Below are positions 1 to 64,000 of a stretch of 64,000 nucleotides of DNA, in pieces. The notes under the pieces are model-generated. The model was not told the DNA's origin. It saw only the letters and a program-made list of their open reading frames with translations, and did not search any database. The translations under genes and the position numbers were made by a program. Every line of letters starts with the position of its first letter. The stretch's first letter is position 1. The stretch lies in contig NZ_JAHCQH010000025.1 in NCBI RefSeq assembly GCF_018449475.1, positions 1 to 64,000 on the forward strand, in the 5' to 3' direction. This DNA comes from Ancylobacter radicis. GTDB lineage: Bacteria; Pseudomonadota; Alphaproteobacteria; Rhizobiales; Xanthobacteraceae.

Positions 1-370
1 CGCGTGCGGGGCGCCGGGGACGGCGTGTCGGTTGGCTGAGTGAAGGCTTGCACCACCTTTTAAAACAAAGGTGCAGGCGGCCGCCGGTGGCGTCCGCCCC
101 GGTGCCCCGCGCGCCCTTCAAAGGGCTGTCGGCGCCTGACGCAGAACCCCGGCCGCGAGGCGGCGCGGGGCTTTTGGTGCGGGCCTTCGTTCCAACCGGC
201 AAAGGCGAGGGTGTCGCCTGCGGGTGCCGATCGCGTCGATCGCCGCGCACCGTCCGTCGGGAGGGGCGAGCCCCCGGACAACCTCGCGACCTTTCATCGG
301 CGCGAGAACCATCATTGCTTTAGGTATGGGGTTCTGGGACGATCATTGCGCAGCAAAGTTGATTGTGGAC
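1..370. other. Region without a recognisable gene
   Basis: No open frame here has a start, codon pattern or motif I can support as a gene. The stretch holds one GC-rich hairpin followed by CTTTT (entered separately) and the promoter and leader of the cytochrome gene that follows. It may contain the 3' flank of a gene lying left of the window. Confidence 0.5.
147..174 (+). terminator. Possible intrinsic terminator
   Basis: CCCCGGCCGC (147-156) can pair with GCGGCGCGGGG (160-170), with one internal mismatch or bulge and a GAG loop, followed by CTTTT. It would end a plus-strand transcript entering from the left edge. The T tract is short, so this is tentative. Confidence 0.35.
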
Positions 371-1405
371 ATGACACGTCACGTTTTTTACCGCCTCACC
401 GTCATCGTCGGTCTTGCCGTTGCGCTGGCGTGTTCGACCCAGCGGGCCTTTGCTCAAACCGATGCCGCGCCCCCCTTGCCGAAGACGGATGTCGTGGTTT
501 GGCACGTTCCGGCCTTCGATGCCCTGCCGGATGACGAGAATGGCCGGCTCGCCCGCTATGGCCGCTCCATCATCGAGGCGACTTATGCGCATATCGGCCC
601 GGACGTCGCCAATCCGGCAGCCCGCTATGCCGGCAACAATCTGGCCTGCGCGAACTGCCATTTGCGCGCCGGCCTGAAGAAATTCGGCCTGCCGTTAATC
701 GGCGCGTCCGCCGATTATCCCGCCTACAGCGCCCGCAGCGGCACGGTCAGCTCGCTGTTCGACCGGGTCAATCAATGCCTGAAACGCAGCATGAACGGGC
801 AGCCGATGCGGGAGGAGGATCGCCCGATGCAGGCGATCCTCGCCTATCTCGACGTCCTCTCGACCAATATTCCGGCAGATGCGACGATCACCGGGGCCGG
901 CGCGGGCGCGATGCCGGAGCTGGATCGGGCGGCGGACCCCTCACGCGGCGCGATCGTCTATGCCCGCAACTGCGCGGACTGCCATCGCCGCGATGGCCTC
1001 GGCGTCAGGCGCAACGCGGTCTTGCCAGAGATGGGCTATGCCGTCCCGCCGCTCTGGGGACCGGACAGCTTCAACGACGGAGCGGGCACGGCGCGGCTGA
1101 TCACGCTCGCCAACTTCGTCCATGACAACATGCCGAACGGGACCTCCTGGATCGCCCCGACGCTGAACCCGGACGACGCCTGGGACGTGGCGGCCTTCGT
1201 GCTGTCGCAGCCCCGGCCGCAACTGGCGGGCATTGAGCGCGATTTCCCCGACCTGCTGCTGAAGCCGGTGGATGCCCCCTATCCGCCCTATGCCGACCGT
1301 TTCCCCGTGGAGCAGCATCGCTTCGGCCCCTTCGCCCCGATCCGGGCGGACATCGCCCGGCTGAAAGAAACACGTGGGGAAATCCCCAATCCGAATATCC
1401 GGTGA
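371..1405 (+). CDS. Diheme c-type cytochrome, TsdA-like (thiosulfate dehydrogenase family)
   Basis: 344 residues. A Sec signal peptide covers roughly residues 1-29 and ends in AFAQ, so the protein is periplasmic. Two haem-binding CxxCH motifs are visible, C93-A-N-C-H97 and C201-A-D-C-H205, in the two-domain layout of TsdA, which couples two thiosulfates to tetrathionate. The segment around C136 (QCLKRSMNG) matches the place where TsdA supplies an unusual Cys axial ligand to the first haem; this is from family knowledge, not shown here. An in-frame open stretch extends upstream to 224, but the ATG at 371 directly precedes the signal peptide and is preferred. No sulfur-oxidation genes flank it, so the substrate is not certain. 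Confidence 0.75.
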   Translation: MTRHVFYRLTVIVGLAVALACSTQRAFAQTDAAPPLPKTDVVVWHVPAFDALPDDENGRLARYGRSIIEATYAHIGPDVANPAARYAGNNLACANCHLRAGLKKFGLPLIGASADYPAYSARSGTVSSLFDRVNQCLKRSMNGQPMREEDRPMQAILAYLDVLSTNIPADATITGAGAGAMPELDRAADPSRGAIVYARNCADCHRRDGLGVRRNAVLPEMGYAVPPLWGPDSFNDGAGTARLITLANFVHDNMPNGTSWIAPTLNPDDAWDVAAFVLSQPRPQLAGIERDFPDLLLKPVDAPYPPYADRFPVEQHRFGPFAPIRADIARLKETRGEIPNPNIR

Positions 1406-1792
1406 CGGCGACGGCACGGACGGTTGGCGATGCAGGCGTGATGCCCCCGCCGCAACGCCATGTGACGCGCGACGGGTCCAAGTTCCAGTTCGGCACCAAT
1501 GATCCCAGCCATTTCGCCCTCACGCGCATCTGCTGCCTCGGCTGAAACAGAGGCACCGTCCCCGCATCGTCACCGTGCCGGCGGAGCGGGACTCGGCTGA
1601 GACCTGCGGGGGCGGCCGCGCGAGGAAGGAAGGGGCATGGCGACCCCGGATGACCTTGCGGGAGCGCCGCGCCGGCCGGGCATTCCCGCAATGCCTTCCC
1701 GGCCCGGCCAAACCTTGCCCTTATCCGCCTTTCGGCGTAAAAGCCCGCCCTCGCCCGAGCCTGTGAATGGCAGGGCCGTCAGGAGAATGATC
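1406..1792. other. Intergenic region upstream of asd with a hairpin
   Basis: 387 bases between the cytochrome and asd. It contains a 34-codon open frame (entered separately) and a hairpin at 1674-1704: GGCCGGGCATT pairs with AATGCC and CCCGGCC across a TT bulge, with loop CCCGC. The hairpin has no T tract, so it is not a typical terminator; it could sit in the asd leader. Nothing else is recognised. Confidence 0.4.
1441..1545 (+). CDS. Candidate 34-residue peptide ending in an Ile-Cys-Cys-Leu-Gly tail
   Basis: ATG at 1441 to TGA at 1543. By my count 29 of 34 codons end in G or C, as in real genes of this genome. The composition (Lys, Phe, Gln, Asn, Asp, His) is unlike the Arg/Pro/Ala-rich translations of non-coding GC-rich frames. 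The peptide ends TRICCLG. A GTG three bases upstream (1438) is an alternative start; no strong Shine-Dalgarno is visible. It could be a leader peptide, a remnant of a longer gene, or chance. I do not recognise a family. Confidence 0.3.
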   Translation: MPPPQRHVTRDGSKFQFGTNDPSHFALTRICCLG

Positions 1793-2830
1793 ATGGGCTA
1801 CAAGGTCGCCGTCGCCGGTGCCACGGGTAATGTGGGCCGCGAAATGCTCGACATCCTCGCCGAACGCGGGTTCCCCGCCGACGAGGTGGTCGCGCTTGCC
1901 TCCCGCCGTTCGGTCGGGACGGAGGTTTCTTTCGGCGACAAGACCCTCAAGGTCAAAGCCCTCGAACATTACGATTTCTCCGACACCGACATCTGCCTGA
2001 TGTCGGCGGGCGGCGACGTGTCCAAGGAATGGTCGCCGAAGATCGGTGCCCAGGGCTGCGTGGTGATCGATAACTCCTCGGCCTGGCGCTATGATTCCGA
2101 CGTGCCGCTGATCGTTCCCGAGGTGAATGCCGACGCCATTGTCGGCTTCACCAAGAAGAACATCATCGCCAACCCGAACTGCTCGACCGCCCAGCTGGTC
2201 GTCGCGCTGAAGCCGCTGCACGATCTGGCGACCATCACCCGCGTCGTCGTGGCGACCTACCAGTCGGTCTCCGGCGCCGGCAAGGACGGGATGGACGAGC
2301 TGTTCGCGCAGACCCGCGCCGTCTTCGTCTCCGACCCGATCGAAGCCAAGAAGTTCCCCAAGCGCATCGCCTTCAACGTCATTCCTCACATCGACGTCTT
2401 CATGGAAGACGGCTACACGAAGGAGGAATGGAAGGTGATGGTGGAGACCAAGAAGATTCTTGATCCCAAGATCAAGCTGACCTGCACCGCCGTTCGCGTT
2501 CCCGTCTTCATCTCGCATTCGGAAGCGGTGAACGTCGAGTTCGCCAAGCCGATCACCGTCGAAGAGGCCACCGAAGCCCTGCGTGCCGCGCCGGGCGTGC
2601 TGGTGGTCGATAAGCGCGAGCCGGGCGGCTACATCACGCCTTACGAGGCGGCCGGCGAGGACGCGACCTACATCTCCCGCATCCGCGAGGATGCCACGGT
2701 GGAGAACGGCCTCGCCTTCTGGTGCGTGTCGGACAATCTGCGCAAGGGCGCCGCGCTCAACGCGGTGCAGATCGCGGAAGTGCTGATCAACCGCAAGCTG
2801 ATCAAGCCCAAGGCCGCCAAGGCGGCGTGA
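1793..2830 (+). CDS. asd: Aspartate-semialdehyde dehydrogenase
   Basis: 345 residues, normal length. It reduces aspartyl-4-phosphate to aspartate semialdehyde with NADPH, the branch point to lysine/diaminopimelate, threonine and methionine. Seen: N-terminal nucleotide-binding motif GATGNVG (9-15), the catalytic cysteine in NPNCSTAQ (C130), and the SVSGAGKDG substrate loop. Two in-frame ATGs lie close together (1787 and 1793). AGGAG at 1781-1785 is correctly spaced only from 1793, so that start is chosen. A Lys/Ala-rich tail ends the protein. It appears to be a single-gene unit, followed by a palindromic repeat. Confidence 0.96.
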   Translation: MGYKVAVAGATGNVGREMLDILAERGFPADEVVALASRRSVGTEVSFGDKTLKVKALEHYDFSDTDICLMSAGGDVSKEWSPKIGAQGCVVIDNSSAWRYDSDVPLIVPEVNADAIVGFTKKNIIANPNCSTAQLVVALKPLHDLATITRVVVATYQSVSGAGKDGMDELFAQTRAVFVSDPIEAKKFPKRIAFNVIPHIDVFMEDGYTKEEWKVMVETKKILDPKIKLTCTAVRVPVFISHSEAVNVEFAKPITVEEATEALRAAPGVLVVDKREPGGYITPYEAAGEDATYISRIREDATVENGLAFWCVSDNLRKGAALNAVQIAEVLINRKLIKPKAAKAA

Positions 2831-2876
2831 GGCTGGCGGCGTAAGTCTGGCCGCGCGGAACCGGACGCACGTAGAT

Positions 2877-2962
2877 CGTCATGCCCGGGCTTGACCCGGG
2901 CATCCACGACGTCCCCTCGCCCCACGAAGACATAGATCCCCGGGCCACGCCCGGGGATGACG
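2877..2962. repeat. REP-type palindromic repeat
   Basis: Begins CGTCATGCCCGGGC, folds on itself with GACCCGGGCATCCACG, and closes with CCCCGGGCCACGCCCGGGG then ATGACG, so the outer ends CGTCAT/ATGACG are complementary. A second copy with the same left half lies at 11037-11114. This matches the extragenic palindromes common in Hyphomicrobiales. It lies between asd and the DUF1007 gene. Confidence 0.75.
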
Positions 2963-3102
2963 GCGAGACATCGGCGCACGAGACATCGGTGCCGTTGCGA
3001 GGCGAGGCTCTCGTCCACCCAACACGCCCCCCTCACCCGGAACCTGTCACCATTCCGCCGAACTCCACGGTCAAGATCACGGACGGTGCGGCAAGGACGG
3101 TG

Positions 3103-3744
3103 ATGCGGATGTTCCGGCGATTTCTCGGCGTGATGATCGCCCTGTGCGGGCTTGCGGGTCCTGCCCTCGCCCACCCCCATGTCTGGGTGACGGTGAATTC
3201 CGAGCTGGACTATGCCCCGGATGGAAGGCTGGCCGGCGTGCGCCACGCCTGGACCTTCGACGAGAGCTTTTCCACCTATGCGCTGCAGGGGCTGGAGACC
3301 GGCCCGGACGGCAAGCCGAGCGAGAAGACGCTCAAGGAACTCGCCCAGGTAAACATCGATTCCCTCAAGGAATTCGACTATTTCACCTATGCCAAGCGCG
3401 GCAAGCAGGCGATCGCCTTTGAACCGCCCAAGGATTACTACCTCACCTTCGACGGCACCTCGCTGACGCTGCACTTTACCCTGCCGCTGGCGACGCCCGA
3501 GGCGAAGAAGGGCTCGACCACGGTCGATGTCTACGATCCCACCTATTTCGTCGCCTTCCAGCTCGCCGATAACGACCCGATCAAGCTGGCCGGCGAGGCG
3601 GCGGGCTGCTCGCTGGCGCTACACCGGCCGGACCCGGCGGCCACCGGCACGACCACCCTGTCCGAGGGCTTTTTCAACGCGCTGACCACGGCCAGCAATT
3701 TCGGCTCGCAATTCGCCAATCGCGTGACGGTGACCTGCTCGTGA
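3103..3744 (+). CDS. DUF1007 family periplasmic protein (partner of NicO transporter)
   Basis: 213 residues with a signal peptide at about 1-22 ending ALAHPHVWV; the His-Pro-His at the mature N-terminus is typical of DUF1007 proteins. The family is nearly always encoded beside NicO-type nickel/cobalt transporters and is thought to be their periplasmic accessory. Here the stop overlaps the NicO start by four bases (GTGA), so the two are translationally coupled. The start is set at the ATG at 3103, five bases after AAGGA. The frame is open back to 2881, but that part translates the palindromic repeat and is not coding. The molecular role is not established. Confidence 0.8.
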   Translation: MRMFRRFLGVMIALCGLAGPALAHPHVWVTVNSELDYAPDGRLAGVRHAWTFDESFSTYALQGLETGPDGKPSEKTLKELAQVNIDSLKEFDYFTYAKRGKQAIAFEPPKDYYLTFDGTSLTLHFTLPLATPEAKKGSTTVDVYDPTYFVAFQLADNDPIKLAGEAAGCSLALHRPDPAATGTTTLSEGFFNALTTASNFGSQFANRVTVTCS

Positions 3745-4733
3745 ACCGTCCGGCCTCGCGCGGCGCACGGGTGGTGACGGGCGCCCTCGCCGGGCTTGCC
3801 ATCCTTCTGCTCGCCCATCCCGCGCTCGCCCAGTCGCCCTTCGGCGTCGGCGCGCCCACCCCGGCCGGAAACGTGCCCGGCGATATCGGCGGTGTCGCCG
3901 GCTTCATCCTTGCCAAGCAGGCGGAATTCTACCGGCTGCTCACCAGCGCCGTGCGGGCCTCCAAGCAGGATGGCCACGCCGTCTTCCTGCTCGGAGGCAT
4001 CTCCTTCGCCTATGGCGTGTTCCACGCCGCCGGCCCCGGCCATGGCAAGGCGGTGATCTCCTCCTACCTGCTCGCCAATGAGGCGACGCTCAAGCGCGGC
4101 ATCGGCCTCGCCTTCGCCAGCGCCCTCGCCCAGGCGCTGACCGCCATTCTGATCGCCGCGATCTTCGCGGTGCTGATCGGGGCGACAGCGGCGACGATGA
4201 GCCGGGCGGTCTACATCATCGAGCTCGCGGCCTATGGCCTTATCGTGCTGATCGGCCTGCGCCTCGCTTATGCCAAGGGGCGCGCGCTGATCGCCGCCTG
4301 GCGCGGGCAACCCGCCCATGTTCATGGCGATGATTGCGGCTGCGCGGACGGGCACGGCCACATGCCCGCTCCCGAAGAACTGCCCAAGGGCGGCGGCTGG
4401 CGCGAGTGGTGGGGAGCGGTGCTCTCGGTCGGCCTGCGGCCGTGCAGCGGGGCGATCCTGGTGCTGGTCTTCGCGCTGACGCAGGGCATCTTCTGGGTCG
4501 GCGCCGCCTCCACCCTGCTGATGGGCGTCGGCACGGCGATCACGGTGAGCGCCATTGCCGCGCTCGCGGTGTTCGCCAAACACGCCGCGGTGCGGCTCGC
4601 CGGCACAAGCCGGGGAGCGGGTGCGGTGGTGGTGCTGCGCGGCGTGGAATTCCTCGCCGCGCTGACGCTGATCGCCTTCGGCCTCGCGCTGATGTTCGGC
4701 TTCATGGCGACGGAGCGGCTGGGGCTCGGCTAA
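3741..4733 (+). CDS. NicO/RcnA-like nickel-cobalt transport membrane protein
   Basis: 330 residues, GTG start overlapping the preceding stop. An N-terminal hydrophobic signal (1-30) is followed by about six membrane segments. Family motifs seen: the histidine-containing segment HAAGPGHGKAV (95-105) and the RPCSGAILVL segment in the second half. Between them is a His/Asp/Cys-rich cytosolic or periplasmic loop (HVHGDDCGCADGHGH) suited to binding divalent metal. The family exports or imports Ni2+ and Co2+. Direction cannot be read from the sequence; RcnA-like members are exporters. No RcnR-type regulator or cobalamin riboswitch is seen nearby. Confidence 0.85.
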   Translation: MNRPASRGARVVTGALAGLAILLLAHPALAQSPFGVGAPTPAGNVPGDIGGVAGFILAKQAEFYRLLTSAVRASKQDGHAVFLLGGISFAYGVFHAAGPGHGKAVISSYLLANEATLKRGIGLAFASALAQALTAILIAAIFAVLIGATAATMSRAVYIIELAAYGLIVLIGLRLAYAKGRALIAAWRGQPAHVHGDDCGCADGHGHMPAPEELPKGGGWREWWGAVLSVGLRPCSGAILVLVFALTQGIFWVGAASTLLMGVGTAITVSAIAALAVFAKHAAVRLAGTSRGAGAVVVLRGVEFLAALTLIAFGLALMFGFMATERLGLG

Positions 4734-4750
4734 GCCCCCGCCAGCCCGCC

Positions 4751-5491
4751 TCAATCCTTCAGATAGTCGTGCACGACCTTGCCGAGGCCGAGCGTCAAAT
4801 CGGCCTTGATGTGCACGGCGGAGAGCACTTCCAGCACCGGCAGCTTGGCGACGTCGCAGATGGCATGGGGGAACAGGCCGAGCGCGGCCGGCCCGGTCCA
4901 CGCCTCCTGGATGGTGACCTCTTCGAGATAGTACTCGACCAGCTCCAGAATACGCGCCGTGCCATCCACATGCGGTATGATCTTCAGCAGCCAGCTCGGG
5001 GCGAGCATGGAGGCCATCACCGCGTCAGGATCGGCCTTCTTGTACTTGTAGCCCATGGTGCCGGAGGCGCAGAGCACGCTGCCATAATGCAGGTCCGCCA
5101 CCAGCACGTCGCTTTCCACCTTGAAGCTCGGCTTGGCGAGCTTCTTGGGGAAGCCCCAGAGTTCGCGCCCGCCGGCGATCGGCGCCTCGTCGTCGAGATA
5201 CATGGAGTGGACGAAGCCGCCCTTGCGGCCCTCGAACTCCACCGGGATCACCTGCCCGGTCTCGGTATAGTCCCCGAAGCCGGTGGAGTCCGGCATGCGG
5301 ATGAACTCATATTTGACGATCGGGTCGGTCACCTTCAGCGGCTCGGGAACCACCTTCTCCAGCGCCGCCGGATCGGTGCGGTAGGTGATGATGAGATATT
5401 CGCGGTTGAAGAAGCGGTAGGGGCCGACGGGATAGGCCGGATTGGTCAGCGGCATGGAATAGGCGGTACGGCGGACGTCCTCGATCTTCAT
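4751..5491 (-). CDS. adc: Acetoacetate decarboxylase
   Basis: 246 residues, normal family length. It decarboxylates acetoacetate to acetone and CO2 through a Schiff-base lysine. The active-site segment [12 protein letters not shown] carries adjacent lysines K116 and K117, matching Lys115/Lys116 of the clostridial enzyme, and E77 in the [10 protein letters not shown] segment matches its conserved glutamate. The gene stands alone, convergent with the NicO gene (17 bases apart). No CoA-transferase or thiolase is next to it, so the acetone pathway context is missing. Some members of this fold act on other substrates, but the lysine pair supports true decarboxylase chemistry. Confidence 0.88.
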
Positions 5492-5597
5492 GGCGTGCGT
5501 GTCCTCACATGCGGAGATGGCAGCCTAGCCGATTTGCCGCAGTGCGATAAAGGGCACGCCGCGACCGGCAGGCGAAATGGAAAGCCGCGAAACGGAA

Positions 5598-5621
5598 AGC
5601 GGCGGACCGAAGCCCGCCGCT
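5598..5621 (-). terminator. Terminator-like hairpin after the autotransporter gene
   Basis: AGCGGCGG (5598-5605) pairs perfectly with CCGCCGCT (5614-5621). Read on the minus strand, the hairpin is followed by a broken T tract (TTTCCGTTTC). It lies 34 bases beyond the autotransporter stop. Confidence 0.5.
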
Positions 5622-5654
5622 GTTGATTGACATCCATGCCGAGGCGGCCGGCGG

Positions 5655-8600
5655 TCAGAAGCGATAGACCAGACCGCCCCGCACCGCATTGGTCTCCACA
5701 TCGCTAGCGAACTCGCCCTCATAGCCGATGTTGAGCGTCAGGCTGGCGCCGATCTTGAGGTCGATGCCGGCGCCGAGCACGAAGCTGTCCTGCGCGATCG
5801 GCGCGCCCTCGACCGCGAAGGCGGCGCCGGTTTCGGCGAAGGCCATGGCCGCTTCCGGCGTCACATCGCCGAAGGCGTGGCGCCAGCCGAGCGTGGCATG
5901 GGGGGTGACGAGGCTCTTGCCCATTTCGATGGCGGTGGCGAGCCGCAGGCCGAGCGTCGAATAGGGCACGTCGAAGGACAGGCCCTGCGAGCTCAGCGCC
6001 AGACTGCCGCCATTCTCGGTGAAGCTGTCGGTCTCGATCCAGCTCCAGGCCATCTGGGCGAAGGGCTCGAAGGCGATGGCGTTGATCTCCGCCGCATAGG
6101 CGGCTTCGACGAAGATGTTGGCCGTGCCGCCATCATAGGAGGCATCGAGCGACTGGGTGAGGCCCATGAAGCTCGCCGTGCGCTGCGTGTCGGTGTCGGT
6201 CCAGCCATAGGAGGCGCCGCCGCGCAGGCGGAAATTCTCGATGCTGGTGCCGGCATAGGCGGCGATCAGGAAGGTCGAGGTGTCGGCGCTGCTCAGCCGG
6301 GCATCGACATCGGTGTTGGCCGACACATAGCCGGCGGCAAAGCCGAAGGTGGTGCGGTCGAGCGTGACGTCGCCGCCGGCCAGGAAGCCGCCGAGCGAGC
6401 TGTCGATCTCCGCCGCATTGCCGGTGGCGTCCGCCGTGCTCCACTGGCCGAAGCCCTGCGCCCAGGCGGCATAGACCGGGCCGACCGGCAGCGCCGGCGG
6501 CGCCTTGGTGACGATCGGGCTCTTGGTCGCCGGGGCGGGTGCCGCATAGGCGAGCGCCGGGCCACCGGAGGAGAGCGCCGCCATGGCCGGGCTGGCGCTG
6601 CCGGCCGCGCTCTGGCGCAGGCGGGCGGCCAGCGTATCGCCGACCAGGGTCGACTGCGTGTAGAGCGTGTTGCCGACCGAGGCATGGACCTCACCGGACA
6701 GCAGGTCGAAGCCGGTCGCGAACTGCGTCGTGTCGGTGGCCGTGGTGGCGGCCGTGAGATAGGAGGCCGCCGTACCGCCCGCTTCCAGCGCATTGGCCAC
6801 CGCCGCCTGATTGGCGGTCCGGGCGTAGCTCGCGAAGCTGGTACCGTTGCGGGTCAGCGTCAGGGTGACGGAGGCGCCGTCACGGCCGAGCGTCGGGTCG
6901 ATGAACAGGTAGTCCGCGCTCACCAGCGTGTCGAACTGGGTGGAGGGCGTCGTCGTGCTGGTGGCGGAGATGATGGTGTAGACCGTGCCGGCCACCAGCG
7001 GGCCGCTGGAGGAGAGCTGGACCGTGCCGCCATTCAGCGCCAGCGTGCCGGCGATGATCTGGTCGGAGGAGGTCTGGTCGATCTCCACCATATAGACCGA
7101 ACCGCTGTTGAAGGTGGCGGTGCCGGTCACGGTCACCGTGCCGATGGAATTGCCCGGCGAGACGGTGCCGCCACTCTCCACGGTGAGGCTCGCCACCGTC
7201 GAGTTGCCGGACAGCGTCGCGCCGTTCTCGAGGGTGAAGCCCGCGCCCGACAGCGAGCCGTTCAGCGTGAAGCTGCCGTCGATCTCCAGAGTACCGGTGA
7301 AGTCGCTCGTGCCGGTGGCGGTGATAACCGACCCTTCGCCGATCAGCAGCGTCTCGAAGCTCTGATACTGCGCCGTGTCGCCCAGCAGCGACAGGTCAAA
7401 GGTGCCCGTGCCGTCCAGCTCGAACGTATCGGTGCCGTCGCCGCCGGTGACAATGCCGACCACCGTGCTGCCGATATGGTAGATGAACAGGTCGTTGCCG
7501 CCGCCCATGTCGATGGCCGTGGCGTTGTCGCTCTGGATCAGGCTGTAATTCTCGATCGTGTCGTCATTGTCGCCCACCAGGGTGATGGCGACGCCATCCG
7601 AACGGATCGTGCCCTGATTGATGATGGTGGTGGCGAAAGGCGCCGCGCCGCCATTGCTGTCGTCGATCAGGATGGCCCGCCCGACATCGTCGGAACCGTC
7701 ATTGGCATAGTTGTCATAGGCCTCGATCACGGCGCCGGCGTAATTGTAGATCGTGCCGCCGCCGGCCGCGATGCCGTCCGCCGTGTTGGGGATGCCGTCA
7801 TTGGTGCCGGTCGCGCCGGTGCCCTGCACCGTGCCGTAATTGTAGAGCAGGATCTGGCCGTCGACATCGATGCCGTCGCCATCGCCGTCCGGCACGCCGT
7901 CGGCGGTGCCGTCATCGTCGAGCAGGCCGGTCACGGCGCCGGTGATGGTGCCGTAATTGGTGATGGTCACCAGTGTCGAGCCGGTGCTGTCGATATTGAT
8001 GCCCGAACCGTTCTGGCCGGTGATGGTGGCGCCCGCCTCATTGGTGACGGTGGTCTCGCCGTCGCCGGTAATGCCGTGCTTGGCGCCGAGGATCACGCCG
8101 CCGGTCTTGTTGATGACCGTGCCGCCGGCCTCCTGGAAGTCCACGCCGTCGCCATCGCTGGTGAGGTCGGTGGACTGGATCAGGCCGTAATTGATCACCG
8201 TCCCGCCCGTGCCCGGGCGAATGGCGTCGGCGGTGCCCGACTGGATCGTGCCGTAATTGGTGATGGTCACCACGGCGGTGGCGGCGGTGACATTGGCGAG
8301 ATCGAAGGCCTGGCCGGTGGCCGAGCTGATCGTGCCGTTATTCGTCACATTGAGCGTGCCGTTGGCGAAATCATCGTTGATGCGGAAGGCATCGTTGGAC
8401 GAGGTGATCGTGCCGTTGTTGATCAGCGTGTAGATGCCGGTGATCGACCCGCCGCTGGTATCGAAGGCCCGCCCGCCGGTGCTGGTGACCGTGCCGTCAT
8501 TGGTGATGCTGACGCCATCGCCGGTCGCGGCGCCGTTCCACTGCACCGCGACACCGGAGACGGTGATCGAGCCCGTGCTGGTGATGACGCCGACATTGGT

Positions 8601-8732
8601 GCCCGACACCTGCTGCTGCGTGGTCGTCGCGGTCGAGATGTCGAACGAGGCGGCCACCGCGAGCGGCGAGGTGGCAATCACACCTGCGGCGGCAAGCGCC
8701 CACACGCTCGTCGACGAGCAGAAACGGTTCAT
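5655..8732 (-). CDS. Autotransporter (type Va) with beta-helix passenger
   Basis: 1025 residues. Signal peptide about 1-27 (ends AVAAS). The passenger, to about residue 740, contains many degenerate repeats of the type TITNYGTI/VINKTGG, the signature of a right-handed beta-helix, and an autotransporter-associated repeat near LTVESGGTVSPGNSIGT. The last roughly 275 residues (from GPVYAAWAQGFG) form a 12-strand outer-membrane barrel ending in the required aromatic residue (VYRF). Around residues 271-293 the passenger has an Asp/Gly-rich calcium-site-like stretch. The protein is presumably surface-exposed or released; adhesion is the usual role, but no ligand can be named. Confidence 0.9.
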   Translation of the reverse strand: MNRFCSSTSVWALAAAGVIATSPLAVAASFDISTATTTQQQVSGTNVGVITSTGSITVSGVAVQWNGAATGDGVSITNDGTVTSTGGRAFDTSGGSITGIYTLINNGTITSSNDAFRINDDFANGTLNVTNNGTISSATGQAFDLANVTAATAVVTITNYGTIQSGTADAIRPGTGGTVINYGLIQSTDLTSDGDGVDFQEAGGTVINKTGGVILGAKHGITGDGETTVTNEAGATITGQNGSGINIDSTGSTLVTITNYGTITGAVTGLLDDDGTADGVPDGDGDGIDVDGQILLYNYGTVQGTGATGTNDGIPNTADGIAAGGGTIYNYAGAVIEAYDNYANDGSDDVGRAILIDDSNGGAAPFATTIINQGTIRSDGVAITLVGDNDDTIENYSLIQSDNATAIDMGGGNDLFIYHIGSTVVGIVTGGDGTDTFELDGTGTFDLSLLGDTAQYQSFETLLIGEGSVITATGTSDFTGTLEIDGSFTLNGSLSGAGFTLENGATLSGNSTVASLTVESGGTVSPGNSIGTVTVTGTATFNSGSVYMVEIDQTSSDQIIAGTLALNGGTVQLSSSGPLVAGTVYTIISATSTTTPSTQFDTLVSADYLFIDPTLGRDGASVTLTLTRNGTSFASYARTANQAAVANALEAGGTAASYLTAATTATDTTQFATGFDLLSGEVHASVGNTLYTQSTLVGDTLAARLRQSAAGSASPAMAALSSGGPALAYAAPAPATKSPIVTKAPPALPVGPVYAAWAQGFGQWSTADATGNAAEIDSSLGGFLAGGDVTLDRTTFGFAAGYVSANTDVDARLSSADTSTFLIAAYAGTSIENFRLRGGASYGWTDTDTQRTASFMGLTQSLDASYDGGTANIFVEAAYAAEINAIAFEPFAQMAWSWIETDSFTENGGSLALSSQGLSFDVPYSTLGLRLATAIEMGKSLVTPHATLGWRHAFGDVTPEAAMAFAETGAAFAVEGAPIAQDSFVLGAGIDLKIGASLTLNIGYEGEFASDVETNAVRGGLVYRF

Positions 8733-8923
8733 GGCAGATCCCCAGCGTCAAATTCCCCGGAGCCTGCGCTAACGGGGCTGGATGACGGTAAGGTGACACA
8801 ATGACGACAGCCCGCAGCCTGTTGGCCTGCGCACGCAGCCGGCGGCCGGCTGTGACCGGGAGGCCACAGAACGGGTCACATAAAGCCTTAGGGAACCAAG
8901 GATTATTCAGCCGGAAGCTGCAT

Positions 8924-9919
8924 TCACAGGATCAGCAACCCGCCGGCGCCGTCCTCCGTGCCCACCGCCAGCGCACCGCCGTCCCCGCGCCAGGCGAGCG
9001 CACTCACCGGGCTGGCGCCGGGGGCGCGGACGAGGATCTCGGCGCCGTCGGCCAGGCGGCTCATCAGCACGAGGCCATCCTCATAGCCGCAGGCGATCAC
9101 GTCGTCCTTGGGGTGGGCGGCGACGCAGGAGACGCGGACATCGCGCGGCGCCAGCATCACCGGCTGCTTGCCCATCGGCCCCTCCTTGCTGCCGAACGGC
9201 CAGAGGATCACCTCCGCCGAGCCCGAAGTGGCGAGAAAGCGTCCGCCGGCGGTGAACTCCATGGAGCGCACCCGCGAGGGATAGCCGGACATGCGCATAT
9301 TCGCCCCGTCCGGCAGCCGCCAGCCATGCAGGGTCGCCTCCTGCATGGTGGTGACGACGAAGCGCCCTTCCGGGTGCCAGGCCACGCCGCGATGCGAGCC
9401 CTTCCATTCGAGAACTTCCGGCTTGGCCTGAGCATTGGGGAACCAGAGCGTCACCCCGCCATAATGGGCGATGGCGAGCCGCGTGCCCTTCGGCGCGAAG
9501 GCAAGGCCGCCGACGGTGGAGGGAAGATCGAGCGATCTGGCCTCGCCCTTGACGGGACGGAAATGCGCGGTCTTGCCGGCCGAGAAGGCGAAGCCGCCGT
9601 CAGTGGCGCTGGCCACCTGGTCGATCCAGCGCCCCTTCTGCTCGGCCAGCGGCTCGGCCACGCCATCGCCGCGCGTCGCCACCACCCGGCCATCATCGCC
9701 GCCGGTGAGGATCCGCCGGGCATCCGAGGCAACCGACAGCACGGCACCGTGATGCGCCCGCAGGCGGGTCTCCTCGGCCTCGACCAGCACGATCTCGCCA
9801 TTGCCGAGCACAAAGCCCGCCGCTGTACCGAGGAAGCGCAGCCCCACCACGCCCGCGCCGAGATCGAGCCGGCGCAGCCGGGACGTGAGGGAAGACGGGG
9901 TCGAGGAGAGAGCGGCCAT
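8924..9919 (-). CDS. WD40-repeat protein
   Basis: 331 residues of degenerate WD40 repeats predicted to form one beta-propeller; recurring blocks such as LSVASDARRILTGGDDGRVV and MEFTAGGRFLATSGSAEVIL are visible. There is no signal peptide, so it is cytosolic. It lies downstream of the CobW-type GTPase on the same strand and probably ends the zinc operon. WD40 propellers are protein-binding platforms, so a role as partner of the GTPase is a reasonable inference but unproven. No catalytic residues can be identified. Confidence 0.8.
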   Translation of the reverse strand: MAALSSTPSSLTSRLRRLDLGAGVVGLRFLGTAAGFVLGNGEIVLVEAEETRLRAHHGAVLSVASDARRILTGGDDGRVVATRGDGVAEPLAEQKGRWIDQVASATDGGFAFSAGKTAHFRPVKGEARSLDLPSTVGGLAFAPKGTRLAIAHYGGVTLWFPNAQAKPEVLEWKGSHRGVAWHPEGRFVVTTMQEATLHGWRLPDGANMRMSGYPSRVRSMEFTAGGRFLATSGSAEVILWPFGSKEGPMGKQPVMLAPRDVRVSCVAAHPKDDVIACGYEDGLVLMSRLADGAEILVRAPGASPVSALAWRGDGGALAVGTEDGAGGLLIL

Positions 9920-9993
9920 GGCAGGATCGGCTTTCGTGAGGACGCTGTCGGGTTAGCCCAATTCGGCGCCCACGTCACGGGCCGCCCAGACGA

Positions 9994-10020
9994 CAATGGC
10001 CGGGACATGCCCGGCCATTG
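9994..10020. repeat. Short palindrome, REP-like hairpin
   Basis: CAATGGCCGGG (9994-10004) and CCCGGCCATTG (10010-10020) form a perfect 11-bp stem with loop ACATG. The core GGCCGGG/CCCGGCC resembles the right arm of the larger palindromes at 2877 and 11037. It lies between the cobW-like and WD40 genes and may be a mRNA-stabilising or terminator-like hairpin. Confidence 0.6.
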
Positions 10021-10039
10021 CAGCGAGAGATGCGGGCCG

Positions 10040-11014
10040 TCACGCCACGCAGGAGAGGAAGCCCTTCTCCAGCGCCGCCCGGTCGAGCTTGCGGCCGATG
10101 AACACGATGCGGCTGAGCTTTGCCTCGTCGGCGCGCCACGGACGCTGGTGATCGCCGTCCAGAATCATGTGAACGCCCTGGAACACGAAACGCTCCGGGT
10201 CGTCCTTGAAGGCGAGGATGCCCTTGGAGCGCAGGATGTTCGGCCCCTCGCGCTGGGTCAGCTCCTGAATCCACGGGAAGAACTTGTCGGGATCCAGCGC
10301 CTTCTCGGTGGAGAAGGAGAAGGACTGCATGTCCTCGTCGTGGAAATGCTTGTGCCCGCCTTCGAGGAAATCCGGGTCGATCGCCTGAATGCGGTCGAGG
10401 TCGAACGCCCCCTGTCCGAGCACCTTGTCGATGGCGATCTCGGAACGCTGCGTGCGGTGGATGCGGGCGAAGGGGTTGATGGCGCGGATGCGCATCTCAA
10501 CGTCCTTCAGCTCCGTTTCCGTCACCAGATCGGTCTTGTTGAGCAGGATCACGTCGGCGAAGGCGATCTGGTTCTTGGCCTCGGGCGCGTCCTTCAGCCG
10601 GTCCTTCAGCCATTTGGCATCGGCCACGGTGACGACCGCGTCGAGCGTGGTCTTGGCGCCGACGGTCTCGTCGACGAAGAAGGTCTGGGCGACCGGGGCC
10701 GGGTCGGCAAGGCCGGTGGTCTCGACGATGATGCCGTCGAAATCGCCCTTGCGGCGCAGCAGCCCGTCGATGATGCGGATCAGGTCGCCGCGCACCGTGC
10801 AGCAGATGCAGCCATTGTTCATCTCGAACACTTCTTCATCGGCCCCGACCACGAGGTCGTTGTCGATGCCGATCTCGCCGAACTCGTTCACCACGACGGC
10901 GTATTTCTTGCCGTGCGACTCGGACAGGATGCGGTTGAGCAGCGTCGTCTTGCCGGCCCCGAGATAGCCGGTCAGCACGGTGACGGGGATCTTGCCGGAC
11001 TGCGTGTCAGACAT
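10040..11014 (-). CDS. CobW/COG0523-family GTPase, probable zinc metallochaperone
   Basis: 324 residues from the ATG at 11014, six bases after GAGG on the minus strand; an in-frame TTG at 11020 is less likely. P-loop GYLGAGKTT (16-24), the diagnostic metal-binding C-I-C-C (69-72), and the guanine-specificity NKTD motif are all present, with a C-terminal CobW_C domain. Members deliver Zn2+ or other metals to client enzymes using GTP hydrolysis. The neighbouring znuABC genes point to zinc rather than cobalt. A palindromic repeat separates it from znuA, so expression may be partly independent. Confidence 0.9.
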   Translation of the reverse strand: MSDTQSGKIPVTVLTGYLGAGKTTLLNRILSESHGKKYAVVVNEFGEIGIDNDLVVGADEEVFEMNNGCICCTVRGDLIRIIDGLLRRKGDFDGIIVETTGLADPAPVAQTFFVDETVGAKTTLDAVVTVADAKWLKDRLKDAPEAKNQIAFADVILLNKTDLVTETELKDVEMRIRAINPFARIHRTQRSEIAIDKVLGQGAFDLDRIQAIDPDFLEGGHKHFHDEDMQSFSFSTEKALDPDKFFPWIQELTQREGPNILRSKGILAFKDDPERFVFQGVHMILDGDHQRPWRADEAKLSRIVFIGRKLDRAALEKGFLSCVA

Positions 11015-11036
11015 GGACAACCTCGATCTTTGAAAA

Positions 11037-11114
11037 CGTCATGCCCGGGCCAGGCCCGGGCATCCACGCCTTGCGGCGAATATCGTGGAGGCCGGGGCGC
11101 GCCCGGCCATGACG
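11037..11114. repeat. REP-type palindromic repeat
   Basis: ATGCCCGGGC-CAG-GCCCGGGCAT (11041-11063) is followed by CCACG. The right arm has CGTGGAG, then GCCGGGGCGCGCCCGGC and CATGACG. Outer CGTCATG (11037-11043) pairs with CATGACG (11108-11114). The left half is almost identical to the copy at 2877. It sits between znuA and the cobW-like gene. Confidence 0.75.
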
Positions 11115-11134
11115 GGATGGTGGGGGTCCGGCAT

Positions 11135-12106
11135 TCAGCTCGACAGGGCCGAGGAGAACGCCTGGACGTTGTTCGTGATCATGTCGATGTAGGTGCTGGC
11201 CGGGCCTTTGTCATCCGACAGCGCGTCGGAATAGACCTCGGCGCCGATCTTGGCGCCGGTCTCGTCGGCGATGCGCTTGACCAGACGCGGATCGGAGATG
11301 TTCTCCATGAACACCGCCGGGATTTTCTCCGCCTTGATCTGGCGGACGATCTTGGCGACATCCTTGGCCGAGGCCTCGGCCTCCGTGGAGACGCCCTGCG
11401 GCGCGATGAATTCCATGCCATAGGCGGCGCCGAAATAGCCGAAGGCATCGTGCGAGGTGATGATGCGGCGGCGCTCCGCCGGGATGGCGGCGATGGCGCT
11501 CTTCACCTGCGCGTCGAGCGCGTCGAGCTTGGCCAGATAGGCGGCCGCATTGGCCTCATAGGTCGCCTGACCGGCCGGATCGGCCGCGATCAGCCCGTCG
11601 CGGATATTGGCGACATAGATCTTGGCGTTAGTGACCGACTGCCAGGCATGGGGGTCGGTCTCCTCATGGTCATGACCATGCGCGGCCTTGCCATCGGCCG
11701 CCTTGGCATGCGCCTCCTTGCCATGATCATGGCCGTCCTCTTCCTCGGCCATCTCGCGCGGCTCGACACCGGTGGTGGCGACGACGATCTTGGCCTTGGT
11801 GCCGGACGCCTTCACGAGGCGGTTCATCCAGCCCTCGAAACCGAGGCCGTTGACGAACACCACCTTGGCGGCCGCGACCTTCTTGGCATCGGCCGGGGCG
11901 GGCTGGAACACATGGGCGTCGCCATTCGGGCCGACGAGGGTCGAGACGGCGATACGATCGCCGCCGACTTCCTTCACGAAGTCGCCGAGGATCGAGAAGG
12001 AGGCGACGACGGGCATTTTGGCGGCCGGGGCAGCGTCCTGCGCGACGGCGGGACCGGCGAGGCCGACGGCAAAGGCCGCGGCGATGAGATAACGGCGGGA
12101 CAGCAT
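11135..12106 (-). CDS. znuA: Zinc ABC transporter, periplasmic binding protein
   Basis: 323 residues. Signal peptide about 1-22 (ends AVAQ). Cluster A-I metal-binding fold, with the family's central His/Asp-rich loop (runs such as EEDGHDHGKEAHAK and HGHDHEETDPHAW) that distinguishes zinc ZnuA from manganese homologues. Further conserved histidines occur near ITSHDAFGYF. It captures Zn2+ for the ZnuBC importer. The gene follows znuB by 11 bases on the minus strand. A manganese role is possible but unlikely given the loop. Confidence 0.92.
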   Translation of the reverse strand: MLSRRYLIAAAFAVGLAGPAVAQDAAPAAKMPVVASFSILGDFVKEVGGDRIAVSTLVGPNGDAHVFQPAPADAKKVAAAKVVFVNGLGFEGWMNRLVKASGTKAKIVVATTGVEPREMAEEEDGHDHGKEAHAKAADGKAAHGHDHEETDPHAWQSVTNAKIYVANIRDGLIAADPAGQATYEANAAAYLAKLDALDAQVKSAIAAIPAERRRIITSHDAFGYFGAAYGMEFIAPQGVSTEAEASAKDVAKIVRQIKAEKIPAVFMENISDPRLVKRIADETGAKIGAEVYSDALSDDKGPASTYIDMITNNVQAFSSALSS

Positions 12107-12117
12107 GGGAATTCTCC

Positions 12118-12987
12118 TCAGGCTTCAAGATGGCGGCGCGGCGCGAGGCGCGGCAGCAGCCCCCCGACCGGCCCGAACAGAACGGACAGCGCGTAGCTCG
12201 CGCCGGCGACGAGAATGATGGAGGGCCCGGAGGGCACGCCCCAGTGATAGGAAATCAGCAGCCCCAGCACGCCCGAGAGCGCGCCCACCAGCACGGATAG
12301 CCCCACCATGGCGGTGAGTTCGCGGGTCCAGAAGCGGGCAGCGGCGGCGGGCAGCATCATCATGCCGACGGCCAGCAAGGTGCCGAGCGCATGGAAGCCG
12401 CCGACGAGGTTGAGCACGACGAGGGCGAGAAAGACCAGATGGGTCGGCGCGCCCGCCCGGCTCACCGAGCGCAGGAAGCCGGGATCGACGCTCTCCAGCA
12501 CCAGCGGGCGCCAGAGCACGGCGAGGGCCAGCAGGGTGAAGCTGGAGATCGAGACGATCAGCAGCAGCGTCGCATCGTCCAGCGCCAGCACCGTGCCGAA
12601 CAGCACATGCAGGAGGTCGACATTGGAGCCGCGCAGCGACACCAGCAGCACGCCGAGTGCCAGCGAGATGAGATAGAAGGCGGCCAGCGCCGCGTCCTCC
12701 TTCATCTGCGTCGCCCGCGCCACCGCGCCGGCGCCGAGCGCCACCGCGAAGCCGGCGACGAGACCGCCAATGGTCATGGCGAACAGGTTGAGCCCCGCGG
12801 CGAGGAAGCCGATGGCCGCGCCCGGCAGGATGGCGTGCGCCATGGCGTCCCCGGCAAGGCTCATGCGGCGCAGCATCATCAGCACGCCGATCGGCCCTGC
12901 CCCGACGGCGAGCGCGATGGAGCCGATCAGCGCGCGGCGCATGAAGTCGAATTCGGCGAAAGGGGCGATCAGGTAATCGTAGATCAT
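12118..12987 (-). CDS. znuB: Zinc ABC transporter permease
   Basis: 289 residues with about eight to nine hydrophobic segments, family ABC-3 (ZnuB/TroC). Start set at the ATG at 12987, which overlaps the znuC stop as ATGA; the open frame extends 17 codons further, but that reads inside znuC. It forms the inner-membrane channel for Zn2+ import with ZnuC and ZnuA. Typical segments seen: GDAMAHAILPGAAIGF near the N-terminus and a Gly-rich conserved segment VLNLVGGFHALGTLLAVGMM. Confidence 0.92.
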   Translation of the reverse strand: MIYDYLIAPFAEFDFMRRALIGSIALAVGAGPIGVLMMLRRMSLAGDAMAHAILPGAAIGFLAAGLNLFAMTIGGLVAGFAVALGAGAVARATQMKEDAALAAFYLISLALGVLLVSLRGSNVDLLHVLFGTVLALDDATLLLIVSISSFTLLALAVLWRPLVLESVDPGFLRSVSRAGAPTHLVFLALVVLNLVGGFHALGTLLAVGMMMLPAAAARFWTRELTAMVGLSVLVGALSGVLGLLISYHWGVPSGPSIILVAGASYALSVLFGPVGGLLPRLAPRRHLEA

Positions 12988-13727
12988 GCCGCCTGCTCCG
13001 GTGCGCAGAACGGGGCGGTCTCGTCCCAGGCCTCGCACATGCGCCGCGCCGCCGACAGATTGGGCGTCGTCAGCACCTCGCGCGTCTCGCCCCAGGCGAC
13101 CGGCTGGCGGGCGAGCAGCAGCGTCTGCGGAAAATGGCTGCGCACGAGTTCGAGGTCGTGCAGCACCGCAAGGACGGTGCGCCCCTCCCCGTTCCAGCGT
13201 TCGACCAGCGCCACGAGGTCGGCGACCGTGCCGGCATCGAGGGCGGTGAAGGGCTCGTCCAGCAGGATGAGACGCGCCTCCTGGAGCAGCAGGCGGGCGA
13301 ACAGCGTGCGCTGCATCTGCCCGCCGGACAACGTACCGATCGGGCGGTTCTCGAAGCCTTCGAGGCCGACCGTGGCAATGGCCTGCTCGATACGCGCGCG
13401 ATCCGCGCGGGCGATGCCGCCGAACAGGCCGGAGCGATGCCAGAGCCCCATGGAGACGAGGTCGTAGACGTCGATCGGGAAGGAGCGGTCGATTTCCGCG
13501 GCCTGCGGCAGATAGGCGATGTCGCGCGAGGCAATGGTGCAGTCGATCCGCCCCGCCAGCGGCGAGAGCACGCCGGCGATCCCCTTGAGCAGGGTCGACT
13601 TGCCGGCGCCGTTCGGCCCGCAGACCGCGAGCAGCGCCCCCTCGGTCACATCGCCGGCGAGATGATGCACGGCGGGATGGCGTTCATAGCCGAGCGTCAG
13701 GTCGCGAAAGCTTAGTACCGCGCCCAT
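12984..13727 (-). CDS. znuC: Zinc ABC transporter ATP-binding protein
   Basis: 247 residues from the ATG at 13727, which shares one base with the preceding stop (TGATG). Walker A GPNGAGKST (37-45), signature LSGGQMQR and Walker B ILLDEPF are intact. It powers ZnuB. The order His-rich protein-znuC-znuB-znuA with overlapping or near-touching genes shows a single transcript. The ATP-binding gene precedes the permease, unlike the divergent znuA/znuCB arrangement of enterobacteria. Confidence 0.92.
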   Translation of the reverse strand: MGAVLSFRDLTLGYERHPAVHHLAGDVTEGALLAVCGPNGAGKSTLLKGIAGVLSPLAGRIDCTIASRDIAYLPQAAEIDRSFPIDVYDLVSMGLWHRSGLFGGIARADRARIEQAIATVGLEGFENRPIGTLSGGQMQRTLFARLLLQEARLILLDEPFTALDAGTVADLVALVERWNGEGRTVLAVLHDLELVRSHFPQTLLLARQPVAWGETREVLTTPNLSAARRMCEAWDETAPFCAPEQAA

Positions 13728-14035
13728 CACATGCCCCCCTGCGACATCACCAGCAGCGCGCCCGCCCACAGCAGGGCCGCGAGCGGCGCGGCGATGGCGA
13801 GCCGCTGCCAGACGGAGAGGCGCAGCAGGGAAAAGCCGGGCTCGGCCGCCGGATGGCGCTGGTGCGGCCCGTGAGAGTGGGCATGCGGATGGGCGTGAGC
13901 ATGGGCCAAGCGCCCCGCCTCCTGCACCGCGACACCTGCTGCAACGACACCTGCCGTAGCGGCACCCGGTCCATGCGCGGGATCATGAGGGGGCGCATGA
14001 TCGTGGGGCGTGGCGAGCTTGGGCAAAGCGGGCAT
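13727..14035 (-). CDS. Small His-rich membrane protein at head of zinc operon
   Basis: 102 residues. The first half is rich in His-Asp and His-Ala pairs (HDHAPPHD, AHAHAHPHAHSHGPH), giving well over ten histidines. A single hydrophobic segment (WQRLAIAAPLAALLWAGALLV) lies near the C-terminus. Start at the ATG at 14035, nine bases after GGAG on the minus strand, rather than the more upstream start at 14233 that would read through the promoter region. Its stop shares a base with the znuC start. A membrane-anchored zinc buffer, sensor or donor to the transporter is inferred from position and composition; I recognise no named family. Confidence 0.65.
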   Translation of the reverse strand: MPALPKLATPHDHAPPHDPAHGPGAATAGVVAAGVAVQEAGRLAHAHAHPHAHSHGPHQRHPAAEPGFSLLRLSVWQRLAIAAPLAALLWAGALLVMSQGGM

Positions 14036-14059
14036 CAACAGAACTCCGTAGGCCGGGTT

Positions 14060-14107
14060 GATACAACATATCATCCAGCCCGTCCAGAGGCGTCGATATA
14101 CTGTATC
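14060..14107 (-). promoter_or_regulatory. Two candidate Zur operators (GATA-N5-TATC)
   Basis: GATACAACATATC (14060-14072) and GATATACTGTATC (14095-14107) are both GATA-N5-TATC inverted repeats, 35 bp apart and 25 and 60 bases upstream of the zinc operon's first start codon. They are AT-rich in a GC-rich setting. Alphaproteobacterial Zur boxes are AT-rich palindromes of similar half-site type, so binding by Zur is inferred. No zur gene lies in the window. Confidence 0.55.
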
Positions 14108-14263
14108 ATTTACCCGTCGAATGCCGCTCCGGCGCCGCGCGACACACACCGCGTCGGCCGAATTGATGGCGCGTGCCGTCTCGACTGTGTCGCCGCGCCG
14201 ACTTAATAGAGGGCCGAGTTTGCCCGCCGGCATGGCCGGCCTGTTCGACCTGGGAGCCCGTTC

Positions 14264-14791
14264 ATGGACATTTCACGCATCTCGATCGGCCCGAATCCGC
14301 CCGACGAGGTTCACGCCATCATCGAAATCCCGGCCGGCGGCGCGCCGGTGAAGTATGAGCTCGACAAGGAGTCGGGCGCTCTCTTCGTCGATCGCTTCCT
14401 GCACACGCCGATGTTCTATCCGGGCAATTACGGCTTCATCCCGAACACGCTCGGCGACGATGGCGACCCGCTCGACATCATCGTCATCTCGCCGTTCCCG
14501 CTGCTGGCCGGCTCGGTCATCGCTGCCCGCCCGGTGGGCGTACTGATGATGACCGACGAGAAGGGCGGCGACGAGAAGATCCTCGCGGTGCCCGCGGACT
14601 CGGTCTACCCCTACCACTCCAAGGTCAAGAGCTGCGAAGATCTGCCGCCGCTCGTGCTTGAGCAGGTGGCCCACTTCTTCACCCACTACAAGGATCTGGA
14701 GAAGGGCAAGAAGGTCAGCGTCGCCGATTGGGAAGGCGCCGATCGGGCCCGCGCGATCATTCTCCAGTCGATCGAAAACGCCAAGAAGTGA
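14264..14791 (+). CDS. ppa: Inorganic pyrophosphatase
   Basis: 175 residues, the standard length of bacterial family I soluble pyrophosphatase, which hydrolyses PPi to phosphate with Mg2+. The signature DDGDPLDIIV with its three metal-binding aspartates is present, as is the YELDKESG segment. ATG at 14264 follows GGGAG with seven-base spacing. It is a single-gene unit, ending at a strong hairpin. Confidence 0.96.
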   Translation: MDISRISIGPNPPDEVHAIIEIPAGGAPVKYELDKESGALFVDRFLHTPMFYPGNYGFIPNTLGDDGDPLDIIVISPFPLLAGSVIAARPVGVLMMTDEKGGDEKILAVPADSVYPYHSKVKSCEDLPPLVLEQVAHFFTHYKDLEKGKKVSVADWEGADRARAIILQSIENAKK

Positions 14792-14843
14792 GGATTGGCC
14801 GGCGCGCCCGGCCTTTCCGCTTCACGGCGAGACGAAAGTAGCG

Positions 14844-14872
14844 AAGGCCGCCGGCCCGTTTCGGCGGCCTTT
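14844..14872 (+). terminator. Intrinsic terminator of ppa
   Basis: AAGGCCGCCG (14844-14853) and CGGCGGCCTT (14862-14871) form a perfect 10-bp stem with loop GCCCGTTT, ending in a short T run. Confidence 0.6.
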
Positions 14873-14919
14873 GGCATTCCGGTTGCTGGGATAGGCCCCA
14901 CGCAGATGCCGGAGTGCCC

Positions 14920-15639
14920 ATGCCCCTCAATTTCCCTGATCGCGGCAGCTACCGCGACCGTATCGTTCCCGCCGCCGATCTGGCGGAAATCGGCCCGCCG
15001 CCTTACCGCGATGTGTATCCCGTCAAGCTGCCGGACGGCGACTGGGCGGAATTGCCGTTTCTGGCCCTGCCGCCGGATTTCAATACGGCCATCGCCTATC
15101 TTTGCATCACGGAAAATTCCTTTGAGCTGGAAGACCGGCTGTCCTCGGCGATTGCCGAGCAGGTCCGCGACCTCGCGCCCGACGTGGTGGTCGGCATGCC
15201 GACGCTCGGCATGGTGCTCGCGGCCTCCGTGGCCAAGAAGCTCGGCCATGCCCATTACGTGCCGCTGAGCTATTCGCGGAAATTCTGGTTCGAGGACGAC
15301 TTGTCGATCCCGGTGATCTCCATCACCAGCCCGCTCAAGCCCAAGACGGTGTTCATCGACCCGCGCCTGCTGGAACGGCTGGAGGACAAGCGGGTGCTGC
15401 TGGTCGAGGACGTCATCTCGACCGGCGGCACCGTGTCCGCCGAGCTGGAACTGATGAAGCGCATCGGCGCCAATGTCGTCGGCGTCGCCACCGCGATCAA
15501 GGAAACAAGGGTCTGGCAGACGACGCTGGGCGCCATCGACCCGGCATGGCCGGGCCTCGTGCGCGCCCCCCTCTCCTGCCCGCTATTCCGCAAGGGCGAT
15601 GGCGGCTGGTACCCGGACTGGTCGACCCTGCCGGACTAG
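14920..15639 (+). CDS. Phosphoribosyltransferase (purine PRTase-like)
   Basis: 239 residues. The PRPP-binding motif VEDVISTGGT (162-171) is clear, with the type I PRTase fold. The upstream DLAPDVVVGMPTLGMVLA matches the segment seen in adenine and related PRTases. It would transfer ribose-5-phosphate from PRPP to a nucleobase; the base cannot be decided. It is longer than typical Apt (about 180). ATG at 14920 follows GGAG with five-base spacing; a GTG two codons upstream is less likely. Its TAG stop lies in a CTAG that also provides the stop of the convergent gene. Confidence 0.75.
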   Translation: MPLNFPDRGSYRDRIVPAADLAEIGPPPYRDVYPVKLPDGDWAELPFLALPPDFNTAIAYLCITENSFELEDRLSSAIAEQVRDLAPDVVVGMPTLGMVLAASVAKKLGHAHYVPLSYSRKFWFEDDLSIPVISITSPLKPKTVFIDPRLLERLEDKRVLLVEDVISTGGTVSAELELMKRIGANVVGVATAIKETRVWQTTLGAIDPAWPGLVRAPLSCPLFRKGDGGWYPDWSTLPD

Positions 15640-16685
15640 CCGGCTCGGTCGACAAAGCCCATCCCGGCCAAGGCCTTGCGCAACGGGGCTGAGACGATGA
15701 CGCCGTCTTTTGCCGCCCGCGCGCGGTTGGTGAGGCGGCGCGTTCCCGGCAGGCGGGCGCCGGGCTCGCCCTCGATCGCGGCGGCGAGCCGTTCGAGATG
15801 GTCGAGATAGGCGTCGCCCGCCAGCCTGCCGGGGTCGATGGCGATGATGACCTGCCCGACCGCCGCCGGCGGGCCCTTGCCGTCGAAGAAGCTCGGCGTG
15901 TCGAAGGAGAAGGTCGAGGCGGTCAACGCCGCCGCCATCACCTCGATGATGAAGGCCAGCGCCGTGCCCTTGGCATCGCCCATCGGCACCATGGTTCCGG
16001 CCAGCGCCGCCTTGGCGTCAATGGTCGGGTTGCCCTGCGGATCGAAAGCCCAGCCCTCGGGAATGGTCTCATCGCCGCGCTGCACGGCGGCGAGGATATT
16101 GCCGCGCGCCACCTTGGCGACGGAGAGATCCACCACCGCCGGCGCGCGGTCCTTCAGCGGCGTGGCGAAGGCGATCGGGTTGGTGCCGAACACCGCCTTC
16201 TTGCCGCCCCAGGGGGCGATGGAGGCGGAGGCATTGGCGAAGGCGAGCCCCACGAGCCCGGCAGTGGCGAGCGCCTCGACCGGCTGGCCGGCGACGCCGA
16301 AATGGCTGGAGCGACGGATCGCCAGTAAGGCGATGCCGCTCTCGCGCGCCACCTCGGCAAGCACCGGCAGCCCCTGCTCGATGGCGGGATAGGCAAAGCC
16401 ATTGCCGGCGTCGACCGCCACCAGCGACGCCCCGACACGGCGCGCGGTGGGCACGGCGTGGCCGTCGATCTTGCCGGCCGCCACCATGGCGGAATAGCTG
16501 GGCAGGCGGGCGAGGCCATGGGTGCCGAGCCCGTCCGCCTCCGCCGCGACCAGCGCCGCCGCGGTGATCCGGGCATTCTCGGGCGCGGTGTTGAAATGCT
16601 CCAGCACGCGGGCGGCATAGGCGCGCGCCTCATCAAGGCTCAGTTCCATGTCGAGCAGCGGCGAACCGGCGACCGGACCTTCCAT
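15636..16685 (-). CDS. Malate/L-lactate/ureidoglycolate dehydrogenase family oxidoreductase
   Basis: 349 residues of the Ldh_2 (COG2055) fold, which reduces or oxidises 2-oxo/2-hydroxy acids with NAD(P). Family segments seen: GLGTHGLARLPSYSAMVAAGKID, SSHFGVAGQPVEALA, GTNPIAFATP, and a glycine-rich MGDAKGTALAFIIEVMAAALT. The family includes ureidoglycolate dehydrogenase (AllD) and cyclic imine reductases, so an amino- or ureido-acid substrate would fit its neighbours. The start ATG at 16685 shares a base with the stop of the creatininase-like gene, indicating one operon. Confidence 0.8.
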   Translation of the reverse strand: MEGPVAGSPLLDMELSLDEARAYAARVLEHFNTAPENARITAAALVAAEADGLGTHGLARLPSYSAMVAAGKIDGHAVPTARRVGASLVAVDAGNGFAYPAIEQGLPVLAEVARESGIALLAIRRSSHFGVAGQPVEALATAGLVGLAFANASASIAPWGGKKAVFGTNPIAFATPLKDRAPAVVDLSVAKVARGNILAAVQRGDETIPEGWAFDPQGNPTIDAKAALAGTMVPMGDAKGTALAFIIEVMAAALTASTFSFDTPSFFDGKGPPAAVGQVIIAIDPGRLAGDAYLDHLERLAAAIEGEPGARLPGTRRLTNRARAAKDGVIVSAPLRKALAGMGFVDRAG

Positions 16686-17512
16686 CACAGTGCGCTCCCG
16701 CCAAGCGGACCGGCCGGAAGCCGCGCGAGGTCGAAACGCTGCACATCCGCCAGCAGTTCGACAAAGGCGCGGGCGCCGAAATGGGCGCAGGTCTCGCCCT
16801 TCTCCGGGCTCGCCTCGGTGGCGTTGCCCATGGCGCCGGAGGGCTGGATATCCTGCGCCATCCAGCCGAAGCCGGCCGGGCTGCCGGCGCGCAGGAAGGC
16901 GAATTCCTGCTCCATGCCGAGCGTTGCCGGCGGGAAGTCGGCGATTTCGCTTGTCCGCACCGTGTCGGGCCGAAAATTCATCATCAGCGAGGTCTCGACC
17001 CCGCCGGCATGGATGCCGTGCTGGCGCTCCTGCGCCGAGAACAGCCCTTCCGGGTAGCCGAAGCGGTGCCAGGAGACGTGCACCGCCAGCATGCCCAGCC
17101 GCGCCCGCAATTCGCGCGCCACGATGTCGATCACCGAGACATTGCCGCCATGCGAGTTGACGATGACCAGCTTGCGCACCCCCGCGCGATGCACGCTCTC
17201 GCCGATCTCGGTCCAGGCGCGGATCACCGTCTCGGAGGAAAGCGTCAGCGTGCCCGGATAGAAAATATGCTCGTTCGATTTGCCGATCGCCTGCATCGGC
17301 AGGAACACGGCGGGAATATCGTCCGGCAGCAGCCGCGCCACTTCCTTCAGATAGCCCTCGCCGATGAACGCATCGACGCCAACAGGCAGATGCGGCCCGT
17401 GCTGCTCCACCGCCGCCACCGGCAGCACCGCGATCCAGTTCGCGGGATCCCCGGCCTCGAAATCGGTCCAGGTGAGTTCGGTCCAGAAGCGTTTGGGCGG
17501 CATGGTCGGCAT
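16685..17512 (-). CDS. Creatininase-family amidohydrolase
   Basis: 275 residues. Metal-ligand positions of the creatininase/FAPy-deformylase family are visible: E36 and H38 in EQHGPHLP, D47 in VGVDAF, H121 in NSHGGN, and H168/E173 in the HAGGVETS segment. True creatininase has an acidic residue two positions after the NGH histidine; here the motif is HGGN, as in other amide hydrolases of the family, so creatinine is unlikely as substrate. Expected chemistry is metal-dependent hydrolysis of a C-N bond in an amide or formamide. Two ATGs (17512, 17503) are possible; neither has a clear Shine-Dalgarno. Confidence 0.8.
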   Translation of the reverse strand: MPTMPPKRFWTELTWTDFEAGDPANWIAVLPVAAVEQHGPHLPVGVDAFIGEGYLKEVARLLPDDIPAVFLPMQAIGKSNEHIFYPGTLTLSSETVIRAWTEIGESVHRAGVRKLVIVNSHGGNVSVIDIVARELRARLGMLAVHVSWHRFGYPEGLFSAQERQHGIHAGGVETSLMMNFRPDTVRTSEIADFPPATLGMEQEFAFLRAGSPAGFGWMAQDIQPSGAMGNATEASPEKGETCAHFGARAFVELLADVQRFDLARLPAGPLGGSAL

Positions 17513-17537
17513 GTCCGGTTCGTTGAGGACGCGGTTC

Positions 17538-17588
17538 TAGAGCATTTTCCGCGAAAGTTGATCGACTTTCGCGACGAGAAAATACTCC
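17538..17588. repeat. Dispersed palindromic repeat (GAGCATTTTC family)
   Basis: Outer arms GAGCATTTTC (17540-17549) and GAAAATACTC (17578-17587) pair with one mismatch; inner arms CGCGAAAGT (17550-17558) and ACTTTCGCG (17565-17573) pair perfectly around TGATCG. It is related by its GCATTTTC/GAAAATGC arms to the repeat at 55141. It lies between the Rid gene and the creatininase-like gene and may weaken read-through. Confidence 0.7.
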
Positions 17589-17595
17589 AGATTTT

Positions 17596-17985
17596 TCAAT
17601 CCGCCTTCGCCGCTAGCACCTCGACCTCGACCTTGAACTCCGGCCGGGTAAAGCCGGAGACGATCATCAGCGTCGAGGCCGGCGGCGGATCGGCGATGAA
17701 GCGGTCGCGCGCCGCCATATAGCCGGCCATATGGGCGCTGTCGGTGACATAGGCGTTGATGCGCACAATATCGCCCGGCCCCATCCCCGCCTCGGCCAGA
17801 CACGCGGCGATCGTGCGAAAGCAGAGGTCGGCCTGCGCCTCCGCCCCCTCGGGAATCGCATCGTCCGGGGCTATGCCGAGCTGGCCGGAGGTGAGCAGCA
17901 GCCGGGCGCCCGCGCTCACCTCCACCGCATGGCTGTAGCGGGCGAAGGGAGGGCGGACAGTCGAGGGAAGCAGATGGCGGAGCAT
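17596..17985 (-). CDS. Rid (YjgF/YER057c/UK114) family protein, non-canonical active site
   Basis: 129 residues, whole-length Rid fold; the C-terminal KVEVEVLAAK strand aligns with the KIEIEAIA strand of RidA. In RidA Arg105 binds the imine substrate; in my ungapped alignment the equivalent residue is T105 (in PPASTLMIVSG). Without it, classical 2-aminoacrylate deaminase activity is unlikely. Such Rid subfamilies are usually encoded beside catabolic enzymes and are thought to handle other reactive intermediates. It is first on the minus arm of the catabolic island, with the ATG at 17985 facing the importer operon. Confidence 0.8.
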   Translation of the reverse strand: MLRHLLPSTVRPPFARYSHAVEVSAGARLLLTSGQLGIAPDDAIPEGAEAQADLCFRTIAACLAEAGMGPGDIVRINAYVTDSAHMAGYMAARDRFIADPPPASTLMIVSGFTRPEFKVEVEVLAAKAD

Positions 17986-18134
17986 GACCGAAGGCTAGGC
18001 GCCGTGACGGGCTTGCGCAATCGCACATCGCCCACGTCCAAGGTCTATGTGCATCCGTATTAAGCTCGCCTATCATGGCGCCACGGCTTTGCCCTGAAGC
18101 TTCTCACCGCCCTTCGCACCGGATGGAGACATCG

Positions 18135-19142
18135 ATGCGCCTGCGTTTTGTACGCCCGCGTTTTGTCGGGATTCTCGCGACCCTCGCCGCCCTCGTCTTC
18201 GCGGTTCCGGCGCTCGCCGCCGACAAGGTCACCTTCGGCACCAACTGGGTGGCGCAAGCCGAGCATGGCGGCTTCTACCAGGCGGTGGTCGACGGCACCT
18301 ATGCGAAATACGACCTCAACGTCACCATCCTGCCCGGCGGGCCGCAGGCCAATAACCGGCTGCTGCTGCCGGTCGGCAAGATCGACTTCTACATGGGCGC
18401 CAACATGCTGCAGGCGTTCGATTCGGTGAAGGAAGGCATCCCCACCCTCATCGTCGCCGCGCTGTTCCAGAAGGACCCGCAGGTCATCATCGCCCACCCG
18501 GACGTGACCAAGTTCGAGGATCTGAAAACCCGAACCCTGTTCATCTCCAAGGAGGGGCTGGCGAGCTATTATCAGTGGCTGGTGAAGGATTTCGGCTTCT
18601 CCGAGGACCAGGTGAAGCCCTACACGTTCAACGTCGCGCCGTTCCTTGCCGACCCGAACAGCGCGATGCAGGGCTACATCACCTCCGAGCCCTATGCGGT
18701 GGAGAAGGAGGGCAAGTTCAAGCCCTCGCTGTTCCTGCTCGCCGATCAGGGCTTCGACACCTATTCGACGACGATCGAGACCCGCAGCGAACTGGTGAAG
18801 TCGAACCCGGATCTGGTGCAGCGTTTCGTCGATGCCTCGATCATCGGCTGGTACAATTATCTCTATGGCGACAACGCCAAGGCGAACGCGCTGATCAAAA
18901 AAGACAACCCGGAAATGACCGATGAGATGATCGCCTTCTCCATCGCGAAGATGAAGGAATACGGCATCGTCGATTCCGGCGACACCAAGAGCCTCGGCGT
19001 CGGCGCCATGACGGATGCCAAGATGCAGAGCTTCTTCGACAAGATGGTGCGCGCCGGCGTGGTCAGCGGCGACATCGACTACAAGAAGTCCTACACGCTG
19101 CAATTCGTGAACAAGGGCGTGGGCAAGGATCTGGCGAAATAG
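18135..19142 (+). CDS. ABC transporter substrate-binding protein, NMT1/THI5-like
   Basis: 335 residues. Signal peptide about 1-29 (ends ALAADKVTF). The mature start TNWVAQAEHGGFYQAVVDGTY is the hallmark of NMT1-type periplasmic binding proteins, whose relatives bind thiamine pyrimidines, riboflavin, taurine-like sulfonates and other small heterocycles. ATG at 18135 follows GGAG with six-base spacing. It is the first gene of the plus-strand importer-hydrolase operon. The ligand is unknown; the neighbouring deaminase and ureohydrolase suggest a nitrogen-rich ring or guanidino compound. Confidence 0.85.
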   Translation: MRLRFVRPRFVGILATLAALVFAVPALAADKVTFGTNWVAQAEHGGFYQAVVDGTYAKYDLNVTILPGGPQANNRLLLPVGKIDFYMGANMLQAFDSVKEGIPTLIVAALFQKDPQVIIAHPDVTKFEDLKTRTLFISKEGLASYYQWLVKDFGFSEDQVKPYTFNVAPFLADPNSAMQGYITSEPYAVEKEGKFKPSLFLLADQGFDTYSTTIETRSELVKSNPDLVQRFVDASIIGWYNYLYGDNAKANALIKKDNPEMTDEMIAFSIAKMKEYGIVDSGDTKSLGVGAMTDAKMQSFFDKMVRAGVVSGDIDYKKSYTLQFVNKGVGKDLAK

Positions 19143-19205
19143 CCAGTCGCGCGCCGTCGGCGACGCCGGCCCGACACGCGCAAAATCAGGATCAAGACGT
19201 CAGCA

Positions 19206-20117
19206 ATGACCGCTTCGCCTCCCTTTCTCGGCCTGCCCGAGCGCCTCCCGGACGGCCGCCCCCCGCGTGCGGTGATCTTCGGCGCCGGCCATGGCAGCAA
19301 TTATCCCGGCCAGGACAGCAGCGGCTACGCACTGGCGGCTGACGCCATCCGCGCGGCGAGTCAGAGCGAGGCGCCCCTCATCGCGCACTGGGATTTCGAT
19401 CTCGGCGGCCCGTTGTTCAATGGCGGCCCGGTCTGCTGCATCGATACCGGCAATGTCCCCACCACCATGCACGACAATGAGGGCAACCGGGCCCGGATCG
19501 AGGCGAGGACGCGCGAGGTGCTGGCCGTGCCGGCCGTGCCAATCCTGCTGGGCGGCGACGATTCCCTGCCCATTCCCTTCCTCAAGGGCTTTGCCGAGCA
19601 CGGGCCGATCTGGATTCTCCAGATCGACGCCCATATCGACTGGCGCGACGAGCGTTTTGGGGAACGCTACGGCTATTCGAACCCGATGCGCCGAGCAAGC
19701 GAGATGGCCCATGTCGCCGGCATGGTACAGGTCGGCATACGCAGCGTCGGTAGCGCGCGCCTCGCCGAAGTGGAGGCGGCGCAGAGCTATGGCAGCCACC
19801 TCATCACCGCCCGGCAGGTGCACGCCCACGGCGTCGACGCCGCCCTCCGGCATATTCCACACGGCGCGCGGGTCGTTATCACCCTCGACTGCGACGGCCT
19901 CGATCCCGGCATCATGCCGGGGGTGGCGGCGCGCACGCCCGGCGGCCTCACCTACACGCAGGTGATCGACCTGATCGCGGGCGTCGGCGCGCGCGCCCGG
20001 ATCGCCGGATTCGACCTTGTCGAGCTTTATCCTCCGGCCGACATTGACGGCCTGTCGGCCCAGACGGCCGCGCGCCTTATCGTCAATGCGATCGGCACCA
20101 TCGTCCGGCAGGTGTGA
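19206..20117 (+). CDS. Ureohydrolase (agmatinase/arginase) family protein with variant metal site
   Basis: 303 residues with the arginase/agmatinase fold. The DAHID motif (141-145) and D228-C-D230-GLDPGIMPG are intact metal ligands. The first ligand motif, normally GGDHS, reads GGDDS (116-120), so D119 replaces a metal-binding histidine. Family enzymes hydrolyse guanidino groups to urea or, in variants, other C-N bonds. It sits inside the ABC importer operon between the binding protein and the ATPase, so its substrate is presumably what the importer delivers or a product of it. Substrate cannot be assigned to arginine or agmatine from sequence. Confidence 0.82.
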   Translation: MTASPPFLGLPERLPDGRPPRAVIFGAGHGSNYPGQDSSGYALAADAIRAASQSEAPLIAHWDFDLGGPLFNGGPVCCIDTGNVPTTMHDNEGNRARIEARTREVLAVPAVPILLGGDDSLPIPFLKGFAEHGPIWILQIDAHIDWRDERFGERYGYSNPMRRASEMAHVAGMVQVGIRSVGSARLAEVEAAQSYGSHLITARQVHAHGVDAALRHIPHGARVVITLDCDGLDPGIMPGVAARTPGGLTYTQVIDLIAGVGARARIAGFDLVELYPPADIDGLSAQTAARLIVNAIGTIVRQV

Positions 20118-20146
20118 GACGGGCCTACCCGAAACGACGAGAGAGA

Positions 20147-20929
20147 ATGACCCTGTCCTTCACGGAACCCGCCCCCGCTCCTCTGCTCGCGCTTGAAGGC
20201 GTCGGCAAACGCTTTGCCAATACGGTCACCGCGCTGGACGGGCTCGACATGGTGGTACGGCAGGGCGAGTTTCTCTCGCTGCTCGGCCCCTCCGGCTGCG
20301 GCAAGTCGACCGCGCTGCGGCTGATCGCCGGCCTGGCCGACCCCACCGCCGGCCGCATCGCCTGGAACGCGGCGGAGGCGGACCGGCGCTCCATCGGTTT
20401 CGTCTTTCAGGAACCGACGCTGATGCCCTGGGCGAGCGTCTTCAGCAATGTCTTCCTGCCGCTGCGCCTTGCCGGCACCAGCCGCAAGGCGGCCACCCCG
20501 GCCATCGAGGAGGCGCTGGAGATGGTCGGCCTCACCGCCTTTCGCGACGCCTATCCGCGCGAACTGTCCGGCGGCATGAAGATGCGCGTCTCCATCGCCC
20601 GCGCCCTCGTCACCCGCCCGCGCCTGCTGCTGATGGACGAGCCCTTCGCCGCGCTCGACGAGATCACCCGCTTCAAGCTCAATAACGACCTGCTGGAGGT
20701 GTGGCGCCGGCTGGGCTGCACCATCGTCTTCGTCACCCATTCGGTGTTCGAATCGGTGTTCCTCTCCTCGCGCATATTGGTGTTCCGCGCCCGGCCGGGC
20801 CGGATCGCCGCCGAACTGGAGATCGACCCGAACCAGCCGCGCGACGAGGTGTTTCGCACCTCGCCGGAATATGTCGGGCTGTGCCGCGAGGCCTCGAAGG
20901 CGCTCGCCCACGCCATGGAAGCCGGCTAG
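20147..20929 (+). CDS. ABC transporter ATP-binding protein (SsuB/TauB/ThiZ type)
   Basis: 260 residues. Walker A GPSGCGKST, Q-loop FQEPTLMPW, signature LSGGM and Walker B LLLMDEPFAALDE are complete. The FQEPTLMPW form is typical of importers in the nitrate/sulfonate/thiamine-pyrimidine group. ATG at 20147 is preferred to an upstream in-frame ATG at 20114 because it follows GAGAGA and starts the conserved domain. It energises the permease encoded 18 bases downstream. Confidence 0.92.
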   Translation: MTLSFTEPAPAPLLALEGVGKRFANTVTALDGLDMVVRQGEFLSLLGPSGCGKSTALRLIAGLADPTAGRIAWNAAEADRRSIGFVFQEPTLMPWASVFSNVFLPLRLAGTSRKAATPAIEEALEMVGLTAFRDAYPRELSGGMKMRVSIARALVTRPRLLLMDEPFAALDEITRFKLNNDLLEVWRRLGCTIVFVTHSVFESVFLSSRILVFRARPGRIAAELEIDPNQPRDEVFRTSPEYVGLCREASKALAHAMEAG

Positions 20930-20947
20930 GCGGCAGAGGGGCGGGCG

Positions 20948-21727
20948 ATGGAACATTCCCCCTTCCGCTGGCTTCTGCCCCTCGCCGTGCTGGCGCTCGC
21001 GCTGCTCGGCTGGGACCTGATCGTGACCCTCAACAAGCTGCCGCCCTATATCCTGCCGAGCCCGGCTCTGGTGCTGGAGACGCTGGTCAAGGACCATGTG
21101 GTGCTGCTGAACTCCATGCTCGTGACGCTGCGCACCACGGGCATCGCCCTCCTCCTCGCCATGCTCGGCGGGGTGGCGCTGGCGCTGGTCTTCGCCACGT
21201 CGCGCATCATCGAATTCTCGCTGTTCCCGATCGCGGTGATCCTTCAGGTCACGCCGATCATCGCCATTGCCCCGCTGATGCTGATCTATCTCGACACAGA
21301 CACGGCGGTGCTGTTCTGCGCCTGGATCGTCGCCTTCTTCCCGGTGCTCGCCAATACCGCGCTCGGGCTGAAATCGGTCGACCCGAATCTGCGCGACCTG
21401 TTCCGCCTGTCCGGCGCCTCGGCGTGGCAGACGCTGGTGCAGCTCAAACTGCCGACCGCCCTGCCCTATTTCCTTGGCGGCCTGCGCATTGCCGGGGGGC
21501 TGGCGCTGATCGGCGCGGTGGTCGGCGAGATGGCCGCCGGCTCGGCCGGACAGGGCTCGGGCCTCGCCTTCCGCATCGTCGAATCCGCCTATCGGCTCAA
21601 CATTCCCCGCCTGTTCGCCGCGCTGCTGCTGATCTCGTTCTCCGGCATCGTCATCTATGCCGCGCTCAGCCTGCTCTCCTGGCTTGTGCTGCGGCGCTGG
21701 CACGAGAGCGAACTCGGCGGGAGCTGA
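20948..21727 (+). CDS. ABC transporter permease (SsuC/TauC/ThiX type)
   Basis: 259 residues with about six membrane segments and the binding-protein-dependent permease loop (near GLKSVDPNLRDLFRLSGASAW then LPYFLGGLRIAGG), which contacts the ATPase. Family placement agrees with the NMT1-type binding protein and SsuB-type ATPase, giving a complete importer. Confidence 0.92.
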   Translation: MEHSPFRWLLPLAVLALALLGWDLIVTLNKLPPYILPSPALVLETLVKDHVVLLNSMLVTLRTTGIALLLAMLGGVALALVFATSRIIEFSLFPIAVILQVTPIIAIAPLMLIYLDTDTAVLFCAWIVAFFPVLANTALGLKSVDPNLRDLFRLSGASAWQTLVQLKLPTALPYFLGGLRIAGGLALIGAVVGEMAAGSAGQGSGLAFRIVESAYRLNIPRLFAALLLISFSGIVIYAALSLLSWLVLRRWHESELGGS

Positions 21728-21728
21728 C

Positions 21729-23069
21729 ATGCCGGATTCCATCCATCTGCCCTCCGCCCCTCTGCCACCTACCTATGTGCTCGGCGGCGCCCGCGTCCCC
21801 GCCAGCCTCGCGCATGGCATCGCCCCGGCCGACGCCGAAGGGCTGGCGCCGGTCGATATCCTTGTCAGCGAGGGCCGGATCGCCGCCATCGGCGCCGCAC
21901 TTCCGGGGGAGGCGCTTCCGGCCGACGAGCTTCCCCGCCTCGCCTTGGGCGGCGGTCTCGTTCTGCCCGGCCTTGTGGATGTCCACACCCATCTCGACAA
22001 GGCGTTCATCTGGCAGCGGGCGCCCAATCCCGACGGCACATTTGCCGGCGCCCTCCAGGCGGCGGATGCGGACCGGCGCGCCCATTGGAGCGCGAGCGAT
22101 CTGCGCCGGCGCATGGATTTCGCGCTGCGCTGCGCCTATGCGCATGGCACCGTCGCCATCCGCACCCATCTCGATTCGATCGGCCCGCAGACCGCCATCA
22201 GCTGGCCGGTATTCCGCGAGATGCGGGCCATCTGGCAGGGCCGCATCGCGCTTCAGGCGGTGGCGCTCACGCCGATCGATCTGGTGCTGGACGATTCCGA
22301 ATTCCTGCCGCTGCTCGATGCGGTGCGCGGCCATGGCGGCGTGCTGGGCGCCGTCACCTATATGAGCCCCGCCTTGCCCGCCGGGCTCGACCGGCTGTTC
22401 ACCGCGGCCGCGGAACACGGCCTCGATCTTGATTTCCATGTCGACGAGAGCGCCGACCCCGGCGCCCGCTCGCTCGCCCTCATCGCCGAGACCGCGCTGC
22501 GCCACGACTTCGGCGGGCGCATCCTCGCCGGCCATTGCTGCTCGCTGGCCCGGCAGGAGGCGGACGCGGTCGCCCGCACGCTCGACCTCGTCGCCCGCGC
22601 CGGGATCGCCATCGTGTCGCTTCCCCTGTGCAATCTCTATCTGCAGGACCGCCACCCCGGCCGCACCCCGCGCTGGCGCGGCATCACCCTGCTGCACGAG
22701 ATGAAGGCGCGCGGCATTCCCGTGATGGTCGCCAGCGACAATGCGCGCGATCCGTTCTACGCCTATGGCGACCTCGACCTTCTGGAAGTCTACCGCGAGG
22801 CGACGCGCATCGCCCATCTCGACCACCCCTTCGCCGACTGGCCGTCCATCGTGGCGGCGACGCCGGCGGCGCAGATGGGGATCGAGGCCGGGCGTCTGGT
22901 GCCGGGAGCGCCCGCCGACCTCATCCTGTGCCGGGCCCGCAGCCTCAACGAACTGCTCGCCCGCCCGCAGGCCGACCGCCTCGTGCTGCGCGCCGGCCAG
23001 CGGATCGACGCCGCGCCGCCGGACTATGCCGAACTCGATGACCTCACGGGAATGTCGCATGGCCTATGA
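21729..23069 (+). CDS. Cytosine-deaminase-like amidohydrolase
   Basis: 446 residues. Amidohydrolase superfamily TIM barrel with metal ligands HTHLD near residue 87, a DFHVDES segment, GHCCSLA, and SDNARDPF carrying the late catalytic Asp. This set matches the CodA/N-isopropylammelide hydrolase branch, which deaminates ring amino groups of pyrimidines, triazines and related heterocycles. ATG at 21729 overlaps the permease stop region by sharing the tail TGACATG. Substrate is unknown; cytosine is possible, but the importer class suggests something else. Confidence 0.82.
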   Translation: MPDSIHLPSAPLPPTYVLGGARVPASLAHGIAPADAEGLAPVDILVSEGRIAAIGAALPGEALPADELPRLALGGGLVLPGLVDVHTHLDKAFIWQRAPNPDGTFAGALQAADADRRAHWSASDLRRRMDFALRCAYAHGTVAIRTHLDSIGPQTAISWPVFREMRAIWQGRIALQAVALTPIDLVLDDSEFLPLLDAVRGHGGVLGAVTYMSPALPAGLDRLFTAAAEHGLDLDFHVDESADPGARSLALIAETALRHDFGGRILAGHCCSLARQEADAVARTLDLVARAGIAIVSLPLCNLYLQDRHPGRTPRWRGITLLHEMKARGIPVMVASDNARDPFYAYGDLDLLEVYREATRIAHLDHPFADWPSIVAATPAAQMGIEAGRLVPGAPADLILCRARSLNELLARPQADRLVLRAGQRIDAAPPDYAELDDLTGMSHGL

Positions 23070-24474
23070 CATCGCCGCCCTGAAAGCCCGCCTCGACGGC
23101 ATAAGGCTGGAGGAGAACCCGGCGCTGGTGCGCCAGCGCAGCCGCGATTTCTACTGGTACTCGCCAACCCTGAAGCGGCAGCTCGACACGGTCACCGCCG
23201 ACATCGTCGCCTTCGCGACCACGCAGGACGAGGTGCTGACGATTCTCGCCGCCTGCGCCGAGCTCGCCATTCCGGTCACGCCGCGCGGTGCCGGCACCGG
23301 CAATTACGGGCAGGCCATGCCGCTCGCCGGGGGCGTGGTGCTGGACCTGTCCGGCCTCACTCGCATCGTCGAGATCGCGCATGGCCGGGTGCGGGCGGAG
23401 GCCGGCGCGATCATCGCCGATATCGACGCCGCCTGCCGGCCCGGCGGCCAGGAACTGCGCCTTCACCCCTCCACCTACCGCACCGCCTCGATCGGCGGCT
23501 TCATTGCCGGCGGCTCGGGCGGGGTCGGCTCCATCACCTGGGGCGGCCTGCGCGACCTCGGCAACATCATCGGCCTCAAGGTCGCGACCATGGAACCGCA
23601 ACCGCGCATTCTCGCCCTGTCCGGCGAGGAGGTGCAGAAGGTCGCCCATGCCTATGGCACCAACGGCATCATCCTCGAAGTCGAGATGCCGCTCGCCCCG
23701 GCCTTCGAGTGGATCGAGGCGATCATCGGCTTCGACGATTTCGCCCGCGCCGCCGCCTATGCCAATGCGCTGGGCGAACAGGACGCGATGCTGAAGAAGC
23801 TGCTCTCGGTCATCGCCGCACCGCTGCCGCAGACCTATTTCGCCCGTCATCGTCCCTATCTGCCGGCGGGCCAGCACATCGTTCTGGTCATGGTCGCGCC
23901 GATCGCCCGCGCCGCCTTTGACAGCTTCACCGCGCGCTGGGGCGGACGGCTGCTGTTCGATTCCGATGCGGTCGGCACCGAGGACGCCAAGGGCCTGCCC
24001 CCGCTCTATGAGCTTTCCTGGAACCACACCACGCTGCGCGCCCTGCGCCTCGACCCGGCCATCACCTATCTGCAGACGCTCTATCCCTTTCCCAACCAGC
24101 TCGATCTCGCCGCGCGCATCCATGCCGAGCTGGGCGACGAGGTGCCGGCCCATCTCGAATTCGTCCGCTTCGACGGCAAGGTGACCTGCTTCGGCCTGCC
24201 TCTGGTACGCTTTTCCACCGAGGAGCGGCTGGAGGCGATCATCGCCCGTCACGAGGCGATCGGGATTCCGGTGTTCAATCCGCACCGCTACACGCTGGAG
24301 GAAGGCGGCATGAAGCAGACCGATGCGGCGCAACTGGCCTTCAAGCGCGCGGCCGATCCCGCCGGCCTGCTCAATCCCGGCAAGATGATCGCCTGGGACC
24401 AGCCGGATTTCGATTTCGGCGCGGGGCGCACCTATCTGTTCGCCGGCCTCGCCGGCAAAGACGGAGCGCCGTGA
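23059..24474 (+). CDS. FAD-binding oxidoreductase (GlcD/VAO-type)
   Basis: 471 residues; starts inside the last 11 bases of the amidohydrolase gene, so translation is coupled. The PCMH-type FAD domain (about 45-190) shows PRGAGTGNYGQAMPL, LSGLTRIVEI and the HPSTYRTASIGGFIAGGSGG segment. The C-terminal half is the cap/substrate domain, ending with the usual GLLNPGKMI. Such enzymes oxidise 2-hydroxyacids or similar and pass electrons to quinone or oxygen. No His/Cys covalent-FAD residue can be assigned. It probably acts on a product of the upstream hydrolases. Confidence 0.85.
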   Translation: MAYDIAALKARLDGIRLEENPALVRQRSRDFYWYSPTLKRQLDTVTADIVAFATTQDEVLTILAACAELAIPVTPRGAGTGNYGQAMPLAGGVVLDLSGLTRIVEIAHGRVRAEAGAIIADIDAACRPGGQELRLHPSTYRTASIGGFIAGGSGGVGSITWGGLRDLGNIIGLKVATMEPQPRILALSGEEVQKVAHAYGTNGIILEVEMPLAPAFEWIEAIIGFDDFARAAAYANALGEQDAMLKKLLSVIAAPLPQTYFARHRPYLPAGQHIVLVMVAPIARAAFDSFTARWGGRLLFDSDAVGTEDAKGLPPLYELSWNHTTLRALRLDPAITYLQTLYPFPNQLDLAARIHAELGDEVPAHLEFVRFDGKVTCFGLPLVRFSTEERLEAIIARHEAIGIPVFNPHRYTLEEGGMKQTDAAQLAFKRAADPAGLLNPGKMIAWDQPDFDFGAGRTYLFAGLAGKDGAP

Positions 24475-25061
24475 TGCGGGTACTCCTCGTCTATTGCCAT
24501 CCGGTGGCCGAGAGCTTCAACGCCGCCGTACGCGATGCGGCCCTGCGCGGACTTCAGCGCGCCGGCCACGCGGTCGACCTGCTCGACCTTTATGCCGAAG
24601 GCTTCGACCCGGTGATGAGCCGCAAGGAGCGGCTCGGCTACCACACGCCCGGCCAGAACGCGCTGCCGGTCGCCGATGACCTCGCCCGGGTGAAGCGCGC
24701 CGAGGCGCTGGTCATCGTCGCGCCGACCTGGTGGTACGGCCCCCCCGCCATGCTCAAGGGCTGGCTCGACCGCGTGCTGGTGCCGCACGAGACTTTCGGC
24801 ATGCCGCAGCCGCTGCGCCCGTTGGAACGCCGGCTTACCAATATCCGCCTGCTGGCCGCCGTCAGCACGCTCGGCTCCCCCTGGTACTGGTGGCTCTGGG
24901 TGGGCCAGCCGGGCCGCCGAATCATCATGGAAGGGGTCGGCGGCATCATCCATCCACGGGCCCAAAAGCTCTGGCTCGCCTTGCACAGCATGGATTCGGC
25001 GAGCGCCGCCAAGCGGGCCGCTTTCCTCGCCAAGGTGGAAGCGCGCTTCGCCGCCCTCTAG
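24474..25061 (+). CDS. NAD(P)H-dependent flavodoxin-fold oxidoreductase (NQO1/MdaB-like)
   Basis: 195 residues. N-terminal MRVLLVYCHPVAESFN and the APTWWYGPPAMLKGW segment are classic for the FMN/FAD quinone reductase family (flavodoxin_2). Start ATG at 24474 shares a base with the previous stop (TGATG). It is the last gene of the importer operon. It could recycle quinone reduced by the FAD oxidase or reduce an intermediate. A MarR regulator follows after 120 bases, a frequent pairing. Confidence 0.85.
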   Translation: MRVLLVYCHPVAESFNAAVRDAALRGLQRAGHAVDLLDLYAEGFDPVMSRKERLGYHTPGQNALPVADDLARVKRAEALVIVAPTWWYGPPAMLKGWLDRVLVPHETFGMPQPLRPLERRLTNIRLLAAVSTLGSPWYWWLWVGQPGRRIIMEGVGGIIHPRAQKLWLALHSMDSASAAKRAAFLAKVEARFAAL

Positions 25062-25181
25062 GCAGAGGCGATATTTTCCAGAAACTTTGACGGCGAAGCG
25101 GTTTACAGCCATGCTCCTGTCACGGCACAGCGTTTGATTGGTTCGTCGAACGAAGGCCGCGATCCTAAGGCGGGGGCGCCC

Positions 25182-25679
25182 ATGAAGGATGGCTTCGAAA
25201 AGAGCATCAGCCACCGGCTCCACCATGCCGCGCGGTTGCAGCGGGCGCTTGCCGCCCGTCGCCTGCACGAGATCGGGCTGTTTCCGGGACAGGAGACGGC
25301 GCTCAAGCTGCTCGCCACCTCCGACGGACGCACCATGACCGAACTGGCGGCGGCGCTGCGTGTGCGGCCTCCGACCGCGTCGAAAACGGTCGGCCGCCTC
25401 TCGGCCCAGGGCCTGCTGGAGCGCCGCGCCTCGGAAGGCGACGCCCGCCTTGTGCGCGTCCATCTCACCGAGGAGGGCCGCGCGCGGGCCGGGGCGATCG
25501 ACGGCATCTGGGAATCGCTCGAAAGCATCATGGTGGCGGGGCTCGACGGCAAGGACCGCAAGCGGCTGCGCAAGCTCCTGCGCAAGATCGAGAAGAACCT
25601 CTCGACCCAGCTCGGCGCCGCGCCGGACGCCATCGCCGACGCGGATGACGACGCCGAGATCGAAGACGAGACGGCCTGA
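25182..25679 (+). CDS. MarR-family transcriptional regulator
   Basis: 165 residues. Winged helix-turn-helix with recognisable MTELAAALRVRPPTASKTVGRLSAQGLLERR (about 50-80) and the acidic wing SEGDARLVRVHLTEEG. The C-terminus is highly acidic (DADDDAEIEDE). The ATG at 25182 is preferred to the in-frame TTG at 25134. MarR proteins usually sense phenolic or heterocyclic ligands; from position it is a candidate regulator of the preceding catabolic operon, though a direct target is not shown. Confidence 0.85.
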   Translation: MKDGFEKSISHRLHHAARLQRALAARRLHEIGLFPGQETALKLLATSDGRTMTELAAALRVRPPTASKTVGRLSAQGLLERRASEGDARLVRVHLTEEGRARAGAIDGIWESLESIMVAGLDGKDRKRLRKLLRKIEKNLSTQLGAAPDAIADADDDAEIEDETA

Positions 25680-25754
25680 TCCTTCCATCGCCCACCCTTG
25701 AATCCGCCCGCACTTTGGTGACGAATACGGCTCCCTGACCCGAGGAGCCCGCGA

Positions 25755-26744
25755 ATGGTCGATTCCTCCCGCCCCGAACTGCTCCAGACCGGCCCGATGA
25801 TGGCCATGATCGAGGAGCAGCTCGGCGAGCATTTCATCGTTCACCGCCTCGACCGTGATGGGGCCGCCGAGATGCTGGCCGAGGCCGGCCCGCGCATCCG
25901 CGCCGTAGCCACCGGTGTCGGTTCCACCGCCGGCGGCGCCAACCGGGTGACCGAGGCGCTGCTGGCGCGGCTGCCCCAGGTCGAGATAGTCGCCAATTTC
26001 GGTGTCGGCTATGATGCGGTGGATGTTCAGGCAGCGGCGGCGCGCGGCATCGTCGTCACCAACACGCCCGGCGTGCTCGACGACGAGGTGGCTGACCTCT
26101 CCATTGGCCTGCTGCTGGCCACCGTCCGCCGCATCCCGCAGGCCGACCGTTTCCTGCGGGCCGGCCAGTGGCCGAAGGGGCCGTTCCCCTTCAGCCCCAC
26201 GCTGCGCGACCGCACCATCGGCATCGTCGGCATGGGGCGCATCGGCCAGGCCATCGCCCGGCGCCTTGCCGGCTTTGGAAGGCCGGTCGCCTATCATAGC
26301 CGGCGTCCGGTCGAGGGGCTGCCCTACCCGCATTATCCTGCGCTGCTCGACCTCGCCGCCGCCGTAGACGTGCTGATCGTCATCGTGCCGGGCGGACCGG
26401 AAACCGACCGGATGATCAATGCGCCGGTGCTGGCCGCGCTCGGCCCGACCGGCATTCTGATCAATGTCGCCCGCGGCTCGGTGGTGGACGAGCCGTCGCT
26501 GATCGACGCCCTGCAGAGCGGCACCATCGCCGCCGCCGGGCTCGACGTGTTCGCCGACGAACCAAACGTGCCGGAAGCGCTGATCGCCATGGACAATGTC
26601 GTGCTGCTGCCGCACGTCGCCTCCGCCACCCATGTGACGCGCAACGCCATGGGCCAGCTCGTGGTGGACAATCTGCTCGCCTGGCGCGACGGGCGCGAAC
26701 CGCTGACGCCGGTGCCGGAAACACCACCCTCCGTGCGGGGCTGA
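25755..26744 (+). CDS. D-2-hydroxyacid dehydrogenase (glyoxylate/hydroxypyruvate reductase type)
   Basis: 329 residues. Rossmann motif VGMGRIGQAIA (158-168), the catalytic Arg in NVARGSVVDE, the Glu in LDVFADEPNVPEAL, and the His in LLPHVASAT are all present. It reduces glyoxylate or hydroxypyruvate, or oxidises 2-hydroxyacids, with NAD(P)H. It follows the MarR gene by 75 bases and could belong to the catabolic island as the last step or be unrelated. Confidence 0.88.
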   Translation: MVDSSRPELLQTGPMMAMIEEQLGEHFIVHRLDRDGAAEMLAEAGPRIRAVATGVGSTAGGANRVTEALLARLPQVEIVANFGVGYDAVDVQAAAARGIVVTNTPGVLDDEVADLSIGLLLATVRRIPQADRFLRAGQWPKGPFPFSPTLRDRTIGIVGMGRIGQAIARRLAGFGRPVAYHSRRPVEGLPYPHYPALLDLAAAVDVLIVIVPGGPETDRMINAPVLAALGPTGILINVARGSVVDEPSLIDALQSGTIAAAGLDVFADEPNVPEALIAMDNVVLLPHVASATHVTRNAMGQLVVDNLLAWRDGREPLTPVPETPPSVRG

Positions 26745-26750
26745 GCGGCC

Positions 26751-27509
26751 ATGCGGGGTGGATGGCGCCTGTACGCGACGACAACCATCACCGGCCTCGC
26801 CCTGTGGGCGGGGGTGATCGCCGGCCCGGCGCGCGCGCAGCCGGCCGGCGAGGTCGCGACCGCCCCGGCCGAGCTGGTCGACGCCTATCACCTCACCAAT
26901 GCCGATGGCGACCGGGTCTGTCCGATCCGCCTGCTGCCCGGCGCCGCCACGCTTGGTAAGGAAAAGGGGGCACCGGGGAACCCGCATTTCGCGGTCGAGC
27001 TGGACCGGGGCGCCTGCGCGGGCGCGATCCTGTTCGCCGCCGACATCGCCGCCTGGAGTCCGGGACCGGGCAACGCGATCCGGCTCTACAGCGCGGAGGG
27101 CCGGCTGGTGGCCGAATTCACCGAAGGCGCCGGCGCCACCTGGGAGGCGCTGCGCGAAGAGGACGGGGTTTATTTCCTGACCAACACCCGCTTGGCCGAA
27201 CCGGCGCCATCCGCCGAGCCGGCGGATCTCATGGGGGAGTGGGACGTGTCCGACGCGGCGGGCCAGACCGTCTGCCGCCTGCGCCTCACCGACGCGGCTG
27301 TAGCCGGCGGCGCCTTCCGGCTGGTCCCGGAGGCGCGATGCGGCGCGATGCTGGGACGCCCCGCGCCCGACCGCTGGCGCCTTGAGGGCGGCGACCTGTT
27401 GCTGGAGGGGGCCGGCGGCATGCGCCTGCGCTTTGCCATTGGCGAGGACGCGGTCTGGAGCAAGGTACCCGTCGAGGCCCAGCCGCTCCATCTGATGCGC
27501 CTGCCCTGA
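26751..27509 (+). CDS. Protease inhibitor Inh/Omp19-type protein with two inhibitor domains
   Basis: 252 residues. Signal peptide about 1-30 (ends ARAQ). Two successive AprI/Inh-like beta-barrel units are visible: one from about YHLTNADGDRVCPIRL, the other from about GEWDVSDAAGQTVCRLRL, each with a Cys pair that would form the domain disulfide. Known members are single-domain periplasmic inhibitors of serralysin metalloproteases or of host proteases (Brucella Omp19). Doubling is unusual. No metalloprotease gene is in the window. Confidence 0.75.
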   Translation: MRGGWRLYATTTITGLALWAGVIAGPARAQPAGEVATAPAELVDAYHLTNADGDRVCPIRLLPGAATLGKEKGAPGNPHFAVELDRGACAGAILFAADIAAWSPGPGNAIRLYSAEGRLVAEFTEGAGATWEALREEDGVYFLTNTRLAEPAPSAEPADLMGEWDVSDAAGQTVCRLRLTDAAVAGGAFRLVPEARCGAMLGRPAPDRWRLEGGDLLLEGAGGMRLRFAIGEDAVWSKVPVEAQPLHLMRLP

Positions 27510-27542
27510 GGCGCGGGCGCCCCAGGGCAGATGTCGTCGGGG

Positions 27543-28388
27543 CTATTTCGCCGCCAGCGCCATGGCGCTGGCCGCCGCCCGCGGCACATAGAAGCCGCGC
27601 CGGTTTCCCGCCACGAAGTCGGCGGTGAGGCCAAGCACCGTTTCCGCGCCGCCGAGCAGGAGATACCCGTCCTTGGCGGTGACACCGGCAATGCGCGCCA
27701 GAATGTCCGACTTGGTGGCCGAGTCGAAATAGATCAGCACGTTCCGGCAGAACACGATGTCGAACGTGCCGAGATGGCTGAAAGGCTGGAGCAGGTTGAG
27801 CCGGGAGAAGCGCACCATGGAGCGGATTTCCGGGGCGATGCGCCACTGGTCACCCACCTGCGTGAAGTAGCGCAGCAGGTAATGCACCGGCAGGCCGCGC
27901 TGCACCTCGAACTGGTTGTAGAGCCCCTCCTCGCAGCGGGCGAGCACATCCGACGACAGGTCGGTGCCGATGATCTCGACCCGGCGACCGCCCAGCAGCC
28001 TTTCGTTCTCCTTCAGCAGCATGGCGATGGAGTAGGGCTCCTGCCCGGTCGAGGCCGCGGCGCACCAGATGCGCAGCGTGTGCATCGGCGCGCGCTTCTG
28101 CAGCAGTTCCGGCAGAATATGCGTGGAGAGCAGATCGAACGGGTTCTTGTCGCGGAAGAACAGCGACTCGTTGGTCGTCATCGCCTCGACCACCGCATCG
28201 GCGAGGCCGGCCGGCGCGGGGCCGTCCCGCAGCAGCGCGACCAGCCGGGACATGTCCGGCACCTTCATCTTTTGCAGCACCGGTTCCAGGCGGCTCTCGA
28301 GCAGATACTGCTTCTCGTCGCCCAGGATCAGGCCCGACCGGGATTTCAGGAACCGGCGCAGGAAATCATATTCCGAGTGAGCAATCAT
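27543..28388 (-). CDS. cheR: Chemotaxis protein methyltransferase
   Basis: 281 residues. N-terminal helical CheR_N (contains the receptor-binding region) followed by the SAM-dependent methyltransferase domain (LRIWCAAASTGQEPYSIAM motif, then FDIVFCRNVLIYFD). It methylates glutamates of chemoreceptors such as the one encoded upstream. Its start overlaps the cheB stop by four bases (ATGA). It is the last gene of the che operon. Confidence 0.95.
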   Translation of the reverse strand: MIAHSEYDFLRRFLKSRSGLILGDEKQYLLESRLEPVLQKMKVPDMSRLVALLRDGPAPAGLADAVVEAMTTNESLFFRDKNPFDLLSTHILPELLQKRAPMHTLRIWCAAASTGQEPYSIAMLLKENERLLGGRRVEIIGTDLSSDVLARCEEGLYNQFEVQRGLPVHYLLRYFTQVGDQWRIAPEIRSMVRFSRLNLLQPFSHLGTFDIVFCRNVLIYFDSATKSDILARIAGVTAKDGYLLLGGAETVLGLTADFVAGNRRGFYVPRAAASAMALAAK

Positions 28389-29590
28389 TCCCGCCCCCCA
28401 ACAATAAGCCGCGTGACCTTGCGACCGAGGTCGCCGATGGGGAGGATGCCGGCGCAGGCGCCGATGGCGGCGGTGGCTCCGGGCATGCCCCAGACCACGC
28501 TGCTCTCCTCGTCCTGCGCGATCACGCTGCCGCCCGCTTCCGCGATGCGCAGCGCGCCCTTGGCGCCATCCGAACCCATGCCGGTGAGAACCAGAGCCAG
28601 CGTCGCGGCTCCATAGACGGACGCGACCGCCTGGAACATCGGATCGACCGCCGGCTTGCAGAAATTCACCGCCGGGCCGTCGAACAGCCGGATCTTCGGT
28701 GTGCCACCCTCGCGCACCACATCCATGTGGATGCCGCCGGGGGCGACATAGATGCGACCGGCGACGATATCCTCGCCATCCTTGGCCTCGGCGCAGGGAC
28801 GCCCCGACGCGCGGGCGACATGCTCCGCGAGGATCGCGGTGAAGGTCGGCGGCATGTGCTGGACGATCAGCACCGGCAAATGGCCGATCGACGGGCCGAT
28901 ATCGGTGAACACCTTGGTCAGCGCCTGCGGCCCGCCGGTCGAGCTACCGATGGCGAGCACGCCAACCGGCATCATCGAATAGCTGCGCAGCTTCTGCGGC
29001 AGCTTGCTGGCCGATGCGGACGGCGCGGCGGCAACGGCCGGCGCGCTGGGCGCGGAAGCCGGCGCGGAAACCGGGGCAGGAGCCGCCGGGGCCGAGGCCG
29101 GTGCCAGGCCCACCGGCGGACGCGGCAGGTGACGGCGGCGGCTGCGCTGGCCGAGGCCGCGCGCCTTCGCCATCAGTTCGGCGCGGAACTCTTCCGCCGC
29201 CGTCACGCCGCGGGTGGCGTCCGGCTTGGGAATGTAGTCGGCCGCACCGAGCGTGAGGGCGCGCAGGCTGACCTCGGCGCCACGCCGCGTCAGCGAGGAC
29301 GCGACGAGCACGGCGGTGCCGGGCTTGCGCTCCAGCAGCAGCGGCAGGGCGGTGAGACCGTCCATGTCGGGCATTTCGAGATCGAGGATGATCACGTCGG
29401 GCTGAGCGCGTTGCACGTCATCGGCCGCGCGGCGGCCATTGGCATGGGACGCGACGACGTGGAATTCGCCGGTCTCGCCGAACCAGTTCGACAGCACGCC
29501 GCGCATGAACACGGAATCGTCGACGATCATCACCTTGATGGGAGGCGCCTGAGAAGAGGCGGCAGTGCTGGAGGCTGGCGTCATGGTCAT
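28385..29590 (-). CDS. cheB: Chemotaxis response regulator / protein-glutamate methylesterase
   Basis: 401 residues. Receiver domain with phosphoacceptor D70 (LDLEMPDMDG), an Ala/Pro/Ser-rich linker of about 40 residues (157-196), then the methylesterase domain with catalytic S217 (GSSTGG), H245 (VQHMPP) and D341 (GMGSDG). It removes methyl groups from chemoreceptors for adaptation. The start ATG at 29590 overlaps the cheY stop by four bases; the frame continues upstream to 29812 but reads antisense-phase within cheY. The linker is longer than in the E. coli protein. Confidence 0.95.
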   Translation of the reverse strand: MTMTPASSTAASSQAPPIKVMIVDDSVFMRGVLSNWFGETGEFHVVASHANGRRAADDVQRAQPDVIILDLEMPDMDGLTALPLLLERKPGTAVLVASSLTRRGAEVSLRALTLGAADYIPKPDATRGVTAAEEFRAELMAKARGLGQRSRRRHLPRPPVGLAPASAPAAPAPVSAPASAPSAPAVAAAPSASASKLPQKLRSYSMMPVGVLAIGSSTGGPQALTKVFTDIGPSIGHLPVLIVQHMPPTFTAILAEHVARASGRPCAEAKDGEDIVAGRIYVAPGGIHMDVVREGGTPKIRLFDGPAVNFCKPAVDPMFQAVASVYGAATLALVLTGMGSDGAKGALRIAEAGGSVIAQDEESSVVWGMPGATAAIGACAGILPIGDLGRKVTRLIVGGRE

Positions 29591-29967
29591 GTCTCGCTCT
29601 TCTCCAGCAAGCCCACTTCTTCGAGCTTTTCGCGCAGGATGTCTTCGTCGAAGGGTTTCATGATGTATTCGTCCGCGCCGCTCGACAGAGCGCGGGCGAT
29701 GTGGCCCATGTCGTTCATGCTGGTGCAGAACACCACCTTCGGAGCGGTGCCGTCGGTCTGCCCGCGCAGCTTCTCGAGAAATTCGAGACCGGTGACCTGC
29801 GGCATGTTCCAATCGAGCAGGATGCCGTCCGGCATGGAGCGGCTGCAGCGTTCAAGCGCCCGCTGCCCGTCCTCAGCCTCGTCGACATCGAAAGCCCAGC
29901 TCTCGAGCATCCGGCGGGCAATCTTCCGCACGAGGGCGGAATCGTCCACGACAAGAAAAGTCTTCAT
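29587..29967 (-). CDS. cheY: Chemotaxis response regulator CheY
   Basis: 126 residues, single receiver domain: D8/D9 acidic pair (VVDDS), phosphoacceptor D52 (LLDWNMPQ), Thr/Ser at CTSMN and Lys at IMKPF. Phosphorylated by CheA, it binds the motor switch (FliM here) or acts as a phosphate sink. The ATG at 29967 follows GGGGAA with good spacing; an ATG at 29991 sharing a base with the cheW stop is an alternative giving eight more residues. Confidence 0.93.
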   Translation of the reverse strand: MKTFLVVDDSALVRKIARRMLESWAFDVDEAEDGQRALERCSRSMPDGILLDWNMPQVTGLEFLEKLRGQTDGTAPKVVFCTSMNDMGHIARALSSGADEYIMKPFDEDILREKLEEVGLLEKSET

Positions 29968-29990
29968 GGCGGCGTTCCCCGACGGCTCCA

Positions 29991-30467
29991 TCACGCGGCC
30001 ACGCGCGCGCTGCTGCCGACGGTGGCCAGCACCCGTTCGACATCGAGCAGGACCAGCAACTCGCCCTCCAGGCGATGCACGCCCTCGGAGAACTGGATCC
30101 AGTCCTCCTCGAGATTGGGCGGGTTGCTCTCATGCGTGCTGTCATCGAGCAGGAGCACGTCGCCGACGCCATCGATCAGCAGGGCGAAGGCCTCGCCGGT
30201 GCGTTCGATGCCGACGGCCATCCGCGCGACGCTGCTGTCGGACAGGCCGAGCAGGCGGCGCATGTCGATCATCGTGACGATGCGCCCGCGCAGGTTCAGC
30301 ACCCCATCGATCTCGCGCGGGGCGAGCGGCACGGGTGTGATGCAGTCCGGCACGAAGACTTCGTTGACCGATGAGATCGGCACCCCGAAAAGCTGGCCGC
30401 CGATACGGATTGTGACAAACTGGCGGGCGTCGGTGAGCCCTTCCACGCTAGCGGTCGCGTTGCTCAT
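29991..30467 (-). CDS. cheW: Chemotaxis coupling protein CheW
   Basis: 158 residues, one CheW SH3-like domain (FVTIRIGGQLFGVPISSVNEVF; LNLRGRIVTMIDMRRLLGL). It bridges chemoreceptors and CheA. The start overlaps the cheA stop by four bases and its stop touches the possible upstream cheY start, so che genes are translationally coupled. Confidence 0.95.
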   Translation of the reverse strand: MSNATASVEGLTDARQFVTIRIGGQLFGVPISSVNEVFVPDCITPVPLAPREIDGVLNLRGRIVTMIDMRRLLGLSDSSVARMAVGIERTGEAFALLIDGVGDVLLLDDSTHESNPPNLEEDWIQFSEGVHRLEGELLVLLDVERVLATVGSSARVAA

Positions 30468-33169
30468 GCCGCCTTCTCCTCATCTTCGTGAACCGCGAAT
30501 TCGCGCAGCGCGGCGATCAGGCCCGTGCGATCGAACTTGGCGACGTAATCGGTGAACCCGGCGACACGGCCGCGTTCGATGGATTCCGGATTGCGCCCGG
30601 CCGCCATGGCGATGATCGGGAGGCTTTCCATGTGCAGTTCGCCGCGCACGCGCTCGGCGAAGCAGAAGCCGTCGACGCCGGGCATGTCGACCTCGCTGAC
30701 CACCGCGTCGAAGCGGAGATCGCCCGACAGCTTCTCCAGCGCCTCATTGGCCGAGGCGCAGGCCGTCACCGAGTAACCATTGCCCTTGAGCACCGGCTCG
30801 AGCATCGCGCGGTGGAAGGCATTGCCATCCACCAGCAGAAGGCGCCCGGCCCGCTCATTGGCGGCGCGGGTGAGCGGAATGTCGAAGGACTCGCCAAAGG
30901 CCTCCTGCATGAAGTAGGCGACGTCGAGAACCTCGGTGGCGATGTCGTTGATGATCGCCCCGCCCATCACCTCAGGCGCCGCGGAGGACAGCTTGAGGTC
31001 GAACTCGGTCTCGACGATATCGACGATCTCGTCGACCACCAGGCCCATGGTCCGCTGGCCTTCCGAGAAGATGAGCAGCGGCTGCTTGCCGGTCGTCTTC
31101 CGCTCCACCTGGTCATTGGCATAGACGATCGGGATCAGCGTGCCGCGATACTGCGCCACGCTGCGGTCGGAGACGATCTCGACCTGCGAGGCTTCGAGTT
31201 CTTCAAGCCGCGTGACGAGAGCCAGCGGCACCGCCTTCATGCCCTGCGGGCCGGCGCGGCACAGCAGCAGCGAGGTCGCGTCGGAATCCGCCTCGGACGC
31301 CGCCTTCTGCTGGTCGGCCACCGCGTCCGCCGCCTTGTCGGCGCGGTTGGCGGCAAGATCGGCAAGACCGTTCGGATCGATGATCATGATCACGCGCCCG
31401 TCACCCAGAATGGTGCTGCCGGAGACTAGCGACACGCTGCGCAGAACCGTCGACAACGGCTTCACGACGATTTCCTCGGTGTGCAGCACGCTGTCCACGA
31501 CCACGCCGAAGCGGTGGCTGCCGACCTGCATCACGACGATCAGCTCGCCTTCGGGCCGCTCGCCCCAGTGGCACGACAGGTTCATCACCGTGCCGAGATC
31601 GACGATCGGCAGCAGCCGGTCGCGCAGGCGCAGCACATGGGCGTGCTTGATGAAGCTGAGCGAATGCTCGCTGTCGGCGCGCACCCGCACCAGCTCGACC
31701 ACGGAGGTCTGCGGCAGGGCGAAGCGTTCGCCGGTGCTTTCCACGATCAGCGCCGGCACGATGGCCAGGGTGAGCGGGATCTTGATGATGAAGGTGGTGC
31801 CCTCGCCGCGCTTGGAGCGCACGTCGATGGTGCCACCGATGGATTCGATGTTGCAGCGCACGACATCCATGCCGACGCCACGGCCGGACACGCTGGTCAC
31901 CGCCGCCGCCGTCGAGAAGCCGGCGTGGAAGATGTAGCGGAAGGCCTGCGCATCGGTCATGCGGGCCGCATCGGCCTCCGAGCACAGGCCGTTTTCCACG
32001 GCCTTCACCTTGATCCGCTCGACATCGAGGCCACGGCCGTCATCGGAGATTTCAAGGATGACGTGGCCACCCTCGTGATAGGCGGAGAGGCGGATCGTGC
32101 CCTTGTCCGGCTTGCCGGCAGCGCGGCGCGCGGCAGGCATTTCCAGACCATGATCGGCCGAGTTGCGGACCATGTGGGTGAGCGGATCCTTGATCTGGTC
32201 AAGCACCTGCCGGTCGAGGTCGGTCTCGGCACCGTGCTGTTCCAGCTCGATCTGCTTGCCCAGATCCTGGGCCAGATCGCGCACGATGCGCGGCAGCTTT
32301 TGCCAGGCATTGCCGATCGGCTGCATGCGGGTGCGCATCACCGCTTCCTGCAATTCGCCGGTCACGGTTGAGAGGCGCTGCAGCGGGCTCTTGTACTCGC
32401 TGTCCTCATTGCGCCGGCTGATTTCCATCAGCTGGTTGCGGGTGAGGACCAGCTCGGACACCATGGTCATCAGGTGTTCGAGCACGGAGACGTTGACGCG
32501 GATCGTCTGGTTCGCGACCGACGTGCTGTCGTTGCCGGTCGAGGCCGGCGGCGCGTCGGCCGTCGCCTTGGCGGCAGGCGCGGCGGCGGGGGCGGCCACG
32601 GCAGCCGCCACCGGCGCAGCGACGGGAGCGGCGGCCGGCTTCGCGGCCGGAGCTTTGACCTCGACCGCCGTCTCACGGAACATGCGCTCAAGCTCGTCGA
32701 GCGGAACCTCGCCCGGCAGCGTCTCGCGCTCCTGCACGATCAGCGGCTTGTCGGCCACGGGCGGCGGCGGCGGGGCGTCCGCCACCACGTCGGTGCGGGC
32801 CACCTCGGCCTCGAGTTCGGAAATCAGGTCCTCATCCGAGCCGGCCGGCTCGATGCCGTCCGCGTGCTCGATCTCGGTCAGGATCGCCTTGATGCGGTCG
32901 ACCGTGCGCAGGATCAGCCCAACGGCGCCGGTCGTGACCGGCCGGCCATTGCGGAACTCGTCCATCAGCGTTTCCGCCGCATGAGCGAGGCCGGCAAGGC
33001 GCACCAGGCCGATGAAGCCGCAGGTTCCCTTGATGGTGTGAACCAGACGGAAGATGTTGTTGAGGATATCCCGGTTGTTGGGATCGGTCTCGAACTTCAC
33101 AAGCTCGACGTCGGCGACGTCAAGGCTTTCGGAAGTTTCCGTCAGGAATTCGCGGAGAAGATCGTCCAT
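30464..33169 (-). CDS. cheA: Chemotaxis histidine kinase CheA with C-terminal degenerate receiver
   Basis: 901 residues. Domains in order: Hpt with phosphorylated H44 (VHTIKGTC); an Ala/Pro-rich linker; dimerisation; HATPase with N-box (VRNSADHGLE), DDGRGLD and GRGVGMDVV; a CheW-like domain; a second, divergent CheW-like stretch (from about LLLCRAGPQGMKAVPL); and a receiver domain from about residue 775. The receiver lacks the canonical chemistry: VDGN instead of VDDS (G782), E826 where the phosphoacceptor Asp should be, and A856 where Thr/Ser is expected; K878 is kept. Hybrid CheAs are common in alphaproteobacteria, but this receiver should not be phosphorylated. Confidence 0.95.
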   Translation of the reverse strand: MDDLLREFLTETSESLDVADVELVKFETDPNNRDILNNIFRLVHTIKGTCGFIGLVRLAGLAHAAETLMDEFRNGRPVTTGAVGLILRTVDRIKAILTEIEHADGIEPAGSDEDLISELEAEVARTDVVADAPPPPPVADKPLIVQERETLPGEVPLDELERMFRETAVEVKAPAAKPAAAPVAAPVAAAVAAPAAAPAAKATADAPPASTGNDSTSVANQTIRVNVSVLEHLMTMVSELVLTRNQLMEISRRNEDSEYKSPLQRLSTVTGELQEAVMRTRMQPIGNAWQKLPRIVRDLAQDLGKQIELEQHGAETDLDRQVLDQIKDPLTHMVRNSADHGLEMPAARRAAGKPDKGTIRLSAYHEGGHVILEISDDGRGLDVERIKVKAVENGLCSEADAARMTDAQAFRYIFHAGFSTAAAVTSVSGRGVGMDVVRCNIESIGGTIDVRSKRGEGTTFIIKIPLTLAIVPALIVESTGERFALPQTSVVELVRVRADSEHSLSFIKHAHVLRLRDRLLPIVDLGTVMNLSCHWGERPEGELIVVMQVGSHRFGVVVDSVLHTEEIVVKPLSTVLRSVSLVSGSTILGDGRVIMIIDPNGLADLAANRADKAADAVADQQKAASEADSDATSLLLCRAGPQGMKAVPLALVTRLEELEASQVEIVSDRSVAQYRGTLIPIVYANDQVERKTTGKQPLLIFSEGQRTMGLVVDEIVDIVETEFDLKLSSAAPEVMGGAIINDIATEVLDVAYFMQEAFGESFDIPLTRAANERAGRLLLVDGNAFHRAMLEPVLKGNGYSVTACASANEALEKLSGDLRFDAVVSEVDMPGVDGFCFAERVRGELHMESLPIIAMAAGRNPESIERGRVAGFTDYVAKFDRTGLIAALREFAVHEDEEKAA

Positions 33170-33236
33170 GGCTCAAACTCGAATGTGGCAATGGGGCGGC
33201 GGGGACCGCCGGCGAAGAGACGCCGGCGGCGATTGA

Positions 33237-34910
33237 TCAGGCCGCGCGGACACGCTGGATGAAGGTGTCGACCTGGGTACGCAGGCGGCCAGCCTGCGCG
33301 GACAGATCCGCCGCGGAACGGACGATCTCGTTGGAGACACGGCCGGTATCGGCAGCAGCAGAACTCACCGTGGTGATGCTGGAAGAGACTTCCTGAGTCC
33401 CCTGCGCCGCTTGGTGCACGTTCTGGGCGATCTCGCCTGTCGCGGCACCCTGCTCGTCGATGGACGTGGCGATGGCGCCGGAGATCTCGTCGATGCGCCG
33501 GATCGTGCCGGAGATACCCTCGATCGCCTTGACGACGTCGTTGGTCGCGCCCTGCACGGCGGCGATCTGCGAGGAGATTTCGTCGGTGGCCTTAGAGGTC
33601 TGCTCGGCGAGCGTCTTCACTTCCATGGCGACCACCGCGAAGCCGCGGCCCGCCTCGCCCGCCCGCGCCGCCTCGATGGTGGCGTTGAGGGCGAGAAGGT
33701 TGGTCTGCGAGGCGATGTCGGTGATGAGGTTGACCACCTGGCCGATGCGCTGGGCGCTGGCGGCGAGGCCGCGCACCACTTCGGCGGTACCGGTCGCCTG
33801 GTCGGTCGCCTCGCCGGCGATCTTGGCGGCGGTAGAGACCTGATGGCCGATCTCACGGACCGACGCGGCCAGTTCCTCGGCCGCCGAGGCGGCGATCTGC
33901 ACATTGCTGGTGGCCTGTTCGGCCGCCGCGGCAACGACGGTGGACTGGCGGCTGGTCTCGTCCGCCGAAGTGCTCATGCTCGCCGCCGACTGCTCAAGCT
34001 GGCTGACGGCCGCGGCCACCGAGCGCACGACGCCCGAAACCTCGCTGTCGAACTGCTCGGCGAGCTCGCGCATCGCGGCGCGCTTCTCGACCTCGGCCCG
34101 CTCCGCCGAGGCGGCCTGTTCCGAGCGCAGGGCCTCGGCTTCGCGGATGGTGCCGAGAAGATCGGCGGTGGAGCGCCACAGGTCGCCGATCTCGTCGGTG
34201 CCGGGATTGGCTTCCACATCGACATCGAGCTTGCCGCCCGCAACCGACTTCAGCGTCTCGCTGACGCGGCGCACTGGGCGGCTGAGGGTGAACACGCCGA
34301 TGAACAGCGCCGCGCCGATGCCGATCACGAGGCCGAGGGCGGTCGTCACGATGATCATCTGGGCCGCCCAGACGCCCATGTCGGCCGCTTCCTGGCGGAG
34401 CGGTTCGAGATGCGAACGGACCTGTTCCACATGGGTGTTGAGCGAGGCCTGCAGCGCCTTGCGGTTGGCGCGGTTCGCCTCGTTGTTGCCCTGCTCGTTG
34501 GCGGCCTTCGGCCCGTCCTCGACGGCGAGGCGGGCGGTTTCCTTGCGGAAGGCGAAGAACTTGTCGAGATCGGCGGCAACCTCGGTGAGGCCGAGATCGT
34601 CCGCGTCGGAGGTGACGGCCTTGGCCTGCTTCACGGTCGCGCCGAGCTGGTCCAGCGTCTTCATCATGCCAGCCGCGAAGGGCTTGGCCTTCTCCACGCT
34701 GTCCGCCATGTAGGTGCCGCGCGCGTCCATGACCACGGCGCTGATGAGGCCGTTCATGCGCTCGGCCAGAAAGGCCCGCTGGGAGTAGCGGTCCAGCTCG
34801 TTGGCGAGCCTGTCCTCGGCGTTCAGGGCGTAGAGAGCGAGCCCACCGACGGCGAGCGTCGACAAGCCAAGCACCGCGACGATCGCGTATATTTTGCCGG
34901 TGATCTTCAT
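33237..34910 (-). CDS. Methyl-accepting chemotaxis protein
   Basis: 557 residues. Two membrane segments (about 7-29 and 183-208) flank a helical periplasmic domain of about 150 residues, predicted four-helix bundle; then HAMP, and a cytoplasmic signalling domain with the conserved hairpin tip ([22 protein letters not shown]). No ligand can be inferred. It lies immediately upstream of cheA on the same strand and is the operon's own receptor. Confidence 0.93.
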
Positions 34911-34932
34911 CTGGCGGATTCCACTATTATCA

Positions 34933-35463
34933 TTAGTGAGTTGCGGGTTCGGCTTTGCCGTTGGACGTCGTTTTCGGGCCGGCTTTCGGTTTGGAACCGG
35001 AGCGATCGACCAGTGCTCTGATTTCGCTCTTGTCGATATAGTTCACAGAGTCGACGAGAACTTCCTGAACAACATCGCCATTGAGTTTTTCATTGGCGCG
35101 TTTCTTGATGCTCGCCAGCATATCGGCAAGGTTGTATTTGGACAGCTTGCCGAATTCGACGCGGCCGTTCATGTAGATCTCGTCGAAGGCCGCATTGATG
35201 ACAAAGACCTGCGGATCCACCGTGATCTGACGCAGCGTGCCGGCGTCGGCGGTGTAGACGAGCTTGAGCACGACATAGCCGCGCACGCCGCCGTCCAGGA
35301 TCATCGGCACGTTGATCGCGTCGAGCCGGCGATATTCGAGCCCGGCGAGGTAAGGCTCGTCCTCTTGCTTGGCCGCCGTTCCCGCGACCCAATAGGCGCC
35401 GCCATAGCTCGAGAGCAGCGTCACGACGCAGACCCACAGGCCGATCAGCAGCACCTTGACCAT
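34933..35463 (-). CDS. Conserved membrane-anchored protein of the flagellar locus, unknown function
   Basis: 176 residues. One N-terminal membrane segment (about 3-25) and a periplasmic domain with alternating beta/alpha pattern ([37 protein letters not shown]), ending in a Lys/Pro-rich tail. The layout (single anchor plus periplasmic domain) resembles FliL, but I see no specific motif and fliL itself is elsewhere in the window. Start ATG at 35463 shares a base with the upstream stop, so it is cotranslated with the flgN-like gene. Not recognised further. Confidence 0.7.
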
Positions 35464-35849
35464 CACGCGCCGTACCGTGTCGCAAGGGAGATCGAGTAGG
35501 TGCCGTCCGACTCCGCATCGCGCAGCGCGGTGCCGAGGATGGAGGCGACCTCCTGCGCGGCCGACAGATGCAGGCCGAGAAGTTCCTGGTTGCGCAGCAG
35601 CTTGCCGCGAAGCTGGGCGAGCCGCTCCAGCGTCGTGCCGTCAAGCGCCGCCGGCAGCGCCCGCGCGGCCCGGCTGAGTTCCAGCAGGCTGCGGCTCTTG
35701 CGCCGGGTAATCTCTTCCAGATCGATCGGCAGGCGCAGATGCAGCGCCTCGTTCTCCTGCTCGACGGCGTCCTCCAGCCGGTCAAGCAGACCGCCGAGAA
35801 GAAGCGCCGCGGCGCAGATCTGGGGTTCGTGGAAGGTCATCGCGCTCAT
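35463..35849 (-). CDS. FlgN-like flagellar chaperone
   Basis: 128 residues, almost wholly helical, no signal peptide. The pattern LLDRLEDAVEQENEALHLRLPIDLEEITRRK followed by leucine-rich LRGKLLRNQELLGLHLSAA resembles FlgN, the chaperone of hook-associated proteins FlgK and FlgL, both encoded upstream in this operon. Similarity is by general pattern, so the name is an inference. The start overlaps the flgJ stop (ATGA). Confidence 0.6.
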   Translation of the reverse strand: MSAMTFHEPQICAAALLLGGLLDRLEDAVEQENEALHLRLPIDLEEITRRKSRSLLELSRAARALPAALDGTTLERLAQLRGKLLRNQELLGLHLSAAQEVASILGTALRDAESDGTYSISLATRYGA

Positions 35850-36391
35850 GTGCGCACCCCGCCATTGAGGCCGGAAAGCCCGGCGGCATTGGCGGCCGCG
35901 TGAGCGGCGCCGGTGGAGGCGCTGCCGGCGATGCGCTCGGCAAGGCCGACGCCGCCGGATTTGGCGACCTCGTTGGCGATGCGCTCGGCCAGCATGGAGC
36001 GCCAGACCTGGCCGGCCGTGCCGGCGCCGAACAGCGCCGCATTGGCTTCGGGCAGGATCGAGTCGACAAAGCCCGAGAGCACCATCGCCTCGAAGCGGCG
36101 ATAAGCTTCCGGGGTGGCGCCCGACGACTTCTCGGAAAGAGCGGTCGCGTTGCGCAGGGCGAGCGAGGAGGAGGCGGCGAGCGGGCTGCGGCCCTCCATC
36201 GGGATGGCGGCCGGCGCGATGGCCGGCGCGGTCTCCGAAAGAGCGTCGTCAAAGCTCAGCGCCGTGGTGGACGCGGTGGTCGGCGCCGCCGCGGAAGCCT
36301 GCCGCAGCCGGGTGGCCATGGCCTGCGACTTCTGCGGATCGGCCGCCTTGACGACGTCGAGAATTAGGTCCGAGGGAAGTTGAATGCTCAT
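35846..36391 (-). CDS. flgJ: Rod-binding protein FlgJ (N-terminal domain only)
   Basis: 181 residues. The C-terminal part (FEAMVLSGFVDSILPEANAALFG ... WRSMLAERIANEVAKSGG) is the FlgJ rod-binding domain. There is no muramidase domain, as usual in alphaproteobacteria, where a separate enzyme opens the peptidoglycan. The Ala/Ser-rich N-terminal part is low complexity. ATG at 36391 is preferred to a GTG three codons upstream. Confidence 0.82.
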   Translation of the reverse strand: MSIQLPSDLILDVVKAADPQKSQAMATRLRQASAAAPTTASTTALSFDDALSETAPAIAPAAIPMEGRSPLAASSSLALRNATALSEKSSGATPEAYRRFEAMVLSGFVDSILPEANAALFGAGTAGQVWRSMLAERIANEVAKSGGVGLAERIAGSASTGAAHAAANAAGLSGLNGGVRT

Positions 36392-36432
36392 GTGCCGCAC
36401 CGTCTGGAATTCGACGTTTGCAGGCTCGCAAA

Positions 36433-36843
36433 TCAGGCTGGTGGGAAGCTTGCTTCACGCCGCAGCAGGGCACTCTCAAGCGCCTCGTCGAGCGCCTTGC
36501 GGTCGTCTTCCGCCCGGCAGGCCTCACGCGCCGAGCCGGTCGAACGCTCGGCCCGCTTCAGCCGCATCGCCTCGCGCAGGGCAATGGCCTGCTGCGCCGC
36601 GATGGCGGCCGTGAGCTGCCCGATCTCCGAATCGATCGCCTTGAGCCGACGCGAGACGAAGCCGACGACGACCGGCGCCAGGCACTCGTCATTCAGCACC
36701 TGCATCACGTCACGGCGATTGGCTTGCGCATCGGCGAGGCTGCGCTGCAGGCGGATGAGTTCGTGATCCGCGCGCTGGTTCAGGCGGCTCTGCAGCGCCT
36801 CGATCCGCTTCAGCTTGGCAAGACGTTCCTTCATCTCCACCAT
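36433..36843 (-). CDS. FliJ-like coiled-coil flagellar export protein (putative)
   Basis: 136 residues, highly charged and helical with heptad-like spacing of Leu/Ile throughout; no membrane segment. Size and coiled-coil character match FliJ, the central stalk of the export ATPase FliI, but no sequence motif is decisive. The start ATG at 36843 lies one base after the fliR stop, preceded by GAGGGG inside fliR. Confidence 0.5.
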   Translation of the reverse strand: MVEMKERLAKLKRIEALQSRLNQRADHELIRLQRSLADAQANRRDVMQVLNDECLAPVVVGFVSRRLKAIDSEIGQLTAAIAAQQAIALREAMRLKRAERSTGSAREACRAEDDRKALDEALESALLRREASFPPA

Positions 36844-36844
36844 C

Positions 36845-37597
36845 TCAGCCGCCCCTCAGCCAGACGCCGAAGGCGGCGATGAACATGGCGAGCATGTCGT
36901 CGGCGATCGCATAGAGCAGCAGCAGCCCGCCCAGCGTCACAAAGGGCATGGCGATGAAGTAGACGGGGATCTGCGGCGTCAGCTTGTTGGTGAGGCCGAC
37001 GGCGAAATTGACCACGACCGAATAGATCATGAACGGGCTGGCCAGCCGCAGCGCCAGCAGGAAGGTCGCGGAGAGCTGGTCCACCGCCTGGGTCAGCACG
37101 CCGCCCGCATTCATCGCCTGCGCCGGCGGGATGCGCGAATAGGAATCGACCAGCGCCTTGATGATCTCCCAGTGCTGGCCGGTGACGAAGATCAGCACCG
37201 TCGCGCTGAGGCTGAACAGCACGGTGATCTCGGGCATCTGCTCGTCTTCCACCATGATGCCGGCCGGCATGGCGAGGCCGATCGACTGGGCGGCGGCGGT
37301 CGCCATCGCCTGCAAGGCGAGCACGAAGATGCGGGCGAGCAGGCCGATGATGCCGCCGGTCGCCAGTTCGCCGGCGATGGCCAGCAGGAAGTCCGGCAGC
37401 CCGGCCCCGGCGAGCGAGCGCACGACCGCCCCCTCCAGCAGCGGCAGCAGCGCCAGCGAGACGCCCAGCGCGAGGAACAGCCGGATCTTCATCGGCAGGC
37501 GCGCGCTGGCGAAGCCCGGCATCAGCATGAAGCAGGCGCCGATGCGGCAGAAGACGAGGAAGCCGGGGACGACCAGCGCGTCCGCCTGCGACATCAT
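36845..37597 (-). CDS. fliR: Flagellar export apparatus protein FliR
   Basis: 250 residues with about six hydrophobic segments, normal length. Part of the FliPQR export gate. Typical segments: [14 protein letters not shown] near the N-terminus and [25 protein letters not shown] in the second half. The start overlaps the flhA stop by four bases. Confidence 0.93.
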
Positions 37598-39681
37598 GCA
37601 ATGGCTCCCAGCGAGCGTATGTCCGTGCCGCGGGCGATCTCGACATGGGAGAGCACGGGGAGCGCCGGGAACATGCGCTCGATGATCATGCGCACATAGG
37701 GCCGGGCGTCGGGCGCGGTGACGAGGGCGAAGCTGCCCGCTGACTTCATCCGGTCGCGAATGGCCACCGAGGCTTCGGCGCCGAACTGCTCGACGAGGCG
37801 GGGGTCGATATCGAACTCCGCCACTTCGCCCTTGGCGTCGCGCTTCAAGCTCTCATGGAAGGTGAGATCCCACTTGCCGCCAAGGCGCAGCACGTTGAGC
37901 CGGCCGCCATCGGAAAGATCGCCGCAGATCTGCTGGGCCATGCGCATGCGCACATGCTCCACCACCTGCTCGGAGCGCCGCGCATGCGGCACGATCTCGG
38001 CGATGGCTTCGAGGATCAGATGCAGGTTGCGGATCGAGACGCGCTCGGCCAGCAGCAGCTTCAGCACCGCCTGGAGACCGGAATAGGAGATCTGCGACGG
38101 GCAGATATCCTCGATCAGCCGCTTGTACTCGGGATCGAGCCGGTCCAGCAGCGAGCGCATGTCCTTGTAGGAGAGCAGCTGCGCCAGATTGTTCGAGACC
38201 ACTTCGCTGGCATGGGTCAGCATCACCGATAGCGCGTCGATGGCGGTGAAGCCCTCGCGCTTCACCTCGGCCGCATAGGCTTCGGAAATCCAAACGGCCT
38301 TCATGCCGAAAGCGGGCTCGCGCACCTCGTCGCCGGGCACATCCGGGCGCGGGCCCTCGCCCACCACCACCATGATCTCGCCGATGCGCATGTCGAAGGT
38401 GGCGACCACGGTACCGTGCATGCGGATCTGATAGGCCTTGCCGGGCACGGAAAGGGCTTCGCTGATCTTGATGTCGGGGACCACGAAACCGTAACGCTCG
38501 GCGAATTTGCGCCGCATCTTGCCGATGCGATGGGCCATCTCGCCGGGATTGCGCAGCACCACGGTCGCCAGTTGCTTGCCGACGGCGATCTCGATTTCCG
38601 CCGTCCGCAGCGTCTCCCTCACCGAATCCTTGGCGGCGGCATCGACCAGCTGCTTCTGTTCCGCCTCGACCTCTCTCTGCGCCTCCTGCTGCCGGGCGAG
38701 CAGGACAGGCACCCGGTAGCCGATGAAGGCCATGACCGCGCCGAGCCCGGCAAAGGGGAGGAAAGGCAGGCCGGGCACCAGAGCGAGGCAGAACAGCAGG
38801 CTGGCGGCGACATAGAGCGCGCGCGGATAGGCGCCGAGCTGCCCCAGCACCGCCTTGTCGGTGGAACCGCGCGTGCCGCCCTTGGAAACCAGCAGGCCGG
38901 CCGCCAGCGAGATGATCAGCGCGGGAATCTGCGAGACCAGGCCGTCGCCGACCGACAGCCGGGTGAAGATGTCCGCCGCCTCGCCGAGCGGCAGGCCGTG
39001 CCGGGTGACGCCGATGATGATGCCGCCGAAAATATTGACGGCGATGATGATGAGGCCGGCCACGGCCTCGCCGCGCACGAATTTCGAGGCGCCGTCCATC
39101 GAGCCGAAGAAGGAGCTTTCCTCCTCCAGTTCCGAGCGCCGGAGCTGGGCCTGCTTGTCGTCGATAAGGCCGGCATTGAGATCGGCGTCGATCGCCATCT
39201 GCTTGCCGGGGATGGCGTCGAGGGTGAAGCGCGCGCCGACCTCGGCGATGCGGGTGGCGCCCTTGGTGATGACGAGGAAGTTGACCGTGATCAGGATCAC
39301 GAACACCACGATGCCGATGACGAAATCGCCGCCCATCACCAGTTGCGAGAAGCCGGAGATGATGTGGCCGGCCGAATGAACGCCATCCGCGCCATGGGCC
39401 AGGATGAGGCGCGTCGTGGCGATGCCGAGCGCGAGGCGCAGGAGCGTCGCGATCAGCAGCACGGTCGGGAAGGCGGAGAATTCAAGCGGCTTCTGAATCC
39501 ACAGCGAGACCATCAGGATCAGCACCGACACCGCGATCGACAGCGCGAGGCCGAAATCGATCAGGAAGGGCGGGATCGGCAGAAACAGGATCGCGAGGAT
39601 CGCGACGACGCCGAGCGCGAAGCCGATATCGCGGCGGGACTGGCGCTGAGGCGCGGCGGGAACGAGGCTGAGATCGGTCAT
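37594..39681 (-). CDS. flhA: Flagellar export apparatus protein FlhA
   Basis: 695 residues, normal length. The N-terminal half has eight membrane segments with the conserved cytoplasmic loop ([28 protein letters not shown]). The C-terminal half is the cytosolic ring domain that docks chaperone-substrate complexes. It is the main component of the type III export gate and uses proton motive force. Confidence 0.97.
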
Positions 39682-39687
39682 GACGCA

Positions 39688-39954
39688 TCAGAATCCGGTG
39701 CCGATGCGGCCATAGACCTCCTCGGTGAAGGCGAGGATCTGCTGGCCGACGAAAGTGGCGGTCAGCGCGGAGACGACGAGCACCGCGATGATCTTCGGGA
39801 TGAAGGTGAGCGTGACTTCCTGGATCTGCGTCAGCGCCTGGAACAGGGCGATGGCGATGCCCACCGCCATGGCGGCGACCACGGCCGGCCCCGAAGCGAT
39901 GATGATGGTCCAGATCGCCGATTGAACGACATCGAGCGCGTCGACCTCGTTCAT
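39688..39954 (-). CDS. fliQ: Flagellar export apparatus protein FliQ
   Basis: 88 residues with two membrane segments and the conserved central QALTQIQEVTLTFIPK. Part of the FliPQR gate. fliP is encoded in the plus-strand operon at the other end of the locus, so the three gate genes are split. Confidence 0.95.
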   Translation of the reverse strand: MNEVDALDVVQSAIWTIIIASGPAVVAAMAVGIAIALFQALTQIQEVTLTFIPKIIAVLVVSALTATFVGQQILAFTEEVYGRIGTGF

Positions 39955-39957
39955 CGC

Positions 39958-40353
39958 TCAGGACATCCGCACGCCCGAGGAGAGCGCAAGCTCGCGCCCG
40001 TCGGCCAGCGTGGCAATCGGCGCGTCGGCGGCGATGCGCACCGATGTCACCGTGCCGGAGACGAGGCCGTCGGCGCTGGTGACGGTGCGCCCGATGGCGG
40101 CATCGGCGATCTGCAGCGAGGAGGAGGTCAGCAGGGAATCCAGCTTGGCGTTCGCCGCCATGCTCTGCTCCACCTGCGAGAAAGAGGCGAGCTGGCCCAT
40201 ATACTGCGCCGAATCCATCGGCTCGGTCGGGTCCTGGTTCTTCATCTGGGCGATGAGGAGTTGCAGGAAGGCACTGTAATCGAGCGTCTGCGGCTTGGCC
40301 GCAGCCGAGGTCGTGGCGGTGCTGGCGGAGCTGAGCGGGTTAACCTGGGTCAT
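39958..40353 (-). CDS. flgD: Hook-capping scaffold protein FlgD (short form)
   Basis: 131 residues. The conserved N-terminal region is present: FLQLLIAQMKNQDPTEPMDSAQYMGQLASFSQVEQS. It lacks most of the C-terminal Fn3-like domain seen in longer FlgD, which is common in this order. It caps the growing hook. Confidence 0.92.
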   Translation of the reverse strand: MTQVNPLSSASTATTSAAAKPQTLDYSAFLQLLIAQMKNQDPTEPMDSAQYMGQLASFSQVEQSMAANAKLDSLLTSSSLQIADAAIGRTVTSADGLVSGTVTSVRIAADAPIATLADGRELALSSGVRMS

Positions 40354-40363
40354 CGCCCTCTCC

Positions 40364-40762
40364 TCACGCGGCTTTCGGCGCGTCGGCGCCGAGAATGCCC
40401 GCTTCGATCATGAACAGGCGGCGGATCGCCCGCAGCGCCTCGAACAGGCGGCCGGCCTGCACGAACTCGCCGACCTGGGCGAGCGCGGCAACCAGCGCAT
40501 CATTGGTGAAGCTCGTCATCAGCCCGGCGAGCTGCCCGTTGAACACGGCCTGCGCCGCCGCGCCCTTGCGGGGCTCGATCAGCATCGTCTGCACCGCGAA
40601 ATAAAGCTGGCGCATCGGCGTGGTGGTGTCCTCGACCTGCAGGACATGGCTTTCCAGCAGGAAGGCGACGTCGTTGAGCAGTTCGATGGTCACCTTGCGG
40701 TCGACGCGGATCACCGCGCCGTTGAGGAAGATACGTTCACCGGGTTTCAGCGAAATCAGCAT
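40364..40762 (-). CDS. flbT: Flagellin regulator FlbT
   Basis: 132 residues; the N-terminal segment MLISLKPGERIFLNGAV and LLESHVLQVED are characteristic. In Caulobacter FlbT binds flagellin mRNA leader and represses its translation; in other alphaproteobacteria it can act positively. Its likely target here is the flagellin gene at 60168, whose leader can form hairpins over the ribosome site. It overlaps no gene but lies ten bases after flaF. Confidence 0.93.
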   Translation of the reverse strand: MLISLKPGERIFLNGAVIRVDRKVTIELLNDVAFLLESHVLQVEDTTTPMRQLYFAVQTMLIEPRKGAAAQAVFNGQLAGLMTSFTNDALVAALAQVGEFVQAGRLFEALRAIRRLFMIEAGILGADAPKAA

Positions 40763-40772
40763 GTCACATGCC

Positions 40773-41120
40773 TCACATCAGGCCGTCGCGAATGGAGCGG
40801 TTGACCTCGATGAGGCCGGAGAAATTGGTGGAACGCTCCTGGATGATCTGGTCGGCTTCCCTGATGACCCACAGCCCGATCGAGATCAGGTTGCCGCGCA
40901 GCGTTTCCGCCAGCTCGTTATGCGGGTCGGTCAGGTCGCGGATGAGGAAGCCCCAGAGCTTCTGCAGATAGAGCACCGCCTGCGCGGCCTCGGGAGAGGA
41001 AGGGCCGTTTTCCTGGGCCTTGATCAGCAGGGTGAGCGCGTGGTCGAGCGCGAGGCGTTCTTCCTCGCGTCCTTCGACACCCGAGTCGCCCAGTATTTCT
41101 GCATAGGTGAAGCGATACAT
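40773..41120 (-). CDS. flaF: Flagellar biosynthesis regulator FlaF
   Basis: 115 residues. Family pattern: an N-terminal Tyr-rich start, REEERLALDHALTLL, and LWGFLIRDLTDPHNELAETLRGNLISIGLW. In Caulobacter FlaF is required for flagellin secretion or synthesis and opposes FlbT. It is encoded next to flbT, as in most flagellated alphaproteobacteria. Confidence 0.93.
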   Translation of the reverse strand: MYRFTYAEILGDSGVEGREEERLALDHALTLLIKAQENGPSSPEAAQAVLYLQKLWGFLIRDLTDPHNELAETLRGNLISIGLWVIREADQIIQERSTNFSGLIEVNRSIRDGLM

Positions 41121-41136
41121 GTGACGACCCTTCCGA

Positions 41137-42174
41137 TCAAACGTAGTTCATGATGGACATCTTCAGTATTCGGGCAGTCAGCGAGTAGCTCATCTCGATC
41201 TGCGTCGAGACCATGTCGAGCCTCGTCTTGGCTTCCGCCGGATCCACCGATTCAAGCTTGTCGATGCGCCGGCTCACGGCGTCGAGACCGCGCTCCATCA
41301 GCGAATTGGCGGCCTCGATGCGGTTCTGCGAGGTGCCGAGCCGCGTGCTGATCGAGATCAGCTCGCTCGTCCCCGTGCCGGTCAGCGAGCGCGCCGTTTC
41401 CATCACCATCTGCAGCGCCGAGCCCTTGAGGTGCTCGGTCCCCAGCGCCGATACCATCGTGTATGCCATCGCAAGCTTGCGCATGGCTGGTTCATTGGCG
41501 TTGGCCGACGTCTCGATGCGCTCCAGCGCCGAGATCCCGCTGTTCAGATTGGTGCTGGAGGCGTCCGACCAGGTGGCGCTCCAGCCCGGCTCCTCGAAGA
41601 AGGCGGCGAATTCGTTGTCGATGAAGTCCTTCAGGTCGGCCGCCGGGATGGAGCCGGTCGCCGGGTCGGACGGATCGAAGCCGAAGCGGGTGTTGAACGC
41701 CACCGCGATCGCCGCGCCCGGCCCCTCGTCGAAGGCCGCGACCGGCTTCTGGCCGCTGTTCATGCCGCCGAACAGAAAGCGCCGTCCGTCGGTGAGATTG
41801 AGCGTCGAGGTCAGCGCGTCGCGAAAGCCCGCCGCCTGCTGCTGGAGAACCGAGGAGGCGCCGTCGGCCTCGGAGATGCCGGAGAGCATCTGCTGGAACT
41901 TGTCGGCCTGCACGCGCATGTCGTCGAGCGTCGCCTGGGTGCGTTCGAGCTGGGCCGACATGGCGGAGTTGCCGTCGACATAACGCTGGATCGACGCCAC
42001 CTCGGCGCGCAGCCGCACGCTTTCCGCCGTACCGACGCCGAGCGAGAGGCCGAGATCGGCGCGCCGGCCGGTCGTCAGTTCCTTGCTCGCGGTGGCCAGC
42101 TCGCCCTGAAGGCGAGGCAGGGCGTTGCGCGGCGAATTCATCAGGGTCTGGGTGGAGATGAAGCTTGTGCGCAT
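41137..42174 (-). CDS. flgL: Hook-filament junction protein FlgL (HAP3)
   Basis: 345 residues. Flagellin-like N- and C-terminal helical regions flank a variable centre: N-terminal FISTQTLMNSPRNALPRLQGELATASKEL and a C-terminal helix ending LTARILKMSIMNYV. The start at 42174 (MRTSFIST) is chosen; the frame continues 18 codons upstream into flgK. Four bases separate it from the flgK stop. Confidence 0.92.
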   Translation of the reverse strand: MRTSFISTQTLMNSPRNALPRLQGELATASKELTTGRRADLGLSLGVGTAESVRLRAEVASIQRYVDGNSAMSAQLERTQATLDDMRVQADKFQQMLSGISEADGASSVLQQQAAGFRDALTSTLNLTDGRRFLFGGMNSGQKPVAAFDEGPGAAIAVAFNTRFGFDPSDPATGSIPAADLKDFIDNEFAAFFEEPGWSATWSDASSTNLNSGISALERIETSANANEPAMRKLAMAYTMVSALGTEHLKGSALQMVMETARSLTGTGTSELISISTRLGTSQNRIEAANSLMERGLDAVSRRIDKLESVDPAEAKTRLDMVSTQIEMSYSLTARILKMSIMNYV

Positions 42175-42178
42175 GATG

Positions 42179-43633
42179 TCAGTCCGCCGCCCGCAGCAGG
42201 GTGTCGAAGAGGTCGTTGATGATGGCAATCAGCTTGGACGAGGCCTGATAGCTGCGCTCCAGCTCAAGCTGGCGGGCATATTCGTCGTCCATGTTGATGC
42301 CGGTCGCGTTGGACAGCGCGTCCGAGGCGTGGGCGAGCAAGGCCGTCTCGCTCTCCGCCGTGGCCGCAACGGTCTTGCGCTCGCCCTCCAGCCAGCCGAC
42401 CGAGGCGGTGCTGAAATCGGCCATGGTCGCCGAACTGCCGATCTCCGAACCGGGATCGAAGGCGCGCACCGCGGAAACGCTCGCCTGAAGCCGGCGGATT
42501 TCGTCCGCGAAGCTCGCCGCGCCGGTCGTGTTGGCGCTGTAGGCCGCGCCGTTGATGCCGCCGTCGCGCAGCAGGTTGAGCGTGCCGCCCTGCGCCGGAT
42601 CGACCGCCGCATTGACCAGAATGCGGCTCGCCGCCCCGGTCGCGGTGCCCGGCAGGGCGCCGGAACCGTCGGTGAACAGGCCGGGCATGTCGGGGGCCCC
42701 GCCGCCGGTGTGATCGACCTCGGCAAAGGCGCTCATCAGCCCCTGCGCGATCTGGTCGAGCTGGGATTCGAACACCACGGCGGTGCGGTCGCGCAGCTCG
42801 GCAAGCCCGACCAGCCGGCCCGAGCGCAGCGCCATGGTGGCGCCGTCGCCGGTGACGCTGACGCCGTCGACCATCACCGACTGGCCGGCCATGCCGGCGG
42901 CGAAGACCGGGGTGGTCTCGAAGCTCACCGTGCGCGGGCGCGTCTCGAACAGGGTGGTGCCGCCATCGGTGTAGATCACCATGTCGTTGTTGCCGCGACT
43001 GATCGTCGTGACGCCCATCTCCTCGGCGATCGAGGCGAGCAGGGTGTCGCGCCGGTCCATCGCGTCAGTCACGTCGGCACCCTGGGCGGTGCCGCGCACC
43101 ACCGTGGTGTTCTCGATCTCGAACTGGCCGAGCAGGTCGTTGACCCGCGCGACCGAGCGCGCCATCGACGTATCGGTGTCGGAGCGCACGGTATGGACGG
43201 CGTCGGCGGCGGTGTTGAGCGCGGTCGCCAGATACTGCGCCTTCACCACCACCTCGCTGGCGATGGCCGGCTCGTCCGGTGCGTTGGCATATTGCGCCAG
43301 CGTATCGGTGAGCGCGCCGAGCCGGGCCGCCGGCGAGGCATCCGCTTCCGGGTCGCCGACCGTGGTCTGGAGGCGCTGCAACCCGTCCAGCACCGCCTGT
43401 CGGTCGGCGGTGCGCGAGGTGGCGCTGAGCATGCGCATGTAAAGAGCGTTGTCGCTCGCCCGCGAGACGCTGACCACGGTCGCGCCGCCCTCCGCCACGG
43501 TCGTGGTGACGGCGATCTTGCGGGACGTGCCGGCCTGGCCGGCGCCCGAAATGTTGCGCGCGGTGGTCTCGATCTGCGACGCCGTGCTGAACAGCGACGA
43601 TCGGGCACTGTTGAAGGCGAGCGAAAGGCTCAT
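42179..43633 (-). CDS. flgK: Hook-associated protein FlgK (HAP1)
   Basis: 484 residues. N-terminal SLSLAFNSARSSLFSTASQIETTARNIS is the rod/hook-type helix, and the C-terminal MDDEYARQLELERSYQASSKLI the conserved helix. It joins hook to filament. It lies between flgE and flgL in the usual order. Confidence 0.94.
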   Translation of the reverse strand: MSLSLAFNSARSSLFSTASQIETTARNISGAGQAGTSRKIAVTTTVAEGGATVVSVSRASDNALYMRMLSATSRTADRQAVLDGLQRLQTTVGDPEADASPAARLGALTDTLAQYANAPDEPAIASEVVVKAQYLATALNTAADAVHTVRSDTDTSMARSVARVNDLLGQFEIENTTVVRGTAQGADVTDAMDRRDTLLASIAEEMGVTTISRGNNDMVIYTDGGTTLFETRPRTVSFETTPVFAAGMAGQSVMVDGVSVTGDGATMALRSGRLVGLAELRDRTAVVFESQLDQIAQGLMSAFAEVDHTGGGAPDMPGLFTDGSGALPGTATGAASRILVNAAVDPAQGGTLNLLRDGGINGAAYSANTTGAASFADEIRRLQASVSAVRAFDPGSEIGSSATMADFSTASVGWLEGERKTVAATAESETALLAHASDALSNATGINMDDEYARQLELERSYQASSKLIAIINDLFDTLLRAAD

Positions 43634-43640
43634 GACGACG

Positions 43641-44897
43641 TCACCGCTTCAGGTTCATGAGGACGTCGAGCAGTTCCGAACCGGTCTGGAACACCTTCGA
43701 ATTGGCGGTGTAGTCGCGCTGGGCGGCGATCATCTCGGTAAGTTCGGACGCCATGTCGACCGTGGAACGTTCGGTGGCGCCGGAGATCATCGTGCCGAGC
43801 CCGCCCGCATTGGCGAAGCCGACCTGGATGGCACCGGATTCATTGGTGGTCTCGAAGACGTTGCCGGCCTTCGGGTTCAGATTGTCCGGGCTGGTCACGA
43901 AGGCCAGCGGGATCTTGTAGAGCGGGGACTTGCGCCCGTTCAGGTCGAGCGCCGAGACCACGCCGTCGGCATTGATTTCCACGCCGGAGACCGAGGACGG
44001 CGCATTGCCGTCGACCGTGGCCGAGAGCGGGGTGTAGCCGTCGGCGAGCTGGGTCATGCCGGTGAGATCAAGCGTCAGCGCCTGGCCGTTCGGCACGTTG
44101 AGCGCGAACGTCGGCGCCGAGGTCAGGTTGCCGAGATTGTCGAAGGCCAGCGTCTGCGTGGCGAGCGGGGCGGCGCCATAGGGGAAATCGCCCGTGATCG
44201 GCGCATCGGCGCGGTTGAACACCGTCATCTCCCATTCGATGGGAGCGCCGGAGGCCTTGGTCAGGAAGATGTCGAGCGTGACCTCGTTGCCGAGATTGTC
44301 GAAGGTCACGAGCGAGGACTTCTGCGAATAGGTCGAGGTCGCCGCATTGTCGGCGGGCGTATCGCCGGCCACCACCGCGTCGGACGACGGCAGGTTGGCG
44401 GCGAAAGTGCCGGTGCGGGTGGGATTGGCGGCAAGGCGCACATCCGCCACCTTCACGGCCTGCAGGCCGCCCGCGCCGTTGAGCACGACATTGGGGTCGC
44501 CCGCGGTGATGTCGTAGCCCATCAGCGTGAAGCCGCCGGCATTGACCAGATTGCCGGTCGCCGCGTCCACCGTGAAGGAACCGGCGCGGCTGAGATAGGG
44601 CGTGCCGTTCGGGTCGGAGACGAGGAAGAAGCCGTTGCCCTGAATGGCCAGATCGGTCGCCGAGGTCGTGTAGTTGAGCGCGCCCTGCTGGCTGACGACG
44701 TGGCGGATATTGGTGTTCACCGCGCCGGAATTATACTCGCCGGTGCCGCTCTGAAGCAGCAGGGTCGAGAACTCGGCGGTGGCCCGCTTGTAGCCGGCGG
44801 TGCCCGAATTGGCGATGTTGTCGGCGATGGTGCCGAGCTTGTTCGACTGCGCGGACATACCGGAAACGCCCGTGCGCATCATGCCGTAAAGGCTCAT
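43641..44897 (-). CDS. flgE: Flagellar hook protein FlgE
   Basis: 418 residues. N-terminal MMRTGVSGMSAQSNKLGTIADNIANSGTAGYK and C-terminal ELTEMIAAQRDYTANSKVFQTGSELLDVLMN are the hook consensus, with FlaE and D1 domains between. It is the first gene of the long minus-strand operon and has a CCAG-N6-GCAA element 58 nt upstream of its start. Confidence 0.96.
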   Translation of the reverse strand: MSLYGMMRTGVSGMSAQSNKLGTIADNIANSGTAGYKRATAEFSTLLLQSGTGEYNSGAVNTNIRHVVSQQGALNYTTSATDLAIQGNGFFLVSDPNGTPYLSRAGSFTVDAATGNLVNAGGFTLMGYDITAGDPNVVLNGAGGLQAVKVADVRLAANPTRTGTFAANLPSSDAVVAGDTPADNAATSTYSQKSSLVTFDNLGNEVTLDIFLTKASGAPIEWEMTVFNRADAPITGDFPYGAAPLATQTLAFDNLGNLTSAPTFALNVPNGQALTLDLTGMTQLADGYTPLSATVDGNAPSSVSGVEINADGVVSALDLNGRKSPLYKIPLAFVTSPDNLNPKAGNVFETTNESGAIQVGFANAGGLGTMISGATERSTVDMASELTEMIAAQRDYTANSKVFQTGSELLDVLMNLKR

Positions 44898-44941
44898 CTC
44901 ATCACTCCTGACTGTACGTGCGGCATTTGAACCGCTCTGGC

Positions 44942-44955
44942 TTGCGCGAAACTGG
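44942..44955 (-). promoter_or_regulatory. Flagellar upstream element, flgE copy (CCAG-N6-GCAA)
   Basis: On the minus strand the sequence is CCAGTTTCGCGCAA, its first base 58 nt before the flgE start codon. One of four copies at the same distance (see the copies at 47850, 47941 and 53160). It is in the 84-base gap between fliI and flgE, which otherwise shows nothing. Confidence 0.65.
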
Positions 44956-44981
44956 CGCCTCGCGATGCGGCTGGACCGGGC

Positions 44982-46304
44982 CTAGCCGCGAATGGCTTGT
45001 GCGAGTTCGGCGAAAGGGTCGCCGCCGGGCGGGGCGTCGGCATATTGGCGCAGCGCGTCATAGATGCGCGGCACCAGCAGCACCGCCTGATCCAGCTCGG
45101 CATCGGTGCCGGGCGTGTAGCCGCCCATGAGGCGCAGATCCTTGGTGTCCTCGAAGCGCGCGATGAGGCCGCGCAGGCGGCGGACCAGATCGCGCTGTTC
45201 CGAGGTCCAGACCAGGTCGGCGAGGCGCGAGACCGAGCGCAGCACGTTCACCGCCGGGAAGCGGCCCTGATCGGCAATGGCGCGGTCGAGCACGATATGC
45301 CCGTCCAGCGTGCCGCGTATGGCGTCGGCGACGGGGTCATTATGGTCGTCGCCATCGACCAGCACGGAGAACACCGCCGAGATCGAGCCGGTGCCCTCGC
45401 GCCCCGGTCCCGCCCGCTCCAGCAGGCGCGGCAGGGTGCTGAACACGCTCGGCGCATAGCCGCGCGCCACCGCCGGTTCCCCGGCGGCCAGCGCCACGTC
45501 GCGCGCGGCATGGGCGTAGCGCGTCACGCTGTCGACGATCAGCAGCACGCTGTCGCCACGGTCGCGGAAATATTCGGCCACCGCGAAGCCGGCGCGCGGG
45601 GCCAGGCGGCGCATCATCGGGCTTTCGTCGCTGGTGGCGACCACCACGACCGCGCGGTGGCGATTGGGCGCGAGCGGGCCTTCGAGGAATTCGCGCACCT
45701 CGCGTCCGCGCTCGCCGACCAGCGCGACAACGACGGTGTCGAAGCCCTCGCAGCGCGCCAGCATCGACAGCAGCGTCGACTTGCCGACGCCCGAGCCGGC
45801 GAAGATGCCGATGCGCTGGCCTTCGCAGAGCGGGGTGAACAGGTCGATCACCCGCACGCCGGTGCGCAGCGGCTTGTCGATGCGCGAGCGGTTCATCGCC
45901 TCCGGCGGGTCGGCGTCGAGCGGCATGGCGAGATCGCCGAGGATGAGCGGACCGGCCCCGTCCAGCGGCTGGCCGAGCGCGTTGATGACCCGCCCCTTCC
46001 AGCTCGGATCGGGGCGGAAGGCCAGCGCCCCGCTCTTATAGGCGGTCGCGCCCATGCCGAGCGCGACGCGTTCGTCGAACGGTTTCACCGTGGCGCCGTC
46101 CGCGTCGAGCCGCACCACCTCGCCGATCACCCGCTTGCCATCCGCCTCGACGGCCACGCATTCGCCGAGCCGCAGATGGGCGGAGAGGCCGGTCACGCGG
46201 AAATGGGTCGGTGCGACCTCGCGCACGCAGCCGCTGGCACGCACCAGCGGCACTTCGGCGAGGCCCGACATCACGGCCGCTTCCAGGCGTCGCAGCGCGT
46301 TCAC
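44982..46304 (-). CDS. fliI: Flagellar export ATPase FliI
   Basis: 440 residues. Walker A GSGVGKST (170-177), the F1-beta-like region, and family motif VGERGREVREFLEG. It hydrolyses ATP to unfold and deliver export substrates with FliH and FliJ. GTG start at 46304, two bases after the flgF stop; an internal ATG at residue 12 would cut conserved sequence. Last gene of the DUF1217-flgF-fliI unit. Confidence 0.96.
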   Translation of the reverse strand: MNALRRLEAAVMSGLAEVPLVRASGCVREVAPTHFRVTGLSAHLRLGECVAVEADGKRVIGEVVRLDADGATVKPFDERVALGMGATAYKSGALAFRPDPSWKGRVINALGQPLDGAGPLILGDLAMPLDADPPEAMNRSRIDKPLRTGVRVIDLFTPLCEGQRIGIFAGSGVGKSTLLSMLARCEGFDTVVVALVGERGREVREFLEGPLAPNRHRAVVVVATSDESPMMRRLAPRAGFAVAEYFRDRGDSVLLIVDSVTRYAHAARDVALAAGEPAVARGYAPSVFSTLPRLLERAGPGREGTGSISAVFSVLVDGDDHNDPVADAIRGTLDGHIVLDRAIADQGRFPAVNVLRSVSRLADLVWTSEQRDLVRRLRGLIARFEDTKDLRLMGGYTPGTDAELDQAVLLVPRIYDALRQYADAPPGGDPFAELAQAIRG

Positions 46305-46305
46305 G

Positions 46306-47025
46306 TCAGGACGGTCCCAGCGCGCGGATGGCCTCGGTGGTCGTGTCCTCGCCCTGCTGCACCGCCTGCGCCGCCATCTCGAAGCTGCGCTGCACGTTGA
46401 TGAGCCGCGTCATTTCGAGGATCGGATCGACATTCGAGCCTTCGACATAGCCCTGACGGATGCCGAGGCTGGTGAAATCCTGCACCACCGTCGCCGGCCG
46501 GTCGGGCACCACGGCGGAGCTGCCCTGCCGGGTCAGTTCGGCGCCGGCCGGCAGCGTGAACAGGCCGACCGTGCCGATGCGGTTGCCGGCCTGCGTCATG
46601 GCGCCGTCCGAGCCGACCGCCACCGGGCCGGCGGCGGGATCGAGGGTGATCTGCGTGCCGCCGGCATCCAGCACCGGCAGGTCATCGACCGTGCGCAGAC
46701 CGCCATTGGGGCCGATATGGAAACGTCCGTCGCGGGTGTACATGGTGCCCTGCGGGCCGGCCACGGCGAACCAGGCATCGCCCTGCGGGGCGAGGTCGAG
46801 CGGGTTGCCGGTATAGACGGCATTGCCGGCTTTCAGCGAGGTATAGCTGCCGCCTTCCGAGATGAAGGCGACATCGCCCGCCCCGGCCTGCGACAGCACG
46901 GTCTCGAACTTGACCTCTTCGGCGCGGTAGCCGGGCGTGTTCATGTTGGCGATGTTGCTGGCGATGGTCGCCATGCGGCGCTCGGCCGCCATCTGCACGG
47001 AAAGCGCGACGTAAAGGCCTGACAC
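46306..47025 (-). CDS. flgF: Flagellar basal-body rod protein FlgF
   Basis: 239 residues. The proximal rod consensus ASNIANMNTPGYRAEEVKFE is near the N-terminus and VDPILEMTRLINVQRSFEMAAQ near the C-terminus. It follows the DUF1217 gene by three bases. FlgF and FlgG are encoded in opposite arms of the locus here. Confidence 0.93.
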   Translation of the reverse strand: MSGLYVALSVQMAAERRMATIASNIANMNTPGYRAEEVKFETVLSQAGAGDVAFISEGGSYTSLKAGNAVYTGNPLDLAPQGDAWFAVAGPQGTMYTRDGRFHIGPNGGLRTVDDLPVLDAGGTQITLDPAAGPVAVGSDGAMTQAGNRIGTVGLFTLPAGAELTRQGSSAVVPDRPATVVQDFTSLGIRQGYVEGSNVDPILEMTRLINVQRSFEMAAQAVQQGEDTTTEAIRALGPS

Positions 47026-47028
47026 GCC

Positions 47029-47805
47029 TTAGCCTCCATATCTCAGGGTAAGCAGCGACATGGCGACGCCGGAACCGACCGTGCCGTAGCCGCCGCTGTT
47101 GAACAGAGTGAGCACCGTCGAATCCGACGCCACCTGGTCGACATCCCACCGCGCGGTGAAACGCTGGATCAGGCGGTCGAGCTTGGCCGGCTCCTTGAGC
47201 GAGGCGATGTCGAGCCGCTTCTTGACCGCCGCGGCCTGCCGGTCGATGTCGGCATTGCCCATCTCGGCGGGGAAGCCATAGACGGTCTTCACCACCTTCC
47301 AGAGCGCCGGGTCCGCCATCAGCCCGAAGGCCGAGGTTATTTTCGGTGCCTCGCGCTTGAAGTAGAGGGCGAGACGCACGCCCTCATTCTCCGTGCCGGC
47401 ATCCACTTCCAGCGACTGGCGCACATATTTGTCGACCACGTCCTGCCGCGCGGCGGCACGGGAGGTGGTCAGCGCGCCATAGGAATCGAAGTCGAACGCC
47501 TTGGCGAAGGCGGTGAAGCGTTCGTCGTTCAGCCGATTGGCGAAGGATTTCTCGTCGACGATGCCCTCGGTCAGCACCTTGCGCATATACGCCTTGGCGT
47601 GGCTCATCTCCTCAAGCCCGAACGCCTTCATCGCGTAGTTGAACACGCGCGTGTTCTTGATGAAGTCGTCGATCGACTTGATTTTCGGGATCGTCTCCTG
47701 AAAATACTTCGTCTCCAGCGCCACAATCGGCTCGGTCGCCTTCAGCTTCAGCGTCCGGTCGAGATTGCGGGTGAGCAGGCGATAGGAATCATAGGTCGTT
47801 GCCAT
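47029..47805 (-). CDS. DUF1217 flagellar-locus protein
   Basis: 258 residues, no signal peptide or membrane segment. Matches the DUF1217 pattern found in rhizobial flagellar clusters: YKLLTRNLDRTLK-like start, ETKYFQETIPKIKSIDDFI, NRLNDERFTAFAKAFDF and a repeated domain pattern. Function is not known; proposed exported or structural rod-associated role is unproven. Start ATG at 47805; its choice is supported because the CCAG-N6-GCAA element then lies exactly 58 nt upstream, as for three other units. It heads the flgF-fliI unit. Confidence 0.8.
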   Translation of the reverse strand: MATTYDSYRLLTRNLDRTLKLKATEPIVALETKYFQETIPKIKSIDDFIKNTRVFNYAMKAFGLEEMSHAKAYMRKVLTEGIVDEKSFANRLNDERFTAFAKAFDFDSYGALTTSRAAARQDVVDKYVRQSLEVDAGTENEGVRLALYFKREAPKITSAFGLMADPALWKVVKTVYGFPAEMGNADIDRQAAAVKKRLDIASLKEPAKLDRLIQRFTARWDVDQVASDSTVLTLFNSGGYGTVGSGVAMSLLTLRYGG

Positions 47806-47849
47806 GGCGCACCGTGCGTGTGTCCGGCCTACACCCTCGCCCACCAACC

Positions 47850-47863
47850 TTGCGCCGGGCTGG
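47850..47863 (-). promoter_or_regulatory. Flagellar upstream element, DUF1217 copy (CCAG-N6-GCAA)
   Basis: Minus-strand sequence CCAGCCCGGCGCAA, continuing GGTT as in the flgB copy. Its first base is 58 nt before the DUF1217 start codon. It shares a 193-base divergent intergenic region with the motA copy. Confidence 0.65.
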
Positions 47864-47940
47864 AATCGGCCGCCGGACCCCGCGCCATGACCCGACGCAG
47901 CGGGCAAAACCAGGACTTACCCTTGCGGCCGCCGCGCCTG

Positions 47941-47954
47941 CCAGCCTCACGCAA
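47941..47954 (+). promoter_or_regulatory. Flagellar upstream element, motA copy (CCAG-N6-GCAA)
   Basis: CCAGCCTCACGCAA, first base 58 nt before the motA TTG. CCTAG follows at offset 23, exactly as in the flgB copy, which may mark a -10-like position. Confidence 0.65.
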
Positions 47955-47998
47955 CCTTGCCCGCCTAGACCCGGTCTCCACAACGGAGGGGTATCGCT

Positions 47999-48883
47999 TT
48001 GGGCATCTTGATTGGCATCATCCTGGGGTTCGCCTCGATCGCCGGCGGCTTCGTGGCCATGGGCGGACACCTTGAGGTGATCTGGCAACCCTTTGAATAT
48101 GTGATCATTTTCGGCATCGCCTTTGCCACCTTCATCATCGCCAACCCGATGTCGACGATCAAGGACACCGGCAAGGCGATGGTCCAGTCCTTCTCAGGCA
48201 AGGGCCCCAAGCGCCAGGACTTCCTGCACCTGCTCGGCCTGCTCTATGCGCTGATGCGCGAGCTGCGCACCAAGCCGCGCAACGAGGTCGAGGGTCACAT
48301 CGACGACCCCACCAATTCGCCGCTGTTCCAGCACTTCCCGGACATTCTGAAGGACAAGGAACTGACCGGGTTCATCTGCGACTATGCGCGCCTGATCGTC
48401 ATCGGCAATGCCCGCTCGCACGAGATCGAGGGGCTGATGGAACAGGAAATCTCGACCATCAAGAAATACAAGACCAAGCCGGCCAGTGCGCTCAGCACGG
48501 TGGCCGAGGGCATGCCGGCGATCGGCATCTGCGCGGCGGTGCTCGGCATCGTCAAGGCGATGGGCGCCATCGACCAGTCGCCGGAAATCCTCGGCCACTA
48601 CATCGCCTCGGCGCTGGTTGGCACGCTGATCGGCATCTACGCCTCCTACGCGATCCTCGGGCCGATGGCGCACAGCATCAAGATCATGCGCGAGAAGCAG
48701 TGCCAGCCCTACATCATCGTGAAGCAGTCGCTGATCGCCTACATGAACGGGGCGCTGCCGCAGATCGCGCTGGAGCACGGGCGCAAGACGATTTCCTCGG
48801 GCGAGCGGCCGACCATCGACGAGGTCGAGGCCGAAGCGATCACCAACGTCCCGAACCTCTCGGCCATGGCACAGGCGGCCTGA
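47999..48883 (+). CDS. motA: Flagellar motor stator protein MotA
   Basis: 294 residues with four membrane segments and the large cytoplasmic loop. N-terminal GILIGIILGFASIAGGFVAMGGH is typical of alphaproteobacterial MotA. It starts with TTG at 47999, eight bases after a strong GGAGGG; no ATG fits. The stator partner MotB is not next to it and not in the window. It heads the motA-fliM-fliN-fliG-flhB operon. Confidence 0.95.
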   Translation: MGILIGIILGFASIAGGFVAMGGHLEVIWQPFEYVIIFGIAFATFIIANPMSTIKDTGKAMVQSFSGKGPKRQDFLHLLGLLYALMRELRTKPRNEVEGHIDDPTNSPLFQHFPDILKDKELTGFICDYARLIVIGNARSHEIEGLMEQEISTIKKYKTKPASALSTVAEGMPAIGICAAVLGIVKAMGAIDQSPEILGHYIASALVGTLIGIYASYAILGPMAHSIKIMREKQCQPYIIVKQSLIAYMNGALPQIALEHGRKTISSGERPTIDEVEAEAITNVPNLSAMAQAA

Positions 48884-48886
48884 GCG

Positions 48887-49831
48887 ATGAACATGCAGTC
48901 CGGCTCCCCCAACGGCTCCCCGACCGACATCCGCAACCTGCTGCTCGACGCGGCCGGGCTGTCGCTCGACAAGCTGCCGATGCTCAACGTCATCTTCGAC
49001 CGCATGGCGACGCAATGCGCGGAAAGCCTGCGCCAGCTCGTCGCCTCGCAGGCCTATTACTCGCTCAGCGATGTCGAGAGCGGGCGCATCGGCGACGTCC
49101 TCGACAGCTATGAAGGCATGGCCGTGGTGGGCGTGTTCCACTCACCCGAATGGGACAGCCACGCCATCGTCGGCTTCGATCGCGACTTCATCTTCACCAT
49201 GGTGGAAGTGCTGTTCGGGGCGGATGGCTCCGAGCCGCCGGTCGATGACGAGCGGTCCTTCTCCAATATCGAGATGCGCATCGCCCAGGCGCTGTTCGAG
49301 CAGATGGCCAAGGCCCTGCAAAGTGCCTTCTCGCTGGTCAGCAAGGCGACCTTCAAGTTCCAGCGGCACGAGACGCGCATGGATTTTGCCGTCATCGGGC
49401 GGCGCAACAATCTGGCCATCTGCGCCAAGTTCCTGCTTCAGGCGATCAATCGCGGCGGCGAGATGTTCGTGCTGATCCCGCAAGGCGCCCTCACCCCCCT
49501 GCGCCAGCAGCTCGCCAGCACCACGGCGGGCGAATCGGCGCCGAGCGATCCGGTGTGGAGCAAGCACATTCGCGGCGAGGTGCAGCGCACCGAGGTGCGG
49601 CTGCGCGCGGTGCTGGAGCAGCGCGAGATCACGCTCGGCGAGGCCGCCGCGCTGGAAGTCGGGCAGATCCTGACCCTGCAGGCGACGCCGCGCAGCCGGG
49701 TGAAGCTGGAGAGCACCGAGGAAGGCCTGTTCTGGTGCAGCCTCGGGCAAGCCGAGGGTGCGTATGTGTTGCGCATCGAAGATGCCGTCGATCAGGCCCA
49801 GGAGTTCCTCGATGATATTCTCCCCCGGTGA
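48887..49831 (+). CDS. fliM: Flagellar motor switch protein FliM
   Basis: 314 residues. Middle CheC-like domain (GMAVVGVFHSPEWDSHAIVGFDRDFIFTMVEVLFG) and a C-terminal SpoA domain (about 230-300). The N-terminal CheY-binding LSQxEIDALL motif of E. coli is not recognisable, as is usual for divergent rhizobial FliM. It forms the C-ring with FliN and FliG, all encoded here. Three bases separate it from motA. Confidence 0.9.
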   Translation: MNMQSGSPNGSPTDIRNLLLDAAGLSLDKLPMLNVIFDRMATQCAESLRQLVASQAYYSLSDVESGRIGDVLDSYEGMAVVGVFHSPEWDSHAIVGFDRDFIFTMVEVLFGADGSEPPVDDERSFSNIEMRIAQALFEQMAKALQSAFSLVSKATFKFQRHETRMDFAVIGRRNNLAICAKFLLQAINRGGEMFVLIPQGALTPLRQQLASTTAGESAPSDPVWSKHIRGEVQRTEVRLRAVLEQREITLGEAAALEVGQILTLQATPRSRVKLESTEEGLFWCSLGQAEGAYVLRIEDAVDQAQEFLDDILPR

Positions 49832-50150
49832 GGCCGTGCTGTTCGTCGCCCTCGTGGTGACCAGCGTCTGCGTGGTGCTGATGTATCGCAAGCTGGGCGC
49901 CCTCTCCGCCTATCAGCGCGATTACCGCGTGGCGCTCGACGACAGCGCCAACGCCCTGCACCACGCGCGCAACGCGATGGCGCTCTTGAACGATGACAGC
50001 CGCGAGCTGCTCATGCTGCTCTCCCACAAGATCCAGGATGCCGAAACGCTGCTCTGGCGCCTCGAACATGCGCAGAACGCGGCCCGCAACGGCAAGCCCG
50101 GCGCCGGCCCGGCCGGCAGTCCCCCTCCCGCTCCCAAGGTGAAGCCATGA
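49812..50150 (+). CDS. Small membrane-anchored protein between fliM and fliN, unknown function
   Basis: 112 residues. One N-terminal membrane segment (about 8-24), then a helical region with coiled-coil character (YRKLGALSAYQRDYRVALDD to about residue 95) and a Pro-rich tail. It starts inside fliM (20-base overlap), with GGAG seven bases upstream, and its stop overlaps fliN. The shape recalls the small DUF6468-type proteins of alphaproteobacterial flagellar loci; I infer this from layout only. Position suggests a factor at the C-ring/membrane interface. Confidence 0.7.
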   Translation: MIFSPGEAVLFVALVVTSVCVVLMYRKLGALSAYQRDYRVALDDSANALHHARNAMALLNDDSRELLMLLSHKIQDAETLLWRLEHAQNAARNGKPGAGPAGSPPPAPKVKP

Positions 50151-50476
50151 CCGAAACCTTCGCGCCCGAACCCATCACCGGCGGCGGCTCTGTCGAGGAG
50201 ACCTTCGCCGGCCGCGGCCTCGATTCCCTGCTGCGCGTTTCCGTGACGATGCAGGTCGTGCTCGGCTCGGCCAATCTCCCGGTCGCCCAGCTCATGAAGC
50301 TCGGCCGCGGCGCCATCGTGCCGCTCGACCGCCGCGTCGGCGAGCCGGTGGATGTGGTGGTGAACGGCCGCATCCTGGCCCGCGGCGAAGTCGTCGTGGT
50401 CGATGAGGACAATTCGCGCTTCGGCGTTTCCCTGACCGAGATCGTCGGGGCCGCGGGCAACGACTCGAACCGCTGA
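50147..50476 (+). CDS. fliN: Flagellar motor switch protein FliN
   Basis: 109 residues. One SpoA domain: LLRVSVTMQVVLGSANLPVAQLMKLGRGAIVPLDR and EPVDVVVNGRILARGEVVVVDEDNSRFGVSLTEI. Forms the base of the C-ring. The start overlaps the previous stop as ATGA. Confidence 0.95.
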   Translation: MTETFAPEPITGGGSVEETFAGRGLDSLLRVSVTMQVVLGSANLPVAQLMKLGRGAIVPLDRRVGEPVDVVVNGRILARGEVVVVDEDNSRFGVSLTEIVGAAGNDSNR

Positions 50477-50489
50477 TCGGGAGCCGTAA

Positions 50490-51521
50490 ATGGCCGTAGC
50501 TCCCACGGTGCGGGGCGTCAGCAACCGCCCCCTGCACGGCGTCGATCGTGTGGCCGCCCTGCTCATGACCATGGGCAAGCCGGCCGCGGCGCGCCTCATG
50601 AAACATTTCGAGCCGGACGAGATCCGGCTCATCACCCGCACCATCGCCGAGATGCGCCCCGTGACCACCCATCAGGTGGAAATGGCCATCGAGGAATTCG
50701 CCGCCCAGTTCGTCGCCGGCGCCAATATCGGCGGTTCGGCGAGCGATGTGGAGCGTCTGCTCGCCGGCGTGCTGCCGCCCGATCAGATCAGCGAGATCAT
50801 GAACGATGTGCTGGGCGCGGCCAACCACTCGATCTGGGATCGCATCTCCGGCGTCACGGAAGGCACCATCGCGACCTATGTGATGAAGGAACATCCGCAG
50901 ATCGCGGCGCTGATCCTGTCCAAGGTGAAGCCCAACTGCGCCGCCAAGGTGCTCGGCCATCTGCCGGAGGAGATGCGCAACGGCGTGATGCGCCGCATGC
51001 TCGCCTTCAAGCCGATCGTCGACGAGACCATGCGCATCATCGAGAGCACGATCCATGAGGACTTCATGGTCAATCTCGCGCGCAATGCCGGCTCCGACAC
51101 CCATGCCCGCATCGCCGACATCATCAACAAGATGGAGCGCAACGACATGGAGAACGTGCTCACCAGCCTGTCCTCCACGCGCCCCAAATCGGCGGAAATC
51201 CTCAAGGGTCTGCTGTTCACCTTCGACGACATCATCAACCTGCCGCCGCGCGCGCGGACCTCGCTGTTCGACCAGGTGCCGAACGACAAGACCGTGCTGG
51301 CGCTGAAGGGAACGGACCCGGAATTCCGCGAGACCATCCTGCAATCGCTCGGCTCGCGCGTGCGCCGCATGGTCGAGCAGGAGCTGTCGACCAGCGAGCC
51401 GGCGGCCGCGCGCGACGTCGCCGAGGCGCGGCGCGTCATCACCGACCTCGCGCTGGAAATGGCGGGTCGCGGCGAAATCGAGCTGAACTCCGGCGGTGAG
51501 GAAGACGCCTATGTGCGCTAG
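50490..51521 (+). CDS. fliG: Flagellar motor switch protein FliG
   Basis: 343 residues, normal length. Armadillo-like middle domain with the EHPQ motif (KEHPQIAAL) and a C-terminal torque domain with charged residues around DDIINLPPRARTSLFDQVP. It couples the stator MotA to the rotor. Preceded by GGGAG. Confidence 0.96.
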   Translation: MAVAPTVRGVSNRPLHGVDRVAALLMTMGKPAAARLMKHFEPDEIRLITRTIAEMRPVTTHQVEMAIEEFAAQFVAGANIGGSASDVERLLAGVLPPDQISEIMNDVLGAANHSIWDRISGVTEGTIATYVMKEHPQIAALILSKVKPNCAAKVLGHLPEEMRNGVMRRMLAFKPIVDETMRIIESTIHEDFMVNLARNAGSDTHARIADIINKMERNDMENVLTSLSSTRPKSAEILKGLLFTFDDIINLPPRARTSLFDQVPNDKTVLALKGTDPEFRETILQSLGSRVRRMVEQELSTSEPAAARDVAEARRVITDLALEMAGRGEIELNSGGEEDAYVR

Positions 51522-51544
51522 TACTCGCCAGGTCCGAGGATGCT

Positions 51545-52621
51545 ATGTCCGAGGATAACGACAAGGAAAGTAAAACCGAGGAAGCCAGCGAAAAGAAGAT
51601 CTCCGACGCAGTGGAAAAGGGAAACATCCCCTTTTCCAAGGAAGCCACGCTGTTTGCGTCCCTCATGGGCATTCTCGTCTCGCTCAGCTTCTTCGCCGGG
51701 CCGCAGAGCGCCGCGCTGACGCAGGGACTGGCGCGCTTCATCGACAATCCCGGCGGCTTTCGCCTGACCACCAGCGAGGACGCGACGAATATCCTCTGGA
51801 TGGCCTTCGACGTCGGCGCGCGCTTCCTGCTGCCCATCGTCATCGTCCTCTCGGTCGCCGGCGTGGTCGCTGCGCTGGCGCAGAACACCCCGCGCATGGT
51901 CGGCGAGCGGATCCGCCCGCAATGGTCGCGCGTCTCCCCGATGGGCGGCTGGAAGCGCCTGTTCGGGCGGCAGGGGCAGATGGAATTCCTGAAATCGCTG
52001 TTCAAGTTCGGCGCGATTTCGCTGGTCTGCGGCCTGCTGCTGTTCTCCGGCCAGGACAGCATCACCGCGGCCCTGTCGAGCGATCCGGTGCTGGTGCCCT
52101 CGATGCTGCTCGGTCTCGCCGTGCGGCTGATCTCCGCCGTGTGCGTGGCCACCATCGCGCTGGTCGGTGTCGATCTGGTCTGGTCGCGCCTGCACTGGAA
52201 GGCCGAGCTGCGCATGACCAAGCAGGAGGTGAAGGACGAGTTCAAGCAGGCCGAGGGCGACCCCATGGTCAAGGCGCGCATCCGCTCGATCGCCCAGGAG
52301 CGCGCCCGCCACCGCATGATGAACGCGGTGCCGCGCGCCTCCATCGTGCTCGCCAACCCCACCCATTACGCCATCGCGCTCTATTACGACCGGCAGAAGG
52401 GCGGCGCGCCGCTGGTGCTCGCCAAGGGCACCGACCTGATCGCGCTGAAAATCCGCTCCGTCGCCGAGAGCCACGGCATTCCCGTCGTCGAGGACCGCGC
52501 CTTGGTGCGCGCCATGTACGACGCCATCGAGGTCGACCAGTGGATTCCGGCGGAATTCTACCGGCCGATCGCCAAGATCCTCTATTTCATCTACGCACGA
52601 GGCAAGAATGCCAAAAGCTGA
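51545..52621 (+). CDS. flhB: Flagellar export switch protein FlhB
   Basis: 358 residues. Four membrane segments and a cytoplasmic domain with the autocleavage motif N271-P-T-H274. Cleavage there switches export from rod/hook to filament substrates. The hook-length ruler FliK is not in the window. It starts 23 bases after fliG. Confidence 0.96.
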   Translation: MSEDNDKESKTEEASEKKISDAVEKGNIPFSKEATLFASLMGILVSLSFFAGPQSAALTQGLARFIDNPGGFRLTTSEDATNILWMAFDVGARFLLPIVIVLSVAGVVAALAQNTPRMVGERIRPQWSRVSPMGGWKRLFGRQGQMEFLKSLFKFGAISLVCGLLLFSGQDSITAALSSDPVLVPSMLLGLAVRLISAVCVATIALVGVDLVWSRLHWKAELRMTKQEVKDEFKQAEGDPMVKARIRSIAQERARHRMMNAVPRASIVLANPTHYAIALYYDRQKGGAPLVLAKGTDLIALKIRSVAESHGIPVVEDRALVRAMYDAIEVDQWIPAEFYRPIAKILYFIYARGKNAKS

Positions 52622-53066
52622 TGGCGCTTTCCGCCTCGACAAGCAGGCCCTGCCCCCGCTCGCCCTGCTGCCCTATGAGAAACTGCTCGGCGACACGCTG
52701 CGCGGCTTTCTCAGCGAGCTGTTCTTCACCAGCGCCGGCGTGGTCATGGCCTATATCAGCCGCCGCCAGGACGAGAACATCCAGGATCTCATCGCCTCCT
52801 CGGCCGAGCTGTTTCTCAAGCCCGGCCTGCTGCATTACGGCCGCCACGCCGCCATCGAGAGCGACTGGGGCACCCCGCCCAATGTCAGCATCAGCATGGT
52901 GCTGCGCCAGGCGACGCTCACCGCCGCCTTCCGCGTGGTGTTCGACGACAGCGCCATCGGCGTGCATATCGACCGCATCGACTTCACCGGCGGCCCCGCC
53001 TCGGCCGATGACAATCTCCAGCGTTTCGCCACCGCCCTTGCCGCCGCCCGGCTCGCCGGGAACTAG
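52608..53066 (+). CDS. Unknown protein downstream of flhB
   Basis: 152 residues. No signal peptide or obvious membrane segment; mixed alpha/beta composition with segments such as PYEKLLGDTLRGFLSELFFT and NVSISMVLRQATLTAAFRVVFDD. The start lies 14 bases inside flhB, so it is cotranslated. I do not recognise a family. Position as the last gene of the motA operon suggests a flagellar role, but nothing in the sequence shows which. Confidence 0.7.
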   Translation: MPKADGAFRLDKQALPPLALLPYEKLLGDTLRGFLSELFFTSAGVVMAYISRRQDENIQDLIASSAELFLKPGLLHYGRHAAIESDWGTPPNVSISMVLRQATLTAAFRVVFDDSAIGVHIDRIDFTGGPASADDNLQRFATALAAARLAGN

Positions 53067-53101
53067 GCGGGGACCGAGCGGGAGCCAGCGGCGGCCGGCC
53101 T

Positions 53102-53129
53102 GATAATCCTTTCCCTTTAAAGGATTATC
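53102..53129. other. AT-rich perfect inverted repeat upstream of flgB
   Basis: GATAATCCTTT (53102-53112) and AAAGGATTATC (53119-53129) form an 11-bp perfect stem with loop CCCTTT. It lies between the last gene of the motA operon and the flgB promoter region, 31 bases before the CCAG element. It has no following T tract, so an operator or mRNA 3' hairpin is as likely as a terminator. Confidence 0.6.
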
Positions 53130-53159
53130 TCAAAACTCCCCCCGCCCCGGCGGCCTGCG

Positions 53160-53173
53160 CCAGCCTCGTGCAA
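53160..53173 (+). promoter_or_regulatory. Flagellar upstream element, flgB copy (CCAG-N6-GCAA)
   Basis: CCAGCCTCGTGCAA followed by GGTT; first base 57 nt before the flgB TTG. CCTAG at offset 23 is shared with the motA copy. Together with the copies at 44942, 47850 and 47941 it defines a conserved element. Confidence 0.65.
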
Positions 53174-53216
53174 GGTTCTGTCCCTAGGGTGCTCCCATCG
53201 CAATGCGGAGCGTCTC

Positions 53217-53600
53217 TTGGACAAGGTCTATCTCTTCGATCTCGCCTCCCGCCATGCCGCCTGGGCCTCGGTGCGGCAGGCGACCATCGCCTCGAACATC
53301 GCCAACGCCAATACGCCCGGCTACCGGGCGGCGGAGGTCGAGCCGTTCGCGTCGGTGCTGGATCGCACCCATCTGGCGGAAGCCCGCACCAACCCCGGCC
53401 ATCTCTCCCTGTCGGCGCCCGGCGCCGCCACGGTGGCGATGGACGACGCGGACAGCTGGAGCGTGTCGGAAAGCGGCAACACGGTGAGCATCGACCAGCA
53501 GATGGTCAAGGCCTCCGAGGTCAGCGGCGCCTTCAGCCTGAACACCAGTATCGTCCGCTCCTTCCACAAGATGGTGCTGGCCAGCGTGAGGAATTCCTGA
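53217..53600 (+). CDS. flgB: Flagellar basal-body rod protein FlgB
   Basis: 127 residues, with rod consensus ASNIANANTPGYRAAEVEPF. TTG start at 53217 with GGAG six bases upstream; no ATG fits the reading frame. First gene of the flgB-flgC-fliE-flgG operon. Confidence 0.93.
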   Translation: MDKVYLFDLASRHAAWASVRQATIASNIANANTPGYRAAEVEPFASVLDRTHLAEARTNPGHLSLSAPGAATVAMDDADSWSVSESGNTVSIDQQMVKASEVSGAFSLNTSIVRSFHKMVLASVRNS

Positions 53601-54022
53601 TGATCGATCCTCTGAAGTCGATCTCCGCGATCGCCAGCTCGGGCATGGAAGCCCAGTCGCTGCGCATGCGGGTGGCGTCCGAGAACATCGCCAATGCCCG
53701 CGCCACGGCGACGGCGCCGGGCGAGACGCCCTATGTGCGCAAGACCATTCATTTCTCCGCCCAGCCCATGCGCGAACTCGGCGTCTCCCGCGTCGCCGTG
53801 AGCCAGCTCGGCGTCGACCAGACCACGCCCTTCACCGTCGAGCACGACCCCGGCAACCCGGCCGCCGACGCGAATGGCAATGTGAAAATGCCCAACGTCA
53901 ACCCGCTCGTCGAAATGGCGGATCTGCGTGAAGCCGGCCGTTCCTATTCGGCCAATCTTCAGATGATGAAGCAGGCCCGTTCCATGATTTCGATGACCAT
54001 AGACCTGCTGAGGGCTGGATGA
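53600..54022 (+). CDS. flgC: Flagellar basal-body rod protein FlgC
   Basis: 140 residues. Rod protein consensus (SSGMEAQSLRMRVASENIANA) and C-terminal ARSMISMTIDLLR helix. The start shares a base with the flgB stop (TGATG). Confidence 0.95.
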   Translation: MIDPLKSISAIASSGMEAQSLRMRVASENIANARATATAPGETPYVRKTIHFSAQPMRELGVSRVAVSQLGVDQTTPFTVEHDPGNPAADANGNVKMPNVNPLVEMADLREAGRSYSANLQMMKQARSMISMTIDLLRAG

Positions 54023-54345
54023 TGCTCGACCCGATTGCTTCCTTCGCGCCGATCCGCACCACCGGCACCGCGGCGGCCTCCGCCGCCGGCCCGGCCTCGG
54101 CAGCGGCCCCGAGCCGCGCCGTGTCCGGCACCGATTTCGCCGATGTCTTCGCCGACGTCTCCGGCCAGGCCGTGAACGCGCTGAAGAACGCGGAGGCGAC
54201 CTCCATCACCGGCATTCAGGGCAAGGCCTCGGTGCAGCACGTGGTGCAGACCATCATGGCGGCGGAGGAAAGCCTCCAGACCGCCCTCGCCGTCCGCGAC
54301 AAGGTCGTCGCGGCCTATCAGGAAATCTCGCGGATGGCGATCTGA
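54019..54345 (+). CDS. fliE: Flagellar hook-basal body protein FliE
   Basis: 108 residues. C-terminal helix [28 protein letters not shown] matches FliE, the adaptor between MS ring and rod. Start ATG overlaps the flgC stop (ATGA); a second ATG follows directly. Confidence 0.93.
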
Positions 54346-54355
54346 GGACACTGAC

Positions 54356-55144
54356 ATGAGAGCACTGGCCATCGCCGCCACCGGCATGAGCGCGCAGCAG
54401 ACCAATGTGGAAGTGATCGCGAACAACATCGCGAACATCAACACCACCGGCTTCAAGCGCGCGCGCGCCGAATTCTCCGATCTGCTCTATCAGGCCGAGC
54501 GCGCCGGGGGCGTTCCCAATGTGGATGGCGGACTGCCCATCCCGGACGGGGCGCTGGTCGGCCTCGGCGTGCGCACCGTCGGCGTGCGCAACCTGCACAT
54601 GCAGGGCCCGCTGACCCAGACCGGCAACCCGCTCGACCTCGCCATCAATGGCCGTGGCTGGTTCCAGATCACCAGCCCGACCGGCGAGACGGTCTATACG
54701 CGCGCCGGCTCCTTCAACAAGGGACCGGAAGGCCAGCTCGTCACCAATGACGGCTATGTCGTCGAGCCGGCCATCAACTTCCCGGCCGACACGGTGGAAA
54801 TCGTCATCAACGAGACCGGGCAGGTCTACGCCAAGACCGCCGGACAGGCCGCGCCGCAGATGCTCGGCCAGCTCAACCTCGCCAATTTCGCCAATGATGG
54901 CGGGCTGGAGCCGATCGGCAACAATCTCTATCGCGAGACCGATGCCTCCGGCACCGCGACCATGGGCGTCGCCGCCGATACCGGCTTCGGCAAGATGCAT
55001 CAGGGCTATCTGGAATCCTCCAACGTGGATCCGGTCAAGGAGATCACCGAGCTGATCTCCGCCCAGCGCGCCTATGAGATGAATTCCAAGGTAATCCAGG
55101 CCGCCGACGAAATGGCCGCCACCGTCTCCAAGGGCATCCGCTAG
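54356..55144 (+). CDS. flgG: Distal rod protein FlgG
   Basis: 262 residues, the standard length. Start [35 protein letters not shown] and end [30 protein letters not shown] match consensus. The stop codon lies within the first arm of the repeat that follows. Confidence 0.97.
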
Positions 55145-55247
55145 AGCTTTTTCGGTGAGCTCCGGTTCATCGAAAAAGCTCTAGCTTATTGTTCTGACGC
55201 ATTTTCTTCACGCGAACCGGAATCCGCTTCGCTCGAAAATGCTCTAG
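55141..55247. repeat. Dispersed palindromic repeat between flgG and flgA
   Basis: CTAGAGCTTTTTCG (55141-55154) and CGAAAAAGCTCTAG (55171-55184) form a 14-bp perfect stem. A second hairpin follows with GCATTTTC (55199-55206) and GAAAATGC (55235-55242) and an inner GCGAACCGGAATCCGCTTCGC stretch, ending CTCTAGC. Sequences of this kind are scattered in Hyphomicrobiales genomes. It overlaps the flgG stop and separates flgG from flgA, possibly tuning their ratio. Confidence 0.75.
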
Positions 55248-55261
55248 CAAGGATACGCATC

Positions 55262-55870
55262 ATGCTTCGGCATCTGTGGGGCGCGGCGCTCGCGCTCGCC
55301 CTTTCCTGTGCGCTCGCCCAGGGATCGGCGACGGCTCAAGAGGCGACCAGGGGCGCGTTCCGCGTCGCCGGCACGTCGATCGCCGACACCCGCGCCCACG
55401 ATGCCACGCTCGGCGACTGGATGGCCCCCGTGCCCGCCGGAGCCGCCCGCGCGCCGGCCGCCCGGCCCGCCACAGCCGCGGAAATCCATCTCCCGGTCGC
55501 CGCCGGCGCCATCGCGCCGGGCGACAAGATCACTGACGACATGCTGGTCGACCGCGCCTTCCCCTCCTCCGTCGCCAGCCAGTACCCGATCGCCATCACC
55601 CGCGCCCAGCTCGTGGGCAAGGTGGCGCGCCGCGTGCTGCTCGCCGGCAATGTCATTCCGGTCGCCGCCGTCGGCGACGCCAAGGTCGTCACGCGCGGCG
55701 TCGCCGCCGAGCTGCGCTTCGAGCAGGACGGCCTCGTCATCACCGCGCTCGGCGTGCCGCTGGATTCCGGCACGGTCGGCGCCGTGGTCCGGCTGAAGAA
55801 CATCGACAGCGGCAAGGTCGTGACCGGCGTCGTGCAGGATGACGGCTCGGTGAAGGTGGGCGGCAAATGA
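55262..55870 (+). CDS. flgA: P-ring assembly chaperone FlgA
   Basis: 202 residues. Signal peptide about 1-26 (ends ATAQ). The C-terminal SAF domain shows IAPGDKITDDMLVDRAFPSS, VGKVARRVLLAGNVI and VRLKNIDSGKVVTGVV. Periplasmic chaperone for FlgI, encoded next with a four-base overlap. Confidence 0.92.
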   Translation: MLRHLWGAALALALSCALAQGSATAQEATRGAFRVAGTSIADTRAHDATLGDWMAPVPAGAARAPAARPATAAEIHLPVAAGAIAPGDKITDDMLVDRAFPSSVASQYPIAITRAQLVGKVARRVLLAGNVIPVAAVGDAKVVTRGVAAELRFEQDGLVITALGVPLDSGTVGAVVRLKNIDSGKVVTGVVQDDGSVKVGGK

Positions 55871-57009
55871 AGCGCCCGCGGATGAACCGACTCCTCGCCA
55901 CCGCCCTGCTGCTGCTCGCCGGCCTCGCCAGCGCCGGCGCGGCGACCCGCATCAAGGACGTGTCCACCGTCCAGGGCGTGCGCGACAACCAGCTTGTCGG
56001 CTACGGCCTCGTCATCGGCCTTCAGGGCACCGGCGACACGCTGCGCAACTCGCCTTTCACCGAGCAGGCCATGCAGTCCATGCTCGACCGGCTCGGCGTC
56101 AGCACGCGCGGCATCCCGCTGCGGGCGCGCAATGTCGCCGCCGTCGCCGTCACCGCCAACCTGCCGCCCTTCGCCGGTGTCGGCTCGCGCATCGACATCA
56201 ACGTCGCTTCGCTGGGCGATGCCTCCTCGCTGCGCGGCGGCACGCTGATCCTCACCCCGCTCAACAGCGGCGACGGGCAGACCTATGCGGTCGCGCAGGG
56301 TCAGCTCGCCGTCACCGGCTTCTCGGCCGAGGGCGAGGCGGAGAGCATCACCCAGGGCATCCCCACCGCCGCGCGCATTCCCAATGGCGCGCTGGTCGAG
56401 CGCCCCGCGCCCGGCGTGCTGAACGAGCTGCACAGCTTCGTGCTGGAGCTGAACAATCCGGATTTCGCCACCGCCGCGCGCATCGCCGACGTGATCAATG
56501 CCCGCTTCGGCAAGATCAAGTTCGACTATGGCAAGCTCGGCGGGCCCAACAAGCCGATCGCCCAGGAGCGCGACCTGCGCAGCGTGGTGGTGCAGCGCCC
56601 GCCGCAGATCAACCCGGCCCGCTTCCTCGCCATGGTCGGCGACCTGCCGGTCGAGCCGGACGCCCCCGCCCGCGTGGTGGTGGACCAGCGTTCCGGCACG
56701 GTGGTGATCGGGCGCAACGTCAAGATTTCGACCGTCGCCATCACCCAGGGCAATCTGACGGTGCGCGTCACCGAGACGCCGGAAGTCTCCCAGCCCGCCC
56801 CCTTCTCCGACGGTGAGACGGTCGTCGTGCCGCGCACCGACATCGGCATCGAGCAGGATGGCGGCTACCTCTCCGTCGTGCGCGGCCCCGATCTGGACAC
56901 CCTCGTGCAAGGTCTGAACCGTATGGGGATGAGGCCGACGGACATCATCGCTGTCCTTCAGGCGATCAAGACCTCCGGCGCGCTCCAGGCCGAGCTGGTG
57001 GTCCAGTAA
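55867..57009 (+). CDS. flgI: Flagellar P-ring protein FlgI
   Basis: 380 residues, normal length. Signal peptide about 1-25. Consensus ATRIKDVSTVQGVRDNQLVGYGLVIGLQGTGDT at the mature start and GLNRMGMRPTDIIAVLQAIKTSGALQAEL at the end. It forms the bushing in the peptidoglycan. Confidence 0.97.
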   Translation: MKRPRMNRLLATALLLLAGLASAGAATRIKDVSTVQGVRDNQLVGYGLVIGLQGTGDTLRNSPFTEQAMQSMLDRLGVSTRGIPLRARNVAAVAVTANLPPFAGVGSRIDINVASLGDASSLRGGTLILTPLNSGDGQTYAVAQGQLAVTGFSAEGEAESITQGIPTAARIPNGALVERPAPGVLNELHSFVLELNNPDFATAARIADVINARFGKIKFDYGKLGGPNKPIAQERDLRSVVVQRPPQINPARFLAMVGDLPVEPDAPARVVVDQRSGTVVIGRNVKISTVAITQGNLTVRVTETPEVSQPAPFSDGETVVVPRTDIGIEQDGGYLSVVRGPDLDTLVQGLNRMGMRPTDIIAVLQAIKTSGALQAELVVQ

Positions 57010-57072
57010 TCCCGGCCCGGCCCGCCTTACCCCACCCGCCAACCGCCCAGCCCCCTTCGAGGAGCCACGCCC

Positions 57073-57882
57073 ATGACGATCGTGACCGTGCTGTCTCACC
57101 TGCTGATCTTCCTCCTGGGCGGCGGCCTTGGCCTCATGGCGGCGGCGCTGTGTTTCGCCGCCCGTCATTCCGACGGGGAAGACGACGAGTGGAACGGGCA
57201 GCCGTGGAACGGTCCGCGGGCGGTCCCGGCGCGGACGCCGGGCCTGCCCGCGCCGGCCCGCTCCTTTGCCAAGCGCGGCATCAACCTGCTGATCCTCACT
57301 GGCCTGACCGTCCACCTCACTGCACTGACGCTCCACGGCGCCGACGCCGAATCCGCGCCCGCCAAACCGGCCGCGCCGGTGCAGGCGCTTCCCGCCGCCG
57401 CGCCGGTTCCCGCCGTGCCGATGCCGTCCGGCGCCAGCAATACCGAGCAGTATTGCCAGAGCATCATCGACACCGCCCGCGACGCCCGCTTCGCCCGCCA
57501 GAAGACGGCCATCGAGGTGATGGAAAAGAACATCGAGGAGCGCATCGCCCAGCTTGAGGCCAAGCGCGCCGAATATGAGAAGTGGTTGACGCGCCGAGAG
57601 GATTTCCTGCGCAAGGCGGATGAATCGGTCATCGCCGTGATCTCGCAGATGCGCCCCGACGCCGCTGCCGCCCAGCTCACCGTGATGGCCGACGACCCGG
57701 CCGCCGCGATCCTCGCCAAGCTCAATCCGCGCGTCGCCAGCGCCATCATGAACGAAATGGACGCCACCCGCGCGGCCCGGATCACCGGCGTGATGGTCGG
57801 CATCGCCAAGCGGGCGGCCGAGGCCAAGGCCCAGGCTCCCAAATCGCCGGACGCCAAGGGGACCGAAGGCAAGCCCTCATGA
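57073..57882 (+). CDS. MotE-like flagellar protein (MgtE_N-like domain) with N-terminal membrane extension
   Basis: 269 residues. The second half matches rhizobial MotE, the chaperone of the stator ruler MotC: a coiled coil (VMEKNIEERIAQLEAKRAEYEKW) followed by a MgtE-N-like PDAAAAQLTVMADDPAAAILAKLNP region. Ahead of it lie two hydrophobic segments (about 5-30 and 77-97), separated by an acidic, Pro-rich stretch; MotE normally has only the second, as a signal peptide. Either the start is correct and the protein is a fusion, or translation begins later. It is 63 bases after flgI and overlaps flgH by four. Confidence 0.72.
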   Translation: MTIVTVLSHLLIFLLGGGLGLMAAALCFAARHSDGEDDEWNGQPWNGPRAVPARTPGLPAPARSFAKRGINLLILTGLTVHLTALTLHGADAESAPAKPAAPVQALPAAAPVPAVPMPSGASNTEQYCQSIIDTARDARFARQKTAIEVMEKNIEERIAQLEAKRAEYEKWLTRREDFLRKADESVIAVISQMRPDAAAAQLTVMADDPAAAILAKLNPRVASAIMNEMDATRAARITGVMVGIAKRAAEAKAQAPKSPDAKGTEGKPS

Positions 57883-58595
57883 AACGCCTTCTCCTGCCCC
57901 TCGCCCTGCTCGGCCTAACTGCTTGTCAGAGCAACAAATATGACAGCCTCGCCAATGGTCCGTCGCTGACACCGGTCGGCTACGGCATCCAGGCGCAGGC
58001 CGATCCGATCCCCATGTCCTACCCGCCGCCGCCGACACGCAGCTTCGCCTCGACCTGGGACAAGGGCAGCGAAAGCCTCTACCGCAGCATCCGCGCCACC
58101 AAGGTCGGCGACACGCTGAAGGTGGATATCTCGCTCGACGACAAGGCCGAGTTCGATAACGAGACCGGCCGTTCGCGCAAGTCCGCGCAGGATGCCGGGC
58201 TGGATATCGCTGCCGGCGCAGAGGGTTACGGTTGGGCGGGCGGCTATGGCTCGGCCACCGGCTCGCTCACCATGAACTCGGACACCGAGGCGAAGGGCAA
58301 GGGCTCGATCGACCGCTCGGAAAAGCTGCGGCTCGCCGTCGCCGTGGTCGTCACCGAGGTCCTGCCGAACGGCAACCTGATGATCCGCGGCTCGCAGGAG
58401 ATTCTGGTGAACTACGAGGTCCGCGTGCTGACGATCGCCGGCATGGTGAACCCGCTGGACATCACCGGCGGCAACCAGATCGCCTATGACCGGATCGCCG
58501 AAGCCCGCATTTCCTACGCCGGTCGCGGCCGGCTCAACGATGTCCAGCAGCCGGCCTGGGGCCAGCGCATTTACGACCTCGTTGTTCCCTTCTGA
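57879..58595 (+). CDS. flgH: Flagellar L-ring lipoprotein FlgH
   Basis: 238 residues. Lipoprotein signal with lipobox LTAC (acylated C16). Consensus KVGDTLKVDISLDDKAEFDNETGR and LPNGNLMIRGSQEILVNYEVRVLTIAGMV. Outer-membrane ring. Overlaps the upstream gene as ATGA. Confidence 0.96.
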   Translation: MKRLLLPLALLGLTACQSNKYDSLANGPSLTPVGYGIQAQADPIPMSYPPPPTRSFASTWDKGSESLYRSIRATKVGDTLKVDISLDDKAEFDNETGRSRKSAQDAGLDIAAGAEGYGWAGGYGSATGSLTMNSDTEAKGKGSIDRSEKLRLAVAVVVTEVLPNGNLMIRGSQEILVNYEVRVLTIAGMVNPLDITGGNQIAYDRIAEARISYAGRGRLNDVQQPAWGQRIYDLVVPF

Positions 58596-58621
58596 TGAAC
58601 CGATAACTGGCGGGGGCCACC

Positions 58622-59125
58622 ATGGCGCAAGCAATCAAGACAGACGGCAAGGCCGCAGGCGGCAAGGGCGGCGTGGTCGTGGCGCTCTGCGTCCTCACAC
58701 TCCTCGCGGCCGCCGGCGGCGGCGGGCTCGGCATCCAGCTCGCCTCCACCGTCGAGCAGGTCGTGACGGAAAAAGCCAAGGAAAAGGAAGAGGTTGAAGC
58801 GAACAAGCCGCCGCTGCGCTATACCGATCCCGAGATGGTGATGGAAAGCCTCAAGCCCATCGTCTCCAATCTCGGGGCGCCCAGCAGCACCTTCGTGCGC
58901 ATCGAGGCCTCGATCATCTTCAAGAACGGCACCCTGGCCAATCCGCAGATCGCCGCCGCGCAGATCCGCGAGGATGTGATGGCCTATCTGCGCACCCTCT
59001 CGCTCAGCCAGCTGGAAGGGCCGAGCGGCCTCATCCATCTGCGCGAGGACCTCAACGAGCGCGCCCGCATGCGCTCGGAAGGCAACGTGCAGGAACTGGT
59101 GATCGAAACGCTGGTGGTGCAATGA
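58622..59125 (+). CDS. fliL: Flagellar basal-body-associated protein FliL
   Basis: 167 residues. N-terminal membrane segment (about 18-40) and periplasmic FliL domain (LKPIVSNLGAPSSTFVRIEASIIF, REDLNERARMR). It supports stator function. The stop overlaps the fliP start as ATGA. Confidence 0.9.
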   Translation: MAQAIKTDGKAAGGKGGVVVALCVLTLLAAAGGGGLGIQLASTVEQVVTEKAKEKEEVEANKPPLRYTDPEMVMESLKPIVSNLGAPSSTFVRIEASIIFKNGTLANPQIAAAQIREDVMAYLRTLSLSQLEGPSGLIHLREDLNERARMRSEGNVQELVIETLVVQ

Positions 59126-59880
59126 CCCGCCGGCTGCTTCCGGCCGGGCTCGCGCTCGGCGCCGGTCTCCTGTTCGCCGTGCCGGCCCTTGCCCAGCAGA
59201 CGCCGAGCCTCTCGGAACTGTTGAACGAGGCGGGCGGCGGGGCAGCCTCGGGCCGCATCGTGCAGATGATCGCCCTGCTCACCGTGCTCTCGGTGGCGCC
59301 GGGTCTGCTCATCATGGTCACGAGCTTCACGCGCTTCGTCATCGCGCTGTCCTTCCTGCGCTCGGGCCTTGGCCTGCAGTCGACGCCGGCCAATCTGGTG
59401 CTGATCTCGCTGTCGCTGTTCATGACCTTCTATGTGATGGGCCCGACCTTCGACCGGGCCTGGACGCAAGGCATACAGCCGTTGACCGCCAACGAGATTT
59501 CCGAACAGGAGGCGATCAAGCGGGTGGCCGAGCCGTTCCGCGAATTCATGCTCACCCAGGTGCGCCCCAAGGATCTCCAGACCTTCGCCGACCTCGCTGC
59601 GGCCAATGGCCAGGTGGTGGCGGCGGCGCCGGAGGAGGTGGAGCTGCGCATCCTCATCCCCGCTTTCATGATTTCGGAATTGCGGCGCGGCTTCGAGATC
59701 GGCTTCCTGATCATGCTGCCGTTCCTGATCATCGACATGATCGTGGCCACCCTCGTCATGTCGATGGGCATGATGATGATGCCGCCGGCGGTCATCGCCC
59801 TGCCCTTCAAGATTCTGTTCTTCATCCTGATTGATGGTTGGAACCTGCTGGTCGGCGGACTGGTGCGCTCCTTCTATTGA
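59122..59880 (+). CDS. fliP: Flagellar export apparatus protein FliP
   Basis: 252 residues. Cleavable signal (1-25, ends ALAQ), then four membrane segments with FTRFVIALSFLRSGLGLQSTPANLVLISLSLFMTF and the conserved LPFLIIDMIVATLVMSMGMMMMPP. Gate component with FliQ and FliR. fliO is not next to it. A terminator follows. Confidence 0.97.
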   Translation: MTRRLLPAGLALGAGLLFAVPALAQQTPSLSELLNEAGGGAASGRIVQMIALLTVLSVAPGLLIMVTSFTRFVIALSFLRSGLGLQSTPANLVLISLSLFMTFYVMGPTFDRAWTQGIQPLTANEISEQEAIKRVAEPFREFMLTQVRPKDLQTFADLAAANGQVVAAAPEEVELRILIPAFMISELRRGFEIGFLIMLPFLIIDMIVATLVMSMGMMMMPPAVIALPFKILFFILIDGWNLLVGGLVRSFY

Positions 59881-59914
59881 CGCGTAGTCGGAGACCGATT
59901 TGGGGGTCTTCGGG

Positions 59915-59946
59915 AGGGCGGTTCGCGCAAGCGGGCCGCCCTTTTT
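59915..59946 (+). terminator. Intrinsic terminator after fliP
   Basis: AGGGCGG (59915-59921) pairs with CCGCCCT (59936-59942) followed by five T residues. It ends the flgB-fliP operon and isolates the flagellin gene. Confidence 0.8.
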
Positions 59947-60103
59947 CTTGGTCCCTGCAGCGGTCAAGAGGGTGCAAGCCCCGGGCAAGTATGCCGTGCG
60001 ACCGTCCGTGCATGGCAGATTGACTGCTGGTCCCTCGGGTCCGGCAGGAGAGGTACCGCCCAGGTGCGGCAGCTCTCGACAAAGGCATGAAGCCGTTTCT
60101 GCC

Positions 60104-60162
60104 ATGCCGGTTTCAGTCCGGTATGTCCCCTTGAAACCAACCATCTCCAAACAAAGGGACAT
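60104..60162 (+). promoter_or_regulatory. Flagellin mRNA leader with alternative hairpins over the ribosome site
   Basis: Three pairings are possible: ATGCCGG (60104-60110) with CCGGTAT (60118-60124), one G-U; GGTTTCA (60109-60115) with TGAAACC (60132-60138); and ATGTCCC (60123-60129) with GGGACAT (60156-60162). The last covers the Shine-Dalgarno AAGGGA that lies eight bases before the flagellin start. The three overlap or interleave, so they cannot all form. In Caulobacter FlbT acts on the flagellin leader; flbT and flaF are in this locus. Confidence 0.55.
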
Positions 60163-60167
60163 TCGTC

Positions 60168-61421
60168 ATGACCAGCCTTATGACCAACACCTCCTCGATG
60201 GTCGCCCTGCAGACCCTGCGGTCGATCAATTCGAACCTCGACCAGACCAATAACCGCGTCTCCACCGGCCTCCGCGTCAATTCGGCGGCCGACAACGCGG
60301 CCTATTGGTCGATCGCCACGACGACCCGCTCCGACAACGGTGCGCTCGGCGCGGTGAAGGACTCCCTCGGCCTCGCCAAGTCTTCCGTCGACACCGTCAA
60401 CACCGGTCTCGATACGGTTCGCACGGCGCTGCAGAAGGTGAAGGAAAAGCTCATCACGGCCGCGTCCCCGGACGCCGACCGTGCCAAGCTTCAGACGGAA
60501 ATTGGCAGCCTCCTCGGCGCTCTCAAGAACAACGCTGAGAGCACGGTCATTTCCGGCAGCAACTGGCTGTCGGTGGACTCGAGCGGCACCAATTACAACG
60601 CCACCAAGGCGGTGGTCGCTTCGTTCTCCCGCACCGGCGATTCGGTGCAGGTCGACACGATCGACATCGACACCAGCAAGTTCAAGCTGCTGGATGCCAA
60701 CGCGACGGTTCACACTGCGGTTGACGCGGCCGTGACCACCTCGTCGGCGACCTACACCACCGCCAAGAGCACGGCGACGACCGCCTACGACACCGCCAAG
60801 ACCACGGCGGACACGACCTACAACACCGACATCGCGACGGCTGATACGACCTTCGCCGGCAGTGCCATGGACGCAGCGGCTGTTGCCGCCCGTGACGCTT
60901 CCTACGCGACGGCCACCAACACTCGCGATGCTTCCTACGCGACCGCTGAGACCACGAAGAAGACGGCTCTCGACGGCGCTGTTCTGGCGCTGACCAACTC
61001 GCTGTCCGCGTCCGGTACCGACAACCTCGGTATCCTGGACAAGTCCCGCGTGTCCGCCACCGCCAACGGCACGGCGACCATCAGCTCGATCATGGACATC
61101 GACATCTCGTCGCTGACCTCGAGCCAGGACGACCTCGACAAGATCGCGAACTACACCTCGATCGTCGACGCCGCCCTGAGCGACCTGACCGACGCGTCGA
61201 CGAACCTCGGTTCGACGGCGAGCCGCATCGAGTCGCAGACCAACTTCGTGCAGGCCCTTCAGGACGCCAACAACCGCGCCATCGGCGCTCTTGTTGATGC
61301 GAACATGGAAGAGGAATCGACCCGTCTGAAGGCGCTGCAGACCCAGCAGCAGCTCGCCGTTCAGTCGCTTGGTATCGCCAACTCCAGCTCGCAGAGCGTG
61401 CTCAGCCTCTTCCGCGGCTGA
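60168..61421 (+). CDS. fliC: Flagellin
   Basis: 417 residues. N-terminal consensus about 11-60 (LQTLRSINSNLDQTNNRVSTGLRVNSAADNAAYWSIA) and C-terminal VDANMEEESTRLKALQTQQQLAVQSLGIANSSSQSVLSL. The central region, residues about 190-270, is unusual: Thr/Ala/Asp-rich with aromatic or leucine residues every 11 positions (Y196, Y207, Y218, F229, Y246, Y257, L268). It is the only flagellin gene in the window. Codon use in the repeat region includes slightly more T-ending codons than its neighbours. Flanked by terminators on both sides. Confidence 0.96.
   Translation: MTSLMTNTSSMVALQTLRSINSNLDQTNNRVSTGLRVNSAADNAAYWSIATTTRSDNGALGAVKDSLGLAKSSVDTVNTGLDTVRTALQKVKEKLITAASPDADRAKLQTEIGSLLGALKNNAESTVISGSNWLSVDSSGTNYNATKAVVASFSRTGDSVQVDTIDIDTSKFKLLDANATVHTAVDAAVTTSSATYTTAKSTATTAYDTAKTTADTTYNTDIATADTTFAGSAMDAAAVAARDASYATATNTRDASYATAETTKKTALDGAVLALTNSLSASGTDNLGILDKSRVSATANGTATISSIMDIDISSLTSSQDDLDKIANYTSIVDAALSDLTDASTNLGSTASRIESQTNFVQALQDANNRAIGALVDANMEEESTRLKALQTQQQLAVQSLGIANSSSQSVLSLFRG
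60753..60971 (+). repeat. 33-nt periodic repeats inside the flagellin gene (11-residue units)
   Basis: Units begin at codons 60753, 60786, 60819, 60852, then after a 51-nt irregular unit at 60903, 60936 and 60969. Each 33-nt unit encodes one aromatic/large hydrophobic residue followed by ten Thr/Ala/Asp/Lys-rich residues. The units are diverged at DNA level, so this is old or under selection. Confidence 0.7.
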
Positions 61422-61473
61422 TCCAGGGGCTTCGGCCCTCCTAGGGTTGTCTCCCGCCGTTCACGGCGCACCT

Positions 61474-61508
61474 GGCCACGCTCCCCCCGGAGCGTGGCCT
61501 TTCTTTTT
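61474..61508 (+). terminator. Strong intrinsic terminator of the flagellin gene
   Basis: GGCCACGCTCC (61474-61484) and GGAGCGTGGCC (61489-61499) form a perfect 11-bp stem with loop CCCC, followed by TTTCTTTTT. Confidence 0.93.
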
Positions 61509-61764
61509 CCCGCCCCTCCGGCGCCACGCCGCCTCCACGCAATCTCCAGGCAAGCTCGTTGCCGCAAGGTGTTTGCGGGCAGAGCGGTTTCCCCCAGCCC
61601 GGCACTGCCCTCGCGCGGTTACCCGCGCCGACCCGCGTCGGACCCACGCCCCCCGGGAATGACGCGTTTGTCGAAGCTGACGCCCCGGGCCCCCGCCCCG
61701 GGGCGTCATGCCTTCCCGTCCTGGCGACGGTCCTCGGGGGATTGGTGATGGAGCAACAAACCAG
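61509..61764. repeat. Flagellin-fliF intergenic region with GC palindrome
   Basis: TGACGCCCCGG (61678-61688) and CCGGGGCGTCA (61698-61708) form a perfect 11-bp stem with a nine-base loop, resembling the REP-type repeats elsewhere. No gene, and no copy of the CCAG-N6-GCAA element at the expected distance from fliF, is seen in the remaining bases. Confidence 0.5.
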
Positions 61765-63426
61765 ATGATCGGTCGCGAGCAGCTCGAAATGCTTTTGAGC
61801 AACCTGCGCCAGCTCGGCGCACGGCGCCTGATCGCGCTCGGTCTCATCGGCCTGACCGTCCTCGGCGCCATCGGCCTCGGCGCCTATTTTCTCAGCCGGC
61901 CGACCACCGAGACGCTCTATGCCAACCTCAACCGCGAGGACGTGACGCGGATCGGCGGCGCGCTCAAGGATTCCGGCATCGCCTTCGACGTCAATTCGGA
62001 CGGCACCTCCGTGCTGGTGGCACCGGCCGACACGGCCCGCGCCCGCATGCTGCTGGCCGAGAAGGGCCTGCCGCAAAGCTCCAGCTCCGGCTACGAACTG
62101 TTCAACGACGTCAATTCGCTCGGCCTCACTTCCTTCATGCAGGAAGTCACCAAGGTCCGCGCGCTGGAAGGCGAACTCGCCCGCACCATCCAGACCATGA
62201 AGGGCGTGAAGGCCGCGCGCGTGCACATCGTGCTGCCGGACCGCGCCTCCTTCCGCCGCGAGCAGCAGCAGGCGTCCGCCTCCGTCGTCATCCGCACCGA
62301 GGATGCGGCGGACGATTCCGCCGCCGACGCCATCCGCCATCTCGTCGCCGCGGCCCTGCCCGGCATGAAGATGGATTCCGTCACGGTGCTGAACACCGAG
62401 GGCGCGGTGCTGGCCGCCGGCGACGACCCGGCCAATGCCGCCGCGGGCAAGAAGTCGGTGCTGCAGGATCAGGTCAATCGCGACACCGAGGCCAAGATCC
62501 GCCGCGCGCTCACGCCCTATCTCGGCATCGACAATTTCCAGATCAGCGTCTCCACCCGGCTCGACACCGACCGCGTGACGATGAACGAGACGACCTTCGA
62601 TCCGGCCTCCAAGACCGAACGCTCCGTGCGCGTCATCAAGGAGACCGGCACCTCGCAGAACCGCTCCCAGCAGCAGCCGGCCGGCGTGCAGCAGAACATC
62701 CCCCAGCAGCAGGCGGACGGCGCTGGCGGCAACAACTCCAATGAAGAGAACAACCGGCGCGAGGAGCTGACCAATTTCGAGATTTCCTCGCGCCGCACCG
62801 AGACGGTGCGCGAGGGCTTCACGGTCGAAAACCTGTCCATCGCCATTCTGGTGAATCGGGCCCGGCTCAGCGCCACCGGCGAGGGGCAGGACGCCGTGCC
62901 GCTCGAGACGCAGATCTATGAGATCGAGCAGCTCGCTGGCGCCGCCGCCGGTTTCGACAAGGCGCGCGGCGACAAGCTGAAGGTCTCCGCCGTCGCCTTC
63001 GCCGCCGGCAATGGCGAGCTGGAGCCCGTGCCGCCGCTGAGCTGGACCGATGTGCTGATGCGCCAGGCCGGGACGCTGGTCAACGCCGCGACGATCCTCA
63101 TCGTCGCCGCCCTGCTGATCTGGTTCGGCCTCCGGCCCGCCGTGCGCGCCATTGTCACGCGGCCCGAGGAGGCCGAGGCGATCGAGGCCGCCATGCTGGC
63201 CGGCCCGGCCGGCGCCATGGGTGAACTGCCCGCTCCCGAAAGCGCCGAGCGCCCGCCCGGCGTGCCCGGCATCCCCGGCGTGAGCGACCCGGTGAACCTG
63301 ATCGAGGACCTCACCAGCAAGATGAACCGATCGCCGCAGAAGCGGCTGGAGCAGATCGTCGACTTCGATGAGGAGCAGGCCGCCGCCATCCTGCGGCAGT
63401 GGCTGCAGAAAGAGGCTCGCGCCTGA
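61765..63426 (+). CDS. fliF: Flagellar M-ring protein FliF
   Basis: 553 residues. N-terminal membrane segment (about 22-45) followed by the ring-building motifs (YANLNREDVTRIGGALKDSGI, GLPQSSSSGYELFN, ARVHIVLPDR), a second membrane segment near the C-terminus (VNAATILIVAALLIWFGL), and the FliG-binding tail. ATG at 61765 follows GGAG by eleven bases. The Gln/Asn-rich stretch in the middle is normal for the family. Confidence 0.95.
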   Translation: MIGREQLEMLLSNLRQLGARRLIALGLIGLTVLGAIGLGAYFLSRPTTETLYANLNREDVTRIGGALKDSGIAFDVNSDGTSVLVAPADTARARMLLAEKGLPQSSSSGYELFNDVNSLGLTSFMQEVTKVRALEGELARTIQTMKGVKAARVHIVLPDRASFRREQQQASASVVIRTEDAADDSAADAIRHLVAAALPGMKMDSVTVLNTEGAVLAAGDDPANAAAGKKSVLQDQVNRDTEAKIRRALTPYLGIDNFQISVSTRLDTDRVTMNETTFDPASKTERSVRVIKETGTSQNRSQQQPAGVQQNIPQQQADGAGGNNSNEENNRREELTNFEISSRRTETVREGFTVENLSIAILVNRARLSATGEGQDAVPLETQIYEIEQLAGAAAGFDKARGDKLKVSAVAFAAGNGELEPVPPLSWTDVLMRQAGTLVNAATILIVAALLIWFGLRPAVRAIVTRPEEAEAIEAAMLAGPAGAMGELPAPESAERPPGVPGIPGVSDPVNLIEDLTSKMNRSPQKRLEQIVDFDEEQAAAILRQWLQKEARA

Positions 63427-64000
63427 TGCACATGCTGATCGGTCACCTCCACGATTTCACCCACAGGCTGCCGCGCCGCCCCGGCGGCGAGGCGTCGAAT
63501 CCGGCCCTCGCCCTCATGGCTCCGGCCGCGCCGGTGGCGCCCTCCGCCGCGGCCGCGCGCCCGGCCGCCAATCCCGGACCGGACCTCACGGCCATCGCCG
63601 CCCAGGCCACCGCTGAAGGGCGGCTGGCGGGCGAAGCCGAGGCGCGCATCGCCTATGAGCGCCAGCGCAGCGAGGACATGGCGCGCACCGAGGAGCGTAT
63701 CGCGCAGGAGCGGCTCGGCTGGGTGGAACAGGAGAGCGAGCGCCTCGCCGCCGCCATCGACTCCGGCCTCGTCTCGCTGCGGGAGGAACTCGCCGACAGC
63801 CTTGCCCGCGTCATCGGCCCGTTCCTGCTCGGCGCCGTGCGCGAGCAGGCGCTCGCCGAGATGGCCACGCTCATCAATGACACGCTGTCCGGCGGCGACG
63901 CCCCGGTCATGCGCGTCACCGGCGCGCCCGATCTGATCGAGCAGTTGCGCGGCCGGATCGACCCGCGCGCACCCGTGACCTTCGAGCCCGGCCCGGAGAG
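63426..64000 (+). CDS. FliH-like flagellar protein, cut by the window end
   Basis: At least 191 residues; no stop before the window end. ATG at 63426 shares a base with the fliF stop (TGATG). After a Pro/Ala-rich N-terminus, a long charged helix (about 60-110, RIAYERQRSEDMARTEERIAQER) leads into an alpha/beta C-terminal region. This is the FliH/YscL layout, the stator-like regulator of FliI, but I see no decisive motif. fliI itself lies on the minus strand far upstream. Confidence 0.6.
   Translation, partial: MHMLIGHLHDFTHRLPRRPGGEASNPALALMAPAAPVAPSAAAARPAANPGPDLTAIAAQATAEGRLAGEAEARIAYERQRSEDMARTEERIAQERLGWVEQESERLAAAIDSGLVSLREELADSLARVIGPFLLGAVREQALAEMATLINDTLSGGDAPVMRVTGAPDLIEQLRGRIDPRAPVTFEPGPE

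Follow-up and report, generated by a model that had tools for sequence, protein, structure and literature searches.

Outer domains help to set the stiffness and surface of the flagellar filament, and solved flagellin outer domains are mostly beta-rich. The 64,000-nucleotide stretch of Ancylobacter radicis DNA analysed here (the window) encodes a flagellin whose centre, according to an earlier note, is built of 11-residue (hendecad) repeats and might form a helical hairpin or stalk on the filament surface. We asked whether this flagellin carries such a domain, how widely the domain occurs and what it might do on the filament. Features are listed in Table 1.

Table 1. Position of the flagellin gene, its domains and its DNA repeat in the window.
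Feature	Position	Strand	Basis
Flagellin gene, 417 aa	60168..61421	+	Flagellin_N and Flagellin_C Pfam matches
N-terminal core (D0/D1), residues 1-140	60168..60587	+	Pfam 6-135; dN/dS 0.118
Helical-hairpin outer domain (predicted), residues 179-281	60702..61010	+	AlphaFold2; gap in 303-347 aa relatives; dN/dS 0.209
Predicted helix 1, residues 179-230, ladder Y196-Y207-Y218-F229	60702..60857	+	AlphaFold2
33-bp tandem repeat encoding helix 1 hendecads	60750..60828	+	Tandem Repeats Finder, 2.4 copies, 80% matches
Predicted turn, residues 231-235 (GSAMD)	60858..60872	+	Non-helical in AlphaFold2 model
Predicted helix 2, residues 236-281, ladder Y246-Y257-L268, basic R242, R253, K264	60873..61010	+	AlphaFold2
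C-terminal core, Flagellin_C, residues 331-415	61158..61412	+	Pfam

The flagellin and its eleven-residue ladder

The gene product has both flagellin core domains, each scoring above the curated Pfam cut-off: Flagellin_N at residues 6-135 (7.2e-25, 88.1 bits against 26.6) and Flagellin_C at residues 331-415 (1.3e-16, 61.1 bits against 23). It lies in a flagellar gene cluster, the window also encoding FlaF, FlbT, FlgD, FlgK, FlgE, a second Flagellin_N/C protein, chemotaxis families and export proteins of families 1 and 3, which we take to be FliR and FliQ. Matches to PF00669 were found in the genome only in this gene and at 41797-42159. The second Flagellin_N/C protein (41137-42228) is taken as FlgL-type from its position adjoining FlgK, and the gene at 60168-61421 is the sole flagellin of the genome apart from it. 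The reading frames of the FlgL-type protein and FlgK (42179-43633), both on the minus strand, share 50 bases, and given this overlap the FlgL-type start may sit further in. Elsewhere in the window, two long open frames (8801-12196, plus strand, 1131 aa; 24432-27491, minus strand, 1019 aa) had no Pfam match at 0.001; the frame caller possibly picked the wrong strand for both.

The hydrophobic ladder of the earlier note (Y196, Y207, Y218, F229, Y246, Y257 and L268) was located exactly where it had been placed, from the start of residue 196 at 60753 to the end of residue 268 at 60971. Its members are 11 residues apart, with a single 17-residue break between F229 and Y246. Each had also been said to precede ten residues rich in Thr, Ala, Asp and Lys; this holds for 196, 207, 218, 246 and 257 but not for F229, which leads into an Ala-rich turn (AGSAMDAAAV) and not a Thr/Lys repeat, nor for L268 (followed by DGAVLALTNS), and the number of true units is therefore about five. 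In the DNA, units 196/207 and 207/218 have 25 of 33 bases in common, and other pairs of units 16-23.

Chance was modelled with 20,000 shuffles of residues 185-275. Four aromatic pairs were seen at lag 11 where 0.30 were expected, a number reached by none of the shuffles, and an equally good result at any lag from 2 to 23 had P=0.00015. Bulky hydrophobic pairs were also in excess at lag 11 (6 against an expected 2.05, P=0.005), weakening to P=0.10 at any lag from 2 to 23 because V185, V189, I222, M234, V239, V272, L273 and L275 fall outside the ladder. For hydrophobics plus Ala, 22 pairs were seen against 16.0 expected (P=0.0097; any lag 0.27). Residue self-identity was highest at lag 11 among lags 1-34 (0.39, z 5.7), with z 3.6 at lag 7 and z 2.3 at lag 22. 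A hydrophobic spectrum on the Fauchere-Pliska scale, which barely separates Ala from Thr, was computed over 13 distinct sequences (12 from the genus and one from a genome of another family, G369) and was significant for neither helix (P 0.37 and 0.87), its non-significant peaks falling at 3.77 and 3.88 residues per turn. The 11-residue sequence period is thus seen in aromatic spacing and self-identity and not in the hydrophobic spectrum; what recurs is aromatics and particular residues, not a strongly amphipathic pattern, and the amphipathic signal of the hairpin helices is weak. The reading of hendecad spacing as a sign of slightly right-handed coils agrees with what is said of 11/3 periodicity in PMC4786415.

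Predicted fold, packing and conservation

AlphaFold2 predicts two long helices, at residues 179-230 and 236-281, in keeping with the hairpin that had been proposed, and the predicted turn at 231-235 falls within the F229-Y246 break that had been suggested to hold it. Averaged by tens over residues 181-280, pLDDT is 82-98. Modelled in the full protein, residues 179-281 thus appear as neither a disordered stretch nor a beta domain, the two outcomes that would have spoken against the proposal; a helix-turn-helix is predicted instead of a beta-rich outer domain. Both helices hold few Gly and no Pro in the 13 sequences, and their length is estimated at 69-78 Å, with about 51 Å for the 34-residue repeat zone.

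The model was made from a shallow alignment of 12 orthologues (82-93% identical to the first sequence), and hendecads are described as particularly difficult targets for AlphaFold (PMC11676326). The five models average pLDDT 72.0, 69.0, 65.2, 62.5 and 57.3, with values mostly under 50 at residues 1-54, 127-162 and 404-417. The Thr/Ala-rich insert might instead be a disordered or partly helical linker, with AlphaFold2 over-predicting helix because the sequence is Ala-rich and Gly/Pro-poor. The shallow alignment, the weak model elsewhere, the abundance of Thr (27 of the 103 residues at 179-281) and the non-significant hydrophobic spectrum would all fit, but we consider this decidedly unlikely, against it being the fixed length in 13 of 13 sequences, conservation in 11-residue phase (P 0.006), a dN/dS of 0.21 and a turn predicted at the very break of the ladder.

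A register was assigned with a at 196/207/218/229 and 246/257/268, d at a+3 and h at a+7. The antiparallel a-d' pairs (196-271, 207-260, 218-249, 229-238, 246-221, 257-210 and 268-199) all sum to 467, which implies a fold centre of 233.5, inside the predicted turn, and h Ala stands opposite h' Arg/Lys at 203-264, 214-253 and 225-242. Agreement between register and turn needs just one phase in 11 and is therefore consistent with the hairpin without being decisive. Across the 13 sequences, a positions are aromatic, Leu, Ile or Val (D235 excepted) and d positions Ala, save that 221 is Ala or Asp (Asp in the window genome). The h positions are Ala in helix 1 (192 is Ala or Ser) and R242, R/K253 and K264 in helix 2, while e is mostly polar, being hydrophobic only at 222, 239 and 272 of seven places. 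The core of a hendecad coiled coil has hydrophobics at a, d, e and h (PMC6131620); this canonical core appears to be only partly present here, Tyr/Ala being set against Ala and Arg/Lys.

The periodicity, which the earlier note expected to see in orthologues, is retained in all 13 distinct sequences. Each is 417 aa long and hydrophobic at all seven ladder places, of which 196, 218, 229, 246 and 268 are invariant, 207 is Y or F and 257 is Y, I, F or V; no change in repeat copy number was found among them. In the turn, G231, A233, M234 and D235 are invariant in the 12 orthologues and S232 nearly so. Entropy at a/d/h is lower than at other positions (permutation P 0.006, 13 sequences). However, this register ranks fourth of 121. 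Of the three that explain conservation better, two assign the conserved positions of helix 1 to c/g/j, and two assign those of helix 2 to d/h/k. The c and j places of helix 1 include the invariant T198, T209, T220, T205, T216 and T227 and, counting A194, are invariant at 7 of 7 against 5 of 20 other non-core places, a comparison chosen post hoc (Fisher P 0.0009). Judged by the alignment, conservation seems to mark two faces, one the presumed core and the other an outer Thr face. By pooled counting, dN/dS is 0.209 for the hairpin and 0.118 and 0.119 for the core ends, which argues that the hairpin is kept by purifying selection, less strictly than the core. The stretches flanking the hairpin gave 0.183 and, for residues 282-320, 0.208. 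On the strength of the model, this insert is a real and new form of flagellin outer domain, a predicted Thr/Ala-rich helical hairpin with an 11-residue rhythm.

Distribution, relatives and origin

Flagellin_N proteins were found in 12 of the 30 Ancylobacter genomes examined, each of which encodes exactly two, the hendecad flagellin and an FlgL-type protein. All 12 flagellins are of the hendecad type, 417 aa long, and align without gaps. The 18 genomes without Flagellin_N point to scattered loss or gain of flagella, and one Ancylobacter species is listed with a lateral flagellar system only (PMC6406911). A functionless, neutral expansion of the 33-bp repeat, tolerated in a hypervariable region, would account for the tandem repeat in the DNA, and Escherichia coli K-12 flagellin lacking D2/D3 still allows some swimming (PMC12445082). 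Such drift is nevertheless very improbable when copy number is constant in 13 sequences, dN/dS is 0.21 and every flagellin-bearing genome of the genus (12 of 30) has this flagellin type and no other.

Over 297 genomes of the order, a profile of the hairpin matched two only, both Ancylobacter. A whole-flagellin profile matched at least 115 of 397 genomes of the order at 1e-20; among the matches listed was G369, with the same 417-aa type at 87% identity. G369 was absent from the hairpin-profile matches and may lie outside the 297-genome sample. The search of related genomes that the earlier note had suggested thus places the type in 12 Ancylobacter genomes and G369. Four relatives of 303-347 aa (L016-L019) show an alignment gap over all or nearly all of the insert. 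Of 78 named loci screened, 11 held a fragment only and were left out, leaving 67 readable flagellins; by eye, three were of the hendecad type, three came from Microvirga and 61 were beta, mixed or bare. Among 16 fetched regions, L130 was the one without a flagellin ORF. The premise that D2/D3 is normally beta-rich or missing agrees with PMC8306008, where Salmonella D2/D3 is mainly beta, outer domains may be lacking and Pseudomonas aeruginosa D2 is two beta-sheets and a helix. Five flagellins of Bosea, Tardiphaga and Bradyrhizobium (L038, L042, L044, L045 and L047), beta-looking by eye, are also exactly 417 aa, an equality that looks like coincidence. A screen for Gly/Pro-free stretches covered 93 flagellin rows and 70 distinct central regions of at least 40. 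It was imperfect: L113 scored only 28 and L039 36, and Methylobacterium-like stretches of 35-43 and L121 (35) were also picked.

Outside flagellins, no relative of the hairpin was found in PDB sequences (hairpin profile, up to E 1) or in BFVD (E 0.001), and Pfam gave matches only far below cut-off. A tblastn search of plasmids and phages at E 0.01 found no hairpin, its low-complexity filter possibly having masked the query. The 10-kb gene neighbourhood matched 18 plasmid records at 60-90% identity, and among the best 10 of the 18 the named ones were flagellar genes.

The region around the G369 flagellin (L120, G369:C1:58000-76800) and window positions 49727-63993 share a flagellar gene cluster whose order is conserved, with 76-78% DNA identity. 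G369 proteins are 87% (flagellin), 81% (FliP) and 78% (FliF) identical to those of the window, the corresponding values for Xanthobacter (L071) being 74% for FliP and 68% for FliF, and in a tree the G369 flagellin falls within the Ancylobacter group. RecA protein is 86% identical in G369 against 90-92% in two genomes from the same family as the window genome. Their RecA DNA gives no such separation, with 84.8% for G369 and 84.2-85.3% for the other two. Sequence comparison suggests a horizontal transfer of the flagellar cluster involving G369, while for lateral flagella in the order PMC6406911 gives no horizontal-transfer signal.

A second type of insert was seen in Microvirga (L039, L041, L043) and in G081 (L113): Ala-rich, helical-looking, at the place of the hendecad hairpin, with aromatics 7 apart. 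L113 was likened to the hairpins by its sequence. For L041, AlphaFold2 predicts helices at 193-215 and 220-250 (pLDDT 96-98 by tens), from an alignment in which one row was truncated (L016, 216 aa) and six lacked the insert. The aromatic-Ala pattern and the place are common to both types, but the Microvirga helices are shorter and their spacing is 7 residues. Helix 2 of Microvirga has hydrophobic spectrum peaks at 3.66-3.73 residues per turn, so that heptad is here a label for spacing only. The Microvirga profile matched six of 397 genomes at 0.01, with a flagellin in G081 only. The turns are similar (GSAMDAAAV in Ancylobacter, SSAKDAAAK in Microvirga). Homology of the two inserts was rejected as unproven, hhalign giving a probability of 18 over 8 columns and hairpin-free flagellins standing between them in the tree.

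That tree was built from 81 flagellin cores, omitting identical rows, eight near-identical genus rows and sequences shorter than 280 aa or without the C-terminal motif. The hendecad type forms a clade (support 100/99) beside Afifella (306 aa, no outer domain) and the beta-looking G201/G166 (branch 99/94). Microvirga adjoins Methylobacterium (99/93), and L113 stands alone on a long branch with weak support (92/64). Since hairpin-free rows lie between the hairpin types, two or three gains are the simplest account and several losses the alternative, the one-change count taking in grouped rows only and ignoring ungrouped ones. Taken with the hhalign result, the placement speaks for, but does not prove, separate origins of the hendecad and Microvirga hairpins.

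Proposed role on the filament

The D2 of Sinorhizobium meliloti FlaA is a globular domain not known to contain 11-residue repeats. This protein (7sn9, screw-like filament) is the nearest solved flagellin by sequence (1.1e-63), likewise with a single outer domain, D2. It leads the fold comparison of the whole Ancylobacter model (VIA Z 14.4, rmsd 5.1 over 287 residues; Foldseek TM 0.49 and 0.51) and is also first for the Microvirga model. As long helices match many folds, such structure lists give no proof of a new fold. In 7sn9 the D2 domains form dimers, with an up and a down conformation (PMC8931119).

Likenesses also exist outside flagella. Type I antifreeze protein of flounder is a single Ala/Thr-rich helix with an 11-residue period and a Thr ladder; the flagellin has an aromatic ladder and a hairpin instead, and the likeness is by description only. 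The peripheral stalk of rotary ATPases (b2, EG) is likewise a long stalk of 11-residue repeats (PMC6131620), but of two chains, whose right-handed coiling has been seen in structures, where the flagellin would be one chain folded back with other core residues. Tetrabrachion and the families of Martinez-Goikoetxea and Lupas 2023 are further non-canonical coiled-coil stalks, the 2023 ones hendecad (PMC11676326).

Fields et al. 2024 (Nat Commun 15:9500) reportedly clusters flagellar outer domains. No hendecad or coiled-coil hairpin flagellin was found described in the portions of the literature covered, though Fields et al. 2024 or Martinez-Goikoetxea and Lupas 2023 may mention one; for a helical-hairpin flagellin outer domain, the single match concerns the Leptospira sheath.

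We propose that the single Ancylobacter flagellin would have as its D2, at residues 179-281, a long antiparallel helical hairpin and not a beta-rich domain, zipped by large-against-small packing with aromatics facing Ala. Made of 7+4 repeats, the 69-78 Å rod would be stiff with hardly any curvature, and would decorate every subunit, stiffening or thickening the filament. That a hairpin D2 replaces the beta-rich domain with this effect is, on balance, probable. The hairpin would either lie along the protofilament or stand out as a bristle, and a role as stiff ridge or bristle is what we infer. From the core rise of 4.75 Å and twist of 65.46 degrees of S. meliloti (PMC8931119), the subunit spacing along the protofilament is 52 Å, against the 51 Å repeat zone. 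Axial hairpins would reach the next subunit and form ridges; radial ones would be at least 41 Å apart and free.

A radial hairpin could serve for display, standing free of its neighbours with its Thr-rich face perhaps O-glycosylated, for adhesion or for phage or host evasion. Lattice neighbours are 41 Å apart at an assumed D1 radius of 60 Å and 77 Å apart at 130 Å, so radial hairpins could hardly touch; Thr makes up 27 of 103 residues and is invariant at c/j of helix 1, and O-glycosylation at Ser/Thr is known from flagellins elsewhere in bacteria (PMC8306008). We hold this bristle doubtful all the same, as invariant Thr on one outer face equally fits a contact surface and no glycosyltransferase family was seen in the 20 window proteins scanned (of 60 ORFs; 4 of the 20 had no match), a weak absence. 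A contact role is slightly favoured over a free bristle because the Thr face is invariant, although this is a guess; in other flagella, contacts made by the outer domains bear on how stable the filament is or how well the cell moves (PMC10256154; PMC8931119). Naked, splayed, ridged, screw-like and sheathed filaments are given as a minimal list of architectures (PMC10256154). Hairpins following one another along the protofilament, their conserved Thr faces in contact with neighbours, would clad the filament in coiled coils; this sixth architecture would have evolved repeatedly in the order, by 7- and 11-residue spacings. We give little credence to this stronger form of the contact reading, which is a speculation.

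If the hairpin that we propose is real, it is a simple module whose length is adjustable in steps of 11 residues. Such stepwise length would make the relation of outer-domain length to stiffness and to swimming in thick media directly testable in a bacterium with one flagellin gene, with the 7-residue-spaced hairpin of Microvirga as a natural comparison on the same core.
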